A stretch of 64,000 nucleotides of DNA from Candidatus Accumulibacter cognatus (lineage in GTDB: Bacteria; Pseudomonadota; Gammaproteobacteria; Burkholderiales; Rhodocyclaceae): positions 3,095,553-3,159,552 of the forward strand of contig CP058708.1 in NCBI GenBank assembly GCA_013414765.1, written 5' to 3'. A program made the translations under genes and the position numbers. The notes under the pieces were generated by a model. It saw nothing but the letters and a program-made list of their open reading frames with translations, searched no databases and was not told the DNA's origin. Positions 1 through 64,000 of the stretch are shown here, piece after piece. Numbering within the stretch: position 1 is the first letter of the stretch; each line of letters opens with the position of its first letter.

Positions 1-18
1 AAGCTTGTCCATGTTCAT
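1..18 (-). CDS. Possible start of a leftward gene cut by the window edge
   Basis: Read leftward, a strong Shine-Dalgarno run (GGAGGAGGG) lies just before two in-frame ATG codons (16-18 and 10-12), giving M-N-M-D-K-L before the window ends. Only six codons are visible, so no product can be named. The ribosome-binding site is the only reason to list it. From here to about position 310 I see no other gene. Confidence 0.3.
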
Positions 19-311
19 CCCTCCTCCAGTTTCTGTTTGACCACCGATCAGGGAAAGCGCTTGAGGAGGCTGGTTCGACCCCGGCTCACCCCTGCGGATG
101 GCGTGGCAGTCGCCCGCCTGGTTGCTGGCTTCAGCGATCCATGTTAGCGCATCGCGCGCCGGCAGCATAGCCTGGAACCAATGGTCGCCCAGCCCGGCAG
201 CGGCGAAGTTCCGATTCCTGAACATGTAGCGGGGTTATGTCCAGGGGCAGTCAGGCCAGCGATGAAATTTTTCGCTTCTCCGGTGCGCACGCGATCCGCC
301 GGCCGTCAACG

Positions 312-333
312 AAAAAGCCGCCTGTGGGCGGCC
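312..333 (-). terminator. Rho-independent terminator after tRNA-Val
   Basis: On the minus strand GCCGCC-CACA-GGCGGC forms a perfect 6-bp GC hairpin followed at once by TTTTT. It lies about 80 bp downstream of the tRNA-Val gene in the direction of transcription, so it most likely ends that transcript. Confidence 0.8.
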
Positions 334-409
334 TGTTCATGGCTTCCTGCGATTGAATACATTTCCCAAAGGCATCCGCTAAATGCCAGAGTGGCACTAA
401 CGATGCGAT

Positions 410-486
410 TGGTAGGCGCGATTGGACTCGAACCAACGACCCCCACCATGTCAAGGTGGTGCTCTAACCAGCTGAGCTACGCGCCT
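410..486 (-). tRNA. tRNA-Val (GAC anticodon)
   Basis: The 77-nt minus-strand sequence folds as a full cloverleaf. It has a 7-bp acceptor stem (AGGCGCG with CGCGCCT), a D-arm beginning GCTCAGCTGGTTAGAGC, a 5-bp anticodon stem closing loop TTGACAT, and a T-arm GTTGG-TTCGAGT-CCAAT. A CCA end is encoded. The anticodon GAC reads valine GUC/GUU codons. A sigma70-type promoter sits upstream and a terminator downstream, so it is probably a monocistronic tRNA gene. Confidence 0.97.
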
Positions 487-527
487 TCTTCGGAATCAAC
501 ATTGCTGACGACTCCAAGGAAGTGCGC

Positions 528-555
528 ATTATACGGGGCTGGAACTTCAAGTCAA
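528..555 (-). promoter_or_regulatory. Sigma70-type promoter of tRNA-Val
   Basis: On the minus strand TTGACT (550-555) and a perfect TATAAT (528-533) are separated by 16 nt, about 40 bp before the tRNA 5' end. This is one of the best consensus promoters in the window. Confidence 0.8.
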
Positions 556-570
556 GCCACTGCGCACTGC

Positions 571-1197
571 TCATTCACCAATCACATCGGTATTGGCGGG
601 CGGGACGAAGCGGAACAGCGAGGGAGCCAGGGGCGGGTTGCGCTCAAGGTGGGCAAAGCGCAGCAAGGTGGTCTGGCCGAGGCTGTCGAACAACTCCATT
701 GCCATGAGATCCTTATTGGCAAAACCGAGACGGACCTTCTCGAAGCCGCTGTCCTGCACTTTGGGGATCGCTTCGAGCCATTCCAGCCCATCGTGATCAC
801 CCGCTTCGCGCAGGGTGAAGTTTCTTTCGATCGCACTGTCCCCACCGGCGAGCAGCGCCGCCGGCGTCCCGCCGATTGCCGTGCCGGTGTTCCTGACCGT
901 CACCTGGCGCAGCTCCGGATCATGGATCCAGACTTTTTCACCATCACCCACCAGCAACTGGCTGTAGGGCTTCTTGATCTGCCAGCGAAACTTGTCTGGG
1001 CGCGAAAACATCATGACGCCGCTCGACGTTTGCGCCTGGCGTCCGTTCTTGGCGACCACCGTCTGCGCGAAATCGGCGCGTACCGTCCGCGTTGATTCGA
1101 GGAACTGGTGCAGCTTGTCGATCGCTCCGGCGTCGGCTGCCTGGGCAGCCAGCAGGCAGGCGGCGGCGAGGAGAGTGCGGCGAATCATGTCAGTCAT
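571..1197 (-). CDS. lolA: LolA, periplasmic lipoprotein carrier
   Basis: LolA takes outer-membrane lipoproteins from the inner-membrane LolCDE ABC transporter and hands them across the periplasm to LolB. The 208-residue product starts with a Sec signal peptide ([20 protein letters not shown]). It then shows the family features: the N-terminal [16 protein letters not shown] segment and the core around [17 protein letters not shown] and the [13 protein letters not shown] strand. Length is normal. The upstream ATG overlaps the ftsK stop (ATGA); a second ATG three codons in (1186-1188) is also possible. Coupling to ftsK in this order is typical of betaproteobacteria, so the two are probably one transcript. 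Confidence 0.93.
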
Positions 1198-3743
1198 TCA
1201 TCTTCCCTGCGGGCCAGGACTTCGCGACCACCGCGGGCATCCATGGCAGAAACCAGCCCGGCTTTTTCCATGGCCTCGATCAATCGCGCCGAGCGGTTAT
1301 AGCCGATGCGCAAGTGGCGTTGTACCAGCGAAATCGACGCGCGGCGATTCTTCAGCACCACTTCGACCGCCTGGTCATAGACCGGGTCGGCTTCGCCATC
1401 GCTATCCTGGTTTTCGCCACCGCTGGCGTCGTCGCCTTCGTTGTCTGCACCGGCCCCGGCGAGAACGCCTTCGACGTAATCCGGGACCCCGGTTTTTTTC
1501 AGGTAGTCGACCACCCGATGCACTTCTTCGTCAGCGACAAAAGCGCCATGGACGCGTGTTGGATAGCCGGTCCCAGGTGCCAGGTAGAGCATGTCGCCCT
1601 GGCCGAGCAGGGCTTCGGCCCCCATCTGATCGAGGATGGTGCGTGAATCGATCTTGGATGACACCTGGAAGGAGATGCGGGTAGGTATGTTGGCCTTGAT
1701 CAGGCCGGTGATGACATCGACCGATGGCCGCTGCGTCGCCAGAATCAGATGGATTCCCGAGGCGCGCGCTTTCTGCGCGAGACGGGCGATCAGCTGCTCG
1801 ACGGTCTTGCCGGAAAGCATCATCAGGTCAGCGAGTTCGTCGATGACCACCACGATGAACGGCAGACAGGACAGCGGTTCGGGGTGGTCCGGGGTCAGCG
1901 ATACCGGGTTGGCGATTTTCTCGCCGTTCTTCGCGGCATCACGGATGCGTTGATTGAGGCCGGCCAGATTGCGTACGCCCATCGCCGACATCAGCTTGTA
2001 ACGCTTGTCCATTTCGCCAACGCACCAGTTGAGGGCGTTGGCGGCATGTTTCATGTCCACCACCACCGGTGCGAGCAGGTGCGGGATGCCCTCGTAGATG
2101 GACAGTTCGAGCATTTTCGGGTCGACCAGGATCAACCGTACCTGGTCTGGTCCAGCCTTGTACAGCAGCGAAAGGATCATCGCATTGATGCCGACGGATT
2201 TGCCCGATCCCGTCGTTCCAGCCACCAGCAGATGCGGCATCCTGGCCAGGTCGACGACCAGCGGTTGGCCGCTGATATCCTTGCCCAGCGTCATCGTCAG
2301 CGGCGAGTCCATGTCGTGATATTCCTTGCTGGAAATGATTTCCAGCAGGCGGACCACCTGCCGCTTGGGATTCGGGAGTTCAAGTGCCATCGACGACTTG
2401 CCCGGTACCGTCTCGACGACGCGCACCGACACCAGCGACAGCGAACGTGCCAGATCCTTAGCCAGATTGAGGATCTGGGCGCCCTTCACGCCGACTGCCG
2501 GCTCGATTTCGTAGCGCGTGATCACCGGTCCGGGATAGGCGGCGGTGACCGCCACCTGCACGCCAAAATCGGCGAGTTTTCGCTCGATCAGACGAGAGGT
2601 GGATTCAAGCGTCTCGGGACTGACGCGACTGCTCTGCGAGGGCGCTGGTTCAAGCAGATGCATGGGTGGCAACGGGGACGCGGCGACGGCTTCCGGGAGC
2701 GGCAGTGGCCGTCCACGGTCGGTTCGCTTCTCCCCCTTCGACGGCAGCGGCGCGAGGGTTTCGGGAGCTTCGGTCAGGGGAGGGACATCATCGAGGGACT
2801 TCAAGGTTCCTGGTCGTGGCGAGGCAGGCAAGTCGTGCTCGTGGTGCAAGACCGGCTCGTCGTCGATGGGCTTGCCGGTTGTGGGCGGTAGCGGCGCAGG
2901 CAAGTCGCGCTCGTCGTTCAGGGTCGGCTCCTCCTGGCTGCGTTTGCCGGCCTTGACCGGTAGCGGGCGGGAACTGGCCAGCGCGGGGCTTTCGGACAGC
3001 GTGGGTTCCTGCGCTTCGCCGCGTTTTTTCTCGCCCTCGATGACGGCCTCACGCTCGCGTGCGACTTCGCGTCCGATGCGCCGGTCCTTCCGGCGTTCGA
3101 GCCACTGGTAGATGCCGACGACGATCGCTTCCAGGAGTGCACCGGCACGTTCGGCAGTGGTAATCCACGACATCCCGGAGAAGATGCTCCAGCCAAGCAT
3201 CAGCAGAGCGAACAGGGTCAGCGTTGCACCGGTATAACCCAGATAACGCACGACCACGGCGCCGAGTTCGATGCCGATGACACCGCCGGGGCCAACCGGC
3301 AGCGTTGCTTTGAGCGTATAGAACCGCAGGTTCTCGAGTCCGCTGCTGGCGATGATCAGGACCAGAAAGCCGGCCAGGCAGATGTACAGCGGACGTCGAT
3401 CGGTCGGGTGCTGGCCTTCGAGACGTCGATACCCCCGCCAGACAAAGACCAGCAGCAGAACGATCCACCACCACGCCGAACAACCAAAGACAAAAAGCAT
3501 CAGATCGGCCAGCCAGGCGCCGCTACGGCCAGCCGGGTTGTGCAGCGTGACCGCGTGTACGGCGTGCGACCAGCCAGGATCGGATGGATGGTAGCCCCAC
3601 AATGAAAGCGCCAGGAAGGTGGCGACAACGATCAGGATCAGCCAGCGCGACTCCTGCAGGAGTGCGGCGATTTTTTCCGGGAGCGGAGTCGGTGCCCTGG
3701 AGGGAAAGGGCATTCTGCCGGCAAGTTTGTTCAGCAAAGCCAT
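1194..3743 (-). CDS. ftsK: FtsK/SpoIIIE DNA translocase
   Basis: A septum-located motor that pumps chromosome ends apart and activates XerCD recombination at dif during division. The 849-residue protein has an N-terminal membrane part (about four hydrophobic segments in the first 170 residues), then a long charged and Pro-rich linker to about residue 370. The RecA-like motor has Walker [10 protein letters not shown] near residue 510 and Walker [13 protein letters not shown] near 635. The C-terminal gamma winged helix ([19 protein letters not shown]) reads KOPS polarity sequences. The ATG at 3741-3743 was chosen because it begins the usual MALLNKL-type N-terminus; the frame is open upstream almost to the regulator gene, with no good ribosome site at either choice. 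It overlaps lolA by four bases. Confidence 0.95.
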
Positions 3744-3786
3744 CAGCGGGTTCTGGTGTAGGGAGTTACAGGAGGAGTGACAGGAG

Positions 3787-4497
3787 TTACGGTTGGGAAG
3801 CGGGACTTGCCGGGGAAGACAGGCGTTTTTCGAGAATGACGGTCCGACCTTCTTCAACCCGGAAGTAACCGCGGTTTTCGAGATCCTTCATGACTCGACT
3901 GACCATCTCTCGTGAGGCGCCGATCATCTTGGCAATGTCCTGCTTGGTCAGCCGTCGCCGGATCACGCGCTGACCGCGCTCCTCTTCGGAAAAATCGATC
4001 AGCAACTTGGCGACGCGGCCGTAGACGTCGAGCAGTGCCAGACTCTCGATGTTGCGGTCGGCCTCGCGCAAACGCTGCACGAGGCTTTTCATGATATTGA
4101 GGCAAAGGTCAAAGTTTTCGGCCAGGCAGCGCTTGAAGTCGTTCTTGGTAATGACCAGCAATTCGCAGGTCTCGGTGGCCATGACATCGGCCGAACGCGG
4201 GCTGCCGTCGATCAGCCCCATTTCTCCGAAGAACTCGCCGGGGCCAAGCAGGGTCAGAATCACTTCTCGTCCTTCTTCGTCGCTGTTGAGCACCTTGGCG
4301 CCGCCGCTGATCAGCACATAGAGCGAATCGGTACTGTCGCCGGCGCGGACGATGGTGGTCTGGCGTGGTACCCGACGATGGAAGGCAACCTTGGCGATCT
4401 GTTCGAGTTGTGCATCGGGAACGCCGGCAAATATCGGAATGCTGTGCAGCAAAGTCAGGCTGGGTCCTCTCCTGGGTTGCTCAACGGCAGTGTTCAT
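3787..4497 (-). CDS. CRP/FNR-family transcriptional regulator
   Basis: An N-terminal cyclic-nucleotide-binding-type beta-roll (residues about 15-130, including [19 protein letters not shown]) is followed by a long dimer helix and a C-terminal HTH. The recognition helix reads [12 protein letters not shown]. This carries R and E as in CRP and also the E-x-x-S-R pattern of FNR, so either TGTGA- or TTGAT-type sites are possible. There is no N-terminal cysteine cluster, so it is not a classical oxygen-sensing FNR; the phosphate-binding [13 protein letters not shown] loop is compatible with cAMP or another small effector. Start ATG 4495-4497 is preceded by GAGAG; earlier in-frame ATG (4510-4512) and TTG (4513-4515) codons are possible. 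An FNR-like box lies just upstream. Confidence 0.9.
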
Positions 4498-4520
4498 GGG
4501 CCATTCTCTCATCAAGTGAA

Positions 4521-4534
4521 GTGATTTCTATCAA
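4521..4534. promoter_or_regulatory. FNR/CRP-like palindromic box
   Basis: GTGATttctATCAA differs by one base from the FNR/ANR consensus TTGAT-N4-ATCAA. It is 23 bp before the chosen start of the CRP/FNR-family gene. It could mediate autoregulation or control by another FNR-type protein. A single box is weak evidence. Confidence 0.5.
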
Positions 4535-4622
4535 GGGCTTGCGCCGCGATTATAAGGCACTTCAAAGATTTTCGAAGAATTGCCGCACTGAACTTGGCCG
4601 CGAATGGGTCAGCGTTGCCGGT

Positions 4623-5626
<1,004 letters not shown>

Positions 5627-5657
5627 GGCATTGCCGGCGTGAGGAGCGAACTCTGCG

Positions 5658-6218
5658 ATGACGCTGCGATCGCAACCCAGTCCGGAGGACCTGGCCGCTT
5701 TTCGCGCCGCTGTCGACGGCGCGACGCCTTTGCGCAAGCCCGATCGGGTCACTCTGGAAGCGCCGAAGCCGAGTCCGCGACCACGGCAGCGAGAACTCGA
5801 CGAAGCAGCGGTTCTGGTACAACTTCTGCAGGCCCCCCTGGCGATCGACGACTGGCTCGACCTTGGCGGTGCCGATTCGTTCCTGCGTAGCGGGCTGCCG
5901 CGCACCCTGTTGCGTGACCTGCGCCGCGGTCGTTGGAGCATCCAGGATCATCTCGATCTGCATGGCATGAATCGCCACGAGGCGCACGCGCAGGTTTCGC
6001 TGTTCGTTACTGAAGCACTGGCTGCCGGCAAGCGCTGTCTGCGCATTGTGCACGGCCGCGGCCACGGCTCGCCGGGGCGGGAAGGGGTTCTGCGCCACCT
6101 GGTCAAGGCCTGGCTAAGTCGCTACAAGGATGTGCTGGCCTTCTGCCACGCTCCCCCCAGCGACGGGGGTGATGGCGCCTTGTGGGTTTTGCTGAAGGGG
6201 GGCGGCAGATCCCGCTAA
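5658..6218 (+). CDS. Smr-domain protein
   Basis: The 186-residue protein ends in a Smr (small MutS-related) domain: DLHGMNRHEAHAQV, then RIVHGRGHGSPGREGVL and a final ALWVLLKGG strand. Smr domains bind and sometimes nick DNA or RNA, notably in ribosome rescue, where stand-alone versions cleave mRNA at stalled ribosomes. The first 90 residues are charged and lack a recognised domain. The ATG follows GAGGAG. This YdaL/SmrA-type arrangement next to trxB is common in betaproteobacteria. The substrate here is not known. Confidence 0.88.
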   Translation: MTLRSQPSPEDLAAFRAAVDGATPLRKPDRVTLEAPKPSPRPRQRELDEAAVLVQLLQAPLAIDDWLDLGGADSFLRSGLPRTLLRDLRRGRWSIQDHLDLHGMNRHEAHAQVSLFVTEALAAGKRCLRIVHGRGHGSPGREGVLRHLVKAWLSRYKDVLAFCHAPPSDGGDGALWVLLKGGGRSR

Positions 6219-6257
6219 CGGTCATGGCTTTCAAGGCCGATGACCCGACCCTGCGGC

Positions 6258-7466
6258 TCAATATGGTGGCAGCAGGCGGCGCAGCCCGTGCATCAGTACC
6301 AGCGCAAAAAAGAAGACATTGCGCAGCAGCAGGCCGGGAAGGTTCAGCGCGAGCGGTTGGGCCAGGGCCTGCGGTGTGCGAGTCCGGGCGAGTCGTTCGC
6401 CGAGCAGGGTCAGCCACTGGACCGTACGCGGCCATTCGACGAGGCCATCGAGCAAAGACGCGGGGAACCTGTCGGGGCCAACGCGGGCGCCGACCAGAGC
6501 GCCGACGATGGCGGCCACGCTGTCGGTGTCGCCACCGCAGACGATCGCGGCCGTGAGCGCTGCCTGCAGCTCCTCGGGATGCGACAGCCAGGCATGCAGC
6601 GCCACCGGCACGCTGTGCAGCATATATCCGCTGACACCCTGGCCACAGCCGATGCAGGCGGCGAAGGCCGGCGTCGACTCGCCCTGATGCACGCTTTGCG
6701 CCGCGAGGCGGATCAGCGCGGCGAGTTCACGCCCCTCGGGGGCAAGAGCCGTCGCCAGTTCCTCCCCCACCCGCAGCGCGGCGGGAGGATCGGCTCTGGT
6801 CGCGCGCTGAGCAGCCAGAGCCACCGCCAGGGCGCCCTGTTCGGCAAGCGGGTCGGTGTGCGTGATGCGGGTCGAGGCACGGATCAGTCGGCGCAGGTAC
6901 GGCGAATCTTCGCCCGCGAAGATGCCGATGATCGGTGCGCGCATGGCCGGCCCGTTGCCTGCGGAATACACGCCAGAGGTCTCGGCCGACCAGCCGAGCC
7001 AGAGTTTGAGGATGGCGCGGCCGGTCGCCAGCCCGACGCCGGCCGGCAGCCCCAGCAGCCAGAAGCGCAGCCGCCGGGCGAGATTGCCGGCGAAGACCCG
7101 CGCGGCGTGGTCACGAGGGACGGCACTGGCGGCAAGAAGAGCCTGCACCGTCATGCAGGCGTGCTCGGTATCGTCGGAACACAGGCCGCGACCGAAGAGC
7201 AGGTGGTAGCGCGTGCTGTCCGGATAGACGCGGGCCAGCCGCCGCTTCGAGAGTCCTTCGCCGGCCAGTCCCAGCGCATCGCCGACGGCGGTGCCGAGCA
7301 GGCAGCCGACGGCGGCATGGCGGAGCGCGGTATCGGGCGGCAACACGAAAGGATGGGAAGGGCTCGCCATTCCGGTCTCGGATGGTCTGGCTGCGGGAGC
7401 AGGGCTTGCGTGACAGGCCATCACGGAGGAGGGCATCCGATGGGGGGACGGCTGGATGCGTTTCAT
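6258..7466 (-). CDS. ADP-ribosylglycohydrolase family protein
   Basis: DraG/ARH-like fold that removes ADP-ribose from proteins or hydrolyses related ADP-ribosyl compounds using two metal ions. Diagnostic motifs are present: GTAVGDALGLAGEG near the N-terminus, CSDDTEHACMTVQAL (first metal ligands) and GGDTDSVAAIVGALVGA (second metal site). The C-terminus adds a hydrophobic stretch (NVFFFALVLMHGL) that might anchor the protein. The start is uncertain: candidate ATGs lie at residues 1, 11, 16 and 33 of the open frame and the conserved core only begins near residue 50. The first is preceded by GGAAGA. No nitrogenase or DraT gene is nearby, so the target is unknown. Confidence 0.85.
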   Translation of the reverse strand: MKRIQPSPHRMPSSVMACHASPAPAARPSETGMASPSHPFVLPPDTALRHAAVGCLLGTAVGDALGLAGEGLSKRRLARVYPDSTRYHLLFGRGLCSDDTEHACMTVQALLAASAVPRDHAARVFAGNLARRLRFWLLGLPAGVGLATGRAILKLWLGWSAETSGVYSAGNGPAMRAPIIGIFAGEDSPYLRRLIRASTRITHTDPLAEQGALAVALAAQRATRADPPAALRVGEELATALAPEGRELAALIRLAAQSVHQGESTPAFAACIGCGQGVSGYMLHSVPVALHAWLSHPEELQAALTAAIVCGGDTDSVAAIVGALVGARVGPDRFPASLLDGLVEWPRTVQWLTLLGERLARTRTPQALAQPLALNLPGLLLRNVFFFALVLMHGLRRLLPPY

Positions 7467-7527
7467 GGGGGTTCTATCTTCCGGTTACGGGGCTTGAAAA
7501 GGTTCTTGCGAAACGTGGTGGTGTGGT

Positions 7528-7704
7528 GTGCCACATGTCGCCATACAGGGAATGCGGCGTCAGCAGGTGGTCGGCCTGTCCGAGCCCGTTCGCACGGTAG
7601 CTGTTCCAGCGACCATGGGCAGGATTATCGACCATCCTGGCGCGTACCGGATTGAGTTCGAGGTAACGCTGACAGCGCAGCAGATCAATCCCGGCCTGAA
7701 TCAG
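7528..7704 (-). pseudogene. Remnant of a REP-associated (Y1) transposase
   Basis: Only the C-terminal signature of the TnpA-REP/RAYT family remains: YLELNPVRARMVDNPAHGRW followed by NSYRANGLGQADHLLTPHSLY. In complete family members this follows the HUH nuclease core, which is absent here. It is probably a relic of an old insertion between the ADP-ribosylglycohydrolase gene and the CRISPR adaptation module. Confidence 0.75.
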
Positions 7705-7818
7705 CGACGACTTCACGCCACAGGATGAAAGTCGTGGAAACGACAAGCTTGTCGAATCAACCCGCGGACGAGGGTGCAACTATAGTGGCGGCTCGCCAGC
7801 CTCTTACGGAGCCACAAC

Positions 7819-8130
7819 GTGCCCAGCCAAATATTCGAAACCGGTGTCGATCAGCGCGGCACGACAGGCCGCCAGCGACCCGCCCGCCGCCGCGAAAACC
7901 CTCGGAATCGCGCCGCCCAGGGCGCCTATGTTGCCGCCGCCGGCGTGGCGCGCGGACGGGTACGGCGGACGGTGAAGCATGGCGTTCGTGCCGGCAGTAC
8001 CGGAGCCGGTGCGAAAACAGGAGCGGTGCCAGGGGCCTTCGGCGGGCCGATCGGCATCGCCGTCGGCGGGCTGGCCGGTGGCCTGGTCGGTTCGCTGGCG
8101 CCCGACGGCTTCTCGAAGCGGTGGAATTGA
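7819..8130 (+). CDS. Possible small glycine-zipper protein before RT-Cas1
   Basis: A GTG codon with GGAG seven bases upstream opens 103 codons ending 13 bp before the RT-Cas1 start. The first half is Arg-rich and unconvincing. The second half (GAKTGAVPGAFGGPIGIAVG then GLAGGLVGSL) has the Gly-x3-Gly spacing of membrane-inserting glycine zippers found in small bacteriocin-like or envelope proteins. I do not recognise a family. It could be a decayed gene or chance coding in GC-rich DNA. Confidence 0.3.
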   Translation: MPSQIFETGVDQRGTTGRQRPARRRENPRNRAAQGAYVAAAGVARGRVRRTVKHGVRAGSTGAGAKTGAVPGAFGGPIGIAVGGLAGGLVGSLAPDGFSKRWN

Positions 8131-8143
8131 CAAAGACCTGCCG

Positions 8144-10126
8144 ATGAGCACGCTGCCAACGCCATCGTCCACCGATCAGGATTCGCCGCCGCCGTTCTGG
8201 ACGCTGGCCCGTCTGGCCGAGGCGCTGGAACATGTCTCGGCCAGACAGGGTGGCGCGGGCGCCGACGAACAGACGCTGGCGGAATTTGCCGCCGATGCTG
8301 AAGCACAACTCGGTTTGCTGGCGCTGCAACTCACCCAGGGCAGCTATCGTCCCGCGCCCGCCAGGCTCATTCCGGTGGCAAAGCCGGGCGGCGGCGTGCG
8401 CGAACTGCTGCTGCCCGCGGTACGTGACCGGATCGTTCAGTCCGCACTCGCCAGGTATCTGGCCGATCTCCTGGAGCCCGACTTCGGCGAAGCGAGCCAT
8501 GCCTATCGTCCCGGCCATTCGGTCGCAACCGCCCTGCACCGTCTGCAGGCGCTGCGCGATGGCGGTCTCGTCTTTGTCGCGGTGTGCGACATTCACCACT
8601 TTTTCGACAGCGTGGACCATCGGCGCCTGTTCTCCCTGCTCGACGATCTGCCGCTCGAACGGTGCCTGCGCGAACAGATGAAAACCTGCGTGCGCATCGA
8701 AGTGGCCGACGTGCAGGGACAAGGCGCCTGGAGCCTGGCGCGCGGCCTGGCGCAGGGGTCGCCGCTTTCCCCGGTGCTGGCGAATCTCTTTCTGATGGCC
8801 TTCGACGCGGCCTGCGCGCGCGCCGGACTGGCGCTGGTGCGCTACGCCGACGATTTTGTACTCGCCTGTGCCAGCGAAACAGAGGCGCAAAGCGCTCTGG
8901 CTTTTGCCGCCGACGCGCTGGAAAACATCGGCCTGGCGCTGAACACGCGGAAATCCCGGCTCGCTTCCTTTGCCGAGGGCTTCGAATTCCTCGGCGCTTT
9001 CTGCGGCGCCGAAGGGATGCTCGGCGGGCGGCCGGGCGAGGCGGCATGCCTGCCGCCGACCACTGGCCCTGTCCACGAAGCGGCGGCCGCCGATGACGAA
9101 CGTCCACCCAGCCACGGCCACCGGCCCCGTTTGCGCACCCTGTATCTGCTGGAAAACGGAGCCGTCCTGAACAAGGAGGGCGAACGCTTCATCGTTGCGC
9201 GCCACGGCGAAGTGTTGCTGCAGGTACCGATGATGCGCATCGACCAGATCATGGTGTTCGGCAACGTGCAGATCACCACGCCGGCCCTGCACGAATGCCT
9301 GGAGCGTGGCATTCCGGTCATGCTCCTTTCCGGGCGCGGCCGGTTCTTCGGGGTGATCGACCCGCTCGACGCGCGCAGCGTGCCCCTGCAGCGCGCCCAG
9401 TTTGCGCTGGAGAGCGACGAGCCCGCCCGGCTGGCGCTGGCCCGTCCGCTGATCGCCGGCAAGATCCTCAACTGCCGCACTTTCCTCGGCCGTCTGGCGC
9501 GGGCGCGGCAGACGAACATGGATGCGCCTCTTGCGGCGCTGAAATCGGCGGCGCAGGCCGCTGGGCAGGCCGCAGACCTGGAGATCCTGCGCGGCATCGA
9601 GGGCGCCGCGGCGCGCACCTATTTCGCCGCCTGGCAGACGGTGCTGCCGGCCAAGTGGCAGTTCACGGGGCGCAACCGCCAGCCGCCTACCGACCCGGTG
9701 AACGCGCTCCTCTCCTATGGCTACACGATCGTCTTCTACAACGTCCTCGCCCTGGTGCGGGCGCGGGGCCTCAACACGCACGTCGGCGTGCTGCACGATG
9801 TCCGGCCCGGCCATCCGGCGCTTGCCTCCGATCTGATGGAGGAATTCCGCGCCCCGGTGGTCGATGCGGTGGTGATGCATCTGGTGTTCGACGGCAAGCT
9901 GCAACCCGGCGACTTCTCCTGGCCCGAAACACCGGGTCAGCCATGCCTGATGGCCGATGGTTCGCGCAAGCATTTCATCCATCTGCTGGAGCAGAAGCTC
10001 AATACCACCGTCAGCCACGCCGGACAGCGGCTCGATTACCGCCGCTGGATGGACATGCAGGTGCTGCAGTACGCCGCCGCGTTACGCACGCCGGGCCTTC
10101 CGTACGTGCCTTTCGCTATCCGCTGA
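8144..10126 (+). CDS. cas1: Reverse transcriptase-Cas1 fusion integrase
   Basis: This fusion couples an RT to the Cas1 spacer integrase, which in characterised type III systems lets spacers be taken from RNA. About 660 residues. The RT part (roughly 70-310) shows the first catalytic Asp in AVCDIHHFFDSVDH (D149), ARGLAQGSPLSPVLANLFL and the YADD box at 234-237, all intact. The Cas1 domain starts near residue 329 (LRTLYLLENGAVL) and keeps its metal ligands: E486 in GIEGAAARTYF, H551 in GVLHDVRPG and the D563/E566 pair in ASDLMEEFR. No N-terminal Cas6 domain is present, unlike some relatives. The ATG at 8144 was chosen because upstream in-frame residues are low-complexity. It is six bases from cas2 and ahead of a leader and array. 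Confidence 0.95.
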   Translation: MSTLPTPSSTDQDSPPPFWTLARLAEALEHVSARQGGAGADEQTLAEFAADAEAQLGLLALQLTQGSYRPAPARLIPVAKPGGGVRELLLPAVRDRIVQSALARYLADLLEPDFGEASHAYRPGHSVATALHRLQALRDGGLVFVAVCDIHHFFDSVDHRRLFSLLDDLPLERCLREQMKTCVRIEVADVQGQGAWSLARGLAQGSPLSPVLANLFLMAFDAACARAGLALVRYADDFVLACASETEAQSALAFAADALENIGLALNTRKSRLASFAEGFEFLGAFCGAEGMLGGRPGEAACLPPTTGPVHEAAAADDERPPSHGHRPRLRTLYLLENGAVLNKEGERFIVARHGEVLLQVPMMRIDQIMVFGNVQITTPALHECLERGIPVMLLSGRGRFFGVIDPLDARSVPLQRAQFALESDEPARLALARPLIAGKILNCRTFLGRLARARQTNMDAPLAALKSAAQAAGQAADLEILRGIEGAAARTYFAAWQTVLPAKWQFTGRNRQPPTDPVNALLSYGYTIVFYNVLALVRARGLNTHVGVLHDVRPGHPALASDLMEEFRAPVVDAVVMHLVFDGKLQPGDFSWPETPGQPCLMADGSRKHFIHLLEQKLNTTVSHAGQRLDYRRWMDMQVLQYAAALRTPGLPYVPFAIR

Positions 10127-10132
10127 AGCCCC

Positions 10133-10417
10133 ATGGAACAGACCTGGCTCGTGACCTACGACGTGAGCGACGACGGCTGTCGCCGGCGGGTCGAGCGCAT
10201 CCTGCTCGGACACGGCGAAAGGGAACAGTACAGCGTCTTCCGCTGCCGTCTCTCGTCCCGCGAAGTGTGCGACCTGCGCGCCCGCCTGGCCGGTCATCTG
10301 AAAGGCAGCGACAGCATCCGCTATTATCCGCTCTGCGCCGCCTGCCTGCCGCGCCAGCCGCAGCGCACGCTGGTGGACTCGGCGGAAGCCGGCATTGCCT
10401 GGTACTTTGCGGTGTGA
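10133..10417 (+). CDS. cas2: Cas2 (first of a tandem pair)
   Basis: Cas2 dimers bridge two Cas1 dimers in the spacer-integration complex. This 94-residue protein has the ferredoxin-like Cas2 pattern: WLVTYDVSDDGCRRRV with the conserved Asp after the first strand, EREQYSVFRCRL, and the RYYPLCAACLPR strand. It starts six bases after RT-Cas1 and its TGA overlaps the GTG start of a second cas2. It is as divergent from that neighbour as from typical Cas2, so it is not a recent duplicate. Confidence 0.87.
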   Translation: MEQTWLVTYDVSDDGCRRRVERILLGHGEREQYSVFRCRLSSREVCDLRARLAGHLKGSDSIRYYPLCAACLPRQPQRTLVDSAEAGIAWYFAV

Positions 10418-10698
10418 ACACGCTGTTCGTTTTCATTTCCTACGACATCGCCGACCCCGGCCGCCTGCGGCGGGTCGCCACGCTGTGCGAAGGCTACGGC
10501 GAGCGGGTGCAGAAGAGCGTCTTCGAGTGCCACCTCAAGCCCGCCCAGTTGCAGGAATTGCGTGATCGCTTGGCGCGGATCGTCCGTCCTGACGAGGACA
10601 AGCTGTTCATCGCCACCCTGTGCCGCGCCGACGCCGCGCGCATTCTGGTGGACGGGCACGGCCATATCGCCCGGGACTGGGATTACTGGCTGGCCTGA
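10414..10698 (+). CDS. cas2: Cas2 (second of a tandem pair)
   Basis: The GTG start overlaps the upstream cas2 stop (GTGA). The 94-residue product is a canonical Cas2: FVFISYDIADPGRLRRV with the conserved Asp, GERVQKSVFECHLKPAQL, and DKLFIATLCRADA. It is closer to standard Cas2 than its neighbour. The pair could form a heterodimer with RT-Cas1, or one copy could serve another complex. The leader and CRISPR array follow directly. Confidence 0.93.
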   Translation: MNTLFVFISYDIADPGRLRRVATLCEGYGERVQKSVFECHLKPAQLQELRDRLARIVRPDEDKLFIATLCRADAARILVDGHGHIARDWDYWLA

Positions 10699-10914
10699 GA
10701 ACTTCGGGGCATATGGCGCTGGTGCACATTTTGCCGGACATGGCTTTTTGGACAATGGCTTGCGAAAATACTTCGGCATACGGGCGCCGCGTGTTGATTT
10801 TCAAGGGAAAAGAGGATTTTCGTGCGCCTGGACGGGAGCACGGGAGCGTTGTTTCGCCCGCGCCCCGAAAAGAGCCGTTAAATTCCTTGACGATCATCGG
10901 GTTGTGGAAGTAGA
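10699..10914 (+). promoter_or_regulatory. CRISPR leader
   Basis: This 216-bp non-coding stretch joins cas2 to the first repeat. It sits at the end with intact repeats, while the far end of the array is degenerate, so this is the leader side where new spacers enter and array transcription starts. A TTGACG at 10887-10892 could be a -35 box but no convincing -10 follows. No other gene is seen here. Confidence 0.7.
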
Positions 10915-12447
10915 GTGAAAACTAAGCCCTGCCGATAAAGGGATTGAGACATTTTTTACTCTCTTTCTTTTACTAAGTTTTTTTGTGAAAACTAAGCCCT
11001 GCCGATAAAGGGATTGAGACCGAATATCCTTTTTCGCATTGTCTGGGATATCGATCGGGGTGAAAACTAAGCCCTGCCGATAAAGGGATTGAGACCGAAT
11101 TCGTATCCGGCATTGGTTCCAGGACCCCATGTGAAAACTAAGCCCTGCCGATAAAGGGATTGAGACACGATATCGGATCCACGATCTAAGCGCTCCTTGA
11201 GTGAAAACTAAGCCCTGCCGATAAAGGGATTGAGACTTAGCGCCTTGTTCCATAGTTTCTCCTCTAACGGAGTGAAAACTAAGCCCTGCCGATAAAGGGA
11301 TTGAGACGTTAGTAGGTTGTCTCCATTACCGGTCAGATATGATGTGAAAACTAAGCCCTGCCGATAAAGGGATTGAGACTCACGGTTAAGGTCTACTTCG
11401 TCCGCCCTGTCGACTAGTGAAAACTAAGCCCTGCCGATAAAGGGATTGAGACGTGTCGGCCATTACCTCAGCAGCAGCTTTAGCTGCGGTGAAAACTAAG
11501 CCCTGCCGATAAAGGGATTGAGACAAAACATTGCTGACCCTATCAGAAATGAACAAGGGGCGTGAAAACTAAGCCCTGCCGATAAAGGGATTGAGACTTT
11601 TCGTAACCCGCGAAGGGATACTTCGAGAGCAGTGAAAACTAAGCCCTGCCGATAAAGGGATTGAGACCAGTCAGCGATGAATGACCCAGGAAGCATCTCC
11701 CAGTGAAAACTAAGCCCTGCCGATAAAGGGATTGAGACATGATGAGCGATGAAGTATAAGCCACAGCTTGACCTGTGAAAACTAAGCCCTGCCGATAAAG
11801 GGATTGAGACCCAATAATCGCTCTGTTGTAAGTCGAAAAGCAGGCGGTGAAAACTAAGCCCTGCCGATAAAGGGATTGAGACTCTGAGGCCTGGTTGGCT
11901 TGGAGGTTTATCACCCTCTGTGAAAACTAAGCCCTGCCGATAAAGGGATTGAGACCCGCCGGTCTCTCTCTGTCCCTTCTCTTTATTTCGTGAAAACTAA
12001 GCCCTGCCGATAAAGGGATTGAGACAATGAGTCTTAAAGCGCAGCGTGCTCGATTCACCTTGGTGAAAACTAAGCCCTGCCGATAAAGGGATTGAGACAT
12101 GTTACGTGAATCCCGAAAGGCGAATTCAAGAATTCGTGAAAACTAAGCCCTGCCGATAAAGGGATTGAGACCTCAGTTCGTTCGCCAGCTCATGATTCTC
12201 GTCCCACGTGAAAACTAAGCCCTGCCGATAAAGGGATTGAGACGTAGCTGAGGAAGCTACATCGGGAACCCCCTGCTGGGGTGAAAACTAAGCCCTGCCG
12301 ATAAAGGGATTGAGACCCATACGTCAGGGTTTGATTGTCATCTTCACTGTGGTAGTGAAAACTAAGCCCTGCCGATAAAGGGATTGAGACGCGAATTCAA
12401 GAACTCGGTTAGCCAGGCGAACAGTGTGAAAACTAAGCCCTGCCGAT
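10915..12447 (+). CRISPR. CRISPR array, 21 spacers, 36-bp repeat
   Basis: There are 21 complete, essentially identical 36-bp repeats (GTGAAAACTAAGCCC... to ...AAAGGGATTGAGAC) starting at 10915, 10985, 11060, 11131, 11201, 11272, 11344, 11417, 11489, 11562, 11632, 11703, 11775, 11847, 11920, 11990, 12063, 12136, 12208, 12281 and 12355. A 22nd at 12426 is cut after 22 bases at the IS boundary. Spacers are 34-39 nt. The repeat contains a CCCT/AGGG hairpin and ends in ATTGAGAC, the expected 8-nt crRNA 5' handle for Cas6 processing in type III systems, so transcription is rightward. Spacers are markedly lower in GC than the host; the first is under 20% GC. Confidence 0.99.
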
Positions 12448-12518
12448 CAGCCTATTTTTCCCAGTTGAACGCTCAAGATCTGTTGCAAACTGAAGGCTGG
12501 TGAGGGTTTCGGGCGAGA

Positions 12519-14157
12519 ATGGCGGGTCACCCAATGGGTGACTTGGATGTTGATCGAAAAGAGTTGGCCAAGGCGGTGGATGGAGCCTTGCAGGAGATTG
12601 GCCAAGGAGCGGGGGAGATGGGTGTTGCGACGCCTGGGGGGCGATTTCAGGTTCGCTGGGACGAAGGGGGAAGGGCCACGGCCCTGGGGCAGTTGACGTT
12701 CTTTGCCGAGTTTCTGGAAGTGTCGGGTCTATTCGCTGCTTGGCGGGACGGATGCCCGATGGCCTAGACGAGCCCGAACGCGCCTGAAGTGGTCTCTGTT
12801 CTGGGGACGTGACGGTTGTCGATTCTGGATGGCCAGCGTCGCTATGCGCACGTGACAGGACTGCGCGGTGTCGAAGAGGCGCCGCAGATTCTGGGGATGA
12901 GGAAGATCATCAGCGCTGAAAGCCTGCGCCGCGCCCTGGCGCATCTGGCGCCGAGTCAACCCTGGCACTGCGCTGACGAAGAACGCGCGGCCCGCTCGGC
13001 GCAACGGGCGAAGAGTGCGGCGTGGATGGACACAGCTCTTTCGCAGAGCAGCCGCGAAGCGCTGCGTCCGCCCTGGATTCTCGACATCGACACCCCGGTC
13101 AGGCTGCTCTACGGTCGCCCGGCAGGCGCCGAGGTCGGGTATAACCCCAGGAAACCGGGACGACCCAGCCAGACGCTGCCCACCGACTGGATCGGCAACC
13201 GGCGTCTGGTGCGGGATGTGGAAGTACAAGGAGGCAAAGCCCGTGCCGGAAAATACAGCCGGCCCCGGCGATGTCAGCTGCCTGAGCCGCTGGCTCCCGA
13301 GGAGCGTCCCGCCCTGGAGCGCGGCGATATCGCTTTCGGCAACGAAGGCAGGATGGCCGAAAGAGGGGACGCAGCCCGCTCTCTTCAAGCGCAAGCAGAC
13401 GGCCGGGGTCAGGTGTCTGATCGAGCGGCTCTGGCGGCGCGGCGACTGGCAGGAGGTCGGCCAGGGGTTTGACGCCGTGGAAACCCCCTTCCAGTGAGTG
13501 GGCTGGACGCGCCCGCGGCGTGTCGTGGTGCTGCGACGACGCGTGAAGTCGAACCTGGCCGCCGACGTGAGCCCTGACAAGCGGCAGCCTGAGTTGCCGT
13601 TCCTTGACCCTGCCGAGGCGACCAAGCTCTGGGAATACGCCGTTCTGGTCAGCCATGCCGACGACCCGATACCCGCCATCGGCCAGTTATCCAGGGATCG
13701 GGCTGATTCGGAGAATGGGTACGACGAATTGAAAAATCAGGGGGGCTGGGGCGGCTATGCCACCCAGGATCTGGCGCGTTGCAAGCTCTCGGCGCGCGCG
13801 GTGGCGCTGATCTACAACGGGTGGAGTGGGGATGTTCGTCTGGTCCACCCGAAGACACGTCTGAAAGCGATCACCCGTCGCCCGATGTGGCTCGCCGGCG
13901 TCGGTCGACTGACCACGCACGCCGGCCAATCCCGCTTGCTGATCACGCTTTTCCATGCCGCAGTAGACCCAATCAGGGCGATGATCGTCAATGTTCGCAA
14001 GGGCCTGGACCATGTCCTGGCAAGTGCGCCTCAGTTGCCCAAAGCCAGCCGGAGGCCGGCCCTGTCCGCGACATCGTCGACAAAATCATCAACTCCAGGC
14101 CAAAAACCTTGTTTCCTGTCCCTCTCGCTCTCACGAGGCCCGCTCTTGCACTGGTAA
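12519..14157 (+). pseudogene. Decayed IS1380-like (IS4 superfamily) transposase
   Basis: Successive reading frames together spell one DDE transposase, broken by at least three frameshifts or stops (near 12760, 13000-13480 and 13497). Recognisable pieces are LDGQRRYAHVTGLRG, AHLAPSQ, PPWILDIDTPVRLLYG, EVGYNPRKPGRPSQ, RGDIAFGNEG, and the C-terminal RDRADSENGYDELKNQGGWG. These match the IS1380-type group 1 DDE domain as I know it. The left side of the element meets the truncated last CRISPR repeat at 12447/12448, so insertion or a linked deletion removed the distal array end. Confidence 0.85.
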
Positions 14158-14255
14158 CAGAGGATTTTGCCTTATAAATCGCAGAAAGGGAGCGAAGACC
14201 CCATGCCCCCATTCCATCCGTGTAGGCGATCGCCCGGATGTGGCGATTGACCTGG

Positions 14256-14273
14256 CGTACGTAAATACGTACG
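14256..14273. promoter_or_regulatory. Palindromic operator before yefM-yoeB
   Basis: CGTACGTA-AA-TACGTACG is a perfect 8-bp inverted repeat 25 bp before the antitoxin ATG. YefM-YoeB operons are autoregulated at palindromes of this kind near the promoter, so this is the likely binding site. Confidence 0.65.
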
Positions 14274-14298
14274 ATGTCGTTCTCATTGGAGATCAACC

Positions 14299-14541
14299 AT
14301 GATCACACTCACCGCGAGCGAAGCCCGAGCCAATCTGTACCGCCTCATTGATCAGGCCGCCGAGTCCCATCAGCCGATCCACATCGCTGGCAAGCGCAGC
14401 AGTGCAGTGCTCCTCTCGGCAGAGGATTGGCAGGCCGTCCAGGAAACGCTGTACCTGCTCTCGGTTCCCGGCATGCGCGAGTCCATCAAAGAAGGCATGG
14501 CCGAGCCTCTTGGCGAAAGCGCCACGAGGCTCGACTGGTGA
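14299..14541 (+). CDS. yefM: YefM/Phd-family antitoxin
   Basis: The 80-residue protein shows the Phd/YefM fold: TLTASEARANLYRLIDQAAE, then PIHIAGKRSSAVLLSAEDW for DNA-binding dimerisation, and a C-terminal tail (MRESIKEGMAEPLGE) that would wrap around the toxin. It neutralises YoeB and represses the operon. GGAG lies eight bases before the ATG. Its TGA overlaps the toxin GTG (GTGA), giving translational coupling. Confidence 0.95.
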   Translation: MITLTASEARANLYRLIDQAAESHQPIHIAGKRSSAVLLSAEDWQAVQETLYLLSVPGMRESIKEGMAEPLGESATRLDW

Positions 14542-14801
14542 GTTGGCAGGTCGTTTTTTCCAGACATGCAGAGAAGGATGCGAAGAAGTTGGCCGCGGCA
14601 GGCCTGAAGTCAAAAGCCCAAGAGCGGCTTGCAGTGCTTGCCAACGATCCATTCCAGAATCCGCCGTCCTACGAGAAGCTGGTTGGTGATCTTGCGGGTG
14701 CGTATTCTCGGCGCATCAATATCGAGCATCGCCTGATCTACGAGGTTTTCGTCCAAGAACGCGTCGTGCGCGTGCTCGGGATGTGGACGCACTATGAATA
14801 A
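14538..14801 (+). CDS. yoeB: YoeB-family toxin (ribosome-dependent mRNA interferase)
   Basis: An 87-residue RelE-superfamily toxin starting at a GTG that overlaps the antitoxin stop. Family features are WQVVFSRHAEKDAKKL, PFQNPPSYEKLVGDL, AYSRRINIEHRLIYEV (with the catalytic Arg/His/Glu set) and the end VVRVLGMWTHYE. YoeB cleaves mRNA in the ribosomal A site when YefM is degraded. The module is intact and sits at the right edge of the CRISPR adaptation region. Confidence 0.95.
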   Translation: MSWQVVFSRHAEKDAKKLAAAGLKSKAQERLAVLANDPFQNPPSYEKLVGDLAGAYSRRINIEHRLIYEVFVQERVVRVLGMWTHYE

Positions 14802-14964
14802 GCGCGGCCCAGGCGCACGTTCCAAGATGCCTTTGCCTGGTCAGGATCAGCGTTGGTCGTGTTGACTCGCGCCGCCTGACTCCAGGCCGTCTCCGAAGCT
14901 CGCCTTTTCTTATTTGTCATTGGCCGTCGCCAGCCAAAGCACGGTCGGCGCGATCCGGGTGGGT

Positions 14965-15603
14965 CTAAACTCCGGTTGCAAAGTCATGACCTTGGTAATG
15001 AGACACGTCGTTGAACAGGCATAGCCTGGGGCGGACCTCACTCATGAAATCGAGGATGCTCAGGGCGGCCGGGCTCTGGTCCAGGCGGTCGCGGTAGCCG
15101 CGCATGTCGAACCCCAGCAGGCTCCCGATCAGCAGGCGATTGGTTCCCTTGTGCGAGACCACCACCACCGTGCGGTGCCGATGCCGTTCGACGATACGCC
15201 TGACGAGGGGCAACGCGCGGTTCAGGACATTGACACCGGATTCGCCGCCAGCCGGCGCGATGACGAACGGATCTTCCTGCCAGATCGCGTATTCGTCCCG
15301 GAACGCGCTTTCAACCTCCGAGCGGCGCAGTCCCTCCCAGTGTCCGTAGTCGATTTCCCGCAGTCCCGGCTCGGCGATCGGTTCGAGACCGTGCGGGACG
15401 CCGAGGATGCGCGCTGTCTCGACCGTGCGCTGGAGTGGGCTCGCGTAGATGGCGTCGAGGTCTTCCCCGCGCAGCCGTTCCGCCAGGCTGGCGACCTGTC
15501 GGCGTCCCGTATCGGACAAAGGCACGTCGGAGGAACCGGCGAAGCGGTCGTCGGCGGTCAGGTCGGTCGCGCCGTGGCGCACCAGATAGATTCGGGTTGG
15601 CAT
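14965..15603 (-). CDS. Histidine phosphatase family protein
   Basis: A 212-residue member of the phosphoglycerate-mutase-like superfamily. It opens with the RHG catalytic box in IYLVRHGATDLTADDRFAG, has the RTVETARILG segment, the acidic YGHWEGLRRSEVE loop and the second catalytic His in VVVVSHKGTNRLL. The layout resembles CobC/GpmB-like small-molecule phosphatases such as alpha-ribazole phosphatase, but no cobalamin genes are nearby, so the substrate is unknown. Confidence 0.88.
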   Translation of the reverse strand: MPTRIYLVRHGATDLTADDRFAGSSDVPLSDTGRRQVASLAERLRGEDLDAIYASPLQRTVETARILGVPHGLEPIAEPGLREIDYGHWEGLRRSEVESAFRDEYAIWQEDPFVIAPAGGESGVNVLNRALPLVRRIVERHRHRTVVVVSHKGTNRLLIGSLLGFDMRGYRDRLDQSPAALSILDFMSEVRPRLCLFNDVSHYQGHDFATGV

Positions 15604-15640
15604 TGCGTTGGCTATTGCAGGTCGCGGGAGAGCATTCAGC

Positions 15641-16156
15641 TCACTCTGCCTGTTCAGGTTTCTCGGCGGGAATGAAGGGAATCAGGCCTTTCTCAAAGGC
15701 CATCCGCTGCAACTCCACCGGCGCGCGGCGAATGTCGACTATGATGTCGTTGACCTGCAGCATCCACACCATGGGATTGTCGGCGAGCCGGCTGGGCAGG
15801 GTCCATTTCGGCGAGAAGTTGTCCATCTTGAGAGCTTCCCGGATTTCCTTGGACTTGTTCTGCCCGGTGCTCTCGGCAATCCCGAAAAACTCGTAGATCA
15901 CTCTGGATTTGCAGTGCGGTTTCTGGGATGGGTCATCGAGAAAGTTGATCCGCCCAACGGCATGTACCGCAGCAGCGGCCCAGACCTTTTCCATGCCGCG
16001 CAATAGGGGAGATGGCCGCTTTCTGGCAAGCGCGCCGACCACCGCCTGGATCATCTGACGGTATTCCTCGTTGAGCATCTTTTCGCAGAAGGCGTCGGTC
16101 AGGCTCGTGATGGCCGCGAACTTTTCTGCCATCGCTTTGGGAATTTGCTGGGTCAT
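15641..16156 (-). CDS. DUF6398-domain protein
   Basis: A 171-residue protein of unknown function. As I know the DUF6398 family, its core includes LTDAFCEKMLNEEY, ARKRPSPLLRG and WAAAAVHAVGRINFL. A short helix-turn-helix-like segment then leads to KSKEIREALKMDNFSPKWTL, all visible here. ATG at 16154-16156 has AGGTG nine bases upstream; an in-frame GTG at 16168 is the alternative. It sits just downstream of the broken cas1-cas2 pair on the same strand, which may be coincidence. Confidence 0.75.
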   Translation of the reverse strand: MTQQIPKAMAEKFAAITSLTDAFCEKMLNEEYRQMIQAVVGALARKRPSPLLRGMEKVWAAAAVHAVGRINFLDDPSQKPHCKSRVIYEFFGIAESTGQNKSKEIREALKMDNFSPKWTLPSRLADNPMVWMLQVNDIIVDIRRAPVELQRMAFEKGLIPFIPAEKPEQAE

Positions 16157-16262
16157 GAGGGTGAGCACCTGGAGATGTGTAGAGGTGACATTCTTGCAGA
16201 TTCACCTGCAAACAACCAGCAGGTATGAGTACGTCTGACTGATTCGCACCCAGCGCTTTCCT

Positions 16263-16559
16263 TCACGCGATCGCCGCCGGCAAGCCGGTCCAGAGGATTC
16301 CCGCGGGCAGGCTGGCGCGTCCGATGCGGCCCTGAAAACCGCGTATCGGCAGCGCATAGCAGCGCAGGTCGTCGTCCTGCGGCTTGATCAGCGCGTCGAC
16401 CTCCCGCAGGCAGCGATCCTTGGCGGCGTTGCTGCCGACCAGCAGGAAAATGCTGTATTCGAGCGGGGAGGCGTGCTTGCACATCTCGCGGTGGACGCGC
16501 AACAGGCGGCGCGGATGGCTGATGTCGTAACCGATGACGAAAGCCTGTTCAGAAGTCAT
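16263..16559 (-). CDS. cas2: Cas2 of a second, broken adaptation module
   Basis: A 98-residue Cas2: FVIGYDISHPRRLLRVHREM with the conserved Asp, PLEYSIFLLVGSNAAKDRCL and DDDLRCYALPIRGF. Its start overlaps the end of the truncated cas1 by 11 bp. The open frame is intact, but its Cas1 partner has lost its N-terminal half. It could only work with RT-Cas1 or not at all. Confidence 0.92.
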   Translation of the reverse strand: MTSEQAFVIGYDISHPRRLLRVHREMCKHASPLEYSIFLLVGSNAAKDRCLREVDALIKPQDDDLRCYALPIRGFQGRIGRASLPAGILWTGLPAAIA

Positions 16560-17091
16560 CGTCGTCTACCTCGGCGTCGGTGTCGGTGGCCGGGGCAGTG
16601 CTGCCGGCCGGGCATGGCGCACCCGCCGCACCCGCTGCCGAAATCGCGTTCGCCACGTCGCAGATGCTCTCGGCGAGCAGCTTGCGCAGGCGTGCCGCCA
16701 GTGCCTCCCACTCGGCGTAGAAGCGCGCACGGCCGGCCTTGCCGAGCAGGCAGCCGCTCTGCGTACTGGAAAAATCCTCCGGGCGCAGCTTCTCCGAGCG
16801 AAACAGCATCAGCGCGTGCTGGTCGACATCGACGCGCAGCGGTTCGACGAGGTCGCAGGCCAGCGACTCGCGCCCGAAGTCGAGGGCGTGGTAGAAACCG
16901 ATGAACGGATCGAGCCCGGCGCCGTACAGCGCCAGCACCGCCTCGGCGTGCAGCAGCGTGTAGCCGAGCGAGAGCAGCGCGTTCGCCGGATCGCGCGGCG
17001 GCCGGCGATTGCGGCCATTGAAGTGCAGGCGAGCCGGCAGCAACTCGGCGAAACCCTCGAAGTAAGCAGCCGCGCCGGCGCCTTCGAGGCC
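16549..17091 (-). pseudogene. cas1: cas1, C-terminal half only, cut at an IS junction
   Basis: From the stop at 16549 the frame encodes the C-terminal helical domain of Cas1 with all catalytic residues: Glu in GLEGAGAAAYF, His in GFYHALDFGRES and the acidic CDLVEPLR motif. Upstream of about 17091 the sequence switches abruptly to internal IS sequence (the same stretch occurs from 27380), at the short shared string CGCGCAGCGC. The N-terminal beta-domain, needed for dimerisation, is gone, so the gene should be non-functional. It ends in an acidic tail DAEVDDDDF. Confidence 0.9.
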
Positions 17092-17793
17092 GCGCAGCGC
17101 TTCAACGGCGTCTGGGCGCGGCTCGGGCGTATCGCCCAGGCCGCAGAGCTGCCGACGCGCGCTCGTGAGCGCCTGGCCAAAGCGCAACGTCTGACTACCC
17201 AACTGCTGGCCACCCTCACCTTTTTCTTCGCCACCCTGCCGTTGCAGATCAAGGCCCTCGCGCTGCACCCGAGCTGGAGCGCGCCCTCGTCGAACAACTG
17301 ATTCCTGCCCTGTATCTGGAGCGCGTCGCCGCGCGCAGCACCCTTGCCGAGCCGCGTCACCGACTGCGCGCGCTGAGCCGCCCGTTGCTCGAACCGCTGC
17401 GCCACGGCGACCATTCGCTCCAGGCCTTGCCGAGCGCCGAGCGAGAGCGCCTGGAACAGGTGGCCGGCGACTGCACCGATCGCTTCCAGCGCAGCAGTTC
17501 CGGAGTGGCGGGCCGTAACGGACAACTGGCCCTGCATCACCAGGGCCGCCATCGCCTGAGCGACCGCAAGCTCGCGGCGCTCACCGCCGTGCACAACTAC
17601 TACATCCGTCGCGCCGACGGCACGACCGCCGCCGAGCGCTTTTTTGGCCGTGCCTACGAAACGTTGTTCACGCAGGCGCTCCAGCGCATGCCGTTGTCCC
17701 CACGATCCGCGCGACGGCGACCTCGACCGCACAAACCGCCCTATCTGATGCCGCTGGCGGCGTAGGGGGGTGGCCGGAACGATGATCAAGGCC
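17091..17793 (+). mobile_element. 3' fragment of a DUF6399-type IS (copy 1)
   Basis: About 700 bp nearly identical to 27380-28083, in the same orientation. It includes the transposase C-terminal part (VWARLGRIAQAAELPTRARE, then frameshifted GNGQLALHHQGRH-like and AERFFGRAYETLFTQALQRM segments) and the right terminal repeat GGCCGGAACGATGATCAAGG at 17772. The left end is missing: the fragment is fused directly to cas1. It is decayed by frameshifts. Confidence 0.92.
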
Positions 17794-17821
17794 GATGCCG
17801 TGATGCGCAGCTGAGCGAGAC

Positions 17822-18859
17822 ATGATCGAGCTGAAAGACATCCGAAAGGCTTTCAACACCGGTAGGGAAAACGAGTTCCATGCCCTGAACGGCATCGACC
17901 TGCATCTGCCGACGCAGCGCGTCACCGCGTTTTGCGGGCCGAGCGGTTCGGGCAAGACAACGCTGCTGTCGATCATCGGTTACCTCTCACGGCCGACCAT
18001 CGGCCGCGTTCGCCTCGGCGACCGGGACATCTCGGGGCTGCCCGAGCGTTTCCTGACCGACATCCGCCGCCAGACCTTCAGCTTCATCTTCCAGCCGTTC
18101 AATCTGATCAAGGATCTGTCGGCTCGGGAAAACGTCATGCTGCCCGCGTACCCGCTCGGCGGCAACTGGCGCGCATTGCACGAGCGGGCCGAGTCCCTGC
18201 TCGGCGAGTTGCACCTGGCACATCGGTTTGCGGCCGCCATCGAGCACCTGTCGGGCGGCGAGCAGCAACGCGTGGCGATCGCGCGGGCGCTGATCAACGA
18301 CCCGCAGATCATCATCGCCGACGAACCGACCGCCAACCTCGACACCGCGCTGGCGATGGAGTTCATGGCCATCCTCGAGAAGCTGCACGGCATCGGCAAG
18401 ACGGTGATCCTGACCAGCCACGACCCGCTGGTCGTCGATTCAGCGATCGTTCATCAGGTGATCGACATGCGCGACGGCCGCATCGTCACGCCGTTGCCGA
18501 TTGCCGTCATGCTCTTCCAGCCGGTGATCATCGCGCTGCTCAATCTGCATGGGCACTTCCACGGCCCCGTCATGGAGGGCGTCGTCGCGGCTGACACCGC
18601 CGGCACTGCGGCGTTTCACGAAAGCCGTGCGAGCGAGCGGAAGTTGCTCGACGGAATGCAGGCCAGGGTCCATCGGCGCCTGCTGCGCGCGCTCAACCGC
18701 AGTGCTATGCTCGCGCCGGAAGACGCCGGCACTATGACGAACCGGGAGCACGCTGGCGGGCGAGGCGGACGTGCAGCAGCAGCCCGCCGAGTACGATCAG
18801 ACCGGCCAGCATCACCAGCAGCGAGACGTGCACCGCAGCCTTACTCGCTGCGTAGCTGA
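17822..18859 (+). CDS. ABC transporter ATP-binding protein (LolD/MacB type), read-through C-terminus
   Basis: Residues 1-225 form a complete ABC ATPase: Walker A GPSGSGKTTLLS, Q-loop FIFQPFNLIKDLS, signature LSGGEQQRVAIARAL, Walker B IIIADEPTANLD and the H-switch TSHDP. This type energises FtsX/MacB-like permeases that extrude lipoproteins, peptides or macrolides. After MRDGRIV the frame runs about 120 more residues without known homology and finally overlaps the opposite-strand permease by 128 bp, so the natural stop was probably lost. No permease partner is adjacent; the gene begins 28 bp after an IS end and looks orphaned by rearrangement. Confidence 0.8.
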   Translation: MIELKDIRKAFNTGRENEFHALNGIDLHLPTQRVTAFCGPSGSGKTTLLSIIGYLSRPTIGRVRLGDRDISGLPERFLTDIRRQTFSFIFQPFNLIKDLSARENVMLPAYPLGGNWRALHERAESLLGELHLAHRFAAAIEHLSGGEQQRVAIARALINDPQIIIADEPTANLDTALAMEFMAILEKLHGIGKTVILTSHDPLVVDSAIVHQVIDMRDGRIVTPLPIAVMLFQPVIIALLNLHGHFHGPVMEGVVAADTAGTAAFHESRASERKLLDGMQARVHRRLLRALNRSAMLAPEDAGTMTNREHAGGRGGRAAAARRVRSDRPASPAARRAPQPYSLRS

Positions 18860-20067
18860 CGCTCGACCACGCCAGCCAGGCGCACGCGGCGCAGAACACC
18901 ATCGGCGTCAGCGGGTAGAGCGGCACACGGAACGGCCGCGAAATGTCGGGGTGGCGCATGCGCAACCGGAAGACGGCGAGCCCGACCATGAACAGGAAGG
19001 TCCAGAAGACCGGCGCCGTGAACTCCACCATTGCCTCGAAGCCATCGGCCTGGAACGCGCCAAGGACGACCAGCGCGAGGCTGAGACCGTCTGCAAGACA
19101 TAGGCGTTCACCGGCGCGCCCCGTCCCGCCTGCCAGCGGCCGAGGCGGCGCAGCAGCGCCCAGTCGCGGCCGAGAGCGTAGTTGCTGCGGGCGCCGACTA
19201 TCATCGTCGAATGGATGCTGGTCAGCGCGGCGAGCGCGACGAGCACGCCGAGCAGGCGCTCGCCCCAGGCGCCGAAATGCAGGCCAAGCACCTCGGCGCC
19301 AGCGGCCTTGCTGGCGGCAAGTCCGCTCAGGCCGAGGCCGTGCAGCAGCGCGAGATTGGCGAGCAGGTAGAGGGTGGTGATGACGCTCAGGCTGAGGATC
19401 AGCACATGGGCGACGGCGCGCGGGCCGCCGTGTAGCTCGGAAGAGAGGTAGGCGGCCTCGTTCCAGCCGCCGAAGGTGAGCAGCACGAAGACCATCGCCA
19501 GCCCGAGCATGCCGGCCGGGGGGTGCTGGCGAACCAGGTCGGCGCCGGATGCGACGTCAGTTCAGTGGCTGGCGCGGTGAAGCCGGCGGCGACGACGGCC
19601 GCCAGCCCGCCGACGAGCAGCAGCACCATCGCCGTCTGCAGGCGGGCGGCGATGGTCAGCCCGAGGATGTTGGTGACGGTGAGCATGATGATGATGGCGG
19701 CTGCCCAGAGCGCCGAAGAATGCGCGCCGAGATCGACGACGCGCGTCATGTAGTCACCGAAGACGTAGGCGAGCAGGGCGATCGAGCCGGTATTGATCAC
19801 CATCGCCTTCGACCATGCGTAGAGGAAGGCGAGGCGCTTGCCCCAGGCGCGGCTGAGGAAGTGGTACTCGCCGCCGGCATGCGGATGTGTCGCGCACAGT
19901 TCGGCGTAGCACAGCGCGCCGGCCAGCCAGGTGGCGATCAGCCAGCCGTGGTCCTGGGTGATGCCGGCGACCATGGCCGGTGTTTTGAAGATGCCGGCAC
20001 CGACGACGATGGCGACCGCAGCCGTCGTGTGCAGCAGGGGGCGGGGGTTGTCGGCGCGGGCGGGCAT
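18732..20067 (-). pseudogene. APC-family amino-acid permease, two frameshifts
   Basis: Three overlapping frames assemble into one permease of about 445 residues: VGAGIFKTPAMVAGITQDHG with the substrate-binding GAGIF motif, LCYAELCATHPHAGGEYHFL, then VFVLLTFGGWNEAAYLSSEL in a second frame, and FLFMVGLAVFRLRMRHPDIS in a third. The first shift falls at a run of six G (about 19518-19523), the second near 19090. The homopolymer means a sequencing or assembly error cannot be excluded. If real, the gene is dead; it would have been an amino-acid/polyamine exchanger. Confidence 0.8.
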
Positions 20068-20559
20068 GGTCGGCAGGCGTGTCGGATACGGTAGGGGCGC
20101 AGGATTCGCTGAAGTATAGCCGCAGGCGCTGGTGGTCCGCCTGCGTATGGATCCAAGAACGAAGCGCAGCCTCAACCGGTACCGGAATACGGATTCGACC
20201 AGCGCATTGCCGGGTAGCTGTCACTGCGCAAGGGTCCACACAGAAATGTACTCTCGTGCCAGGATGGTGACAAAGGCAATGACCGTCAGCTCATCCCATC
20301 CCTGTGGCTGTCCAGACTGGCATTGCTACCGCCGACCCCCGCCGCAGCGTCAGATGGTGCCTGGTACCAAGAGCGGGGCGGCCGTGGTCACCACGACACT
20401 GCCATTGCTCGGCGTCGGAAACTTCAATCAGTTCAGGCGAAAAACTCTTGGGATGCGAACCCAGGCTTCGACCGCCTGCTCACCCCGGCGGGCAGGTTGG
20501 AGCGCGGCCGGCGGCGCCACCACAGCGGTTGCTACTGCAGCCGGGTCCGCCGTCGCAGC

Positions 20560-20722
20560 TTCCGGCAGCGTGCCACCTGCGCCCATTCCCGCAGGGCCCG
20601 CTCGGGGTCAGCCAGATGCGGCACGATGCCGCCGGCGTGCAAGGCGTTGACGCTGCCAGTGGCAATCGGCAGGCAGTGAACGTCGGCAAGCATGAGTTGC
20701 GCGGCATCTGCGCGACCAACCG
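20560..20722 (-). pseudogene. Fragment of a SAM-dependent methyltransferase
   Basis: Read on the minus strand, about 50 codons give LMLADVHCLPIATGSVNALH, then AGGIVPHLADPERALREWAQ. This is the motif II-III part of a class I methyltransferase (compare the usual LPFxDxSFDxVH and HLxDPExALxE pattern). No start or SAM-binding glycine motif is attached. Between 20176 and 20560 I see nothing else recognisable, so this is a relic inside a scrambled zone. Confidence 0.5.
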
Positions 20723-20741
20723 CGCGCGCTACCTCTCATCA

Positions 20742-21569
20742 TGGACGATCTTACCGAGACTTGCTGCCTGATGGACGACTTTTACAAAGCTTTCGAACCC
20801 AACTCAACGCCCGGCTGCTGACCGATGGCAAGCGGCATCGGTCGAGGAAAGGCAGCCTGTCCGTGCCGGAGTTGATGACGCTGGTCGTGCTGTTCCATCA
20901 GATACGCTACCGACCTATCAGCGGCGTATCGAGTGGCTGCCACGCTGCGCGATCGCCCTGGCCGCCCTGTTCGAGGAACTCACGGGCCAGTGCTCCGGGG
21001 TGTCGATTGCGGATTCGACTCCTCTCTCCGTCTGCAAGAACTTGCGGATTCCTTGCCACCGGGTGTTCCAGGGCATGGCGGCGCGCGGCAAGAGTTCGAC
21101 CGGCTGGTTTTTCGGTTTCAAACTCCATTTAGTCATCAATCACTTGGGCGAACTGCTCGGCGTCAAGCTGACCCCAGGCAATGTCGATGACCGCAAGCCC
21201 TTGTGCGACTTTGCCGAGCGGCTCTTTGGCAAGCGGTATGCGGACAAGGGCGATATTGCCCAGTGGCTGACTATCTTTCTCAAGGATCTCGGCATCGACT
21301 TCGTGTCCAAGGTCAGGAAAAACAGGAAGCCCGTCGCCCTCGATCCCTTCGACCAGGCGATGCTACGGCAGCGATCCCTCGTGGAAACCGTCATCGACGA
21401 ACTGAAAAACCTCTGTCAGATCGAGCATACCCGCCATCGCTCGCCCATCCATTTCGCTGTCAATTTGCTGGCTGGCCTCGTCGCCTATGGCCTGATGCCC
21501 AACAAGCCCAGACTACCGCTTCAGGACTTCCGCCGGCTCTCGCCGTCTCCCAAACTTATCCCGAACTGA
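20742..21569 (+). pseudogene. IS982-family transposase, disrupted
   Basis: The pieces MDDFYKAFEP, LNARLLTDGKRHRSRKGSLS, VPELMTLVVLFHQIRY, CSGVSIADSTPLSVCKNLRI and TGWFFGFKLHLVINHLGELL are diagnostic of IS982 transposases. The frame shifts after FEP, and about 30 residues normally found after HQIRY are deleted where a further frame change occurs. The last 189 codons (21000-21569) are open and contain RSLVETVIDELKNLCQIEHT. The element is inactive. Confidence 0.88.
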
Positions 21570-21772
21570 CGTTAAATAAATAACAGGGGTCACGGACACC
21601 GCCGAAAAATTGTCTTGTGTTTTCCCTTTGCGTCTTCTACCCTTCAAGGAGTGTTGATTAGCCGTTTTCTTGGGTCGGGAACGTAACGTATCGATTGTGT
21701 TCAGGCGTGGACTTTTCGAGCCGATTCAGCCGGTAATTTTCCAAGCAGCTTGATTACGAAAGGAGATCATTG

Positions 21773-22252
21773 ATGTATGCGATGCGGGGTTTCGTCCTGG
21801 TGACGGCTGTTTGTGGGGCAGTGGCTTCTCCCTGTCTGGCGGAATCCCCGAAAACAGTCCCCCTGCCCGGAGTGCAGTCCCTGGTTGAACGTCACAACAA
21901 GGCGTTTGACGCGCAGGATCTCGAGGGCGTGATGGCGACCTATTCCTCGTCGCCCGGTGCCGTCCTGTTGGGTACCGGTGCTGGCGAAGCCTATCTGGGC
22001 GGGGAAGGGATCTCCGCTGCTTACGCTCAGTTCTTTACCAAGTTCAAGCCGAACAGCATCAGTTTCAGCAACCAGTGGATTTCAACCGGTGCGAGCGGTA
22101 ACATCGCTTGGTTTGCGATGACCACCACGATGAAAGCCCCCATCGACCAGGAAACGCGGGAACGCGCCTTCAACATGTCCGGAACCTTGCAAAAGGAGAA
22201 AGGCCAGTGGCGTTTTGTCAGCATGCACTTTTCCCGGCTGGGTGCCGAGTAG
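21773..22252 (+). CDS. Secreted SnoaL-like (NTF2-fold) protein
   Basis: A 159-residue protein with a Sec signal peptide (MRGFVLVTAVCGAVASPCLA) and a DUF4440/SnoaL-type cone fold: LVERHNKAFDAQDLEGVMAT, LGTGAGEAYLGGEGISAAYA, and the closing WRFVSMHFS strand. AGGAG lies seven bases before the ATG; a TTG one codon earlier is less likely. Such small NTF2-fold proteins recur beside GRRM-type radical SAM peptide clusters, which fits its place here. It would act in the periplasm, perhaps binding or processing the modified peptide, but the role is not established. Confidence 0.85.
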   Translation: MYAMRGFVLVTAVCGAVASPCLAESPKTVPLPGVQSLVERHNKAFDAQDLEGVMATYSSSPGAVLLGTGAGEAYLGGEGISAAYAQFFTKFKPNSISFSNQWISTGASGNIAWFAMTTTMKAPIDQETRERAFNMSGTLQKEKGQWRFVSMHFSRLGAE

Positions 22253-22487
22253 TAGGGCCGGCGAAAGCATCTGAGGAACGTTCAAAAAACAACCTGCGGA
22301 AATTCATTGCTGGACTGGGAAAACGCGGGGATTCCATTGATCAGCTTTCGCAAATTGTTTTTGAAACCTTCCAGAGTGAAGCGCATGAGGCCGTCGAACC
22401 GATCCGCATGGTACTTTGCCTCTGGTTTGAGACCAGTTCCTATGGGGTCATGGCCGGATTTTTGCGAGCAGGAAACCGAGGTTGAAT

Positions 22488-22811
22488 ATGAAAGACGATA
22501 TGAAATCACAGCAGGGAACTGACGACAATACAGCCGACGACACGATGTTGACGGGGCGGAGAGACTTCCTCCGCAGTCTCAACAAGTGGTCCAAGGTCGT
22601 CATCGGCAGCGCCCTCTTCGGTGGGGCAATGTTGAAACTGGGTGCTGTGCCGGACGCCGAGGCGGGCGCCTGGGCCAACCGCGCGGGCGGAGGCGGTGCC
22701 TGGGCCAACCGCGCGGGCGGAGGCGGTGCCTGGGCCAATCGTGGCGGCGCCTGGGCCAACCGTGGCGGCACTTGGATCAATGGCGGCGGTTCCTGGGTCA
22801 ACCGCTTCTAG
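22488..22811 (+). CDS. RiPP precursor with W-x-N repeats and Tat-like leader
   Basis: The 107-residue precursor has a leader with a twin-arginine-like motif (TGRRDFLRSLNKW) and a hydrophobic stretch (VVIGSALFGGAMLKLG), then AEAGAWANR marking the core. The core holds four WAN units plus one WIN and one WVN, spaced by Gly-rich linkers and ending WVNRF. An aromatic-x-Asn triad repeated in Gly is the signature of three-residue cyclophane substrates of radical SAM/SPASM enzymes (GrrA/OscA-like families). GAGG lies seven bases before ATG 22488. It is followed by the partner and maturase genes. Product activity is unknown. Confidence 0.85.
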   Translation: MKDDMKSQQGTDDNTADDTMLTGRRDFLRSLNKWSKVVIGSALFGGAMLKLGAVPDAEAGAWANRAGGGGAWANRAGGGGAWANRGGAWANRGGTWINGGGSWVNRF

Positions 22812-22960
22812 CCGCTCACTCTTTTCCCCTTCCCGTACTGCCTGGCGCGGGAAGCGGGATAGCAGATGCATACGTCTCGGTTTCCGCGCGTCACCACGGG
22901 AAGACGATGTCCTCGGTCAATCAACGGCGATATCCTTGGTAGTCCGCGAAAGTACGCCTC

Positions 22961-23788
22961 TTGACTGATTCACTCTTGTACAACGTCCCGCTTGCCTTGG
23001 TCGATGCCTATCGGGGACGTCATCTCGTGGTTCGTTCCCGGGATCCCGACCTGATCAGCGCAGCACTCTCGACGAAGGACTGCGACGACCTCGCCTATGT
23101 GCAGATCCTCGGCCTGAGTGCGCCGGTGGACGGCCTGTTGCGCTGGGAATGCGGGACTCCTCTCGATCTGGTGGTGGAAAAGCCGACCGAAGAGTTGCCG
23201 CTACTCTACAAGTACTCGCCCTTGCTGACCGACCGACCAGTTCGGGTTTCGGTGCCTTTTGCGCCTGGGTTCGGCAAGGTGGTGAGGCTGGCGATATCGC
23301 TTGATTTCGCAGTGAAGCTCGAAGGATCTCAGCCAGCGCATTCCCTCGCCGAAGAGCTGCTTGGCGTGGCCAGCGATTACCTTTACCGGCCGAGTGTCTC
23401 GGTGCCCGTCGAGTTCTTCCACAGCCTCTTCCTGGCTTTTTTTCGCCAGGAGCCAGTGAGCCTCTGGGCCGTGCAGGAGGAAGATCCTCGCCGGATCCGC
23501 TACGTAACCGACCAGAACGAAGAGACTGTCGGCAAGCGATTCATCGGCATGGCGCCGCCATCCGATTTCAACGAATTTGTCAGCGCGCAGATTGCCGGGT
23601 TGATCACGGAAGGGGGGGAATGCCGAGGATGCGAATTCGTCGATAGCTGCTCCGGCTATTTCAAATGGCCCGCTAGGAATTATCGCTGCGACACCGTCAA
23701 GGTCCTATTCCGGACGCTCGCCGAGGCAGCAAGGGAGTTGCGGAGCGATCTCGCTGCATGCCCGACGAACGGGACAGGAGCTGCGTGA
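22961..23788 (+). CDS. Cys-rich partner of the radical SAM maturase
   Basis: I do not recognise a named family. The 275-residue protein has no signal peptide. Its C-terminal region carries CRGCEFVDSCSGYFKWP followed by a Cys in NYRCDTVKVLF, a SPASM-like cysteine arrangement that could hold an Fe-S cluster. The N-terminal 200 residues have no visible motif. TTG is the only sensible start in this frame and has no strong ribosome site. Its TGA overlaps the GTG of the maturase, so the two are translationally coupled. It is probably an accessory that binds the precursor or supports the maturase. Confidence 0.7.
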   Translation: MTDSLLYNVPLALVDAYRGRHLVVRSRDPDLISAALSTKDCDDLAYVQILGLSAPVDGLLRWECGTPLDLVVEKPTEELPLLYKYSPLLTDRPVRVSVPFAPGFGKVVRLAISLDFAVKLEGSQPAHSLAEELLGVASDYLYRPSVSVPVEFFHSLFLAFFRQEPVSLWAVQEEDPRRIRYVTDQNEETVGKRFIGMAPPSDFNEFVSAQIAGLITEGGECRGCEFVDSCSGYFKWPARNYRCDTVKVLFRTLAEAARELRSDLAACPTNGTGAA

Positions 23789-24939
23789 AGCCTCCTTTTT
23801 CCCTCATCCTGCTGCCCACACTGCGCTGTAACGCCGATTGCGAGTACTGCTTCGAGACCCGAACCGAAGATCGACTTACCCTGAATCAACTTGCCGTCGT
23901 GCTCCGGAAGGTCCTTGACTACATGCAGGACCGGCAGATCGACACCTTGTCCATCTACTGGCAGGGCGGTGAGGTGATGACCCAGCCACCCGAATGGTTC
24001 GAGCGCGCCCATGAACTCGTCCAGGAGATTGCGACCGCCCGGGAAAAGCGAATAGGCAATTACCTGCAGACCAACATGATTGGTTACGGCCCGAAATGGA
24101 AACCGGTCATCACGGAAATGTTTGGCAACAGCCTGGGGACTTCGATGGATTTCCCCAATCTCCACCGCCGCGTCAAGGGTGGCACGCCGCAACAGTATCA
24201 GGACCTGTGGGAAAGAAAGGTTCTCGAGGCCAGGGAAGCCGGCATCGAGATTGGCGTCATTGCGATACCCAATGCCGGGACCGTCGAAGCCGGAGCGGAG
24301 GCCTTCTATTCCTATTTCGTCGACCGTCTTGGAATCCGGGATTTTCAGGTCAATACGCCCTTCCCGGGAGGCATGTCGAAAGCGGTGAAGTGTGCTCATC
24401 CTCTGGAAACGGAAGACCTCAGCCGCTTTCTACTGGAGCTGGCCGATATCTGGGAGAAACGAGGTAGGGACGCAGGTGTACGAATCGGACCCTTCGACAA
24501 GCTGCTCGCCTACTTCGAGCAGGGCACGAAAGACCTGCTCTGCATCTGGCGCGAGAACTGCGCAAACGAATTTGTCTGTATCGATCCCCGTGGGCACGTA
24601 GCCCAATGCGACTGCTGGGTCAGCAGTTATCCCGAGTATCGCTTTGGCAACATTCTTGATCCGGTCAGCCTCTCGGATCTGCTGCGACGGAGCGATGCAC
24701 GCCGGGAGTTCCAGATGAGACCCGGTTCTCTGATACAAACCGAAGAGTGCCTGGATTGTGACTACCTCGCCATCTGCCACGGCGGATGCCCGGTGAGAGC
24801 CTACAGCGTTCACGGCGACATTCTTACGAAAGATCCCTATTGTGACCTGTACAAGAAGATCTTCGCCCGTATGGAAGCAATGTCGGGAGGGGGCTGCCAC
24901 ACAACGGCCGGAATTTCGACGGAGCCGACCGTGCCGTAA
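23785..24939 (+). CDS. Radical SAM/SPASM peptide maturase
   Basis: The N-terminal radical SAM motif CNADCEYC (CxxxCxxC) follows SLILLPTLR, and GGEVMTQPPEWFERAH supplies the SAM-binding GGE. The C-terminal SPASM domain has the cysteines CIWRENC, CIDPRGHVAQCDCW, CLDCDYLAICHGGC and DPYC for two auxiliary clusters. Enzymes of this class crosslink an aromatic side chain to a residue two positions on. With the W-x-N precursor next door, Trp-Asn cyclophanes are the predicted product. The GTG at 23785 with AGGAG five bases upstream is preferred over an upstream ATG (23758) lying inside the partner gene. About 384 residues. Confidence 0.92.
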   Translation: MKPPFSLILLPTLRCNADCEYCFETRTEDRLTLNQLAVVLRKVLDYMQDRQIDTLSIYWQGGEVMTQPPEWFERAHELVQEIATAREKRIGNYLQTNMIGYGPKWKPVITEMFGNSLGTSMDFPNLHRRVKGGTPQQYQDLWERKVLEAREAGIEIGVIAIPNAGTVEAGAEAFYSYFVDRLGIRDFQVNTPFPGGMSKAVKCAHPLETEDLSRFLLELADIWEKRGRDAGVRIGPFDKLLAYFEQGTKDLLCIWRENCANEFVCIDPRGHVAQCDCWVSSYPEYRFGNILDPVSLSDLLRRSDARREFQMRPGSLIQTEECLDCDYLAICHGGCPVRAYSVHGDILTKDPYCDLYKKIFARMEAMSGGGCHTTAGISTEPTVP

Positions 24940-25146
24940 GGCTCGTACAGGCCGGCTCCCTCGACCTCATCGTCTGCAGCTCCGGATTCCGCGACCCGCA
25001 CGGCGCCGGGCAAGTCTTCGTACAGGTGATTGAGGAGGAAGAAGCAGACAAGAGGAAAGAAGCCATGACCATGATGATCATTCGCATGGATAAGGTAGTG
25101 GGCTTCTTTGCATGTGCGCAAGAGGCGGCAAGCACGCAGGCGGCGG
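24940..25146. other. Gap with no recognisable gene
   Basis: After the maturase, one plus-strand frame (LDLIVCSSGFRDPHGAGQVF onward) stays open and could be a gene fragment, but I recognise no family. This stretch may be the exon that received the group II intron, whose 3' end lies at its right edge. Confidence 0.3.
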
Positions 25147-25443
25147 GTAGAGTAGAGGTTTTCGCCTGCCCTCCCTCATCACACCGTGCATGCGATTTTC
25201 CCGCACACGGCTTTCCGATGTTCTTCATGCCAAGGCATGCGCCGAGTTCCAGCCCGCCTTCGTAGGAACTTTGTACAGCCCGTAGCCCCCGTAAAGATGA
25301 GCACTTGGAAACCGGCGGAAGCCAGTTCCTCGATCCTTCACCTTATGACGCTTCATCAAATGGGTTCGCAACCGGTCTTCCGCATGGTTTCTGACTTTGT
25401 TCGTAAGCGTCCAGCCCACCCACCTGTAAAACCCTCGAGATAT
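25147..25443 (-). mobile_element. 3' remnant of a group II intron
   Basis: On the minus strand, 25225-25440 encodes the C-terminal end of a group II intron reverse transcriptase/maturase (RLRTHLMKRHKVKDRGTGFR, then YGLYKVPTKAGWNSAHALA). It is followed by a domain V hairpin at about 25178-25211 (GCCGTGTGCGGGAAAATCGC on the 5' side, closing with GCACGGT). The RNA then runs to a typical CTACTCTAC 3' end near 25147. The 5' part of the intron and most of the ORF are missing, cut where RHS sequence begins. It cannot splice or move alone. Confidence 0.82.
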
Positions 25444-25554
25444 GGAGCAACCTCTGGGTTTTCGACAGGAGGAGGTGGTGGACAAGGCAAGGGAACTGGA
25501 AGCGCACTGGCGAGGGAAGGGCGGCAGGATCAGGTCAGAAGTCCTACTCCCGAT

Positions 25555-26178
25555 CAATCGCCCACCGCTGGCCGACGCCGGTCCCGACCAGAGCGTCGCC
25601 ATTGGCAAGCTCGTCAGCCTCGACGGCAGCGCTTCGCGGGATCCCGAAGGAGCGACGCTCAGCCACGCCTGGCCGCTGATCGACAGACCGGCGGGAAGCG
25701 CTGCCACCCTCACCGCCGCCAACAGCGTTCGTCCGACCTTCACCGCCGACGTGCCCGGTCAGTACATCGCGCAGTTGATCGTCAGTGACGGTCCATTCGC
25801 CAGCGCCCCGGACACGGTGAGGATCACGGTCACCGACCCCGGGCTGACGATCCTCTATCTGCACGCGGATCATCTCGGCACGCCGCGAGTGGCGACCAAC
25901 GAAGCCAACGTCGTCGTCTGGCGCAATCTGCCGATCAGCTAACCGTTCGGAATGGCGCTGCCCAAGGAGGATCCGGACGGCGACGGGCAGCCGACGATCA
26001 TCAACCTGTGCTTTCCGGGGCAGTACTTCGATCGGGAGACGCAGTTGCACTACAACTACTACCGCGATTACGATCCGGGGGGAGGGAGGTATTTTCAGTC
26101 GGACCCCATCGGCTTGCAAGGGGGGATCAACACATACAGCTATGTCAACGGGAATCCGATGACGCGGGTTGATCTGGA
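25555..26178 (+). pseudogene. RHS-repeat protein, C-terminal fragment cut by an IS
   Basis: The frame first encodes a PKD/Ig-like domain (PLADAGPDQSVAIGKLVSLD), then the RHS core: YLHADHLGTPRVATN, an in-frame TAA at 25940-25942, then [20 protein letters not shown] and [23 protein letters not shown] proteins are large polymorphic-toxin or surface carriers. After DLE the sequence enters the IS left terminal repeat at 26179, and the last codons before the stop at 26215 come from the IS. The start is lost too, so this is a doubly truncated relic. Confidence 0.85.
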
Positions 26179-28083
26179 GGCCTTGATCATCATTCCGGCC
26201 AAGGCCAAGTGCTGAGCGTGGTGAAAGGAGTGGCAGAATCCTCGAAACCTCGTACCCTTGGAAGTGCAAATTCACCGAGGGAGAAGGAAGAGGCTCGAAA
26301 GTCCTGCCGGGATGGACTATAGCCCAGATACGAGGCCTGTGCCACCGCGCGCGGCACGGGCGTCGATGGATGGTTGGTTGTGATACGCCGCTCGCGCCTG
26401 GAGCGGGCGGAGCAGCTTGAGACGGTCAAAGCGCGCCTGGCGGCGAGACAGCCGCAACGGCGGGTAGCCGCCGACCTCGGCCTGGCCCGCAGTACCTTGC
26501 AGGATTGGCGCAAGCCGGTTGCGGTCGGCGCGGCCCCAGCGGCCTTGGCGGCGTGGAGACCGCGGAGGGCGTACGGTGGCTGCATCAACGGGGGTTGGCG
26601 GCGCATTTCAGCATCACCCTGCAGGGCGCTGCCGGCATTCGGATGGTGTGCCAATTCCTTGAGTTGAGCGGACTGTCGGCCTTCGTCGGTGCCAGCTACG
26701 GCACCCAGCAAGGCCTCAATGCGGCCCTGGAAGAGACGCTGGTCGCTGTCGCACATGAGCAGCACGCGGCGCTGGCGCGGGGCATGCCGCACCGGGATCT
26801 CACGGTGTGTGAGGATGAGACTTTCCATCCACCGATCTGTCTGGTGGCGCTGGAGCCGGTGTCGGGCTTTCTTCTTCTGGAACAGTACGCGGCGGATCGT
26901 CAGGCGGCGACCTGGACGCAGGCGCTCCAGGAAGCCCTGGTCGGCTTGAACGTCGCCGTGATCCAAGGCACCAGAGACGAGGCCACGGCGTTGCCTCGGC
27001 CTGTCGAGGTGGACCTGGGAGTGCATCATTCGCCGGACCTCTTCCATCCATGGCCAGCATGAGGTTTCGAAGGCCACCAGCCTATCCCTGGCCCGCCAGG
27101 TTCGGCAGGCCGCCGCGACGGTGGTGGCCGCTCAGCAGGCTTGGGCGGTCGAGCGGGCGGCCCAGCAGGCGGACGAGAACCCGTCGCCACGTCCCTGCGG
27201 TCGCCCACCCGCGTTCGCCGCCCGCCTCCAGGCCGCCGTGAGCGAGGTAGTGCAGGCCGAAGTCGCGCATGCCGAGGCGCAGGCGCGTCAGTGCGAAGCC
27301 CGCGAACGGGTGCGGGAGCAGGGCATCCTATATCCCCCGTATGACCTGAGCGCGGACAGACACAACCCGTCGAACAGGTCGCGCAGCGCTTCAACGGCGT
27401 CTGGGCGCGGCTCGGGCGTATCGCCCAGGCCGCGGAGCTGCCGACGCGCGCCCGTGAGCGCCTGGCCAAAGCGCAACGTCTGACTACCCAACTGCTGGCC
27501 ACCCTCACCTTTTTCTTCGCCACCCTGCCGTTGCAGGTCGAGGCCCTCGCGCTGCCCCCCGAGCTGGAGCGCGCCCTCGTCGAACAACTGATTCCTGCCC
27601 TGTATCTGGAGCGCGTCGCCGCGCGCAGCACCCTCGCCGAGCCGCGTCTCACCGACTGCGCGCGCTGAGCCGCCAGTTGCTCGAACCGCTGCGTCACGGC
27701 GACCATCCGCTCCAGGCCTTGCCGAGCGCCGAGCGAGCGCGCCTGGAACAGGTGGCCGGCGACTGCACCGATCGCTTCCAGCGCAGCAGTTCCAGGGTGG
27801 CGGGCCGTAACGGACAACTGGCCCTGCATCACCAGGGCCGCTATCGCCTGAGCGACCGCAAGCTCGCGGCGCTCACCGCCGTGCACAACTACCACATCCG
27901 TCGCGCCGACGGCACGACCGCCGCCGAGCGCTTTTTTGGCCGTGCCCACGAAACGTTGTTCACGCAGGCGCTCCAGCGCATGCCGTTGCCCCCACGACCC
28001 GCGCGACGACGACCTCGACCGCACAAACCGCCCTATCTGATGCCGCTGGGGCGTAGGGGGTGGCCGGAACGATGATCAAGGCC
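26179..28083 (+). mobile_element. DUF6399-type insertion sequence (copy 2, both ends)
   Basis: The left end GGCCTTGATCATCATTCCGG (26179) matches the reverse complement of the right end (28062-28083) with one mismatch over 22 bp, so both terminal repeats are present. The element is about 1.9 kb. Left flank is RHS sequence and right flank is a CRISPR spacer remnant; I see no matching target duplication, so the two flanks probably come from different original sites. The transposase is frameshifted. Copy 1 at 17091-17793 shares its right 700 bp. Confidence 0.85.
26374..28075 (+). pseudogene. Transposase of the DUF6399-type IS, several frameshifts
   Basis: Pieces in order: an HTH-like start (RRVAADLGLARSTLQDWRKP), then after a shift VRWLHQRGLAAHFSITLQGA and DLTVCEDETFHPPICLVALE. 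Next comes a shifted Ala/Gln-rich helical region (QAAVSEVVQAEVAHAEAQAR), then VWARLGRIAQAAELPTRARE and LYLERVAARSTLAEPR. The end is RRADGTTAAERFFGRAHETL in yet another frame. At least four frame breaks make it inactive. The C-terminal part corresponds to DUF6399 as I know it. Confidence 0.8.
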
Positions 28084-28097
28084 GCCATAATGCCGGA

Positions 28098-28133
28098 GTC
28101 TCAATCCCTTTGATTTCAGGGCTGGTTACTGAC
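28098..28133 (-). CRISPR. Solitary repeat of a lost second CRISPR array
   Basis: On the minus strand this 36-nt unit begins GTCAGTAACCAGCCCTG and ends AAAGGGATTGAGAC. It shares the AGCCCTG stem start and the whole AAAGGGATTGAGAC 3' part with the 10.9-12.4 kb repeats but differs in the first ten bases and the loop. It lies 5 bp from the cas6 stop, is followed by 14 nt of spacer-like sequence, then the IS end at 28083. It is most simply the last survivor of the array that belonged to the csm operon. Confidence 0.85.
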
Positions 28134-28138
28134 TGCGC

Positions 28139-29167
28139 CTAGGTGATTGTAGCTTGTTTTTCAACGAGTTGGCAGGGGTGTTCGCAAGTTTTCAATGGGC
28201 CTGTCGAGATGTCTCCCGTCAGGCCGTCGGTGAGCGTGTATCGCCCCAGTCCGAACACGGTTTCCTTGCCGACATGCAGCCATTCTCCGAGTTGCAGCAA
28301 CGGGGCGAAAGGCGCGAGCGGACCTTCGAGCCGCCAGGTTCCGACTACCCCGCCGAGGCTCATCTTCTGCTGCTGTCGCGACGAATAGCGGGTCCAGTCG
28401 AGCCAACGGAGGTTCTTCTCCTCACGGATGCCGGTACAGGCAGCGCGGAGCGTCGCGAAGTCATCGACCAGAGCACTCGGTGAATAAAACTCGGCAAGCA
28501 GGTTGGCGCGCCGCGCCAGCGCCATCAGCAGTGTTCGTGCCTGTAGTCTGTCCGGTGGCAGGGCACGGCCGTTCTGCTGTAGGCGCAGGGGGGTTTCAAA
28601 CCGGAGTGTGGCCGTGCTCGTCCGCGAATCGTCGGATTCGCCGACCAGCGCAATCCCCTGGTCATGCGTCGCAATCGTGCCGACTTCGGGGCGATGAATT
28701 TCCTGATCGCCGTGCTCACTGCAATGGACGACGCGGACGAGATCCGCCGTTCCGTCACCCGCACCGATGCCGCGTGCGAGGGCGCGCCGCCAGGTGAGGA
28801 GGATTAGCGGCAGTTCCTGCAACGCCCGCCCGATCAGCACCTGATGAAAAATCAGGGTCTCGCCCGCCGCCAGCACTCGACATCCCCAGTCCGACGGCTC
28901 GATGATGTAGGGGGCGGGAATCTGTGAGAACTTCTGCAGGCGATGCGCCGGGGGAGGGGGCGGGGCGAAGATCGCCGGATACGGGCAGGTGGCGAGCAGC
29001 GGACAGCCGGCACACTCCTTCTGCCGGGTCATGCAGGCAAGCTGGCGCAGGGCGTGGCCGAAGGCGCCGCGCAACATCGATCCGGCGTAGTCAGGCAGGC
29101 GGATGGTCTGCCGCACCTTAAACTCGAAGCGGTAGCGGGCGACCGGGAAAGTGTTGGCGGCGTTCAT
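28139..29167 (-). CDS. cas6: Cas6, pre-crRNA endoribonuclease (RAMP)
   Basis: Cas6 cuts repeat RNA to release crRNAs with an 8-nt 5' handle. The 342-residue protein is of the longer Cas6 type with a Cys cluster (CAGCPLLATCPYP) and the Gly-rich C-terminal RAMP motif KETVFGLGRYTL. The RNA-binding N-terminal fold (YRFEFKVRQTIRLPDYAGSM) is visible. Its ATG overlaps the csm5 stop (ATGA). The shared 3' half of both repeat types in this window suggests one Cas6 could process both arrays. Confidence 0.9.
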   Translation of the reverse strand: MNAANTFPVARYRFEFKVRQTIRLPDYAGSMLRGAFGHALRQLACMTRQKECAGCPLLATCPYPAIFAPPPPPAHRLQKFSQIPAPYIIEPSDWGCRVLAAGETLIFHQVLIGRALQELPLILLTWRRALARGIGAGDGTADLVRVVHCSEHGDQEIHRPEVGTIATHDQGIALVGESDDSRTSTATLRFETPLRLQQNGRALPPDRLQARTLLMALARRANLLAEFYSPSALVDDFATLRAACTGIREEKNLRWLDWTRYSSRQQQKMSLGGVVGTWRLEGPLAPFAPLLQLGEWLHVGKETVFGLGRYTLTDGLTGDISTGPLKTCEHPCQLVEKQATIT

Positions 29168-30780
29168 GAGGCACGCAGCACCGAGAGCTTGAGCTTCTTG
29201 CGCTCATCCTTGAGGTCGACCCTGACGACCTTTGGCAGCCAATGCTCGATGGCGTCGGCGGCGGCCTGTCGCTCGGCCTGCGGCCAGGCGGCGGCGTCGC
29301 CGGCGAGCGCCTTCGCCTTGGCGTGGTCCTCGCCATTGGCGTTTACCAGTTTGCCGCGCAACTGCTCGGCGCGGGCGGCGAAGTCGCTCTTGAACGCCTC
29401 GATACGGCGCTGGTTTGCGGTCATCGAGGCAAGACCGCGCTGCCTTTCCTGCTCGGCCGCGGCTTCGGCACACTCGGCCGCGGCTCTGGCCTGCTTCTCG
29501 CGGGCGAGGTTGGCCGCGGCTTCGGCGCGCTGCGCCTGTTCTTCCCGGAGGCGAAGCAGGCGATCCTGATGTGCTTCGCGCAGGAGTCTGCTGCGCGCCC
29601 CGAGTTGCTGTTGCACGGCGTCCGAGAGGTGGCGGTGACGGTCGTCGCAGGCGTCGACCCAGATCCAGCCGAAAGGCAGCAGCCCGCTGTCGCCGGCTCG
29701 GGTGAGGCTGGCGTAGCGCTTTTCGGTGGTATTGGGGCGAAAGTCGAAAGTTTGCCTGCCGTTGACGCGCGGGCCGAGGATTTTGATGCTGCGCAGGCCG
29801 CCGAGGGTCACCGATTCAGCGCCCGAATGGTGGCCGACGCGCAGCAGGAAACCCTGCCGTGCCTGGATCAGTTCGCCAAGTTCTTCGCCGAGAAGGCGGG
29901 AGATCAACCGCGCCCAGTCACGGTCGAGCAGCGCGCCGAGCACCGGGTGCTGCAGTTCGGCTTCGAGCTGCGGGCGGTAGAAGCCGTTGCAGGCGTCGCA
30001 GAGGGCTTCCCAGCGAATCGTCGCGCCGGGGCCGAAGCGCAGCTCGCCGAGGAAGGACGCCGGCAGCGCTTCCGGGATCGTTTCGAGGAACACCTTGAGT
30101 TCCGGCGATGGCCGTTCGTCGTCGCGTGGCGGGCGCTTCTTCTTGCTGATCGCGTAGAGCACGCGCGTCGGTGGCGGCGTGCTGTCTTCCTCGGGGTGCG
30201 CGTCGGCGAGCGCCAGGTGTCGGAAAGGATCGTTTTCGAACTTGCCGGCGGTGTAGCCGAGCAGACGCTGTTCGAGGCTGCGCGCGGCGCCTTTTTTGTC
30301 CTTCTCCTCGGCCGGAGTGAGTGGTGAATCGGCGTTCAGATGGTGCAGCCAGGCGGTGCGGATGCTGCCCTTGAGCGAGCTGCCGGGCAGATACGGGGTG
30401 CCGTCGAAAGGCCGGAAGGCGGTACGGGCGAACTGAAAGCTGTTGTAGGTGGCTTCGCCGCCGGGGTCGCGCTGCGTCGGCCGGCCGGCCTTTGTGGCGT
30501 ATTCGCGAGCGAGCTCCCCGGCGACGGCCACCTGCTGCGTGGCGAGTTCGGCAAAGCGCGCGGCGCCATCGCGAAAGAAACGCTGGATGGCGCCGATCGG
30601 GTCGCGTTGGTCGGCCATCGCGGCGAGGCGCTTGCGCTCGCTGTCGCTCAGCGATTCGGCAAGGTCGGCCGGGTCGAGGACGTGCAGCAGGTCCTCGTGA
30701 ATGACGAAGCCGCTCGGCTCATAGACTTCGCCGCAGCCGATGTGAACCGGCGAGAGGGTCGAGAGGGCCAGCGTGGTCAC
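29164..30780 (-). CDS. csm5: Csm5 with a long C-terminal coiled coil
   Basis: Csm5 caps the crRNA 3' end of the type III-A complex and recruits maturation nucleases. The GTG at 30778-30780 overlaps the csm4 stop (GTGA). RAMP features: LSTLSPVHIGCGEVYEPSGF, FQFARTAFRPFDGTPYLPGS, then SLKGSIRTAWL, and a Gly-rich LRSIKILGPR region. Residues about 400-538 form an Ala/Glu/Arg-rich heptad-like segment (LLREAHQDRLLRLREEQAQR... EAAAEQERQRGLASM) that typical Csm5 proteins of 350-400 residues lack. The full length is 538 residues. Confidence 0.88.
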   Translation of the reverse strand: MTTLALSTLSPVHIGCGEVYEPSGFVIHEDLLHVLDPADLAESLSDSERKRLAAMADQRDPIGAIQRFFRDGAARFAELATQQVAVAGELAREYATKAGRPTQRDPGGEATYNSFQFARTAFRPFDGTPYLPGSSLKGSIRTAWLHHLNADSPLTPAEEKDKKGAARSLEQRLLGYTAGKFENDPFRHLALADAHPEEDSTPPPTRVLYAISKKKRPPRDDERPSPELKVFLETIPEALPASFLGELRFGPGATIRWEALCDACNGFYRPQLEAELQHPVLGALLDRDWARLISRLLGEELGELIQARQGFLLRVGHHSGAESVTLGGLRSIKILGPRVNGRQTFDFRPNTTEKRYASLTRAGDSGLLPFGWIWVDACDDRHRHLSDAVQQQLGARSRLLREAHQDRLLRLREEQAQRAEAAANLAREKQARAAAECAEAAAEQERQRGLASMTANQRRIEAFKSDFAARAEQLRGKLVNANGEDHAKAKALAGDAAAWPQAERQAAADAIEHWLPKVVRVDLKDERKKLKLSVLRAS

Positions 30781-31730
30781 GGTGCGGACTCCAGAGCGAG
30801 GGGAGCAACGGGGGCATAGCCCTGTTGCACGGTGGCGGCTTCGGCCTTGGAGAGTCTGCCGGCGCCACCGAGACCCTGGCCGATGAAGGGACGGGCGGCA
30901 AAGCCGCTGGCCGGGACCAGTACGGCGCCGCTGGCGGCGAGCAGCACCGGCGTCTTGAACGGCTGGCCGGCGACCGCCAGGGTGTTGCCGTGGCGGCCGA
31001 AGCGGGTGAGCACGCGCCAGTAGCTTGACGTGCCGACGAAACCCTGGCCCTGCGGCGCGCACGGGGCGAGCGTCCAGTAGGCGTTGGCGCCAGCCGGGGC
31101 AGCAAAGGCCGTGGGTGCGATGCCTTCCAGCGTGAACTTGCCGAGGCCGACGCTGGCGTCGCGGCCGAAGCCGCTGCTGCCGATCGCCAAGAGCAGGCTT
31201 GCCGCCTCTGCCGCCGTGAGGCGTTCGCTATCGAGCACCAGGTAGAGATCGATGCGCTGTCCGGCGCTGTGGCAGGTCTGCGGCACGCTGTAGGGGGCAA
31301 AAGCGCCTTCTCCGGTGCTGCCGGTGAGGCGGTTGAGCGTGTTGTGCGCCTGCATGCTGCGCTGCGGCGCCTGACCGTAGGCCGTGGCGTCATCGACGGC
31401 GTTGGCGAGCTGGATGGCCAGACGCTCGCCGCTGCGCGCGGCGGCCAGCCAGCGCTGCCGTTTGGCGGCCTTGCGCTGTGCCGGATCATCCACGGTTGGG
31501 GAGAAATGCTGCGGCAGCGTCGGTCGCGGCAGGTAGCCCGCCGGGAAGCCATCAGAGACCACCAGCCAGGGACTTCCCTCGGTATAGCCTTGGAGGCGGC
31601 GGCGCAGTTCGGCCTCGCCGGCCGCTTCGCGCAGCGCCCAGCAGAGCTGGCCGAACAGCGTGTCGCCGGCGAGCGGCGTGCCGAGCGGGGTGTGTAGCGC
31701 CAGCGTGGCGCGATGGAGGACATGCGGCAT
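30777..31730 (-). CDS. csm4: Csm4, crRNA 5'-handle-binding RAMP
   Basis: The 317-residue protein has the Csm4 pattern: HTPLGTPLAGDTLFGQLCWA near the N-terminus, PWLVVSDGFPAGYLPRPTLP, SMQAHNTLNRLTGSTGEGAF and the Gly-rich SSGFGRDASVGLGKFTLEGI. Csm4 holds the crRNA 5' tag and contacts Cas10. It lies four bases after csm3 and overlaps csm5 by four. Confidence 0.9.
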   Translation of the reverse strand: MPHVLHRATLALHTPLGTPLAGDTLFGQLCWALREAAGEAELRRRLQGYTEGSPWLVVSDGFPAGYLPRPTLPQHFSPTVDDPAQRKAAKRQRWLAAARSGERLAIQLANAVDDATAYGQAPQRSMQAHNTLNRLTGSTGEGAFAPYSVPQTCHSAGQRIDLYLVLDSERLTAAEAASLLLAIGSSGFGRDASVGLGKFTLEGIAPTAFAAPAGANAYWTLAPCAPQGQGFVGTSSYWRVLTRFGRHGNTLAVAGQPFKTPVLLAASGAVLVPASGFAARPFIGQGLGGAGRLSKAEAATVQQGYAPVAPLALESAP

Positions 31731-31733
31731 GCT

Positions 31734-32444
31734 TCAGGCGCCCGTCGGGAAAAGGGGGAGGGCATCGAAAGTGGTCTGGATCGGGGTCCCGTCGAGTGCC
31801 AGCCCGCTCAGGGCCACCTTGCCGTAACCGCGCGAACCGGAACCGCCGAGACTGTCGGCGGTGAGCAGCTTCAGGCCGCGCAGCAGCAGCGGCAGCAGAT
31901 CCTCGTCGTCGATGACCTTCAGCGACAGCCGGAAATCGAACTCGGCACCGGCGATGACGCGCTCGGTGAAGCGCGGGTTTTCAGCGACGCCGGCGATGCG
32001 GTTGATCGAATTTTCGCTCTTGGCCTCGGTGCTGAGCAGGTTGCGCGCGTGGGCCTTGGCCAGCCACTCGGCATTGAGCAGGCAGTCCCAGAAGGCGATG
32101 CGGGTCGGTCCGATTTCATTGACCAGTCGGTCGACCTCGCCGCCAGGCGCGCCGCCGAACAGGCGCAGCAGATCGCGTGCTTCCCGGTTGTCGTGTGTGG
32201 CGAGGTGCTGGAACGAGAAGGGATGGCCGTTGCTGATGCCGACCAGGCCGAGCTGCCATTCGAGCAGCGAGCGGATCTTGCCTTTGAGCGATGATCCGGG
32301 GATGTACGGCTGGCCGTCGAGCGGATTCTTGACGACCGGGTTGTCGGTGCCGCCGATACGCATTTCGGTATCGCCGGCGCCGATGTGCAGGCCGGTCTTG
32401 AGGGTCAGTGTGGCGGTGAGCTGCTTGATCCGGGTGAGTTGCAT
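31734..32444 (-). CDS. csm3: Csm3, backbone RAMP and target-RNA nuclease
   Basis: Repeating backbone subunit that cuts target RNA every six nucleotides. The 236-residue protein carries GLHIGAGDTEMRIGGTDNPV, in which Asp34 corresponds to the known catalytic Asp of Csm3. It also has PYIPGSSLKGKIRSLLEWQL and the Gly-rich ADSLGGSGSRGYGKVAL loop. The nuclease site looks intact, so RNA cleavage is predicted. Confidence 0.95.
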   Translation of the reverse strand: MQLTRIKQLTATLTLKTGLHIGAGDTEMRIGGTDNPVVKNPLDGQPYIPGSSLKGKIRSLLEWQLGLVGISNGHPFSFQHLATHDNREARDLLRLFGGAPGGEVDRLVNEIGPTRIAFWDCLLNAEWLAKAHARNLLSTEAKSENSINRIAGVAENPRFTERVIAGAEFDFRLSLKVIDDEDLLPLLLRGLKLLTADSLGGSGSRGYGKVALSGLALDGTPIQTTFDALPLFPTGA

Positions 32445-32464
32445 TGTGTTTTTCTCCCTGGGGG

Positions 32465-32836
32465 TCAGGCGCGTAGCGCCTTGAGGAAACCGAGGACGGC
32501 TTCGAAGTGGAGGCGGAAGTGGTCGAGTGCCTTGGCGTTGGTGGTGGTCTTGAGGCAGTCACGGAACCACGAGACGAATTGCTCATCAACCAGTTGGCGC
32601 CCTTTGGCGTAGGCCACCTTGGCGTTGAGCATGCGGATGAAGGCCTCGTACTGGCGGAATTTCTCGTCATCGCCGTTGATGCGTTCCTGCCAGCCGACGA
32701 GTTCGTCATAGAAGCGGCGAATCTGTGTCGGCTTGTTGAGATGGCGGGCGGCCTGATCGAGTCGGGTGGCGACGTTCTCCGCTTCCGTGTTGAACAGTTC
32801 GGCGTCGGGTGGAATGGCAGCCAGATTGATGGGCAT
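32465..32836 (-). CDS. csm2: Csm2, small subunit of the type III-A complex
   Basis: A 123-residue, mostly helical protein: QIRRFYDELVGWQERINGDD, YEAFIRMLNAKVAYAKGRQL and FRLHFEAVLGFLKAL fit the Csm2 small subunit that lines the inner filament and contacts target RNA. It lies between cas10 and csm3, the usual place. Confidence 0.92.
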   Translation of the reverse strand: MPINLAAIPPDAELFNTEAENVATRLDQAARHLNKPTQIRRFYDELVGWQERINGDDEKFRQYEAFIRMLNAKVAYAKGRQLVDEQFVSWFRDCLKTTTNAKALDHFRLHFEAVLGFLKALRA

Positions 32837-32916
32837 CGTGGGTTCTCCTTGGGGTCATTGTGCGGCAAGTGGGCGACAGAATCTGCTACGACAAGCTTGC
32901 GATGTGCGTTCTTCGA

Positions 32917-35568
32917 TCACTCGCGCTGACGGTAGAGCAGGACCGATAGCGGCAGGCGGTAAGCACCCTTGTAGGTGCCGAGCGCGCCGCCGATTTCGCG
33001 AATGGCGTCGGCCAGCAACTGCTCGCGTCGATTGCGCGCGGTTTCATCGCCCTTGACACGGTCGCGGAAGAAGCGCGCCAGCCGGTAATGGAGCTGCGAG
33101 CGCCAGATGGCGTCTTTCGGGAGGGTGCTTTCGGCACGGTCGGAGAGCTGCAGCAGGGCGTAGATGAGGCCGCTGGAAAAGCTTGCGCCGTGGCCGCCGG
33201 CGCGTGCCATGAGCGCTTCGAGCGCGGCCCGGCGCTGTTCCATCAGGGTTTGCCACTCGGTCCACGAGACGCTGCGCTGCCAGAGCGTGACGGCGTTCTT
33301 GCCAGGACGGTTTTTGGCTGCTGCCAGGGCCTCTTCGGCGTTGCGAGCGAGCTGGCGGATCGGAGTTTTCGGGGGATTCATCGAGAGACCCGCCGAGAAG
33401 GTGATCTGTGGGTTGGCGACATAGGCCGCAAATCTCTCGCGTAGCGTTGTGGCCAGTACGAGCGTCGAATCCCAGGGGCCGATCAGAAAGAAGTCGTCGC
33501 CGCCGGCGAAGACGGTATAGGTGTTGCGGTAGCGGGCGATACCGTATTCGTCACGACCGTGTTCGCAGAACCACGGTAGCCAGAGTGCGAAGAAGGCATT
33601 GACCTGGCGCGACAGCGAGGCCATCTTGGCGAAGGTCGGTTTTTCAAGGCCTTTCTGGAAGATCTCGCCGAGATTGTCTATGTCGCCCTTGATCGTCACC
33701 AGCGCGATTTCGCCTTGCCAGCGGTCGCCGCCGGTTGCCTGGCGGTCTTCGCAGGCGATCAGGTTCAGCGTCTTGATCGCCGCGCTTTGCGGCTCCGCCT
33801 CGACTTCCCAGCGGCCGTATTTGCCGGCGGTCTGCGCGTCGCCGGCGTCGAAGCGCGGCACGTAGCTATTGACGAAGCGCCGCGCGTAGCCACGCCAGAG
33901 CGTGCCGTCGGCTTCGGCGGCGTCGAAGTCCCAGACGCGCAGCAGCGTACCGTTGCGGGCCAGTTCGCCGTACTTGCCGGATTCCTCGGCGCAGGGGACG
34001 ATCGCCAGACGGTAGCCGAAATAGTCGAGGCCGAGATAGTCGAGGCCGAGCACCGGTAGCGATTCGGCCACGCGGGCGACGAGCAGGCGGGCTTGCCGGG
34101 TCAGTTGTTCGCCGATGCGGATCTGGTCGTCGGCGAGCAGCGATAGCGCATAGCCGCGATTCGCCGAAGACACGGGGTCGGCCGGGTGGCGGCCGTTGAT
34201 CTCGCAGACACCGAGCGTGTTGTCGAAGCGGTCGAGAAAATCGTCGAAGGTGCTGGTCGCGTCGGCGGTGCAGAGGTCAAAACGCTGATGCTTGGCGGTG
34301 TCGAGCGCGGCGAACAGGCGTTTGGTGAGTCCACCGAAACGGTCAGCGGTAAAGTCGTTGCATGAGGCCGGCGTGCTGGCGAGGCCGACGCCGATCTCGC
34401 CGTAGGTGTGCTTCAGGCACCAGTCGTTGAGTTCCCGGCGGCAGCGCGCAATGGCGGCATGCGCGTCGGCGGTGTTCGGGGCGACGATCAGGAACTTGCC
34501 GGCGGCGTTGATGATCTGCGACGTTGACGGCAATTGCAGTGCTTCGAGCAGCTTGAGGGCTGCGCATTCGGCGAGCAGCGAGACCTGGAACGAGCGGCCG
34601 CGCAGCAGTTTGTGCGCGTGCTTCTGCGTTGCGCCGCCTTCGGCGAAGATGAAGTCCTGGATGCCGAAGAAGTCGCCCAGGACGAGCAGGATCTTTGCTT
34701 CGCTCCAGCCCTCGCGAACAGCGCGCGCGTCTTTGCTTCCCTGCTCGTGATGCCAGCGCCAGAGTGCCGTGGCCAGGGCGGCGGTGGCCTTGCTGTGATC
34801 GTAGAGCGAGACCTCGGGCTTGACGCCGAAAGCGGTGGCCGACGGGATGGCGTGCGTCATGGTCAGCCACAGACTGTCGAAATGGTCCAGCCAAAGCGGT
34901 AGCAAACCCAGATGCGCCTTCGGGATTTTCCGGATGCCGCTGAGCAGCGCTTCCCACAAGGCGAGGTACTCGGCGCGGGCACTGGCGTTGTCGTGCGGTG
35001 TGCACGCGGCGGTGGCTTGCGGGAAGATGCTGGCCGGCGAAAGCGCTTGCAGCGGGTAGCGCCATTCGAGCTTGCCTTCCTCGATGCTGGCCTGGCCGAT
35101 CTGTTCGAAGAGCGTCAGCAGGCGGGCACGATAATGGTTCTCGCGCTCCTTGCTGTGGTTGTACTTGACGTCGAACTCGTCGCGTTCGAAGCCGGAAGCG
35201 ACGCGATCCGCGGTAGCCACGATCCATTGCAGGAAAGTGTCGGGCCGGTGGTGCGCGCTGGCGGCGTTGACCGCCGAGTCGGTGGCGTTGCCCTCGGCCG
35301 CCGTCGAAAAAGGCCGACAGTCGCGGCGCAGGTCGGGGAAGTGACCGGTTTCTTCGAGAGCATCCCAGGCCAGGCCGGTATACGCGGCGTGGATGTGGCT
35401 GTGCCAGCCGGCACGTGGGTTGCTGCCTTCCTGGTGCCAGGGGCAGTACAGCGTCTTGTGGGCGTCGAGCCGGCCGTGATGCTCGATTCCGGCGCGTTCG
35501 GCGAGTTTGCCGACGTCGTGCATGAAGGCGGCCAGCGCGACGCGGGTAGACGGTTCGAGGAGGTTCAT
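32917..35568 (-). CDS. cas10: Cas10/Csm1 with HD nuclease and GGDD cyclase
   Basis: Large subunit of 883 residues. The HD motif AFMHDVGKLAERAG (H17-D18) predicts single-stranded DNA cleavage. The second Palm domain has the GGDD box in TVFAGGDDFFLIG near residue 690, predicting synthesis of cyclic oligoadenylates on target RNA binding. Both active sites look intact. The two adjacent CARF-domain genes are the expected receivers of that signal. The 18-bp gap to the upstream CARF gene indicates one operon. Confidence 0.95.
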   Translation of the reverse strand: MNLLEPSTRVALAAFMHDVGKLAERAGIEHHGRLDAHKTLYCPWHQEGSNPRAGWHSHIHAAYTGLAWDALEETGHFPDLRRDCRPFSTAAEGNATDSAVNAASAHHRPDTFLQWIVATADRVASGFERDEFDVKYNHSKERENHYRARLLTLFEQIGQASIEEGKLEWRYPLQALSPASIFPQATAACTPHDNASARAEYLALWEALLSGIRKIPKAHLGLLPLWLDHFDSLWLTMTHAIPSATAFGVKPEVSLYDHSKATAALATALWRWHHEQGSKDARAVREGWSEAKILLVLGDFFGIQDFIFAEGGATQKHAHKLLRGRSFQVSLLAECAALKLLEALQLPSTSQIINAAGKFLIVAPNTADAHAAIARCRRELNDWCLKHTYGEIGVGLASTPASCNDFTADRFGGLTKRLFAALDTAKHQRFDLCTADATSTFDDFLDRFDNTLGVCEINGRHPADPVSSANRGYALSLLADDQIRIGEQLTRQARLLVARVAESLPVLGLDYLGLDYFGYRLAIVPCAEESGKYGELARNGTLLRVWDFDAAEADGTLWRGYARRFVNSYVPRFDAGDAQTAGKYGRWEVEAEPQSAAIKTLNLIACEDRQATGGDRWQGEIALVTIKGDIDNLGEIFQKGLEKPTFAKMASLSRQVNAFFALWLPWFCEHGRDEYGIARYRNTYTVFAGGDDFFLIGPWDSTLVLATTLRERFAAYVANPQITFSAGLSMNPPKTPIRQLARNAEEALAAAKNRPGKNAVTLWQRSVSWTEWQTLMEQRRAALEALMARAGGHGASFSSGLIYALLQLSDRAESTLPKDAIWRSQLHYRLARFFRDRVKGDETARNRREQLLADAIREIGGALGTYKGAYRLPLSVLLYRQRE

Positions 35569-35586
35569 GGGGTTATTGTCTCCGGG

Positions 35587-36759
35587 TTACGGCTTGAAGA
35601 GTTTGTTGCGCAGCGCCTTGAGCGTGGTGTGCAGGCGGCCTTCGTCGTCGAGGGTACGGGCTTCCTGCTCGGCACGCGGTCGGACGCCATGCGCGAGAGA
35701 ATTGCGCAGGTATTCCAGCTTGGCGACCTCGGGCTGCTGCGCGCGCGCACTGGCGTAATTTTTCTTGCGCAGTTCGAAGTCGGTGGGGTCGTCACTGCAC
35801 TGGTTGCAAGCACGCGTGACGAAAGCTTCGTACATGAAGGTGGCGGCGCGCAGGTAATCGCCGCGTTCGCGGTAGGCGTCGGCGAGCGACAGTTCCCAGT
35901 CGTCGCGCTTGCCGCGGCGAAACCAGCTGATGCGTTTCGTCAGCGTGTCCCTGAACAGGCTGCCGAGCGCCCCGACATGGGCTTCAACCGCAGAAAAGGC
36001 ACTGTTCAGCGTTTCGCGCGCACGCACGGGATTGCTCGTTCTCTCGAAGTAGGCAGCACGTGTCAGCAGGCGGGTTTGCCCTTCATCCATCCCGTCTGCC
36101 GCGAGCAGCGGTGCGAAAACGCCATAGTCTCCGTCCTTGTCGTAAGTGGCGAGCGCGTCGACCCAGTCGAGCATCTGCAGCAGGCCGCCGAGCGTGAGCA
36201 CCGGCGTCTCGCCATCGGGCGTCGTCATTTCGAGGGCACCGTAATAGAGTTGCTCGACCTTGACGCCGACGACGCGGGAAAGGTAGCGCGCAGCCACCAG
36301 TGCGAGCATCGGCAGGTGACGAAAACCGTGTGTGACGTCGAGGAAAAGGCTCTCTCCGGGCTGCACGATGCTGGCGAGCAGGTGGAGGATCTCGGCCTGC
36401 TCGGCGGCGTCGCGGGCGTAGGGGATGAGCAGACAATCGACGGGTATGCCGAGCTGCTGCTCGAGTTTTCGGCGTGGCAGTTCGAGCATGTCACGCGTGA
36501 CCTCGCCGGCCTCGACGGCGGCCATCAGCTGCAGTGTGGCATCGTCGTCGCCTCCGGGTGGGAAGAAGACATCCCACATGCTGCCGGCGGTGCCGACGAG
36601 AACGAGGCGATCGGGCTTCAGGTATTCGGTCAGGGCCATGCCGAAGAAAGCGACACGGCGGGAGAAGCCGGCTTCGAAGCGGTAGGTCGCGGTGCGGTAG
36701 CCGGTCTGCGGGTCTGCTTTGCCCTTGCCGAGAAAGCTGATGAGAGTGTTGATGGTCAT
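35587..36759 (-). CDS. TM1812-family CARF-HEPN ribonuclease (Csx1/Csx2-like)
   Basis: The N-terminal Rossmann-like CARF domain shows LISFLGKGKADPQTGYRTAT and the family hallmark LFLDVTHGFRHLPMLALVAA, which binds cyclic oligoadenylate. The C-terminal region carries YLRNSLAHG near residue 350, the R-x4-H active site of HEPN ribonucleases. When activated it should degrade RNA non-specifically, giving dormancy or abortive infection. 390 residues. Its ATG overlaps the stop of the NE0113-family gene (ATGA). Confidence 0.88.
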   Translation of the reverse strand: MTINTLISFLGKGKADPQTGYRTATYRFEAGFSRRVAFFGMALTEYLKPDRLVLVGTAGSMWDVFFPPGGDDDATLQLMAAVEAGEVTRDMLELPRRKLEQQLGIPVDCLLIPYARDAAEQAEILHLLASIVQPGESLFLDVTHGFRHLPMLALVAARYLSRVVGVKVEQLYYGALEMTTPDGETPVLTLGGLLQMLDWVDALATYDKDGDYGVFAPLLAADGMDEGQTRLLTRAAYFERTSNPVRARETLNSAFSAVEAHVGALGSLFRDTLTKRISWFRRGKRDDWELSLADAYRERGDYLRAATFMYEAFVTRACNQCSDDPTDFELRKKNYASARAQQPEVAKLEYLRNSLAHGVRPRAEQEARTLDDEGRLHTTLKALRNKLFKP

Positions 36760-37940
36760 GCTCCGGGAAGAATGTTGCTGATGGTGGCACCGATCTGCTG
36801 TGGCGCCTGGAAGGTGTCGTAACTGACCGCACTTGGCCGCAGGCCGAGGCTGTAGCGGCGCGGCCGGCTGCCGCCGTCGCTGATCAGGTAGGGCTCGGCC
36901 GCCGGGCCGAGTTCGCGCCTGAGAATCTTCTTGAGCTTCGAGAGGTGCGCCGAGAAATACTCGCCATCCATGCCTTTGCGCAGGGCACGCTCGGTTTCGT
37001 CGAGATCCTTCATTGGCCCGGCGATCCAGCGCAGTTCGACGAGATAGCGCTTCTTCCAGTCGGCATCGGCAAGTTCCTTGGCCGGCGCCGGCAACGGCGC
37101 TTCGCCGCGCAGCGCGCGCCGGGCGAAGACGCTGAGCAACGCGAGTTCGGCCGGCGGCAGCGCGAAGATCTTGCCGGCAGCACGCACGCGGCGCGCTTCG
37201 AGGTCGATCTGCAGTTCTGCCGGCGCCAGAGCGTGGCGCGCCGCTTCGACGGTTTCGTTGTAGCTCGCGCGACCGGTGAGCAGCGCTTCGGGAAGGCCGT
37301 GACGCAGGCTGACGAAGGGCAGTTCGGCGAGCGTGATCTGCGCTTGTGCGCTATCGACGAGTCGGCCGCCGGGCATTTCGAGAACGTGGCTGGCCGGCGT
37401 CGGGTAGTAGAAGCCGAGGCTGGCCTCGAAGGGCTCGGAAACCAGGACATGCGACAGCTTGTCCTGCGGGCGGCCGTAGAGCGACAGCGCATAGCCGAGG
37501 AAGAAGCCCATCGTCTTGCGGCCGCCGGCGATCGAGACATGGAGCGCACAATCCGGGTCGGCGGTGAACTCGCGGATGATGCCGGTGATGCCGTCGGCGG
37601 CGCGGCGGTTGTCTTCCGGCGAACGGATGTCTTCGAGCGGCTTGCCGTTGACGTCCTCGAGGACGTGGATGGTGTCGGCGCTGAAATGGATCGGCGGCAG
37701 CGCGTAGTCGCGGCTGAGACGGTGGAACCAGCCCGGTTCCTCCGAGAGCAACGCCAGGCGGGCTTTTTCGGCGCCGCTGCGCGTGCTGATCAGATGGATT
37801 TCGGTGGGAATGAACGGACTCGCTGTGGGCGCAACGGCCAGGGCGTAAAGGGTCTCGGTAACGATCTGCGGCGACAGGCCGGTGACGGCGATCAGGATGC
37901 GGCGAGGATATTCGTGGGGGTTTTCCCGGGCGTTGGGCAT
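36756..37940 (-). CDS. NE0113-family CARF protein with winged-helix-like C-terminus
   Basis: Residues 1-230 match the CRISPR-associated NE0113 (TIGR02584) family: RILIAVTGLSPQIVTETLYA, HLISTRSGAEKARLALL, HVSIAGGRKTMGFFLGYALS and GRPQDKLSHVLVSEPFE. Some databases call this group a ring nuclease. Residues about 255-375 (FALPPAELALLSVFARRAL... AHLSKLKKILRRELG and SRPRRYSLGL) look like a winged-helix DNA-binding domain of the response-regulator type. It heads the operon. It could destroy cyclic oligoadenylate, act as a signal-responsive regulator, or both. No HEPN motif is seen. Confidence 0.82.
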   Translation of the reverse strand: MPNARENPHEYPRRILIAVTGLSPQIVTETLYALAVAPTASPFIPTEIHLISTRSGAEKARLALLSEEPGWFHRLSRDYALPPIHFSADTIHVLEDVNGKPLEDIRSPEDNRRAADGITGIIREFTADPDCALHVSIAGGRKTMGFFLGYALSLYGRPQDKLSHVLVSEPFEASLGFYYPTPASHVLEMPGGRLVDSAQAQITLAELPFVSLRHGLPEALLTGRASYNETVEAARHALAPAELQIDLEARRVRAAGKIFALPPAELALLSVFARRALRGEAPLPAPAKELADADWKKRYLVELRWIAGPMKDLDETERALRKGMDGEYFSAHLSKLKKILRRELGPAAEPYLISDGGSRPRRYSLGLRPSAVSYDTFQAPQQIGATISNILPGA

Positions 37941-38182
37941 CGTCTTGTCTGAGCGGGTAGGGACAGACGGTCATTGTCCCTGTTTTTCTCCGGCAAGGAC
38001 GGATGGCAAGCTTGCGGCTTGCGGTGGCCAGGCTGGGGGCTGGCCGGTTCGTGGCGATCGAACAGGACTGGCCGTGGCCAGCGATAGCGCGAATGCCGCA
38101 GCAGGGGCCCGCCTCGGGCGGCCTGCTGCAGGTGGTCAAGAAGCCAATGTGGCTCTTGAATGGCCAGGCTTTGATGGGTGGT

Positions 38183-39061
38183 TCATACGCCGTGCTGCCT
38201 GAACCAGGCCTGCAGGCGACGCCAGCCGTCGTCGGCCTCGGTCTTGCGGTAACTCGGCCGGTAATCGGCGTGGAAAGCGTGCGGCGCCTGGTCATAGACA
38301 TGGATCGTCGAGGCCTTGCTGGCCGGATCGGCCGATTCGGCAAGGGCCTTGCGCATCTTCTCGACGCTGTCGAGCGGGATGCCCTGGTCGAGTCCGCCAT
38401 AGAGCCCCAGCACCGGCGCGTACAGCTTGCCGGCGATGTCGAGCGGGTGCCGCGGGTTGAGTTCGCTGGGCACGCCGACGATCCGGCCATACCAGGCGAC
38501 ACCGGCCTTGAGCCGCGGATTGTGCGCCGCGTACAGCCAGGTGATGCGGCCGCCCCAGCAGAAACCGGTGATGCCGAGGCGGGCAGCATTGCCGCCATGC
38601 GCCACGGCCCAGGCCACGCAGGCGTCGAGGTCGGCCAGCACCTGCGCATCGGGCACCTTGCTGACCACCTTGCCGAGCAATTCCTCGATGTTGCTGTACT
38701 GGCGCGGGTCGCCCTGGCGTGCGTAGAGTTCGGGGGCGAGGGCGAGGTAGCCGAGCTTCGCCAGGCGGCGGCAGACGTCCTTGATGTACTCATGGACGCC
38801 GAAAATCTCCTGCACCACCAGGATGATCGGCCAGTTGCCGCCGCTCGCGGGCTGTGCGCGATACGCCGGCATTTCGCCATCGCCGGTCGTCACCTTGATC
38901 TCGCCGGTGCTGAGGCCGACGCTGTCGGTCGTGATCACCGTCTGTGCAACGACCGGCTGTACCGCCAGTGCGAAACCGGCACCGATGGCGCTGACCATGA
39001 ACTGCCGGCGGTTGAAGGGAACGGCAGGAAGCAGACTGTCGAAATCGCTGTAGTCACGCAT
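38183..39061 (-). CDS. Dienelactone hydrolase family protein, Tat-exported
   Basis: An alpha/beta hydrolase with the Cys nucleophile motif [26 protein letters not shown] and the C-terminal catalytic His in [14 protein letters not shown]. The N-terminus has a twin-arginine signal ([19 protein letters not shown]), so the enzyme should work in the periplasm. Family members open lactone rings in chloroaromatic degradation, but many have other ester substrates. ATG 39061 is preceded by GAGGAG. 292 residues. Confidence 0.88.
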
Positions 39062-39166
39062 GGCTTTTCTCCTCTGATCGATGTGGATTTTGTGTATCAT
39101 GCCACGATCTGGAGCCCTCGGACCAGACAGACAATGATCCATTCACCAGGAGCTTGTTACCGAGCC

Positions 39167-39745
39167 ATGAACCCGCCGATCAGTCGTTTCCCCGTTCCCG
39201 AACTCGATCAACTGCCGGAGGACATGCGTCAACGCATCCTCGAGGTGCAGGAAAAATCCGGTTTCATCCCCAATGTCTTCCTCACCCTGGCGCACCGCCC
39301 CGACGAGTTCCGGGCCTTCTTCGCCTACCATGATGCGCTGATGGAGAAGCCGAGCGGTCTGAGCAAGGCCGAGCGCGAAATGATCGTCGTCGCCACCAGC
39401 GGCGCCAACCAATGTCAGTATTGCGTCGTCGCGCACGGTGCGATCCTGCGCCTGCGCGCCAGGAATCCGCTGATCGCCGACCAGGTCGCGGTCAACTACC
39501 GCAAGTCGGACCTGACGGCGCGGCAGCGCGCGATGCTTGATTTTGCGATGAAGACCGCGCTGCGTTCAGCCGAGATCGGCGAAGCCGATTTTGCCGTGCT
39601 GCGCGAGCAGGGCTTCTCGGATGACGACATCTGGGACATCGGCGCGATCGCCGCATTTTTCGCGATGTCGAACCGGCTGGCGAATCTGAGTTCGATGCGG
39701 CCGAACGACGAATTCTTCCTGCTCGGCCGTCTGCCGAAATCCTAG
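39167..39745 (+). CDS. AhpD-like/peroxidase-related carboxymuconolactone decarboxylase-fold protein
   Basis: A 192-residue protein with the AhpD-type redox motif in NQCQYCVVAHGAIL (Cys-x2-Cys followed by His) and the family end EFFLLGRLPK. Such proteins reduce peroxides or act as thiol-based oxidoreductases. ATG 39167 gives the conserved start; an in-frame ATG at 39134 is possible. It is transcribed away from the dienelactone hydrolase gene. Confidence 0.87.
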   Translation: MNPPISRFPVPELDQLPEDMRQRILEVQEKSGFIPNVFLTLAHRPDEFRAFFAYHDALMEKPSGLSKAEREMIVVATSGANQCQYCVVAHGAILRLRARNPLIADQVAVNYRKSDLTARQRAMLDFAMKTALRSAEIGEADFAVLREQGFSDDDIWDIGAIAAFFAMSNRLANLSSMRPNDEFFLLGRLPKS

Positions 39746-39779
39746 ACCACCCAGGCGCTGCGCCGCCCGCCGGGGGCTC

Positions 39780-40982
39780 TCAGAGCCGCGTGGCGAGAAT
39801 CCCGGTCAGCTCGGCATCGCTGAGCTCGATCGGATTGGTCTTCATGCTCGAGCCGCGGCTGGCGGCGACGATGCGCGGCAGATCGGCTTGGCCGATGCCG
39901 TAGGCCGACAGGCGGGGCAGCGCCAGTTCCTGCTCCCAGCAGCGCAGCGTGTCGACCAGAAAGCAGCGGGCGTCGGGGCCGTTGAGACCCTTCTGCATCG
40001 CGAAGCGACGGCCGACCTCGGCATACTTCGGCAGCGCCGGGTGGTCCGGTGCGCGGGCTTCCAGGGCGGCAATGTTGCCGGCGGTCGCGCTGGCCACCAG
40101 CGTGCCGCAGACGACTCCGTGCGGAATCGGGAAGAAGGCGCCGAGCGGGGAGGCCAGGCCATGTACCGAACCGAGCCCGGTCTGTGCCAGGCAGATCCCC
40201 GAGAGCAGCGAGGCGTAAGCCATTTGCGCGCGCGCCGCGGCGGACTGCTGCCGATGCAGCGCGGGCAGCGCCGCGCGTGCGGCCATGATTCCCGAGCGGG
40301 CCAGCGCATCGGTCAGCGGGTTGGCGCGTGTCGACACAAAGGATTCGAGGAGCTGCGTGAAGGCGTCGAGGCCGTCGGCAGCGATCAGTTCCGGCGGGCA
40401 GGTGGCCAGCAGATCCGGATCGACGATCGCCCATTCGGCGACCAGCCGGTCGTCGCGGAAGGATTTCTTGAAACGGCCGGGCACGCTCAACACGGCATTT
40501 TTCGTGGCCTCCGAGCCGGTACCGGCGGTGCTCGGCACGGCGATCAAGGGAATCGCCGGTCCCTGGTAGGGTCGTTCCGGGCCGACACCTTCGAGATGCT
40601 CCATCACCGAATTGCCGGGCAGCAGCAGTCCGGCGATCGCTTTCGCCGCATCGAGCGCGCTGCCGCCGCCGATACCGACAACGCAGTCGAAGGGTCTTTT
40701 CCGCCAGGCGGCGACGGTTGCGTCGATCCACTCCGGCGACGGTTCGCCGGATACCCGCACCTGTTCCCAGGACAGCCCGCGCTGCGCAAGTTGCGCGAAC
40801 AGCCTTTTGCCCGCGCCGGATTCATCCAGGGAGCGCAGGCCGGTGACGAGCAGAAGATTGTGGCCGTAGCCGGCGGAGATGTCCGGCAAGCGGGCCAGGG
40901 CGCCGCTGCCGAATTCGATGCGTGGCAGGCGGGCGATCGCGAAGCCCGGGATCGCCGGGAGAGCCGGGAAGGCGTCGCTCAT
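39780..40982 (-). CDS. Iron-containing alcohol dehydrogenase
   Basis: A group III alcohol dehydrogenase of 400 residues: nucleotide-binding VVGIGGGSALDAAKAIAGLL, PLIAVPSTAGTGSEATKNAV, and the metal-binding histidines in GSVHGLASPLGAFFPIPHG. It oxidises or reduces a short alcohol/aldehyde with NAD(P). Its ATG overlaps the stop of the small monooxygenase-fold gene, so the two are one transcript. Confidence 0.93.
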   Translation of the reverse strand: MSDAFPALPAIPGFAIARLPRIEFGSGALARLPDISAGYGHNLLLVTGLRSLDESGAGKRLFAQLAQRGLSWEQVRVSGEPSPEWIDATVAAWRKRPFDCVVGIGGGSALDAAKAIAGLLLPGNSVMEHLEGVGPERPYQGPAIPLIAVPSTAGTGSEATKNAVLSVPGRFKKSFRDDRLVAEWAIVDPDLLATCPPELIAADGLDAFTQLLESFVSTRANPLTDALARSGIMAARAALPALHRQQSAAARAQMAYASLLSGICLAQTGLGSVHGLASPLGAFFPIPHGVVCGTLVASATAGNIAALEARAPDHPALPKYAEVGRRFAMQKGLNGPDARCFLVDTLRCWEQELALPRLSAYGIGQADLPRIVAASRGSSMKTNPIELSDAELTGILATRL

Positions 40983-41272
40983 GCGGGAAACAGCCCGTTC
41001 ATCGGCTCACCCCGCCGTGGTTCGGCCATCATATCGGCGACTGCCGTTCGCCAGGCGAGATAATGCGCCGTTTCCTTGTGCGCGGCTGCGTCGGCGGCCG
41101 AGGCATAGGCCTCGTAGAGGATGAAGCGCGCCGGATCGTCGGGCGCCTGCAGGACATCGAAGCGCCGGTTGCCCGCTTCGCCGACCGAGGCTTCGTGGTT
41201 GGCGCGCGTGGCGGCAATGAAGGCGTCGACCGACTCTGGCCGGACGCGCACATGGACGAGTGTGACCTGCAT
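40979..41272 (-). CDS. Antibiotic biosynthesis monooxygenase-fold protein (YgiN/LsrG-like)
   Basis: A 97-residue dimeric ferredoxin-like fold: VTLVHVRVRPESVDAFIAAT, NRRFDVLQAPDDPARFILYE and TAHYLAWRTAVADMM. Relatives act on quinols or autoinducer-2 derivatives. GGGAGG lies six bases before the ATG. It is coupled to the alcohol dehydrogenase gene, which hints at one small carbonyl pathway. Confidence 0.88.
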   Translation of the reverse strand: MQVTLVHVRVRPESVDAFIAATRANHEASVGEAGNRRFDVLQAPDDPARFILYEAYASAADAAAHKETAHYLAWRTAVADMMAEPRRGEPMNGLFPA

Positions 41273-41390
41273 GGTAGCCTCCCGAATATGAACCGGGCTC
41301 ATTGTACCGTACGCTCGGAGCGTCGAATGCGTCAGCGGGAGGGATAGCCGCCATGACCATCACATCGGGCACGGCCTGGTTCGGCCGTGG

Positions 41391-42389
41391 TCATCCCTGA
41401 TTTTCGGGACGGGTCCGTTCCGGCTGCGTCCGTGTCGACCGGACGGGCGAGGCGGGCGAAAACGCGATCACTTCCCGCAGCGAGTCGCCGCCGACGGCGA
41501 GCATGATCAGGCGGTCAAGTCCGAGCGCGACGCCGCTGCAATCGGGCAGGCCGGATGCCAGCGCCGCCAGGAGTGACTCGTCGATGGGGATGGCTGGCAG
41601 GCCCAGCGCCTCGCGTTCGCGCAGGTCGGCGGCAAAGCGTGCGCGCTGTTCGTCGGCGTCGAGCAGCTCGTGATAGCCGTTGGCCAGTTCGACCCCGCGG
41701 TGATAAAGCTCGAAACGCGATGCCACGACCTGGCCTTCGTCGTCCAGACGCAGGCGGGCGAGGGCGGCCTGCGAGGGCGGATAGTCAACCACAAAACTCA
41801 GCGTGTCGATGCCGAGGGTCGGTTCGATGACCTGGCTCATCAACAATTCAAGCCAGGTGTCGCGGTCGGCCTCGTCGAAGGCCAGGTCGATATGTCGTCT
41901 CGCGACGGCACGCAGCTGATCGATGCTGCAACTCAGGGGGTCGAGGCCGAGCCGGGTGCGGAACAGGTCGCGATAGCGGTGGCGCACGCAGCGCGTTTCA
42001 CCAAGCGCGAGGCAGGCAACGGCGGCAACATCGTCGATGAGCTGATCCGGGGTGAAGCCGACGCGATACCACTCGAGCATCGTGAACTCGGGGTGATGCC
42101 GGCGCCCCATTTCATCGGCGCGGAACACGCGGGCGATCTGGTAGATCGAGCCACTGCCCGCAGCCAGCAGGCGCTTCATCGCGTATTCGGGCGAGGTCTG
42201 CAGATAACCGTGGCCAGGCAGCTGCATGCTGTGCAGGTGCGGATCGGTCACCGTGGTCGGGCAGAGTTGCGGTGTTTCCACTTCGAGGACCTGCGCTGCC
42301 GCAAAGTAGGCTCGAATCCGCGCCAGGATCTGCGCGCGACGGCGCAGGTTTTCGAGGGGGGCGCCGGGTCGCCAGTCCTCGGTTGACAT
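41391..42389 (-). CDS. epmA: EpmA, EF-P beta-lysine ligase
   Basis: A stand-alone class II lysyl-tRNA synthetase-like enzyme that attaches (R)-beta-lysine to Lys34 of EF-P. At 332 residues it lacks the anticodon-binding domain of LysRS. Class II motifs are visible: VLEVETPQLCPTTVTDPHL, IARVFRADEMGRRHHPEFTM for motif 2, and CSGVALGLDRLIMLAVGG for motif 3. It lies 20 bp downstream of efp on the same strand. Confidence 0.95.
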   Translation of the reverse strand: MSTEDWRPGAPLENLRRRAQILARIRAYFAAAQVLEVETPQLCPTTVTDPHLHSMQLPGHGYLQTSPEYAMKRLLAAGSGSIYQIARVFRADEMGRRHHPEFTMLEWYRVGFTPDQLIDDVAAVACLALGETRCVRHRYRDLFRTRLGLDPLSCSIDQLRAVARRHIDLAFDEADRDTWLELLMSQVIEPTLGIDTLSFVVDYPPSQAALARLRLDDEGQVVASRFELYHRGVELANGYHELLDADEQRARFAADLREREALGLPAIPIDESLLAALASGLPDCSGVALGLDRLIMLAVGGDSLREVIAFSPASPVRSTRTQPERTRPENQG

Positions 42390-42409
42390 CGGCGTCAGTG
42401 GAGGGCTGT

Positions 42410-42979
42410 TTACGCCTTCACGCGCGACACATATTCACCCGAGCGCGTATCGCATCGGATGATTTCGCCCTGGTTGACGAACAGCGGCACCTTGACCGTC
42501 GCGCCGGTGGACAAACGCGCCGGTTTGGTGCCGCCGGTGGCGGTGTCGCCACGGACACCGGGCTCGGTTTCGACGACTTCCAGTTCGACGAAGTTGAGCG
42601 GGGTGACGGCCAGCGGGGTGCCGTTGTACAGCGTCACGGTGCACAGGTCCTGTTCCTTGAGCCAGAGTGCGGCGTCACCGACGGTGCTGTTGCTGGCCTG
42701 ATGCTGCTCGAAGTTTTCCGGTTCCATGAAATGGTGGAAATCGCCGTCGTTGTAGAGGTATTGCATTTCGCAGTCAAAGACGTCGGCGCTTTCCAGCGAA
42801 TCGCCGGATTTGAAAGTCTTTTCCGAGACGCGGTTGGTTTTCAGATTGCGCAGTTTGACACGGTTGAAGGCCTGACCCTTGCCGGGTTTGACGAATTCGT
42901 TTTCGAGGATCATGCAGGGGTCACCGTCCAGCATGACCTTCAAACCCGATTTAAATTCGTTGGTAGAATAGCTCGCCAT
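42410..42979 (-). CDS. efp: Elongation factor P
   Basis: The 189-residue EF-P relieves ribosome stalling at polyproline. Lys34 in [10 protein letters not shown] is the residue modified by EpmA/EpmB. The three beta-barrel domains include the ends [20 protein letters not shown] and [13 protein letters not shown] lies five bases before the ATG. The epmB start is only 28 bp away on the other strand. Confidence 0.97.
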
Positions 42980-43007
42980 TGCATCCCTCGTGAGATCGTC
43001 GATAAAT

Positions 43008-44048
43008 ATGAAGGGCGCCATGATAGCGCGAAGCCTCGCCAAATGGCAGGGCGAGGATGCACAGGCCGAGCCCTGGCAAGGGGCGCTGCGGACGGTGATC
43101 CGCGATGGCGACGAGTTGTTGAAGCTGCTCGGCCTTTCTCCGCAGGCGCTGGCCATCGACCGCCGTCAGGCCTTCTCCCTGCGGGTACCGCGAGCCTTCG
43201 TTGCACGCATGCGGCCAGCGACGCCCGACGATCCACTGCTCAGGCAGGTGCTGCCGCTGCTCGCCGAAAGCACATCGCAACCCGGCTTTGGCTGCGACCC
43301 ACTGGCGGAGGCCGAAGCCAACAAGGTTCCGGGGCTGATCCACAAGTTCCATGGACGCGTGCTGCTGATCGTGACCGGACATTGCGGCATCCATTGCCGC
43401 TATTGTTTCCGCCGCCACTTTCCCTATGCGGCAAGACAGGCGTCGCGGGCGGACTGGTCGCAGGCCTTCGACTACATCCGCCGCGATGCCTCGATCAGCG
43501 AAGTGATCCTGTCGGGTGGCGATCCGCTGGCGGTGGCGGATCGCCATTTGCAGTGGATGGTCGGCCAGATCGAGGCGATCCCGCAGGTCAGCCGTCTGCG
43601 CATTCACAGCCGCCTGCCGGTGGTGATCCCACAACGCATCACCCCCGCGCTGCTCAGCCTGCTGACCGATACCCGCCTGCAGGTGAGCCTGGTGCTGCAT
43701 GTCAATCATGCGCAGGAACTCGATGACTCGGTGGCCGCCGCACTCAAACCCTTGCGCCATGCCGGGATCGCGCTGCTCAACCAGACCGTGCTGCTGGCGG
43801 GCATCAATGACGACGTGGAGGTGCTCGCGGATCTGTCGGAGCGCCTGTTCGCCATCGGCGTCCTGCCTTATTACCTGCATCTGCTCGATCACGTGCAAGG
43901 TGCCGCGCATTTCGAGGTCGCCGAGCAAAGCGTGCGTGCCCTGCACGAAGCCTTGCTCGCGCGTTTGCCGGGCTACCTCGTGCCGCGCTTCGTGCGCGAG
44001 GTCGCGTACGCGGCGTCGAAGATTCCGGTGGGTTCGGTCGCGCCTTGA
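43008..44048 (+). CDS. epmB: EpmB, EF-P-specific lysine 2,3-aminomutase
   Basis: A radical SAM/PLP enzyme that makes (R)-beta-lysine for EF-P modification. The radical SAM motif is CGIHCRYC (C126, C130, C133), with [17 protein letters not shown] as in KamA-like proteins and [23 protein letters not shown] 43008 is one of several close starts (also 43020 or GTG 42990). It faces efp-epmA. Confidence 0.94.
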
Positions 44049-44092
44049 GGGCGCGATTTTTCGTCGGGACGTTCTTACAGGAGGATCAAGCC

Positions 44093-44938
44093 ATGCGTGC
44101 TCATCCGATCGTTCAGTCATTGGCCTGGGCTGCTCTGCTTGGCACCGCACTGCCCTTGCCGGCAGCGGAGACTCTGCCGCTGTTGCTGGCTGAAACCGAG
44201 CAAGGTCAGGCCGATGTCGCGCTCTACCTGGTCAGCGAGAAGCTCGACGGTGTGCGCGCTTTCTGGGACGGGCAGGCGCTGCGCACGCGCAACGGCCATA
44301 CGATCCAGGTGCCGTCCTGGTTTGTCGCCCGATTTCCGGCGCAGCCGCTCGACGGAGAGTTGTGGATGGGCCGCGGCGAGTTCGAGCGGCTCTCCGGCAT
44401 CGTCCGTCGGCAAACGCCGGATGACTCGCAGTGGCAGCAGGTGCGCTATCTGGTTTTCGAATTGCCGCAGTCGCCCGGCACCTTTCGCCAACGGGCGCTG
44501 GCCCTGCGCGAGCTGACCGCCAGACTGGCGCTGCCCTGGTTGCAGGCAGTGGAACAATGGGAGTTCGGCTCTCGCGAGGCGCTCGACAAGAAGCTCGAAC
44601 AGATTGTCCGGGCCGGTGGCGAGGGACTGATGCTGCACCGTGCGGATGCCGCGTACGTCACCGGGCGCAGCGATGTCCTGCTCAAGCTGAAAGCGTGGCA
44701 CGATGCCGAGGCGACGGTGATCGGCCATCAGCCCGGCCGCGGCAAGTATGCCGGAATGCTGGGCGCCCTGCGTGTACGGACCGCTGGCGGGGTCGAGTTC
44801 ATGCTCGGGACGGGTCTCAGCGACGCAGACCGTCGCCAGCCGCCCCCGGTCGGCACCTTGATTACCTTCCGTTATCGCGAACTGACCGCTCGTGGGCTGC
44901 CCAGATTCGCCAGCTATCATCGTCCGCGCGATCTATAG
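44093..44938 (+). CDS. Secreted ATP-dependent DNA ligase (LigE-like)
   Basis: A minimal nucleotidyltransferase plus OB-fold ligase of 281 residues with an N-terminal signal peptide (SLAWAALLGTALPLPAAE). The AMP-accepting Lys50 lies in SEKLDGVRAFWDG; motifs PLDGELWMGRGEFERLSGIV and GGEGLMLHRADAAYV follow, then LLKLKAWHDAEATVIGHQPG. Periplasmic ligases of this kind are thought to help DNA uptake or act on extracellular DNA. AGGAGG lies before the ATG. It overlaps nothing but follows epmB closely. Confidence 0.88.
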   Translation: MRAHPIVQSLAWAALLGTALPLPAAETLPLLLAETEQGQADVALYLVSEKLDGVRAFWDGQALRTRNGHTIQVPSWFVARFPAQPLDGELWMGRGEFERLSGIVRRQTPDDSQWQQVRYLVFELPQSPGTFRQRALALRELTARLALPWLQAVEQWEFGSREALDKKLEQIVRAGGEGLMLHRADAAYVTGRSDVLLKLKAWHDAEATVIGHQPGRGKYAGMLGALRVRTAGGVEFMLGTGLSDADRRQPPPVGTLITFRYRELTARGLPRFASYHRPRDL

Positions 44939-45464
44939 GCTGCTCGTCAGCATCGCCACCACGCTGCCGCAGGAGAGGGTCGCCAGGGTGCCCGAGATCA
45001 GCGTCAGCGGGCCGAGCTGTACGAGTTCGGCGCGACGTTGCGGGGCGATCGCGCACATGCCGCCGAGGAGAATCCCGAGACTGCCGAGATTGGCGAAACC
45101 ACACAGCGCATAGGTCATGATCACCTGGCTGCGGGGCGCGAGCGTATCCGGCGGGAGCTGGGCCAGGTCGATGTAGGCCAGCAGTTCGTTGAGCACCGTT
45201 TTGGTTCCCAGCAGCGAGCCGGCAACCGCGCACTCGCTCCAGGGAATGCCGGCCATCCAGGCCACCGGGGCCATCAGCCAACCCAGGAGACGCTGCAGCG
45301 AGAGCGGCCGGCCATCGACGCCGGGCAACAGGCCGAGCGCCTGATTGGCCAGGCTCACCAAGGCCACCAGCACGATCAGCATCGCGACGATGTGGATCAG
45401 CCGGTCGCTTGCGGGCGACCGGTTTTCCGGCCTGTTCGAACTCCGGTCGGATCTGGCTGGCTTC
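44938..45464 (-). pseudogene. Truncated second copy of nupC
   Basis: From 44948 to 45402 the sequence is almost identical to 51848-52302, the 3' third of the intact nucleoside transporter gene (IVAMLIVLVALVSLANQALG through TLISGTLATLSCGSVVAML). Upstream it jumps to a 45-bp match (45418-45462) with 53132-53176, the end of the gene before nupC. This copy therefore lost the first two thirds of nupC by internal deletion. A frame stays open to 45667 but lacks most transport segments. Confidence 0.88.
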
Positions 45465-45667
45465 GTGCCCGAGGCATTCGAGGTGTCGGATTTTTTTACA
45501 CCTGCAAGGCCATTGCGTCTTTTGAAATCCAGGAAGTCCATATATCGAATTGATTTAAAACTGTTTCTAAACTGATATCGGAAGATGGCTCGAAACTTGC
45601 TTGGTGGAAAAAAAACCGTTTCTGTGATGGTTGAATCGGGATACCGAAGAATACCAACAAATCTCAA

Positions 45668-46105
45668 GGCGCATTTTTTCTGATGAAAAAGGCACTACGG
45701 TGAGATCGGGAGAAACCGAACAGAGCACGCATGCCGGTCGTCAACCTGCCGGTATGACCGCCCATACCCGATCATCGTCCTGGGGCGCCGAAAACCCCGT
45801 GGCATGTGGCACGCCTTCGACTTTGCCATCTACAGTACAATGGGTAATCCTGCTGCTTGACCGCGTCTCCTCATACATAAGCGCCACCAGATAAGTTCTC
45901 CGATCTTCAGAGGCTCCTAGGCTTGGAAAAGTGTGCATCGAAACACGGAAGACTTTTTGCTGACCGCTTAGTACCCGCAGCGGTCTTGCGGATGAACGGG
46001 AGACCGACCGTATAGTCGTGCTTACGAAACAAGTTTGTTGCCTTCTGCCTTCTGCAGTTCTTGCGGTAACTTCTTTAATCCAATTCCTTGGGAGGGTTTC
46101 AAATC
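45668..46105. other. Intergenic region before the RTX gene
   Basis: These 438 bp have lower GC than their surroundings and contain no recognisable gene, RNA or repeat. Short open frames are present on both strands without homology that I can see. It probably carries the promoter of the large RTX gene, but no clear -35/-10 pair stands out. Confidence 0.4.
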
Positions 46106-49100
46106 ATGGCAAGTGTTCTCCATAATATTATCAACGGTAGCGATGGTGTCGATGACACCTTGTATGACACGGACCTGGACGATGAATTGAATGGTTTCGG
46201 AGGCAATGACTCTCTCATTGGGAGCCTCGGCAACGACACCCTGAATGGCGGCGCGGGAGACGATTATTTTTTCGATTGGGCGGGGACCAATACTTTCGAC
46301 GGGGGCGAGGGCAACGATCATTTTTATCTGTCGACTCTCTTTCCTCCTCCTTTGGGTTGGTCTGGCGATCAACGGGTCACCGGCGGTGCCGGCAGCGATG
46401 ACTTTCGTTTGTCTTACTACCCGTTTCCAGACCCGCTTATGGGCCCGCCTCCTCAAGTCGTCATTACCGATTTCACCGTGGGAATCGGGGGCGATTGGTT
46501 GAGTGTATCTGATTATAGTTATGACTTGGCAGGTTATGGCAACCCGTTTGATCCCGCACTCGGCTTTCTCGCTTTTTCCCAAGTGGGTCCGGATGCCGTA
46601 TTGTTGTTTGATTATGACGGCGCGGCTGGGCCGCAATCCTGGGTGTCCATAGCCACCTTGCAGGGTGTCACGGCGACCGACCTTGTCGAAGACATCAATA
46701 TCGGTTACGCATCGTTCGTTCTCGGCGGCTCTGGTACTGCTCCGGTGGTGCATGCACCTGTGAGCGCCTATATTCTGTCGGGTGTCACGTTCTCCTTTGA
46801 CGGGGCCAATGCCATCAACATTACCGACTTCGACGCGGGCACCAGCCTGGAGCAGGTCGATTTGTCGGTCAGTCACGGCCTGTTGACCCTGGCATCGACC
46901 GAAGGCCTGACTTTCACCGTCGGCGATGGATCGGCGGATACGGCCATGCGCTTCAGCGGCTTGCTCGCCGATATCAACGCGGCGCTCGCCACCGCGACAT
47001 ATTCCCCTGACAGCGGCTACACGGGCGCCGACCATGTCGCCATACAAGCATTCGACGGCACCGCGACAGCCGTTGCAAGCATCACCCTGATGGTCACTTC
47101 TTCCGCAACGATTAGTGGTGACGACAATAACAATACCCTTTTCGGTACCGAGGGTGCGGAGGTCATCTTCGGTCTGGGAGGCTTCGACGTCCTCTACGGC
47201 AACGGTGGCGACGACTACCTCGACGGCGGAGCGGGTTACAACCAGCTCCATGGCGGCGATGGTGACGACGTGCTGGTCACGACCGGCGGGTATGGAGATT
47301 TGTACGGAGAAAGCGGCAACGATACCTTGATTGGTGGTGACTGGGGGTCCAATCTGGATGGCGGCTCCGGCGACGACAGGCTGGTGGGTGGTGAAGGATT
47401 TAACTCTTTTTCCGATTCCGAAGGAGCGAACGTTTTCGTTGGTGGACCCAACGGGAATTATTTTTCGCTCGACGTTTGGAACGCCGATCTGCAGGTGACT
47501 GCCGGTGCTGGCGTCGATACCCTAGGCGTTGCTTATTTTGGGTGGTGGAATCCGTGGACCGCCGTGGTTTCCGGTTTTACCCCCGGTTCTGGCGGCGACC
47601 TCCTGAATTTCAATGATTTCATGGATGATGCCGCGGCCAACGGTTACTACACGGCGGGGAATCCCTTCGGGCTCGGTTACCTGCGGCTGCAGGCAGCGGG
47701 TGACGATACGCTGGTGCAGGGCGATCTGGACGGCGCCAGTGGCAGCTTTTATGACTGGCAAACCCTGTGCATCCTGAAAAATGTGGCGACAACAAGCATT
47801 GTCGATGCCAACATCGATCCCGCCAATTTATATCCGTTGGATGGACACACCGATCCCGGCATCGACTGGACCGGCACCGGGTTTAGCGATTACAAAAATG
47901 GAACCACGCTGGATGACTACCTGCGTGGTGAGAATGGCAATGATTATCTGTACGGTTTTGGCGGCAACGATACCCTGGACGGCGGCGCGGATGCTGATTA
48001 TCTAACCGACGGTCCGGGCGATGACCTGTTGGTCGGAGGACAGGGCGACGATTACCTGTACGCAGAGTCTGGTGATGACGTACTGCAAGGTGGCGACGGC
48101 AACGACAACCTGCATGCCTATTGGGGCAGCAACGTCCTCGACGGGGGGGCCGGCGACGATCTGATTTCGGTGTACTCCCGGGACGGCATGCAGACCGTGA
48201 CCGGCGGCCCGGGCAGCGACACCTTTACCTACCTGGTGGCCTACAACGGCAATTACGCCTCCATCACCGACTTCACTCCCGGTGCTGGTGGCGACATCCT
48301 GGATTTTGATCTATTTTTGAAGTATTACGCTTCGGGGTACGACAAAGGCGATCCCTTTGGGTCGCTGGGCTATCTGCGTTTTCAGGAGTCGGCAGGCGAC
48401 ACCCTGGTACAAGCGGATTACAGTGGCGCAGCCGACGGCGAACAATGGCGTACCGTGGCCGTGTTGCAAGGCGTCCATCCGGCGGCCATCACGACCGAGA
48501 ATGTCCAGGGGGGGTATTACACGCCGGTGCATGCACCGCGGGCCGCCGATTACGGCGTGACGATGGCCGCGGGAGCCGATCATGTCTTCACTGCGGGCGA
48601 GTTCGGCTACTACGACAATCAGGATCATCCGCTCGACCATCTGGTCGTGGTCACCGTCCCCGTACACGGGAACCTGTATCTCGACAGCAACAGCAGCGGC
48701 TCGATGGACCCCGGCGAAGCCGTGCCCCCCGGTACGACGGTGGCCGCCGCCGAGATCGGCCACCTGACGTTCGAGCCGGCCAGCGGGGAATCGGGGGCGC
48801 CTTACGCCAGTTTCGACTTCAAGGTCAATGATGGCGTCGTCGATTCGAGCCAGGCCTACACCCTGACGTTCAATGTCTTCAGCGAGTCGGCCGTGCCCAC
48901 CGGCGACGGCAACGGCGACGGCGTGGCGGACGACACGCAGCCCAACGTCGAATCCTTCCAGGCCGCGGTACAGACGGCGCCGGGCACCCCCGTCGTATGG
49001 GCCACGCTGGCCGCGCCCGGCGGGACGATGATCAGCCATACCACGATTGAACCCGTTCCTGCCGACGCTCCAGTCACCGCGCGCTTGCCCTACGGCATGT

Positions 49101-51004
49101 TCAGCTTCGACCTGGCCGTGCCGGCGCCCGGCATCAGCGAGACCCTGTCGATTTATCTGACCGGCGACTGGCAAATGGTGGGCGACGGCGATTTCAGGGA
49201 CCTGGATACGGGTTCCCAGGTCAACGGTTACTGGAAAAAAGGCGCGGACGGCATTTGGCACAATGTCGCCCGGCTCATTACCACAGACCACGGCAAACTG
49301 CGGATTGACTTCACCCTGACCGACGGCGACCCCAGAACGGACTCGGATGGCGTGGCGAACGGGATCATCGTCGATCCAGGTGCGGCAGGCTTCATGCCCG
49401 CGCCGCAATTGCTCGAACCGCCAGCGGTCTTGCCGGCGGGCAAGGAAGACACGGCGTATACCGTGTCCACCACGCAGTTGCTGGAAGGCTGGAGCGATGC
49501 CGACAGCGAGGTGATCAGCGTGATCGGTTTGAGTGCCGATCATGGTTCGGTCGTCGACCATGGCGACGGCACGTACGACATCGTTCCGGTGGCTGATTAC
49601 AACGGCCCGGTCATCCTCAGTTATCAGGTGAGCGACGGTACGCTGGCGACCGGCGCGACGCTGGGCTTCCAACTGGAGGCAGTGAACGACGCTCCCAGCT
49701 TCACCGCCGGGGCGAATCAGACGGTTCCTTTCGGTAGCGGAGCGCAGACGATCCCCGCCTGGGCAAGCAATCTCCGTGCTGGCCCCACGGACGAGAGCGG
49801 ACAGACCCTGAGTTTTACCGTGCTCAATGACAACGCCGCGCTGTTTGCCGTGCCGCCGGTCATCGACGCCGGAGGCCAGCTCAGCTACACGCCGGCGGCG
49901 GGAGGCAGCGGCAGCGCCACGCTGACGGTGACCCTCCAGGATGATGGCGGCACAGCCAACGGCGGTGACGATCGCTCGAACCCCGCAGTGTTCACGATCA
50001 CGGTCGAGGAGTCGCTGAATACCCCGATCGGCCAGGTCAATGACGGCAACCCGGCCAACAACGCAGTCGCTGAAAACTCGCCCAACGGAACGACGGTAGG
50101 CATCACCGCGACGGCAATCGATGTGGACGCCAGCGATACGGTGAGCTACAGCCTGAGCAATGACGCTGGCGGGCGCTTCACCATCCATCCCGGTAGTGGC
50201 GTGGTGACGGTGTCTGACGGTTCCCAACTCGATTACGAGGCGCAATCCAGCCACACGATTACGGTCTTGGCGACCAGCAGCGACGGCACCTCCAGCCACC
50301 AGAACTTTACCATTGACCTGCTCGACGTGGTCGAACCGACGCAGACGATCAAGATCGGCGACGCGCCGGCGCAACTATTGCGCAGCGCACCCAAGGCCTG
50401 GTTGGATGCTTGGACGAATTCCGCCGTGAGCCTGGCGATTTCTCACAAGGCCAACTATGCCAACGGCGCTGAAGCCTGGTCGGCGGTCACGCTGGATGGC
50501 TTGAACGGCGGTGTGCTGGGTGGCGGCGACCTGTTCGGCGGCGATTTGGGGGTGAGTGGCCAGAGTGCAACGACCAGCGCGACCAAGCAGGAAATCGACG
50601 GCAGCGAAGCTTTGCGGTTTGCGGTTGCACCGGGCGTCCATGCCGGCACGGCGACACTCAAGCTGGCCCGTTTTTATGCGAACGACGACGGTTCAGGCTA
50701 TCGCGAAGCCGGCAGACTACAAGCCTTCAAAGGCGGCGAGCTGGTCGGTGAAATCAGCTTTACTGCGGACAACGCGGCGGGTACCAAGCAAGTGGAACTC
50801 TCGGTGCCTTTCGGTTTTGACACCCTGGTGTTGACCAGTGGTGCCTACGACGGTGATGGCCACTTCGTGGCAGGCGCCTACGCCCAGGCCGACGGCTCCT
50901 ATGGACGCGCGCCGTACAGCAACGCCAGCGGCGCACACGGCAGTGATTTTCTGGTCGACGTGCTGCTGCTGGGTATCGCGCCCTTCGCACTGGAGGAGGT
51001 GTAG
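46106..51004 (+). CDS. Giant RTX/cadherin-like surface or secreted protein
   Basis: 1,632 residues without a Sec signal. Three blocks of Ca2+-binding nonapeptides (GGxGxDxLx) lie near residues 30-70, 335-450 and 600-700; examples are GFGGNDSLIGSLGNDTLNGG and GGDGNDNLHAYWG. Cadherin/Ig-like domains follow, including HDHG-type SADHGSVVDHGDGTYDIVP and NDAPSFTAGANQTVPF. A choice-of-anchor-U-type region contains LPYGMFSFDLAVPAPGISET. A final domain (from about residue 1415) is hydrophobic at the end (FLVDVLLLGIAPF). Type I secretion is likely; no T1SS genes are in the window. GGAGG precedes the ATG. Confidence 0.85.
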   Translation: MASVLHNIINGSDGVDDTLYDTDLDDELNGFGGNDSLIGSLGNDTLNGGAGDDYFFDWAGTNTFDGGEGNDHFYLSTLFPPPLGWSGDQRVTGGAGSDDFRLSYYPFPDPLMGPPPQVVITDFTVGIGGDWLSVSDYSYDLAGYGNPFDPALGFLAFSQVGPDAVLLFDYDGAAGPQSWVSIATLQGVTATDLVEDINIGYASFVLGGSGTAPVVHAPVSAYILSGVTFSFDGANAINITDFDAGTSLEQVDLSVSHGLLTLASTEGLTFTVGDGSADTAMRFSGLLADINAALATATYSPDSGYTGADHVAIQAFDGTATAVASITLMVTSSATISGDDNNNTLFGTEGAEVIFGLGGFDVLYGNGGDDYLDGGAGYNQLHGGDGDDVLVTTGGYGDLYGESGNDTLIGGDWGSNLDGGSGDDRLVGGEGFNSFSDSEGANVFVGGPNGNYFSLDVWNADLQVTAGAGVDTLGVAYFGWWNPWTAVVSGFTPGSGGDLLNFNDFMDDAAANGYYTAGNPFGLGYLRLQAAGDDTLVQGDLDGASGSFYDWQTLCILKNVATTSIVDANIDPANLYPLDGHTDPGIDWTGTGFSDYKNGTTLDDYLRGENGNDYLYGFGGNDTLDGGADADYLTDGPGDDLLVGGQGDDYLYAESGDDVLQGGDGNDNLHAYWGSNVLDGGAGDDLISVYSRDGMQTVTGGPGSDTFTYLVAYNGNYASITDFTPGAGGDILDFDLFLKYYASGYDKGDPFGSLGYLRFQESAGDTLVQADYSGAADGEQWRTVAVLQGVHPAAITTENVQGGYYTPVHAPRAADYGVTMAAGADHVFTAGEFGYYDNQDHPLDHLVVVTVPVHGNLYLDSNSSGSMDPGEAVPPGTTVAAAEIGHLTFEPASGESGAPYASFDFKVNDGVVDSSQAYTLTFNVFSESAVPTGDGNGDGVADDTQPNVESFQAAVQTAPGTPVVWATLAAPGGTMISHTTIEPVPADAPVTARLPYGMFSFDLAVPAPGISETLSIYLTGDWQMVGDGDFRDLDTGSQVNGYWKKGADGIWHNVARLITTDHGKLRIDFTLTDGDPRTDSDGVANGIIVDPGAAGFMPAPQLLEPPAVLPAGKEDTAYTVSTTQLLEGWSDADSEVISVIGLSADHGSVVDHGDGTYDIVPVADYNGPVILSYQVSDGTLATGATLGFQLEAVNDAPSFTAGANQTVPFGSGAQTIPAWASNLRAGPTDESGQTLSFTVLNDNAALFAVPPVIDAGGQLSYTPAAGGSGSATLTVTLQDDGGTANGGDDRSNPAVFTITVEESLNTPIGQVNDGNPANNAVAENSPNGTTVGITATAIDVDASDTVSYSLSNDAGGRFTIHPGSGVVTVSDGSQLDYEAQSSHTITVLATSSDGTSSHQNFTIDLLDVVEPTQTIKIGDAPAQLLRSAPKAWLDAWTNSAVSLAISHKANYANGAEAWSAVTLDGLNGGVLGGGDLFGGDLGVSGQSATTSATKQEIDGSEALRFAVAPGVHAGTATLKLARFYANDDGSGYREAGRLQAFKGGELVGEISFTADNAAGTKQVELSVPFGFDTLVLTSGAYDGDGHFVAGAYAQADGSYGRAPYSNASGAHGSDFLVDVLLLGIAPFALEEV

Positions 51005-51114
51005 TCGCCCGGAATAACGACGCGCATCGAAATCATCACCTCGCGATGCGGTGTGAGTCGGGTGCGCGTCACCCTTACCCCTTTTTGATCAAGAGTGATC
51101 TGGAGCTCATCGAT

Positions 51115-51792
51115 ATGTCCTTCAAGCAAATTTCTTTCAAGACCCCTCTCAGCGCACTGGCCCTGGCCCTCGTCACCAGCACGGCGATGGCCGGCTCGCT
51201 GTTTTCCCAGGCACCGATCGACGGCGGTGATGGCGGGTTTTCCAACGTCTCAGCCGGCGCACAAAACGCCGACGGTTTTACCCTGAGCAATGCGGCCAGT
51301 ATTACCGACCTGCGCTGGTGGGGCAGCTATGACACGGTAGATACGGACAGCTTCCTGATCCGCATCCTGTCGAATTCCGCCGGATCGCCGGGTGCCATCA
51401 AGCAATCGTACACCACCACGGCGCCAGGGGCCGCTACCTCGCTGACGGACATCGCCGGCGCAGTCGTCTATCAATACGATTTCCACTTGCCTTCGGCGCT
51501 CGCTCTGACGGCGGGAAACTATTATCTATCGGTCAGTAACGAAACGACCACTGCCTCCTGGTACTGGCTGTTTGGCGGCGGCGGTGATTCGAAGAGCTGG
51601 AATCGGGCGGCGGACGGTGACCCGTGGGCGCTTGCCGCGAGCGATTTCGCGATTCTGATTGAGGGCGAGATCAGCTCGGTTCCCGGTGCAGTTCCCGAAC
51701 CGGAGACGCTCGCATTGCTGGCCATTGGCTGGGTGGCCATGGGTGCGGGTCGGGCAGCCAGAAAGCGCCGCAGCGGCCGTTCGGCTACCTGA
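51115..51792 (+). CDS. PEP-CTERM sorting-signal protein
   Basis: A 225-residue exported protein: signal peptide LSALALALVTSTAMA, a beta-rich body (LRWWGSYDTVDTDSFLIRIL, NYYLSVSNETTTASWYW) and the PEP-CTERM tail VPEPETLALLAIGWVAMGAG followed by RAARKRR. The tail is cut by exosortase, linking the protein to exopolysaccharide export and floc or biofilm formation. GGAG precedes the ATG by nine bases. It follows the RTX gene in the same direction. Confidence 0.92.
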   Translation: MSFKQISFKTPLSALALALVTSTAMAGSLFSQAPIDGGDGGFSNVSAGAQNADGFTLSNAASITDLRWWGSYDTVDTDSFLIRILSNSAGSPGAIKQSYTTTAPGAATSLTDIAGAVVYQYDFHLPSALALTAGNYYLSVSNETTTASWYWLFGGGGDSKSWNRAADGDPWALAASDFAILIEGEISSVPGAVPEPETLALLAIGWVAMGAGRAARKRRSGRSAT

Positions 51793-51842
51793 GGCTGAGG
51801 AGGGCGGGGCGGGTCTTAGCTCTCACGATTCGACTCGCCCCG

Positions 51843-53090
51843 TCACAGCAGCATCGCCACCACGCTGCCGCAGGAGAGGGTCGCCAGGGTGCCCGAGATC
51901 AGCGTCAGTGGGCCGAGCTGGACGAGTTCTGCGCGACGTTGCGGGGCGATCGCGCACATGCCGCCGAGGAGAATCCCGAGACTGCCGAGATTGGCGAAAC
52001 CACACAGCGCATAGGTCATGATCACCTGGCTGCGGGGCGCGAGCGTATCCGGCGGGAGCTGGGCCAGGTCGATGTAGGCCAGCAGTTCGTTGAGCACCGT
52101 TTTGGTTCCCAGCAGCGAGCCGGCAACGGTGCACTCGCTCCAGGGAATGCCGGCCATCCAGGCCACCGGGGCCATCAGCCAACCCAGAAGACGCTGCAGC
52201 GAGAGCGGGCTGCCATCGACGCCGGGCAACAGGCCGAGCGCCTGATTGGCCAGGCTCACCAGGGCCACCAGCACGATCAGCATCGCGACGATGTTGATCA
52301 ACAGGCTGACGCCCTCGCCGGTCCCGCGGGTCACCGCTTCCATGCTGCTGCTGTCGGTCTGCGGCAGGTCGAGATACCGCCCGGTGGGCGGTCCCTCGGG
52401 CGGCTCCATGATCACCGCAAAAACGATGGCCGCGGGGGCGCTGATGAACGAGGCGGCCAGGATATGGCCCAGCGCATCCGGGACGACCGGACCGAGAATG
52501 CTGGCGTAGAGGGCCATGACCGTGCCCGCGACCCCCGCCATGCCGCCGGTGAGAATGATGAACATCTCGCCGCGACTGACGCTCGCCAGGTAGGGGCGGA
52601 TCAACAGCGGCGCTTCGATCATGCCGACGAAGACGTTGGCCGCAGTGGACATGCCGATCGCCCCGCCGACTCCAAGAGTTTTTTCGAGGACCAGCGAGAA
52701 ACCCCGCACCAGTAGCGGCAGCACCCGCCAATGATAGAGCAGTGCTGACAGCGCGCTCATCACCAGCACCACGGGCAGGGCCTGAAAGGCCAGGACAAAG
52801 CTGGCTCCGGGCGTGGTTTCCGCATAGGGCAGCGATGCTCCGCCCAGGAAACCGAACACCAGTTGAGTTCCTGCGCGGGTCGCCGCGGCAATGGCCAGCA
52901 AGGCGTCGTTGCCGGCCGCGAAAATCTCGCGCACGCCGGGCAGACGAAAGATCAGCAGCGCCAGCGCCAATTGCAGGCCGATGCCGCCGATGACCGTCCG
53001 CCACGGGATCGCGCCGCGCCGGGAGGAGAAGGTCCAGGCCAGGCCGAGCAGCAGGAGATAGCCGACGACTGACTGCAGCAGCGGGTTCAA
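51843..53090 (-). CDS. nupC: NupC-type concentrative nucleoside transporter
   Basis: Proton- or sodium-coupled nucleoside importer of the inner membrane. About 415 residues with the CNT features: GVREIFAAGNDALLAIAAAT, VFVGMIEAPLLIRPYLASVS (pore loop), FIILTGGMAGVAGTVMALY and FANLGSLGILLGGMCAIAPQ. The TTG at 53088-53090 gives the usual N-terminus before SVVGYLLLLGLAWTFS; the frame is open upstream but runs into the neighbouring gene. A truncated copy lies at 44.9-45.5 kb. Confidence 0.88.
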   Translation of the reverse strand: MNPLLQSVVGYLLLLGLAWTFSSRRGAIPWRTVIGGIGLQLALALLIFRLPGVREIFAAGNDALLAIAAATRAGTQLVFGFLGGASLPYAETTPGASFVLAFQALPVVLVMSALSALLYHWRVLPLLVRGFSLVLEKTLGVGGAIGMSTAANVFVGMIEAPLLIRPYLASVSRGEMFIILTGGMAGVAGTVMALYASILGPVVPDALGHILAASFISAPAAIVFAVIMEPPEGPPTGRYLDLPQTDSSSMEAVTRGTGEGVSLLINIVAMLIVLVALVSLANQALGLLPGVDGSPLSLQRLLGWLMAPVAWMAGIPWSECTVAGSLLGTKTVLNELLAYIDLAQLPPDTLAPRSQVIMTYALCGFANLGSLGILLGGMCAIAPQRRAELVQLGPLTLISGTLATLSCGSVVAMLL

Positions 53091-53121
53091 TGCCCCGACC
53101 TCGGGCTGGCGGCCAGGCGGA

Positions 53122-53499
53122 TCACGGGTGGGAGACCGGCTTCCCGGCCTGTTCGAACTCCGGCCGGATCTGGCTTGCACCCCGGTAGCGCGGCTGGATG
53201 TGGGCTTCCGGGGTGGGCGGCACGTCGCGCGGCTGCGCTGGCACGGGCAAGGCCGGCGGATTCGGCGCAAAGCGTTGGCCGTAGTTGCGCTCGTAGCGAT
53301 CCAGGAAGCGCCGTAGCTGTTCGTAGTTCGGGCAGCCCGCGGCAGAAAGACAGCGGCCGTACGAATCGTAAACGATCGACGGCGGGGGCACCGTCCATCC
53401 GAACGGCGACCCGATCAGCAGCTCGCCGCGCAGCATCACGTCGGCAGCGGCAGCCTCGAGCGCCAGCGAGGCGCAAAAAGTAGCGAACAGGGTACGCAT
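53122..53499 (-). CDS. Small secreted protein of unknown function
   Basis: A 125-residue protein with a signal peptide (MRTLFATFCASLALEAAAA), a Cys pair in YGRCLSAAGCPNYEQLRRFL, and a Pro-rich C-terminal half (PNPPALPVPAQPRDVPPTPE). I recognise no family. It lies just upstream of nupC on the same strand, and its last codons are duplicated in the decayed nupC copy. Probably periplasmic. Confidence 0.65.
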   Translation of the reverse strand: MRTLFATFCASLALEAAAADVMLRGELLIGSPFGWTVPPPSIVYDSYGRCLSAAGCPNYEQLRRFLDRYERNYGQRFAPNPPALPVPAQPRDVPPTPEAHIQPRYRGASQIRPEFEQAGKPVSHP

Positions 53500-53642
53500 G
53501 GGTCGCCAGTGTAGCACTTGCCCCTGGGTGTCCACCCTCGATAACTTCGGTAGTACACTTCGTACTTTGCTGCATCGATCCGCCAGACTTGCTCTGGCGT
53601 TTTTGTATTTGGCCAAGGTGGCCTGCCGGAGAAGTCAGCGCA

Positions 53643-55592
53643 ATGAGTTATACCGCAGAATCGATCGCTGTCCTCAAGGGACTGGAGCCGGTGCGCCATC
53701 GCCCCGGCATGTATACGCGGACCGATTGCCCCCTGCACATCCTCCAGGAAGTGATCGACAATGCCGCCGATGAGGCGCTGGGCGGCCATTGCAAGCGCAT
53801 GACGGTGATCCTGCACCGTGATCATTCGGTCACGGTGCAGGACGATGGGCGGGGCATTCCGGTGGAAATGCATCCGCTCGAAAAGGTGCCGACGGTCGAA
53901 GTGGTGTTTACCCGCCTGCACGCCGGCGGCAAGTTCAACAAGGACGATCAGTCTTCGGCGTACCGCTTTTCAGGGGGGTTGCACGGCGTCGGTGTTTCGG
54001 TGACCAATGCCCTGTCGACCCGGCTTGAGGTTGAAGTGATCCGCGACGGCGCGCGCCATCAGATGGCTTTCGCCGGAGGCGAGGTCGTCGAGCCGTTGCG
54101 GCGGGTCGGCGATGCACCGAAAAAGGCCAGCGGCACGCGCGTGCGCGCCTGGCCGGACCCGACCTTCTTCGACTCGCCGATGATCCCGCTGGCTCAGCTC
54201 GAACGCCTGCTGCGCAGCAAGGCACTGCTCCTGCCCGGCCTGCAGGTTGCGCTGAGCGTCGAGGACGGCGGGGCCACCGAGTGGTGCTTTGCCCAGGGTA
54301 TGCTGCAGTATCTGAGCGAGCTGATCGACGGGGAAGTGGTGGCGCCGGTGTTCAGCAGCGAGAAGTACGCGACCAAGGGCGACGAGAACTTCCCGGTCGG
54401 CTCGGGGGCGGCCTGGGCGATCTGCTGGACGGCCGAGGGCAGTCTGGCGCGCGAATCCTACGTCAACCTGATTCCGACAACCGCCGGCGGCACGCATGAG
54501 GCCGGCCTGCGGCAGGCCACCCTCGACGCCATCCGAAGCTTTGCCGAACACCACGCGCTGCTGCCCAAGGGCGTCAAGCTCGCCGCCGAAGACGTCTTCT
54601 CGCGTGCCAGCTTCGTTCTCGCGGTACGCATGCTCGATCCCTCGTTCCAGGGGCAGACCAAGGAACGCCTGAACTCGCGCGATGCGCTCGCACTCGTCGT
54701 ACGCATGGTTCGCGACACTTTCGAGCTGTGGCTCAACGAGCATCCGGAAGCCGCGAAGAAGATCACCGAACTCGCCATCCGGGCGGCGCAGGCGCGCACG
54801 CGGGCCAGCCAGAAGGTCGAGAAGCGCAAGCAGACCGGGGTCGCGATCCTGCCCGGCAAGCTCTCGGATTGTCAGAGCGAGGACACCCGCCGCAACGAAA
54901 TTTTTCTGGTCGAGGGCGACTCTGCCGGTGGCTCGGCGAAATCGGGGCGCGACAAGGAACTGCAGGCGATCCTGCCACTGCGCGGCAAGGTGCTCAATAC
55001 CTGGGAGGTCGAAGCCGGCAGCCTGTTTGCCAACCGTGAAGTGCACGATATTGCGGTGGCGCTCGGCATCGATCCGCATCCGGCGAACGCGCCCGATTCG
55101 GTGCTGCTCAACCTGCGCTACGGCAAGGTGGTGATCATGACCGACGCCGATGTCGACGGCTCGCATATCCGGGTTCTCCTGTGCACGCTCTTCTATCGCC
55201 ATTTTCCGAAGCTGATCGCAAACGGTCATCTCTACTTTGCACAACCGCCGCTGTATCGCCTCGATGTCCCCGGCCAGGGCAAGACGCGCCCGCCGCGCAA
55301 GATCTATGCGCTCGACAACGACGAGCGCGAAGCGGTGATCGACCGCCTGCGACTCGAGGGCATCAAACCGGAGGCGGTGTCGATCTCGCGTTTCAAGGGA
55401 CTCGGCGAAATGAACCCCGAGCAGCTCTGGGAGACGACGATGTCGCCCGACACACGCCGCCTGATGCGCATTCGCATGCCCGGCGCCGAGGCCGCCAGGC
55501 CGGTGATGAACCTGCTGATGGCCAAGGGCGAGTCGGCCGGCCGGCGCGCGTGGATGGAAGAAAACGGTGCCCTGATCGGCGCCGAGGTCTGA
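53643..55592 (+). CDS. parE: DNA topoisomerase IV subunit B (ParE)
   Basis: ATPase subunit of topoisomerase IV, which unlinks daughter chromosomes. The GHKL ATPase domain has EVIDNAADEALGGHCKRM, QDDGRGIPV and YRFSGGLHGVGVSVTNALST. The TOPRIM domain has EIFLVEGDSAGGSAKSGRDK and IMTDADVDGSHIRVLL. The C-terminal signature is RFKGLGEMNPEQLWETTM. 649 residues, typical of the shorter proteobacterial ParE. parC is not next to it; the restriction-modification island follows instead. Confidence 0.96.
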   Translation: MSYTAESIAVLKGLEPVRHRPGMYTRTDCPLHILQEVIDNAADEALGGHCKRMTVILHRDHSVTVQDDGRGIPVEMHPLEKVPTVEVVFTRLHAGGKFNKDDQSSAYRFSGGLHGVGVSVTNALSTRLEVEVIRDGARHQMAFAGGEVVEPLRRVGDAPKKASGTRVRAWPDPTFFDSPMIPLAQLERLLRSKALLLPGLQVALSVEDGGATEWCFAQGMLQYLSELIDGEVVAPVFSSEKYATKGDENFPVGSGAAWAICWTAEGSLARESYVNLIPTTAGGTHEAGLRQATLDAIRSFAEHHALLPKGVKLAAEDVFSRASFVLAVRMLDPSFQGQTKERLNSRDALALVVRMVRDTFELWLNEHPEAAKKITELAIRAAQARTRASQKVEKRKQTGVAILPGKLSDCQSEDTRRNEIFLVEGDSAGGSAKSGRDKELQAILPLRGKVLNTWEVEAGSLFANREVHDIAVALGIDPHPANAPDSVLLNLRYGKVVIMTDADVDGSHIRVLLCTLFYRHFPKLIANGHLYFAQPPLYRLDVPGQGKTRPPRKIYALDNDEREAVIDRLRLEGIKPEAVSISRFKGLGEMNPEQLWETTMSPDTRRLMRIRMPGAEAARPVMNLLMAKGESAGRRAWMEENGALIGAEV

Positions 55593-55815
55593 AGGTGAGT
55601 TTCCTCCCACCCGCCCAGGGTGCGCGGTGGCCTAATAGTCATGGCTGTTGCAGGCATCCCTGGTCATCAAAGCCATGACCATTTCCCTCCTCATGGATGA
55701 ATACGAAAGAGTGAAGAGTGTGGAATCCGTTAGGATTTATCGGACAGGCGAATTCAGAATTCGGCAAAGACGACCGGGATCATTGCCACGCGAACGCCAG
55801 TTTCCGACTGCTACC

Positions 55816-55837
55816 TATAGTCTGTCGCCTTATAGTC
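55816..55837. promoter_or_regulatory. Controller-protein operator (C-box)
   Basis: Two TATAGTC units (55816-55822 and 55831-55837) are separated by eight bases, the same unit and spacing as in the known C.Esp1396I operator. They lie 44 bp before the controller gene. A C protein would bind here cooperatively, first activating and then repressing its own gene and the endonuclease gene, delaying restriction until DNA is methylated. Confidence 0.75.
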
Positions 55838-55880
55838 GTCATTTGCGGACAATCTCGGCCTGATCAGTGAGGGCTTGAGC

Positions 55881-56147
55881 ATGGTCAGAAAATCGAGCGA
55901 CTCTCTCCGCACGGTATTAGCTGAGAACATCAAGACTTTTCGTAGAGAAAAGGGTTTTTCCCAAGAAGAACTCGCCGAGCGATGCGGCTTGCACCGCACC
56001 TACATCGGCTCAGTTGAACGTCACGAAAGAAATGTCACACTCAGCACGCTTGAGGTTCTGGCCTCAACTTTGGGTGTGACCGTTCCCGAATTGCTCACCG
56101 AGCGCGAAAGCCCATCGAATAACGAACAGATGGGAAAACTTGAGTGA
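55881..56147 (+). CDS. Restriction-modification controller protein (C protein)
   Basis: An 88-residue XRE-type HTH protein: LAENIKTFRREKGFSQEELA, CGLHRTYIGSVERHERNVTL, STLEVLASTLGV, closely like C.SmaI/C.PvuII-type controllers. GAGGG lies before the ATG. Its TGA overlaps the GTG of the endonuclease gene, so both depend on the C-box promoter. Confidence 0.92.
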   Translation: MVRKSSDSLRTVLAENIKTFRREKGFSQEELAERCGLHRTYIGSVERHERNVTLSTLEVLASTLGVTVPELLTERESPSNNEQMGKLE

Positions 56148-56902
56148 GTCTTTCGGAAAAGGAAATCCGCGAAATCGTTGAGGCGCTACGTCGCCTGACT
56201 CCTGCGCAACAGACATGGGTCAGGTCGGCTATCCATGCGTTTGGGGCGGCTTGCCAATTCGACCGCGCCTCTGATTCCGATGTGGTAACGGATGCTGTTC
56301 TTGCCTTCCTTGGTGATCGCTTGTTGAGCCACCACGCAGGGAGCCGGCAGGCCCTGAGTAAAGATCGATTCGAGTTTACGTTTGAGTCTGCGCTAAACGC
56401 CTCTGGCATTCCGGCCCAGCTCGTGAAAAGCCGGACGAACCGAGGCCACGACATGACCATTCGTGGAATTCCGGTCAGCCTCAAGACAGAAGCCGCGGCC
56501 AATATCAAGGACGAATCGATCCACGTCAGCAAGTGGATGGAGCTTGGCCGGGGTGAATGGAAATTGCCTCTGCTGCGGGATTTGTTCCTTGAGCACATGC
56601 AAAGCTATGACCGCATCTTCACACTCCGACGCCTGAAAGATGACGGTGCCAAGATCCGCTACGAACTTGTCGAGATCCCCAAAAAGCTGTTGCTCGAAGC
56701 CGAGAACTGCGAACTAGAGGTTTGCGCGGACAGCAGACAGAAACCGCGGCCGGGCTACGGTTATGTCAAGGATGCAAGTGGGCAGCTCAAGTATTCGCTG
56801 TATTTTGATGGGGGCACTGAGCGCAAGCTCCAAATCAAACACCTGCGAAAAGACCTCTGCAAGGTGCACGCGACTTGGATTTTTGGCTCAGCGCCCGCGT
56901 AA
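56144..56902 (+). CDS. SmaI-like type II restriction endonuclease
   Basis: The 252-residue protein closely resembles R.SmaI as I recall it: SRTNRGHDMTIRGIPVSLKT, IHVSKWMELGRGEWKLPLL, YELVEIPKKLLLEAE, KPRPGYGYV-type PRPGYGYVKDASG and SLYFDGGTERKLQIKHLRKD. SmaI cuts CCCGGG to blunt ends; the same or a related site is predicted. The D-x-n-LKTE stretch (GHDMTIRGIPVSLKTEA) probably supplies the metal-binding core. GTG start overlaps the controller gene. It converges on and overlaps the methylase gene by 15 bp. Confidence 0.88.
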   Translation: MSLSEKEIREIVEALRRLTPAQQTWVRSAIHAFGAACQFDRASDSDVVTDAVLAFLGDRLLSHHAGSRQALSKDRFEFTFESALNASGIPAQLVKSRTNRGHDMTIRGIPVSLKTEAAANIKDESIHVSKWMELGRGEWKLPLLRDLFLEHMQSYDRIFTLRRLKDDGAKIRYELVEIPKKLLLEAENCELEVCADSRQKPRPGYGYVKDASGQLKYSLYFDGGTERKLQIKHLRKDLCKVHATWIFGSAPA

Positions 56903-57781
56903 CAACCGTTCACGCGCCAGTTCTGCATATTCCGCGTTCAGCTCAATACCGACGCACTCCCTGCCCAGCTCATTGCAAACAACGCCAGTAGTCCCTGACC
57001 CGAAGAAGGGGTCAAGTACCCGGCCATTCTCGCGGGAACCTGCCGTTACGCAGAGGCGAACGAGCGCCCGCGGATAGACGGCAAAGTGACTGCCAGGGTA
57101 AGGCTCGGTATTGATGTTCCAGACAGTGCGCCGGTTCTTCGACTTCTGTTTAGGGTCCGCCGCAGTTTCCATGATCGCTTGCCAGTCGTAGTAATACTGC
57201 TCTGACTTGGAAAACAGGAACACGTATTCATGGGCGCGGGTCGGGCGATCCTTCACGCTTTCAGGCTGGCAGTTGGGCTTGTTCCAGATAATGTCCGTGC
57301 GCAGATACCAGCCGTCTGCCTGAAGGGCTAACGCCAACCGCCAAGGAACGCCGATCAAGTCTTTCGGCTTCAAACCCTCGGGCGTCGGGGCACGATAATC
57401 CATTGCCCGCCCCTTGTTCTTGGCGTCAGCATCCCGCCAGGTCCTGCCCCCGGAGGTGTAGCTGTCACCGATGTTCAGCCACAGGGTGCCGTCATCGGCG
57501 AGGGTGCGCCGAACCTCCCGGAACAGGCGCACGAGGTCCGCAATGTACTCATCAACCGTAGTCTCTGCACCGATCTGCCCGTCGATGCCGTAATCTCTCA
57601 ACCCCCAGTACGGGGGTGAGGTCACGACGCACTCAAAGTGCCCCTCGGGCATCTCGTGCAGGATTCGGCGAGCGTCGCCCACGACAATTTCGCAGCGATT
57701 CGTCGTTCTTTCAGCCAGTTGAGCCCCCAGCGTTCTAAGGTCAGCATCAAACAAGTCGAATACTTGGGTAGTTTCATCCAT
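56888..57781 (-). CDS. N4-cytosine DNA methyltransferase (modification partner)
   Basis: A beta-class m4C methylase of 297 residues: catalytic TSPPYWGLRDYGIDGQIGAE (TSPPY) in the N-terminal half and the SAM-binding DPFFGSGTTGVVCNELGREC in the C-terminal half. Its length and motif order suit M.SmaI-like enzymes, which protect CCCGGG. It is transcribed toward the endonuclease gene from its own promoter, independent of the C-box, allowing early expression. Confidence 0.92.
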   Translation of the reverse strand: MDETTQVFDLFDADLRTLGAQLAERTTNRCEIVVGDARRILHEMPEGHFECVVTSPPYWGLRDYGIDGQIGAETTVDEYIADLVRLFREVRRTLADDGTLWLNIGDSYTSGGRTWRDADAKNKGRAMDYRAPTPEGLKPKDLIGVPWRLALALQADGWYLRTDIIWNKPNCQPESVKDRPTRAHEYVFLFSKSEQYYYDWQAIMETAADPKQKSKNRRTVWNINTEPYPGSHFAVYPRALVRLCVTAGSRENGRVLDPFFGSGTTGVVCNELGRECVGIELNAEYAELARERLLRGR

Positions 57782-57820
57782 AATGACGGTATTTCAATGA
57801 GTTAGCGCCAGAACCAATTG
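57782..57820 (+). repeat. Direct repeat, left copy
   Basis: AATGACGGTATTTCAATGAG and the following 19 bases recur at 58031-58070 with two substitutions and one extra base. This copy abuts the methylase start codon, so it probably overlaps that gene's promoter. The pair frames the region to the right of the restriction-modification genes. Confidence 0.85.
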
Positions 57821-57934
57821 ACCCTGGAGGGGTTGTGCCCATGAGATATTTGCTACTTATAGTATTCATACCCTGCCCATCTGTCAAGGCCGAGTGCAAG
57901 GCCCAACAGGGCAAATTTGTTCTAACAGCCCACC

Positions 57935-58036
57935 GTCATTCCCGCGTATGCCGGAATCCAGATTCGTTCATCCGATTAAAATGTTAAAGGAACCGTTTGA
58001 GAAACGAACTGGATTCCGGATCAAGTCCGGAATGAC
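57935..58036. repeat. MITE-like inverted repeat, about 100 bp
   Basis: The left arm (GTCATTCCCGCGTATGCCGG... to ATTCGTT, 57935-57968) is an imperfect inverted repeat of the right arm (58003-58036), with a short AT-rich centre. GTCATTCC...GGAATCCAG arms are a widespread type of small non-coding bacterial repeat. No coding content. Confidence 0.8.
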
Positions 58037-58070
58037 AGTATTTCAATGAGTGAGCGCCAGAACCAATTTG
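58031..58070 (+). repeat. Direct repeat, right copy
   Basis: Second copy of the 39-bp unit at 57782-57820; it begins inside the right end of the inverted repeat. A shorter GTGCAAGGCCCAA match follows here and at about 57895, suggesting a local duplication of about 250 bp. Confidence 0.85.
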
Positions 58071-58155
58071 CCGTGCAAGGCCCAAAACGCCGACAAAAAC
58101 GCCCAACGAGCCGTTCCAGCGTACGCATTAAAGCGCGCCGCTGAGCTCGAACGTG

Positions 58156-58193
58156 CGCATGCCCGGCGCCGAGGCTGCCAGGCCGGTAATGAA
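58156..58193 (+). repeat. Short duplicate of the parE 3' region
   Basis: CGCATGCCCGGCGCCGAGGC and the next 18 bases match parE 55473-55510 with two mismatches. In parE this encodes RMPGAEAARPVMN. Here it is isolated, just beyond the restriction-modification island, and is a scar of the event that placed the island next to parE. Confidence 0.85.
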
Positions 58194-58222
58194 TGGATCC
58201 GACCCTTTACTGAGGATTGCTC

Positions 58223-58762
58223 TTGATTGCCCTGATCTATGCCCATCCGCATCCGGCGCGGTCACGCGCCAATCGCGTGCTGCTCGAAGCGGCGCGCACC
58301 GTGCCGTCGGTGATCGTCCGCTCGCTGTACGACCGCTATCCGGATTTCGAGATCGATGTCGAGGCCGAACGCAAACTGCTGATCGAATCCCGGCTGATCG
58401 TCTGGCAGCACCCGTGCATGTGGTACTCGGCACCGGCATTGCAAAAACTCTGGTTCGACACGGTGCTCACCGAAGGCTGGGCGATTGGCGAAGGCGGCAC
58501 CGCGCTGGTCGGCAAGTCGTGCCTGTGGGTGACGACCACCGGCGCAACGTCGGAGGGCTACTCGCCAGGGGGAACGCACCGCTTTCCGTTCACCGCCTTC
58601 GCGCCGGCCCTGGAAATGACCGCGCGTTTCTGCGGCATGCACTGGTTGCCGCCGCAAGTCGTGCACGGCGCGCATCTGATCGATGAGGCCACCCTGCAAC
58701 AGCATGCCGCGCAGTATCGGCAGCGGCTACTCGATTTTGTTGCGGAGGTCGAGCATGGCTGA
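58223..58762 (+). CDS. kefF: KefF-like NAD(P)H quinone oxidoreductase
   Basis: A flavodoxin-like subunit of the glutathione-gated K+/H+ antiporter: LIYAHPHPARSRANRVLLEA, QHPCMWYSAPALQKLWFDTV and TTTGATSEGYSPGGTHRFPF are typical. TTG 58223 has GAGG seven bases upstream and is preferred over the TTG two codons earlier. Its end overlaps the kefC start by eight bases. It binds and activates the antiporter at the membrane. Confidence 0.92.
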   Translation: MIALIYAHPHPARSRANRVLLEAARTVPSVIVRSLYDRYPDFEIDVEAERKLLIESRLIVWQHPCMWYSAPALQKLWFDTVLTEGWAIGEGGTALVGKSCLWVTTTGATSEGYSPGGTHRFPFTAFAPALEMTARFCGMHWLPPQVVHGAHLIDEATLQQHAAQYRQRLLDFVAEVEHG

Positions 58763-60548
58763 CTCCCTGTTGCGCGACGCCCTGGTCTACCTCGGCGCGG
58801 CGGTCGTCTGCGTCCCGATCGCCAAGCAGAGCGGCCTCGGCTCGGTCCTCGGCTATCTGATTGCCGGTGCGCTGATCGGCCCGTGGGGACTCAGGCTGGT
58901 CGGCCACGTCGAATCGACGCTGCATTTCGCGGAGTTCGGCGTCGTGCTGATGTTGTTTCTGATCGGGCTCGAACTCGAGCTGAAGCGTCTGGTCGAGATG
59001 CGCCGTGCGGTATTCGGTGGCGGCACGCTGCAAATGGTCGTGTGTGGCGCAGCCCTGGCGCTCGGCTTGATCGCGCTCGGTCTGAGCTGGCAGGCAGCCC
59101 TCGCCGCCGGTCTGGCGCTGGCGCTGTCGTCCACGGCGATCGCCGTGCAAACGATGAACGAACGCAACGTGATGGCGGCGCCGGTCGGCCGCAGTGCTTT
59201 CGCCGTGCTGTTGTTCCAGGATATTGCGGCGATTCCATTGATTGCCCTGGTGCCATTTCTGGGGGCGGCCGGTGGCGAAGGCGGCAGCGGCTGGCTGGGC
59301 GCCGGCAAGGCGATGGCCGCGATCGTTGGCGTGGTGATCATCGGCCGCTTTCTGACGCGCCCGCTGATGCGCCTGATCGCCCAATCCGAAGTCCGCGAGA
59401 TCTTCACCGCTTTCGCCTTGTTGCTGGTGATCGGCATTGCCCTGCTGATGGCCGGCGCCGGCCTGTCGATGGCCCTTGGGGCCTTCCTGGCAGGGGTTTT
59501 GCTGGCCAGTTCCGAGTACCGGCATGCCCTTGAAAGCGATATCGCGCCGTTCAAGGGGCTGTTGCTCGGGCTCTTCTTCATAGCCGTCGGGATGTCGATC
59601 GACTTCGGCCAGGTCATCGCGCGCCCCGGCCTGCTGGCGATACTGGTGGTCGGTCTGCTCGTGCTCAAGGGGAGCATGCTCGCACTGATCGCGCCGCGCC
59701 TGGAGGTTCCGCGCTCGGAACGCTGGCTGTTCGCGGCGCTGCTGGCGCAGGCGGGCGAGTTTGCCTTCGTCGTCTTCGGCGTGGCACGCACGGCAGGTGT
59801 CCTGCCGAGTGTCTGGGAAGGCCTGCTGACGGCGGCCGTGGCGCTGTCGATGGCCGCCACGCCGTTGCTGCTGATCGCTTTCGATCGTCTGACCGCGCGC
59901 CGTGCGCAGACGCAGCGCGAAGCCGATGCCATCGACGACGACAGCGCGGCAGTGATCATCGCCGGTATGGGGCGTTACGGGCAGATCGTCGGCCGCGTGC
60001 TGCTGGCGCAGGGGATTCACATCACCGTGCTCGATCACGATCCCGATCAGATCGATATCCTGCGCAAGTTCGGCTACCAGGTCTTCTATGGCGACGCCAC
60101 GCGCCTGGACCTGCTGGCTGCGGCAGGGGCCGCCAAGGCAAAGCTGCTGGTCGTCGCCATCGACGATGTGGCCGACAGCCTGGCCCTGATCGACCTGGTC
60201 AGGGAGAGCTTTCCGAACCTGGCCATCGTCGCGCGCGCGCGCAACGTGCGGCACTGGCTGGAACTGGCCGATCGCGGGGTGACCGCGATCGAACGCGAGA
60301 CCTTCGAGTCGTCACTGAGGAGCGCCCGTGCGGCCCTGACCGTGTTGGGCGTCGAACCCTATGAAGCGCGCGAGATTGCCGAGGCGTTTCGCCGGCAGAA
60401 CCTGATCACGCTCAACGCCCTGTTGCCGCACTTCCACGACGAGGCCAGGACGGTCGCGATTGCCAAGAGTGGCCGGGAAGAACTCGAAGAAAACCTGCGC
60501 CGCGATCACGAGGCTCGCCAGAAGGCCGGCGCCCGCGGCTGGCATTGA
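58755..60548 (+). CDS. kefC: Glutathione-gated K+/H+ antiporter KefC/KefB
   Basis: A CPA2-family antiporter of 597 residues. About 12 membrane segments (from LLRDALVYLGAAVVCVPIAK; LALALSSTAIAVQTMNERN; LLFQDIAAIPLIALVPFLG) are followed by an RCK/TrkA-N domain VIIAGMGRYGQIVGRVLLAQ from about residue 395. It protects cells from electrophiles by acidifying the cytoplasm. Coupled to kefF. Confidence 0.93.
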   Translation: MADSLLRDALVYLGAAVVCVPIAKQSGLGSVLGYLIAGALIGPWGLRLVGHVESTLHFAEFGVVLMLFLIGLELELKRLVEMRRAVFGGGTLQMVVCGAALALGLIALGLSWQAALAAGLALALSSTAIAVQTMNERNVMAAPVGRSAFAVLLFQDIAAIPLIALVPFLGAAGGEGGSGWLGAGKAMAAIVGVVIIGRFLTRPLMRLIAQSEVREIFTAFALLLVIGIALLMAGAGLSMALGAFLAGVLLASSEYRHALESDIAPFKGLLLGLFFIAVGMSIDFGQVIARPGLLAILVVGLLVLKGSMLALIAPRLEVPRSERWLFAALLAQAGEFAFVVFGVARTAGVLPSVWEGLLTAAVALSMAATPLLLIAFDRLTARRAQTQREADAIDDDSAAVIIAGMGRYGQIVGRVLLAQGIHITVLDHDPDQIDILRKFGYQVFYGDATRLDLLAAAGAAKAKLLVVAIDDVADSLALIDLVRESFPNLAIVARARNVRHWLELADRGVTAIERETFESSLRSARAALTVLGVEPYEAREIAEAFRRQNLITLNALLPHFHDEARTVAIAKSGREELEENLRRDHEARQKAGARGWH

Positions 60549-60687
60549 GGGCAATCGGGCGCTTCGAGCCCGTGCCCGTACCGGCCTCAGCCCACCGAAT
60601 GGTTCTTCCAGCCCGCCGCTGTCCAGGGTGTGCGGGGTGATCCCGGCGGCTCGGGCGGCGGGTGATCGAATCCTCGTCCCTTCCCCG

Positions 60688-63351
60688 TCACGCCTTCTCG
60701 GGCGGGTTCAACGACAGACTCAGATCGAGCGTGCCGCGATCGGCTCCGGTGGTGACGGTGAAACCGAGACTGCGCGCGAGACGCTGCATGCGCAGGTTTC
60801 CGTCCAGGGTCTCGCCGCGCAACTCGGCGATGCCGCGGCTTCGGCAGTAGCCGAGCAGGCATTGCAGCAACAGCTTGCCCAGTCCTTGGCCCTTGATGGC
60901 CGAAGCGACAACGATGGCAAAGTCCGCGAACGTACTGCCGGGATTGGCCACGGCCCGCACCTCACCGAGCGCATGCCCGGTGCCATCGTTCCCACGCTCG
61001 ATGGCGACCAAGGCCATCTCGCGGTCGTAGTCGATCTGGGAAAAGCGGGCCAGACGGGCACGCGGCAGGCTCTTGATCGAGTTGAAGAAACGCATGCGCG
61101 AATCCTCGGGAGCCAGCGAATTGAGCAGTTCGCCGAGCATGTTTTCATCCTCCGGTCGAATCGGCCGGATCAGGAGCCGGCGACCCTGCCAATCCACGGG
61201 CTGTTCGAGTTCCTTCGGATAGGGGCCGACCGCGAAGCGGCGATGGCCGAGTCTGCCTGCGCTCTGCCCGACGCCGATACGCGCGCCCAGCACGACGACC
61301 CCCGAGGCCTCGGCGTGCAGCGGGTCGAGGTCGATGCCTGTCACCTCATCGAGGTCGGTGAGCAGTTGCGAAAGACGGACCAGGGCATTGCTCACGGCGG
61401 CGTGCAGCGCCGGACGATCCTCTTCCGGCAATCCCTCGGCGAAACCGCTGCGGGTCACCAGATCACCGGCCAGGATCAGGTTGAGTGGCGGCAGGGCAAC
61501 CACCAGGCGGCCGCCACGAAAACCCGTGGCCAATGCCGGGCCAAGGAAAATCACCGGACCGAACACCGGATCGTCGGCGACGCCCAGACGCAGTGCGGGC
61601 GCGCCACTGCGGGCCGCACCCGGTCGCAGCCGGTAAGCACCGACGCGGCTGCCAGGCTGCTGGGTACGTACACGGCGGCGAAGGTCGCGCGCCGCGATGC
61701 GGATCTCCGCCGGCGACCGCAGACCCGCAGCACCCTCCGGAAACTCTGCTCCACTGGCCAGCAGCAGGGCGAGATCGACCGGGTAGCCGATCGCATCGGC
61801 GCAGGCAATCGCCTTGTCGATACTGCCAGCCAGAGGATGCTCGCCAACGGCCAGACCATAGGCCTGCAACAGTCGTCTTGCCTGACGTACCGATAGCTGG
61901 CCCGCACCAGCCGCCATCGCTTCGCCGAGGGCGCTGCGGGCGGCTTCCATGTCCGGTGAGAAACCCTCCGCGAGCGATGGCGGTATCTGCATCAGCAAGC
62001 GGCGATTGCGCCGATAGCTGACAACGCCGAGAAAGACCGTGATCGCCATTTCCGGCGACTCATGGCTCAACATGCCTTGTGCCGCCATGATCTGTTGCGC
62101 CTCCAGCATGGCGGCGCCGCCCACCCAACAGGTGAAGATATTGTGATCGCTTTTCCGGGACACCTCGCAGATTGCCGCGGCGACTTCGGCACTGGGGGCA
62201 AACGGGGAGGGCGAAAAGACGGTCAGGACATTCTCGGTATGCTCGTCGGCCAGTACAGTTGCCAGCACGGCTCCCCAGTTCGTCGCCGTGATGTCCGCCG
62301 GCAACGCCAACGGATTCGAGAGTATTGAACGCGTCTGCAACAGTTCTTCAAGACGCTTGAGGGTGGCCGGCGACAGCCTGCCGAGCTGGCCGCCGGAACG
62401 TGTCAACCGGTCGCCGGCTATCCGCCCCAGGCCATGACCGTTGGCCAGGATGGTCAGACTCTCGCCGCGCAAGCGGCGCACCCGCGCCATCGCCTCGACG
62501 GCGGCGAACAGGTCCCCGAGCGTATCGATGCGCACCCAGCCTGCACGATGCAGGGCCGCTTCGTAAACATCGTTGGCGGTGAATGGCCCGCTGCTCTGCG
62601 CTCTGCCCTGCCGCGGGCCACCGCGGATGGTCACCACCGGCTTGTTGCGTGCGGCGGCACGGGCGGCCGACATGAACTTGCGGCCGGCCGTGACCTCATC
62701 GAACTGCACCAGGATCGACTCGGTATCGGGGTCCGCCGCCAGCCAGTCGAGCACGTCGGCGAGGTCGACATCGAGGCTGGCGCCCAGGTGGAGCACCGTC
62801 GAGAAGCCGATTCCCTTGCTGTAGGCGCGATCGAGCACGGCCGCCGTCACGGCGGTCGACTGCGCGACCAGGGCAATCTTCCCAGGCTTGATCGAAACGG
62901 GGGTCGCGCTAGCGTTAAGCCCTCTTGCCGGCACCACGAGACCGCCGCTGCCCGGCCCAAGAACGCGCATCAGATACGGCTGGGCGGCTTCGAGAATGGC
63001 CTTGCGCGCCGTCGCGATCGTCCCATTGCTCATCTTGTGCCACATCCACGGGCCGACGATCACCGCGCGGGTACCGCGCGCGCCGAGTTGGGCGATGATC
63101 GGCGGCACCTGCTCCAGTGAGGCGCAAATGATCGCCAGATCGGGCACCCCGTCGAGTTCGCCGAGGCGGACCTCGTCACCCATGAAGAACAGGGCGCGTT
63201 TCCTGGCGCTGACCGACATGACCGTACCATTGAATCCGCCCGCCGCGAGGTTGGCCAGCACCACTTCGGCGTAGCGACTCGGCTCGTCAGGCTCGGCGAC
63301 CACCGCCACCGAGGCGGGACGAAAGAGGAATTCAAGGTTTCGGACAGTCAT
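60688..63351 (-). CDS. Pat-like fusion of NDP-forming acyl-CoA synthetase and GNAT acetyltransferase
   Basis: 887 residues. The N-terminal part is the acyl-CoA synthetase (NDP-forming) type: a CoA-binding FRPASVAVVAEPDEPSRYAE, succinyl-CoA-ligase-like domains and an ATP-grasp region (SVRQARRLLQAYGLAV). The C-terminal GNAT domain has VDWQGRRLLIRPIRPEDENM and IVVASAIKGQGLGKLLLQCL. PatZ/Pat enzymes acetylate and switch off acetyl-CoA synthetase and other proteins. The synthetase half is usually catalytically silent and senses ligands. An intact single frame. Confidence 0.9.
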   Translation of the reverse strand: MTVRNLEFLFRPASVAVVAEPDEPSRYAEVVLANLAAGGFNGTVMSVSARKRALFFMGDEVRLGELDGVPDLAIICASLEQVPPIIAQLGARGTRAVIVGPWMWHKMSNGTIATARKAILEAAQPYLMRVLGPGSGGLVVPARGLNASATPVSIKPGKIALVAQSTAVTAAVLDRAYSKGIGFSTVLHLGASLDVDLADVLDWLAADPDTESILVQFDEVTAGRKFMSAARAAARNKPVVTIRGGPRQGRAQSSGPFTANDVYEAALHRAGWVRIDTLGDLFAAVEAMARVRRLRGESLTILANGHGLGRIAGDRLTRSGGQLGRLSPATLKRLEELLQTRSILSNPLALPADITATNWGAVLATVLADEHTENVLTVFSPSPFAPSAEVAAAICEVSRKSDHNIFTCWVGGAAMLEAQQIMAAQGMLSHESPEMAITVFLGVVSYRRNRRLLMQIPPSLAEGFSPDMEAARSALGEAMAAGAGQLSVRQARRLLQAYGLAVGEHPLAGSIDKAIACADAIGYPVDLALLLASGAEFPEGAAGLRSPAEIRIAARDLRRRVRTQQPGSRVGAYRLRPGAARSGAPALRLGVADDPVFGPVIFLGPALATGFRGGRLVVALPPLNLILAGDLVTRSGFAEGLPEEDRPALHAAVSNALVRLSQLLTDLDEVTGIDLDPLHAEASGVVVLGARIGVGQSAGRLGHRRFAVGPYPKELEQPVDWQGRRLLIRPIRPEDENMLGELLNSLAPEDSRMRFFNSIKSLPRARLARFSQIDYDREMALVAIERGNDGTGHALGEVRAVANPGSTFADFAIVVASAIKGQGLGKLLLQCLLGYCRSRGIAELRGETLDGNLRMQRLARSLGFTVTTGADRGTLDLSLSLNPPEKA

Positions 63352-63538
63352 GATTACCTGCGATGGGGGTGGTCTCGATGTTCGCCGAATACCTCGGCTA
63401 CGAGAGAATCAAAGGTGACAAGCCGACAATCAGCGTTGAAAAACGGCAACAAGATCGTCGGAGAAATAATGGTTCTGGGGCATCCATCGAACAAGGCACT
63501 TCGACGAACACGTTCATTCGCATCCAAAGTCCGACAGG

Positions 63539-63565
63539 TTGCCAGCGTACGCGAGCCGCTATAAT
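63539..63565 (+). promoter_or_regulatory. Candidate promoter of the CBS-domain gene
   Basis: A perfect TATAAT (63560-63565) is preceded by TTGCCA (63539-63544) at a 15-bp spacing, shorter than ideal. It lies 25 bp before the first possible ATG. Confidence 0.5.
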
Positions 63566-63589
63566 GGCAGCGATCGCTGTTGAAGCGAC

Positions 63590-64000
63590 ATGGCGTCGGA
63601 CGAGAAGAAGAACATGTTTGCGGTCTATGGTTTGAGTGGTCCAATCTACCAGGGTACCTTCGAAGGCCTCAAGGATGTCGCCGGGGTTCATCGGGGAGCT
63701 GCTGTCCGACCCATTGCCGAGGGCGAGCCGGCACCCGTCTTCAGCGCTCCCGTGGCGCAGGCCGTGAGCGCTTACCGGGAAATGCTGCGCAGCGATCCTG
63801 AGCGGGGTCCGCTGTACCATGCCTATCAGATCATGCAACGGCAGATCGTCTCGGTGACCAGCAGCGATCCCGTCGAGCGGGCGTTTCGGATACTGCTCGA
63901 ACGCCGCATCCACCAGGCGCCGGTGCTCGACCCGACTTACCGACTGGTGGGTATCGTCAGTGAGCGCGACCTGCTGACCGTTGTCAACGTCGAAGACGGG
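63590..64000 (+). CDS. CBS-domain protein (cut by window end)
   Basis: At least 137 residues are visible. After a short N-terminal part (MFAVYGLSGPIYQGTFEGLK) comes a CBS motif: VTSSDPVERAFRILLERRIH, then QAPVLDPTYRLVGIVSERDL. CBS pairs bind adenine nucleotides and regulate attached enzymes or transporters. ATG 63590 and ATG 63614 are both possible; the latter has GAGAAG upstream. The rest of the gene is outside the window. Confidence 0.8.
   Translation, partial: MASDEKKNMFAVYGLSGPIYQGTFEGLKDVAGVHRGAAVRPIAEGEPAPVFSAPVAQAVSAYREMLRSDPERGPLYHAYQIMQRQIVSVTSSDPVERAFRILLERRIHQAPVLDPTYRLVGIVSERDLLTVVNVEDG

Follow-up and report, generated by a model that had tools for sequence, protein, structure and literature searches.

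The window, as we call the whole 64,000-nucleotide stretch of DNA analysed here, covers positions 3,095,553-3,159,552 of the complete 5.17 Mb genome of Candidatus Accumulibacter cognatus. It contains a full CRISPR adaptation module, in which a gene for a reverse transcriptase (RT)-Cas1 fusion is followed by two cas2 genes, a putative leader and a 21-spacer array, all on the plus strand:

8144..10126, plus strand: RT-Cas1 fusion, 660 aa (open reading frame; Pfam RVT_1 and Cas_Cas1; alignment with relatives)
10133..10417, plus strand: cas2a, 94 aa (Pfam CRISPR_Cas2, 1.2e-16; alignment; AlphaFold model)
10414..10698, plus strand: cas2b, 94 aa (Pfam CRISPR_Cas2, 1.3e-21; alignment; AlphaFold model)
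10699..10914, plus strand: putative leader, 216 bp (by position only, from the end of cas2b to the first repeat)
10915..12447, plus strand: CRISPR array, 21 perfect repeats and one degenerate terminal repeat (the repeat has no other array in the genome)

The RT and Cas1 domains are encoded in one open reading frame, with residues 79-284 of the protein matching Pfam RVT_1 (1.7e-29) and residues 333-616 matching Cas_Cas1 (4.5e-88). The catalytic YADD box of the RT occupies residues 234-237. The glutamate of the Cas1 RG-x-E-G motif (E486), together with H551, H557 and D563, is present and is invariant across the aligned relatives, which bears out the initial annotation that the YADD box and the Cas1 metal ligands are kept. 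The protein is a fusion of a catalytic-YxDD RT domain to a Cas1 with its catalytic Glu, His and Asp residues, and it is encoded next to cas2 and a CRISPR array, as in RT-Cas1 fusion modules. Its best PDB match was the Thiomicrospira entry 7kft (2.3e-112).

The two cas2 genes had been described as coupled but clearly different, and they are: the GTG start codon of cas2b (10414) and the TGA stop codon of cas2a (10415-10417) lie in a 4-nt overlap, and the two proteins are only ~33% identical. Each matches the Cas2 family over most of the Pfam profile, each matches Cas2 chains from solved Cas1-Cas2 complexes (e.g. 7kft and 8d3l), and the conserved Asp and the C-terminal hydrophobic tail are kept in both. 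AlphaFold monomer models gave the expected fold, with ferredoxin-like secondary structure and an unreliable C-terminal tail for Cas2a (pLDDT 81.8) and an unreliable C-terminal part for Cas2b (pLDDT 81.9); as monomers, they are uninformative on the choice of dimer partner. Across related loci, Cas2a carries a YP-L/I-C-x-x-C signature near the C-terminus and Cas2b carries L-C-x-x-D ... G-x-G. The Cas2a of the window deviates from the clade consensus at positions that are otherwise mostly conserved (VFEC to VFRC, RVQ to REQ), no more often than is seen in some relatives, and its C-terminal tail is more divergent.

The 36-nt repeat is perfect in 21 copies (10915-12390) and a degenerate terminal repeat starts at 12426. 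Because the first perfect repeat is at 10915 and the degenerate one is at the far end, the putative leader was placed at 10699-10914. The leader and 21-spacer array of the initial annotation are thus recovered, the leader by position; all 21 spacers are distinct, 34-39 nt long, with a G+C content of 48%, where the whole window has 63%. A piecewise search of the 5.17 Mb genome found no further copy of the repeat. The spacers matched no phage and matched nothing above chance in their own genome. The sole plasmid match (69%, in four pieces over many repeat units) was taken to reflect repeat similarity and was rejected.

The module is the adaptation part of a type III-A CRISPR-Cas system. The type III-A effector operon looks intact and is located 15 kb away on the minus strand (about 36.8 to 28.1 kb), and remains of another adaptation module are found between it and the array:

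35590..36759, minus strand: Csx1-like CARF-HEPN ribonuclease with an RNSLAH motif (PADLOC 2.5e-153; motif)
32920..35568, minus strand: Cas10/Csm1 with HD and GGDD motifs (PADLOC Cas10a 4.8e-153; Pfam; motifs)
31737..32444, minus strand: Csm3 (PADLOC 6e-63)
30780..31730, minus strand: Csm4 (PADLOC 9.1e-103)
29167..31062, minus strand: Csm5-like RAMP protein (PADLOC 6.1e-18, residues 99-257 matched)
28142..29167, minus strand: Cas6 (PADLOC 9.6e-102; Pfam 3.4e-18)
16552..17268, minus strand: remnant cas1 of the type C kind described below, C-terminal half only (Pfam profile positions 145-282 only; Cas1 tree)
16266..16559, minus strand: cas2 of the remnant module (Pfam 9.6e-8; Cas2 tree)

Cas10 with HD and GGDD motifs, Csm3, Csm4, a Csm5-like protein and Cas6 are encoded in one region, which is the content of a type III-A (Csm) effector. 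The start codon of the Csm5-like frame is uncertain and, as listed, the frame overlaps csm4. No match to Csm2 was found, and the open reading frame at 32119-32868 is unmatched. The array is followed 4 kb downstream by the broken module (17.3-16.3 kb). Elsewhere in the genome, at 4.47 Mb, is a further cas operon that looks complete and has an array of its own; its gene order, read by eye, is cas3-, cas5-, cas8-, cas7- and cas4-like genes, cas1 and cas2, which suggests type I-C.

Relatives of RT-Cas1 were collected by whole-genome searches and a scan of 84,980 genomes (80 loci), and the Cas2 profile was run over all open reading frames of the resulting 80 loci plus three others. Two diverged cas2 genes were present in all 18 loci of the clade to which the window belongs, where the module of a canonical Cas2-homodimer integrase has one; most other RT-Cas1 lineages examined have a single cas2. 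The initial annotation had pointed to homologous loci with one cas2, the other decayed, as the observation to look for, and no loss of cas2a or cas2b was seen among these 18. The order RT-Cas1-cas2a-cas2b is found in 15 of them, the window included; two loci, L079 and L091, have one cas2 on either side of RT-Cas1, and in L032 the second cas2 is cut short by the end of the contig, with its start still readable. Locus L037 is a duplicate of L027. In most clade loci the genes of the module are separated by a few bases or overlap by 4 nt, and neither cas2a nor cas2b contains a frameshift at any intact locus. Cas10 scored over the cut-off in 14 of 16 relatives' genomes in a family search, which does not establish linkage in every one of them.

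In the RT-Cas1 tree, the 18 rows with two cas2 genes fall on one side of a branch (SH-aLRT 95), opposite 60 rows that have one cas2 or a contig too short to tell. The RT-only tree, in which the RT domain of the window sits on a long branch, did not recover the 18 as one clade; with the 18 constrained to one clade, the fit to the RT data was no worse than that of the unconstrained tree (AU p 0.846; the constrained tree was 16 log units better). A single origin of the clade is likely but not certain, because the Cas1-only tree breaks the 18 rows into several groups, a split without strong support. The 15 Cas2b sequences form one group (95/90), and the AU test did not reject a single group for Cas2a (p 0.32), a pattern that one old duplication would give. 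A local duplication as the source of the second cas2 was considered and dropped, since cas2a and cas2b from different genomes group by type and not by genome.

Both cas2 genes are under purifying selection. In close pairs, dN/dS was mostly 0.05-0.26 for cas2a and cas2b, similar to RT-Cas1, with some comparisons saturated and a value of 0.56 for cas2b of L079/L091. The distances among Cas2a and among Cas2b sequences are correlated beyond the RT-Cas1 distance (partial r 0.34, permutation p 0.0014), which hints weakly at co-evolution.

Paired Cas2 proteins also occur outside this clade. When 369 genomes of the class were searched for the Cas2 family, 95 of them had hits, at 150 places in all, including 31 close cas2 pairs within about 2.3 kb (62 of the 150 Cas2 places, counted from the table), of which 28 were retrieved and read. 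Seven pairs belong to cas2-cas2'-cas1-RT modules (type B), where the RT has a gene of its own, confirmed by Pfam in the two loci tested. Most of the other pairs read had the arrangement cas2-cas1-cas1'-cas2' without an RT (type C), so that pairing is not specific to RT modules. The type B and C modules (L111-L138) resemble the window in having two diverged Cas2 proteins per adaptation module, and several lie near type III genes, but their Cas1 and Cas2 belong to separate lineages and their RT is separate or absent. Type C adds a Cas1 paralogue, cas1', whose match to Cas1 is confined to the N-terminal part. Five examples gave Pfam values of 2.8e-8 to 5.1e-4, and four of the five passed the cut-off. 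In the alignment, cas1' has none of the three catalytic residues, namely the glutamate of RGxEG, the histidine and the aspartate.

In the Cas2 tree, the first Cas2 proteins of the type B and type C modules group together (91), and so do the second ones (99), in a group that includes the remnant cas2 of the window. In the Cas1 tree, types B and C form one group (99) apart from the RT-Cas1 clade of the window, and the remnant cas1 falls in the type C group. Because the B/C Cas1 group is apart from the window's clade, these trees indicate that Cas2 pairing is present in at least two Cas1 lineages; it would have arisen twice, or be older and have been lost elsewhere. One type B/C locus, L117, has a single 202-residue open reading frame (5623-6228) directly before cas1, in which Pfam CRISPR_Cas2 matches two stretches (2e-19). 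One half groups with the first Cas2 of type B (99) and the other with the second Cas2 of types B and C (99). A heterodimer would predict such a joining of two paired paralogues in a single chain. This fusion is a single case, from a draft genome, with long branches, and it belongs to the B/C lineage and not to the clade of the window; no second Cas2-Cas2 fusion was found in 39 genomes of the same family.

Known complexes have a Cas2 dimer at the centre that links two Cas1 dimers, and the C-terminal region of Cas2 contacts Cas1. The closest described systems are the Cas6-RT-Cas1 and Cas2 proteins of Marinomonas mediterranea MMB-1 and of Thiomicrospira (PDB 7kft), in which, as in the window, RT and Cas1 are one protein, encoded beside Cas2 and linked to type III. 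These systems were described with a single Cas2, which forms a homodimer in the complex, and their fusion includes a Cas6 domain (PMC8102632, PMC11014452), whereas the fusion in the window lacks Cas6 and is accompanied by two diverged Cas2 proteins. The structure of Cas6-RT-Cas1-Cas2 places the RT domain next to the central Cas2 dimer (PMC8102632). The type III-D RT-Cas1/Cas2 systems of Fusicatenibacter saccharivorans and Vibrio vulnificus, which are reported to take up spacers from RNA (PMC11014452), share with the window an RT-Cas1 without Cas6, but were described with a single Cas2, whereas the window has a III-A effector and paired Cas2. From canonical Cas1-Cas2 integrases such as type I-F Cas1-2/3, we expect the same hexamer, in which two Cas2 are surrounded by four Cas1. 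A C2-symmetric complex has been described for type I-F, with some Cas1 subunits active and the others, half of the total, inactive by virtue of their position (PMC12259127). The canonical Cas2 dimer is homomeric, whereas the two Cas2 of the window are different proteins. RT-Cas1 adaptation is already known. Our literature searches, which covered text outside figures and subscription papers, found no mention of two cas2 genes beside RT-Cas1, and prior notice is possible. The conserved Cas2 pair and its recurrence, the Cas2-Cas2 fusion, and the Cas1 partner that looks catalytically dead all appear to be undescribed in the searchable literature.

We think it probable that the RT-Cas1 integrase of the window is built around an obligate Cas2a-Cas2b heterodimer rather than the usual homodimer. 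The central dimer would be Cas2a-Cas2b, flanked by two RT-Cas1 dimers, and the complex would insert spacers from DNA or from reverse-transcribed RNA next to the leader. With unlike Cas2 halves, the integrase would have two non-equivalent ends, and such an asymmetry could help to determine the end that meets the leader or the placement of the RT lobes. The two genes are intact, adjacent and coupled, and selection retains both throughout the clade. The heterodimer, which the initial annotation had raised as one of two possibilities, gains indirect support from this strict co-retention, from the tight coupling of the genes and from the fusion of paired Cas2 in the B/C lineage; the heterodimer itself, the asymmetry and its purpose are our inference. 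Weighing against the heterodimer, selection would also keep separate homodimers if each had its own use.

The other possibility raised was that of two integrases sharing one RT-Cas1, Cas2a homodimers handling one kind of prespacer (e.g. RNA or RNA/cDNA) and Cas2b homodimers another (dsDNA). The clear divergence of Cas2a from Cas2b in the same locus (about 30-46% identity), with distinct signatures kept, would fit such a division. However, RT-Cas1 systems described with one Cas2 already take up both RNA and DNA (PMC11014452), most RT-Cas1 lineages examined have a single Cas2, and Cas2 is paired in type C modules that lack an RT, so that separate DNA and RNA capture complexes are quite improbable. 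Two independent integrases also sit poorly with the lack of a single loss in 18 loci and with a fusion that physically joins the pair in the B/C lineage.

It is also unlikely, if slightly less so, that just one Cas2 serves in the integrase while the other does something else, such as regulating the RT or acting as a nuclease in its own right. The known integrase needs just one type of Cas2, and the divergent tail of Cas2a in the window falls in the region that touches Cas1; against this, both proteins retain the family profile, the resemblance to Cas2 chains of Cas1-Cas2 complexes, the conserved Asp and the hydrophobic tail. Duplication of small genes is common and a decayed module lies close to the array, which could make the second cas2 a redundant or decaying duplicate. 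Conservation largely refutes this explanation, which we regard as very improbable: the sequences point to one old duplication kept at every clade locus, with purifying selection on both copies and no frameshift in either at the intact loci.

The preferred reading, a Cas2a-Cas2b heterodimer, may extend beyond this clade. We tentatively suggest, as a possibility that falls somewhat short of even, that genetically asymmetric CRISPR integrases form a class of their own in Proteobacteria and their neighbours. The central Cas2 pair would there be made up of two unlike, dedicated proteins and, in one lineage, different proteins would likewise fill the catalytic and the non-catalytic Cas1 positions. 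The orientation or division of labour that a C2-symmetric complex gets from the PAM, Cas4 or host factors would then be hard-wired, and the clade of the window would be one of at least two lineages of this class.

Known CRISPR integrases have a Cas2 homodimer at their centre and are C2-symmetric, so how they tell the ends of a spacer apart is an open question. The conserved pair of unlike Cas2 proteins, the Cas2-Cas2 fusion and, in one lineage, the Cas1 paralogue that lacks catalytic residues offer natural systems in which asymmetry may be encoded in the genes. The paired-Cas2 RT-Cas1 modules are also new parts for RNA-recording tools that use RT-Cas1.

The spacers in the array (window 10951-12425) have a G+C content of 48%, against 63% for the whole window, which suggests that they derive from a lower-G+C source. 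No source was found in phage or plasmid collections.

Two open reading frames (ORFs) lie in or beside the type III-A operon.

Window 32119-32868, minus strand: 250-aa ORF in the III-A operon, flanked by cas10 and csm3
Window 37354-38880, minus strand: 508-aa ORF adjoining csx1

The 250-aa ORF gave no family matches; in III-A operons, csm2 is often located between cas10 and csm3. The 508-aa ORF had no match in Pfam or PADLOC, and a portion of it resembles (34%) a stretch close to the RT-Cas1 locus of L037.

The same genome carries another CRISPR system (L109), whose gene order suggests type I-C and whose array has about 30 repeats.

G000:C1:4472988-4483100: cas3-, cas5-, cas8-, cas7- and cas4-like genes, cas1, cas2 and array

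The adaptation modules of loci L119-L127 and L131-L138 show the order cas2-cas1-cas1'-cas2' (type C). Their two Cas2 proteins are diverged from each other, cas1' encodes a Cas1-like protein of about 255 aa without catalytic residues, and type III or CARF genes adjoin several of them. We found no description of such modules in the openly readable text of the papers searched. The window holds a remnant, in which an apparent transposase fragment occupies the expected place of the N-terminal part of cas1.

L122:5915-8190: example type C module
L125:6043-8518: example type C module
Window 16266-17268, minus strand: remnant type C module, cas1 C-terminal half and cas2
Window 17385-17765, plus strand: apparent transposase fragment, read by eye

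In loci L111-L116 and L118, the order is cas2-cas2'-cas1-RT, with the RT as its own gene. A natural Cas2-Cas2' fusion was seen once, in a draft genome.

L117:5623-6228, plus strand: Cas2-Cas2' fusion, one 202-aa ORF immediately 5' of cas1

With their paired Cas2, the cas2-cas2'-cas1-RT modules make up a second RT-linked design.

Follow-up and report, generated by a model that had tools for sequence, protein, structure and literature searches.

A probable RiPP cluster with W-x-N repeats and a Tat-like precursor leader in Candidatus Accumulibacter cognatus

A four-gene cluster that quite probably makes a secreted multi-cyclophane peptide is present in Candidatus Accumulibacter cognatus. The genes lie on the + strand at 21773-24939 of the window, i.e. 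the whole 64,000-nucleotide stretch analysed, which comes from a complete genome of 5.17 Mb. In order, they encode: i) a SnoaL-like protein; ii) a RiPP precursor; iii) a partner protein; and iv) a maturase. All four members of the set named in the original prediction were found in place by direct reading. Maturase and partner would cross-link the precursor, the product would leave through the Tat system, and the SnoaL-like protein would act outside the cytoplasm. On its sequences, the cluster is best read as a triceptide-like RiPP variant that is new and Tat-exported. A DDE transposase gene lies just upstream (21000-21566).

The precursor (107 aa, 22488-22811, +) carries a core, GAWANRAGGGGAWANRAGGGGAWANRGGAWANRGGTWINGGGSWVNRF (22665-22808), with the six W-x-N triads that had been predicted: four WAN, one WIN and one WVN. 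By the W-x-N-R pattern it is the only gene of its kind in the genome. In 36 precursors, W-x-N units hold 263 of the 270 core Trp and 263 of the 272 core Asn residues, and the middle position accommodates 12 different residues (A, V, Y, I, G, H, F, L, N, K, S and D). The spacing is fixed and the surrounding residues are variable. Arg directly follows Asn in 203 of the 263 triads; otherwise Gly, His or Lys is often found there. The cores are basic and usually Gly-rich. The precursor family thus has the aromatic-x-residue triads with conserved spacing that mark triceptide substrates, and a fixed W-x-N with a free x is, as a sequence pattern, that expected for substrates of three-residue cyclophane formation. 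The cyclophane-forming enzymes XncB and OscB are known to make Trp-to-C-beta(Asn) links from residue i to residue i+2 (PMC11002830). In Competibacteraceae (L085-L096), where a second W-x-N precursor adjoins the partner gene, some triads of this second precursor are W-x-D.

A genome scan turned up 52 related loci, spread over at least seven bacterial groups. According to the record titles, these include Accumulibacter, Competibacteraceae/Contendobacter, Chromatiaceae, Syntrophobacteraceae and other sulfate-reducer groups, as well as Geobacter, Pyrinomonadaceae, Verrucomicrobiales, Armatimonadetes and Aminicenantes. The nearest named relative with the cluster is Candidatus Accumulibacter contiguus (maturase identity 98%). 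Plasmid-borne relatives were set aside as distant, with at most 26.5% identity among the matches listed. Two layouts occur: type A, snoaL-precursor-partner-maturase, as in the window; and type B, in Competibacteraceae, maturase-(snoaL)-precursor with the partner elsewhere in the genome. The four genes are the only ones conserved in type A loci, which share neither a sulfatase nor another exporter. The original prediction was to stand or fall with conservation of the precursor beside the maturase, and the precursor proved to be kept across phyla with W-x-N constant and x free. Most loci have it alongside the maturase, as do almost all type A loci whose flanks are long enough; the pairing is therefore not due to chance, and the case is stronger than first described.

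The partner, too, goes with the maturase. It is present in exactly the genomes that have a close maturase (4 of 61 relatives), and in a class sample both genes occur in exactly the same 3 of 369 genomes, counts that ignore phylogeny. The view that Competibacteraceae lack the partner was rejected, since 12 of the 13 genomes whose maturase loci lack a linked partner have it once elsewhere. In 11 of 12 fetched regions it sits directly beside the second W-x-N precursor; the twelfth region is cut by a contig end. Because these loci are split, simple gene adjacency does not cause the co-occurrence.

The maturase open reading frame spans 23758-24939 (+). Translation more likely starts at GTG 23785 than at ATG 23758, because homologues begin at the equivalent place and the GTG overlaps the partner stop codon by four bases (GTGA, 23785-23788), an arrangement that suggests translational coupling of the two genes. 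In the 393-aa numbering, the radical SAM motif CNADCEYC (CxxxCxxC) provides Cys24, Cys28 and Cys31, and the SPASM set is complete with Cys262, 268, 284, 331, 334, 340, 344 and 362. All these residues are invariant in 37 members, so the description of this protein as a radical SAM/SPASM enzyme with complete cluster ligands holds, and the precursor is linked to the type of maturase that triceptides require. All eight anSME-type auxiliary-cluster ligands are kept, which we take to be the full two-auxiliary-cluster set of anSMEcpe. An AlphaFold2 model (pLDDT 88.7) has anSMEcpe as its best structural match (Foldseek, TM 0.75-0.84), and the same protein is the best PDB match by sequence.

The curated models do not place this maturase in a named RiPP family. 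It scores 80.2 bits on GrrM/OscB (TIGR04261, cut-off 310), 69.8 on AmcB (NF041718, cut-off 425), 41.6 on XyeB/XncB (TIGR04496, cut-off 450) and 102 on DarE (cut-off 650). DynA gives the highest score of the curated RiPP-maturase models (132 bits, cut-off 450), and anSME (TIGR03942) gives 131.6 bits against a cut-off of 349; these two models match all 37 members with the best E-values. The window maturase passes no RiPP-maturase or anSME cut-off, only that of the general SPASM domain. Assignment to GrrM/OscB, AmcB, XyeB or DynA was accordingly rejected, and the anticipated difference from the GrrM/OscB and XncB forms is borne out by scores far below both cut-offs. A search of 299 genomes with the GrrM model gave no match in G000 at E <= 1e-60. 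A true anSME adjoins the cluster in Geobacter sp. GAC1 (L030; 485.8 bits on TIGR03942) and outscores the window maturase on the GrrM, AmcB and DynA models. Similarity of the maturase to known enzymes is therefore no proof of cyclophane chemistry, and it is the substrate pattern on which the cyclophane assignment rests.

Several known systems share parts of this design. GrrA/GrrM (OscA/OscB, TIGR04260/TIGR04261) also have repeated aromatic-x-Asn triads beside a radical SAM/SPASM enzyme, and the GrrA-type precursor of L079 has a signal-like N-terminus. The window precursor, however, scores 16.9 bits on TIGR04260 (GrrA/OscA1, cut-off 31), with a match to the core half only; its leader is Tat-like rather than Sec-like as in L079; and its set is completed by the partner and SnoaL genes. 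Cluster I ligands are missing from the GrrM of L079 and present in the window maturase, which keeps both auxiliary cluster sites, so details of the reaction may differ. The AmcA/AmcB system (NF041721/NF041718) likewise has a multiple-triad precursor. The window precursor has no match to the AmcA model; that of the relative L036 nearly reaches its cut-off (36.2 bits against 40, core only). The AmcB model is near GrrM (316 bits for the GrrM of L078), whereas the window maturase family is not. DynA, DarE and DarW (NF041298, NF038005, NF041300) are Trp cross-linking enzymes, DynA being the best-scoring curated model, but dynobactin and darobactin products are short antibiotic peptides, unlike the long Gly-rich repeat core. 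The anSMEcpe enzyme (PDB 4k36-4k39) shares the fold and the ligand set, including the Cys-Asp pair 284-285, at 24-25% identity, but in the window the context is a repeat precursor and no sulfatase. In bufferins (MNIO RiPPs, PMC12452194) the leader is also an export signal peptide, which a partner protein possibly binds, but the enzyme is different, the chemistry is Cys-based, and the signal is Sec rather than Tat-type. HxsC and pseudo-SAM SPASM proteins (TIGR03977, TIGR04347) resemble the partner as paired second radical-SAM-like proteins with weak similarity, but the partner lacks the radical SAM motif and matches no family significantly.

The partner (22961-23788, +, TTG start) is predicted to be a degenerate radical SAM/SPASM-like protein with one Cys4 site. 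A signature C-x2-C-x5-C-x-G-Y-F-K-W-P ... C is conserved in 26 homologues; Cys223, Cys229, Tyr232 and Phe233 are invariant, and Cys220, Cys242, Gly231, Lys234 and Pro236 nearly so (274-aa numbering from 22964). The partner gene is thus conserved, but the original description "Cys-rich" overstates it, since the single Cys4 site is all that is conserved. No Pfam or NCBIfam family fits. The AlphaFold2 model (pLDDT 90.8) has alternating strands and helices; Foldseek against the PDB gave no match at E <= 1e-3, with weak TIM-barrel matches only, and a sequence profile search of the PDB gave none. By hhalign, the second half of the partner aligns with the barrel end and SPASM domain of the maturase (probability 75%, E=2.6e-5), pairing Cys220/223/229/242 with the cluster II ligands Cys331/334/340/362. 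At the sequence level, the C-x2-C-x5-C ... C array thus matches a SPASM cluster II site. The radical SAM motif CxxxCxxC is absent, and 4 of the 26 homologues show weak HxsC similarity (best E 0.004). In L072 (3911-8728), a distant locus from Desulfosarcinaceae, a single frame encodes both a partner-like and a radical SAM domain. We infer from these data that the partner acts as a subunit of the maturase, binding the leader and/or relaying electrons; its reading as a cluster-II-type pseudo-maturase goes beyond the original prediction.

The precursor leader, GRRDFLRSLNKWS ... DAEA (22554-22664, +), looks like a Tat signal peptide, a feature absent from the original prediction, and export is predicted. 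A block RRxFLxxLxKWS lies 32-38 residues ahead of the first triad in nearly all precursors; RR and WS are invariant in all 37 aligned, and F-L nearly so. A moderately hydrophobic stretch follows in all 37, and 33 have an AxA close to the core; in the window precursor AxA ends the leader. With TatC encoded in the source genome, the usual features of a Tat substrate are present. The curated Tat models match weakly (TIGR01409 in 4 of 37 precursors, best E 0.03; PF10518 in 1 of 37, E 0.29) and KWS extends beyond the Tat motif, so the longer RR...KWS block may also, or mainly, be a recognition element. The L072 locus encodes a 529-aa protein whose N-terminus resembles that of a Tat lipoprotein and whose C-terminal part is a long W-x-N array, paired with a maturase of the window family; by its sequence, this pairing supports the same combination of Tat leader and W-x-N core. 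A literature search found no paper linking Tat, RiPP and radical SAM, triceptide surveys being outside its reach.

The SnoaL/NTF2-like protein (159 aa, 21773-22252, +) was predicted to be secreted, in agreement with a Pfam SnoaL_3 match (E=4.5e-16) and an N-terminal signal peptide judged by eye to be of Sec type. Most type A loci, and some of type B, have a homologue immediately ahead of the precursor gene. These homologues usually have a signal peptide, apparently lacking in the Geobacter-type loci L030 and L071. Our guess is that the protein binds or finishes the exported product. No paper linking SnoaL, RiPP, radical SAM and precursor peptide was found in a search that did not extend to triceptide surveys, where the family may already be listed.

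The proposed pathway would begin in the cytoplasm, where maturase and partner would link the Trp side chain of each triad to the beta-carbon of its Asn, with loss of two hydrogens per W-x-N, six times in the window precursor. The partner, as a pseudo-radical-SAM protein keeping a putative cluster-II-like [4Fe-4S] site, would probably bind the leader and/or relay electrons. The leader would serve at the same time as a Tat signal peptide; the peptide, with its cross-links in place, would leave via the housekeeping Tat system, and signal peptidase would cut at AxA, just ahead of the first ring. A dedicated transporter or protease would not be needed on such a route, which would account for the lack of a conserved one. 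Once secreted, the SnoaL-like protein would bind the product or act on it outside the cytoplasm. More tentatively, and at somewhat short of an even chance, the cluster may stand for a distinct RiPP class of Tat-exported, cross-linked, multi-cyclophane Gly-rich peptides, in which the leader is both Tat signal and recognition site, and the anSME-like enzyme depends on a degenerate radical-SAM/SPASM subunit with an extra cluster-II-type [4Fe-4S].

The strongest competitor, though an unlikely one, concerns the leader: the twin-Arg block may serve only for recognition by maturase or partner, with export by Sec or no export. Conservation of RRxFLxxLxKWS past the Tat consensus, with its invariant Trp-Ser, and the weak Tat-model matches would fit, as would the one GrrA examined (L079), with its Sec-like N-terminus and no twin Arg. 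Against this reading stand the invariant RR, near-invariant F-L, moderately hydrophobic stretch and AxA ahead of the core; the Tat-lipoprotein-like N-terminus of the distant L072 member and the lack of another conserved exporter also speak for Tat. A further doubt attaches to the ring itself. W-x-N might be modified by an i,i+3 or Trp-Arg link, an ether link, beta-hydroxylation or epimerisation, given that the maturase is as near to DynA and anSME as to GrrM, that Arg so often follows Asn, and that daropeptide enzymes form ethers as well as other C-C bonds on related motifs (PMC9055067). We regard this as rather improbable: the Arg is frequently replaced while Trp and Asn almost never change, and the W-x-N spacing stays constant as the flanking residues vary.

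It is very improbable that the W-x-N protein stays unmodified, as a Gly-rich protein of an extracellular or structural kind, and that the maturase acts on, for example, a sulfatase. Its closest solved structure is indeed an anSME, but Geobacter sp. GAC1 has a separate, above-cut-off anSME adjoining the cluster, which makes the window maturase family distinct from anSME, and it is the precursor and no sulfatase that type A loci conserve. Two further observations weigh against the preferred cross-linking and Tat-export explanation. Several Competibacteraceae loci showed no precursor beside the maturase, some of these genomes having one beside the partner; and in Ca. Accumulibacter contiguus the partner (L026, 5185-6028) is broken into two overlapping frames, as a pseudogene or through an assembly error.

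Elsewhere in the window, type III CRISPR-Cas genes (Cas6, RAMP proteins, Cas10/Csm1-like, Cas_NE0113) occupy 28145-37970 (-), and a CRISPR array lies at about 10900-12000, judged from repeated peptides in ORFs. A second radical SAM gene (42990-44048, +) was rejected as part of the cluster, as it reads as an EpmB-type lysine 2,3-aminomutase; it adjoins an EF-P-like gene (42410-43156, -) and looks ordinary. An RTX/cadherin-like repeat protein of 1640 aa is encoded at 46079-50998 (+).

The cluster represents a RiPP family that is both conserved and uncurated; its members come from bacteria of wastewater and anoxic waters, Syntrophobacterales among them. As many as 17 rings are predicted for a single short precursor, and still more for one long precursor. 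If the proposal is true, it would be an early case of RiPP export by Tat, and the partner would make the roles of auxiliary clusters and partner proteins in cyclophane formation directly testable.
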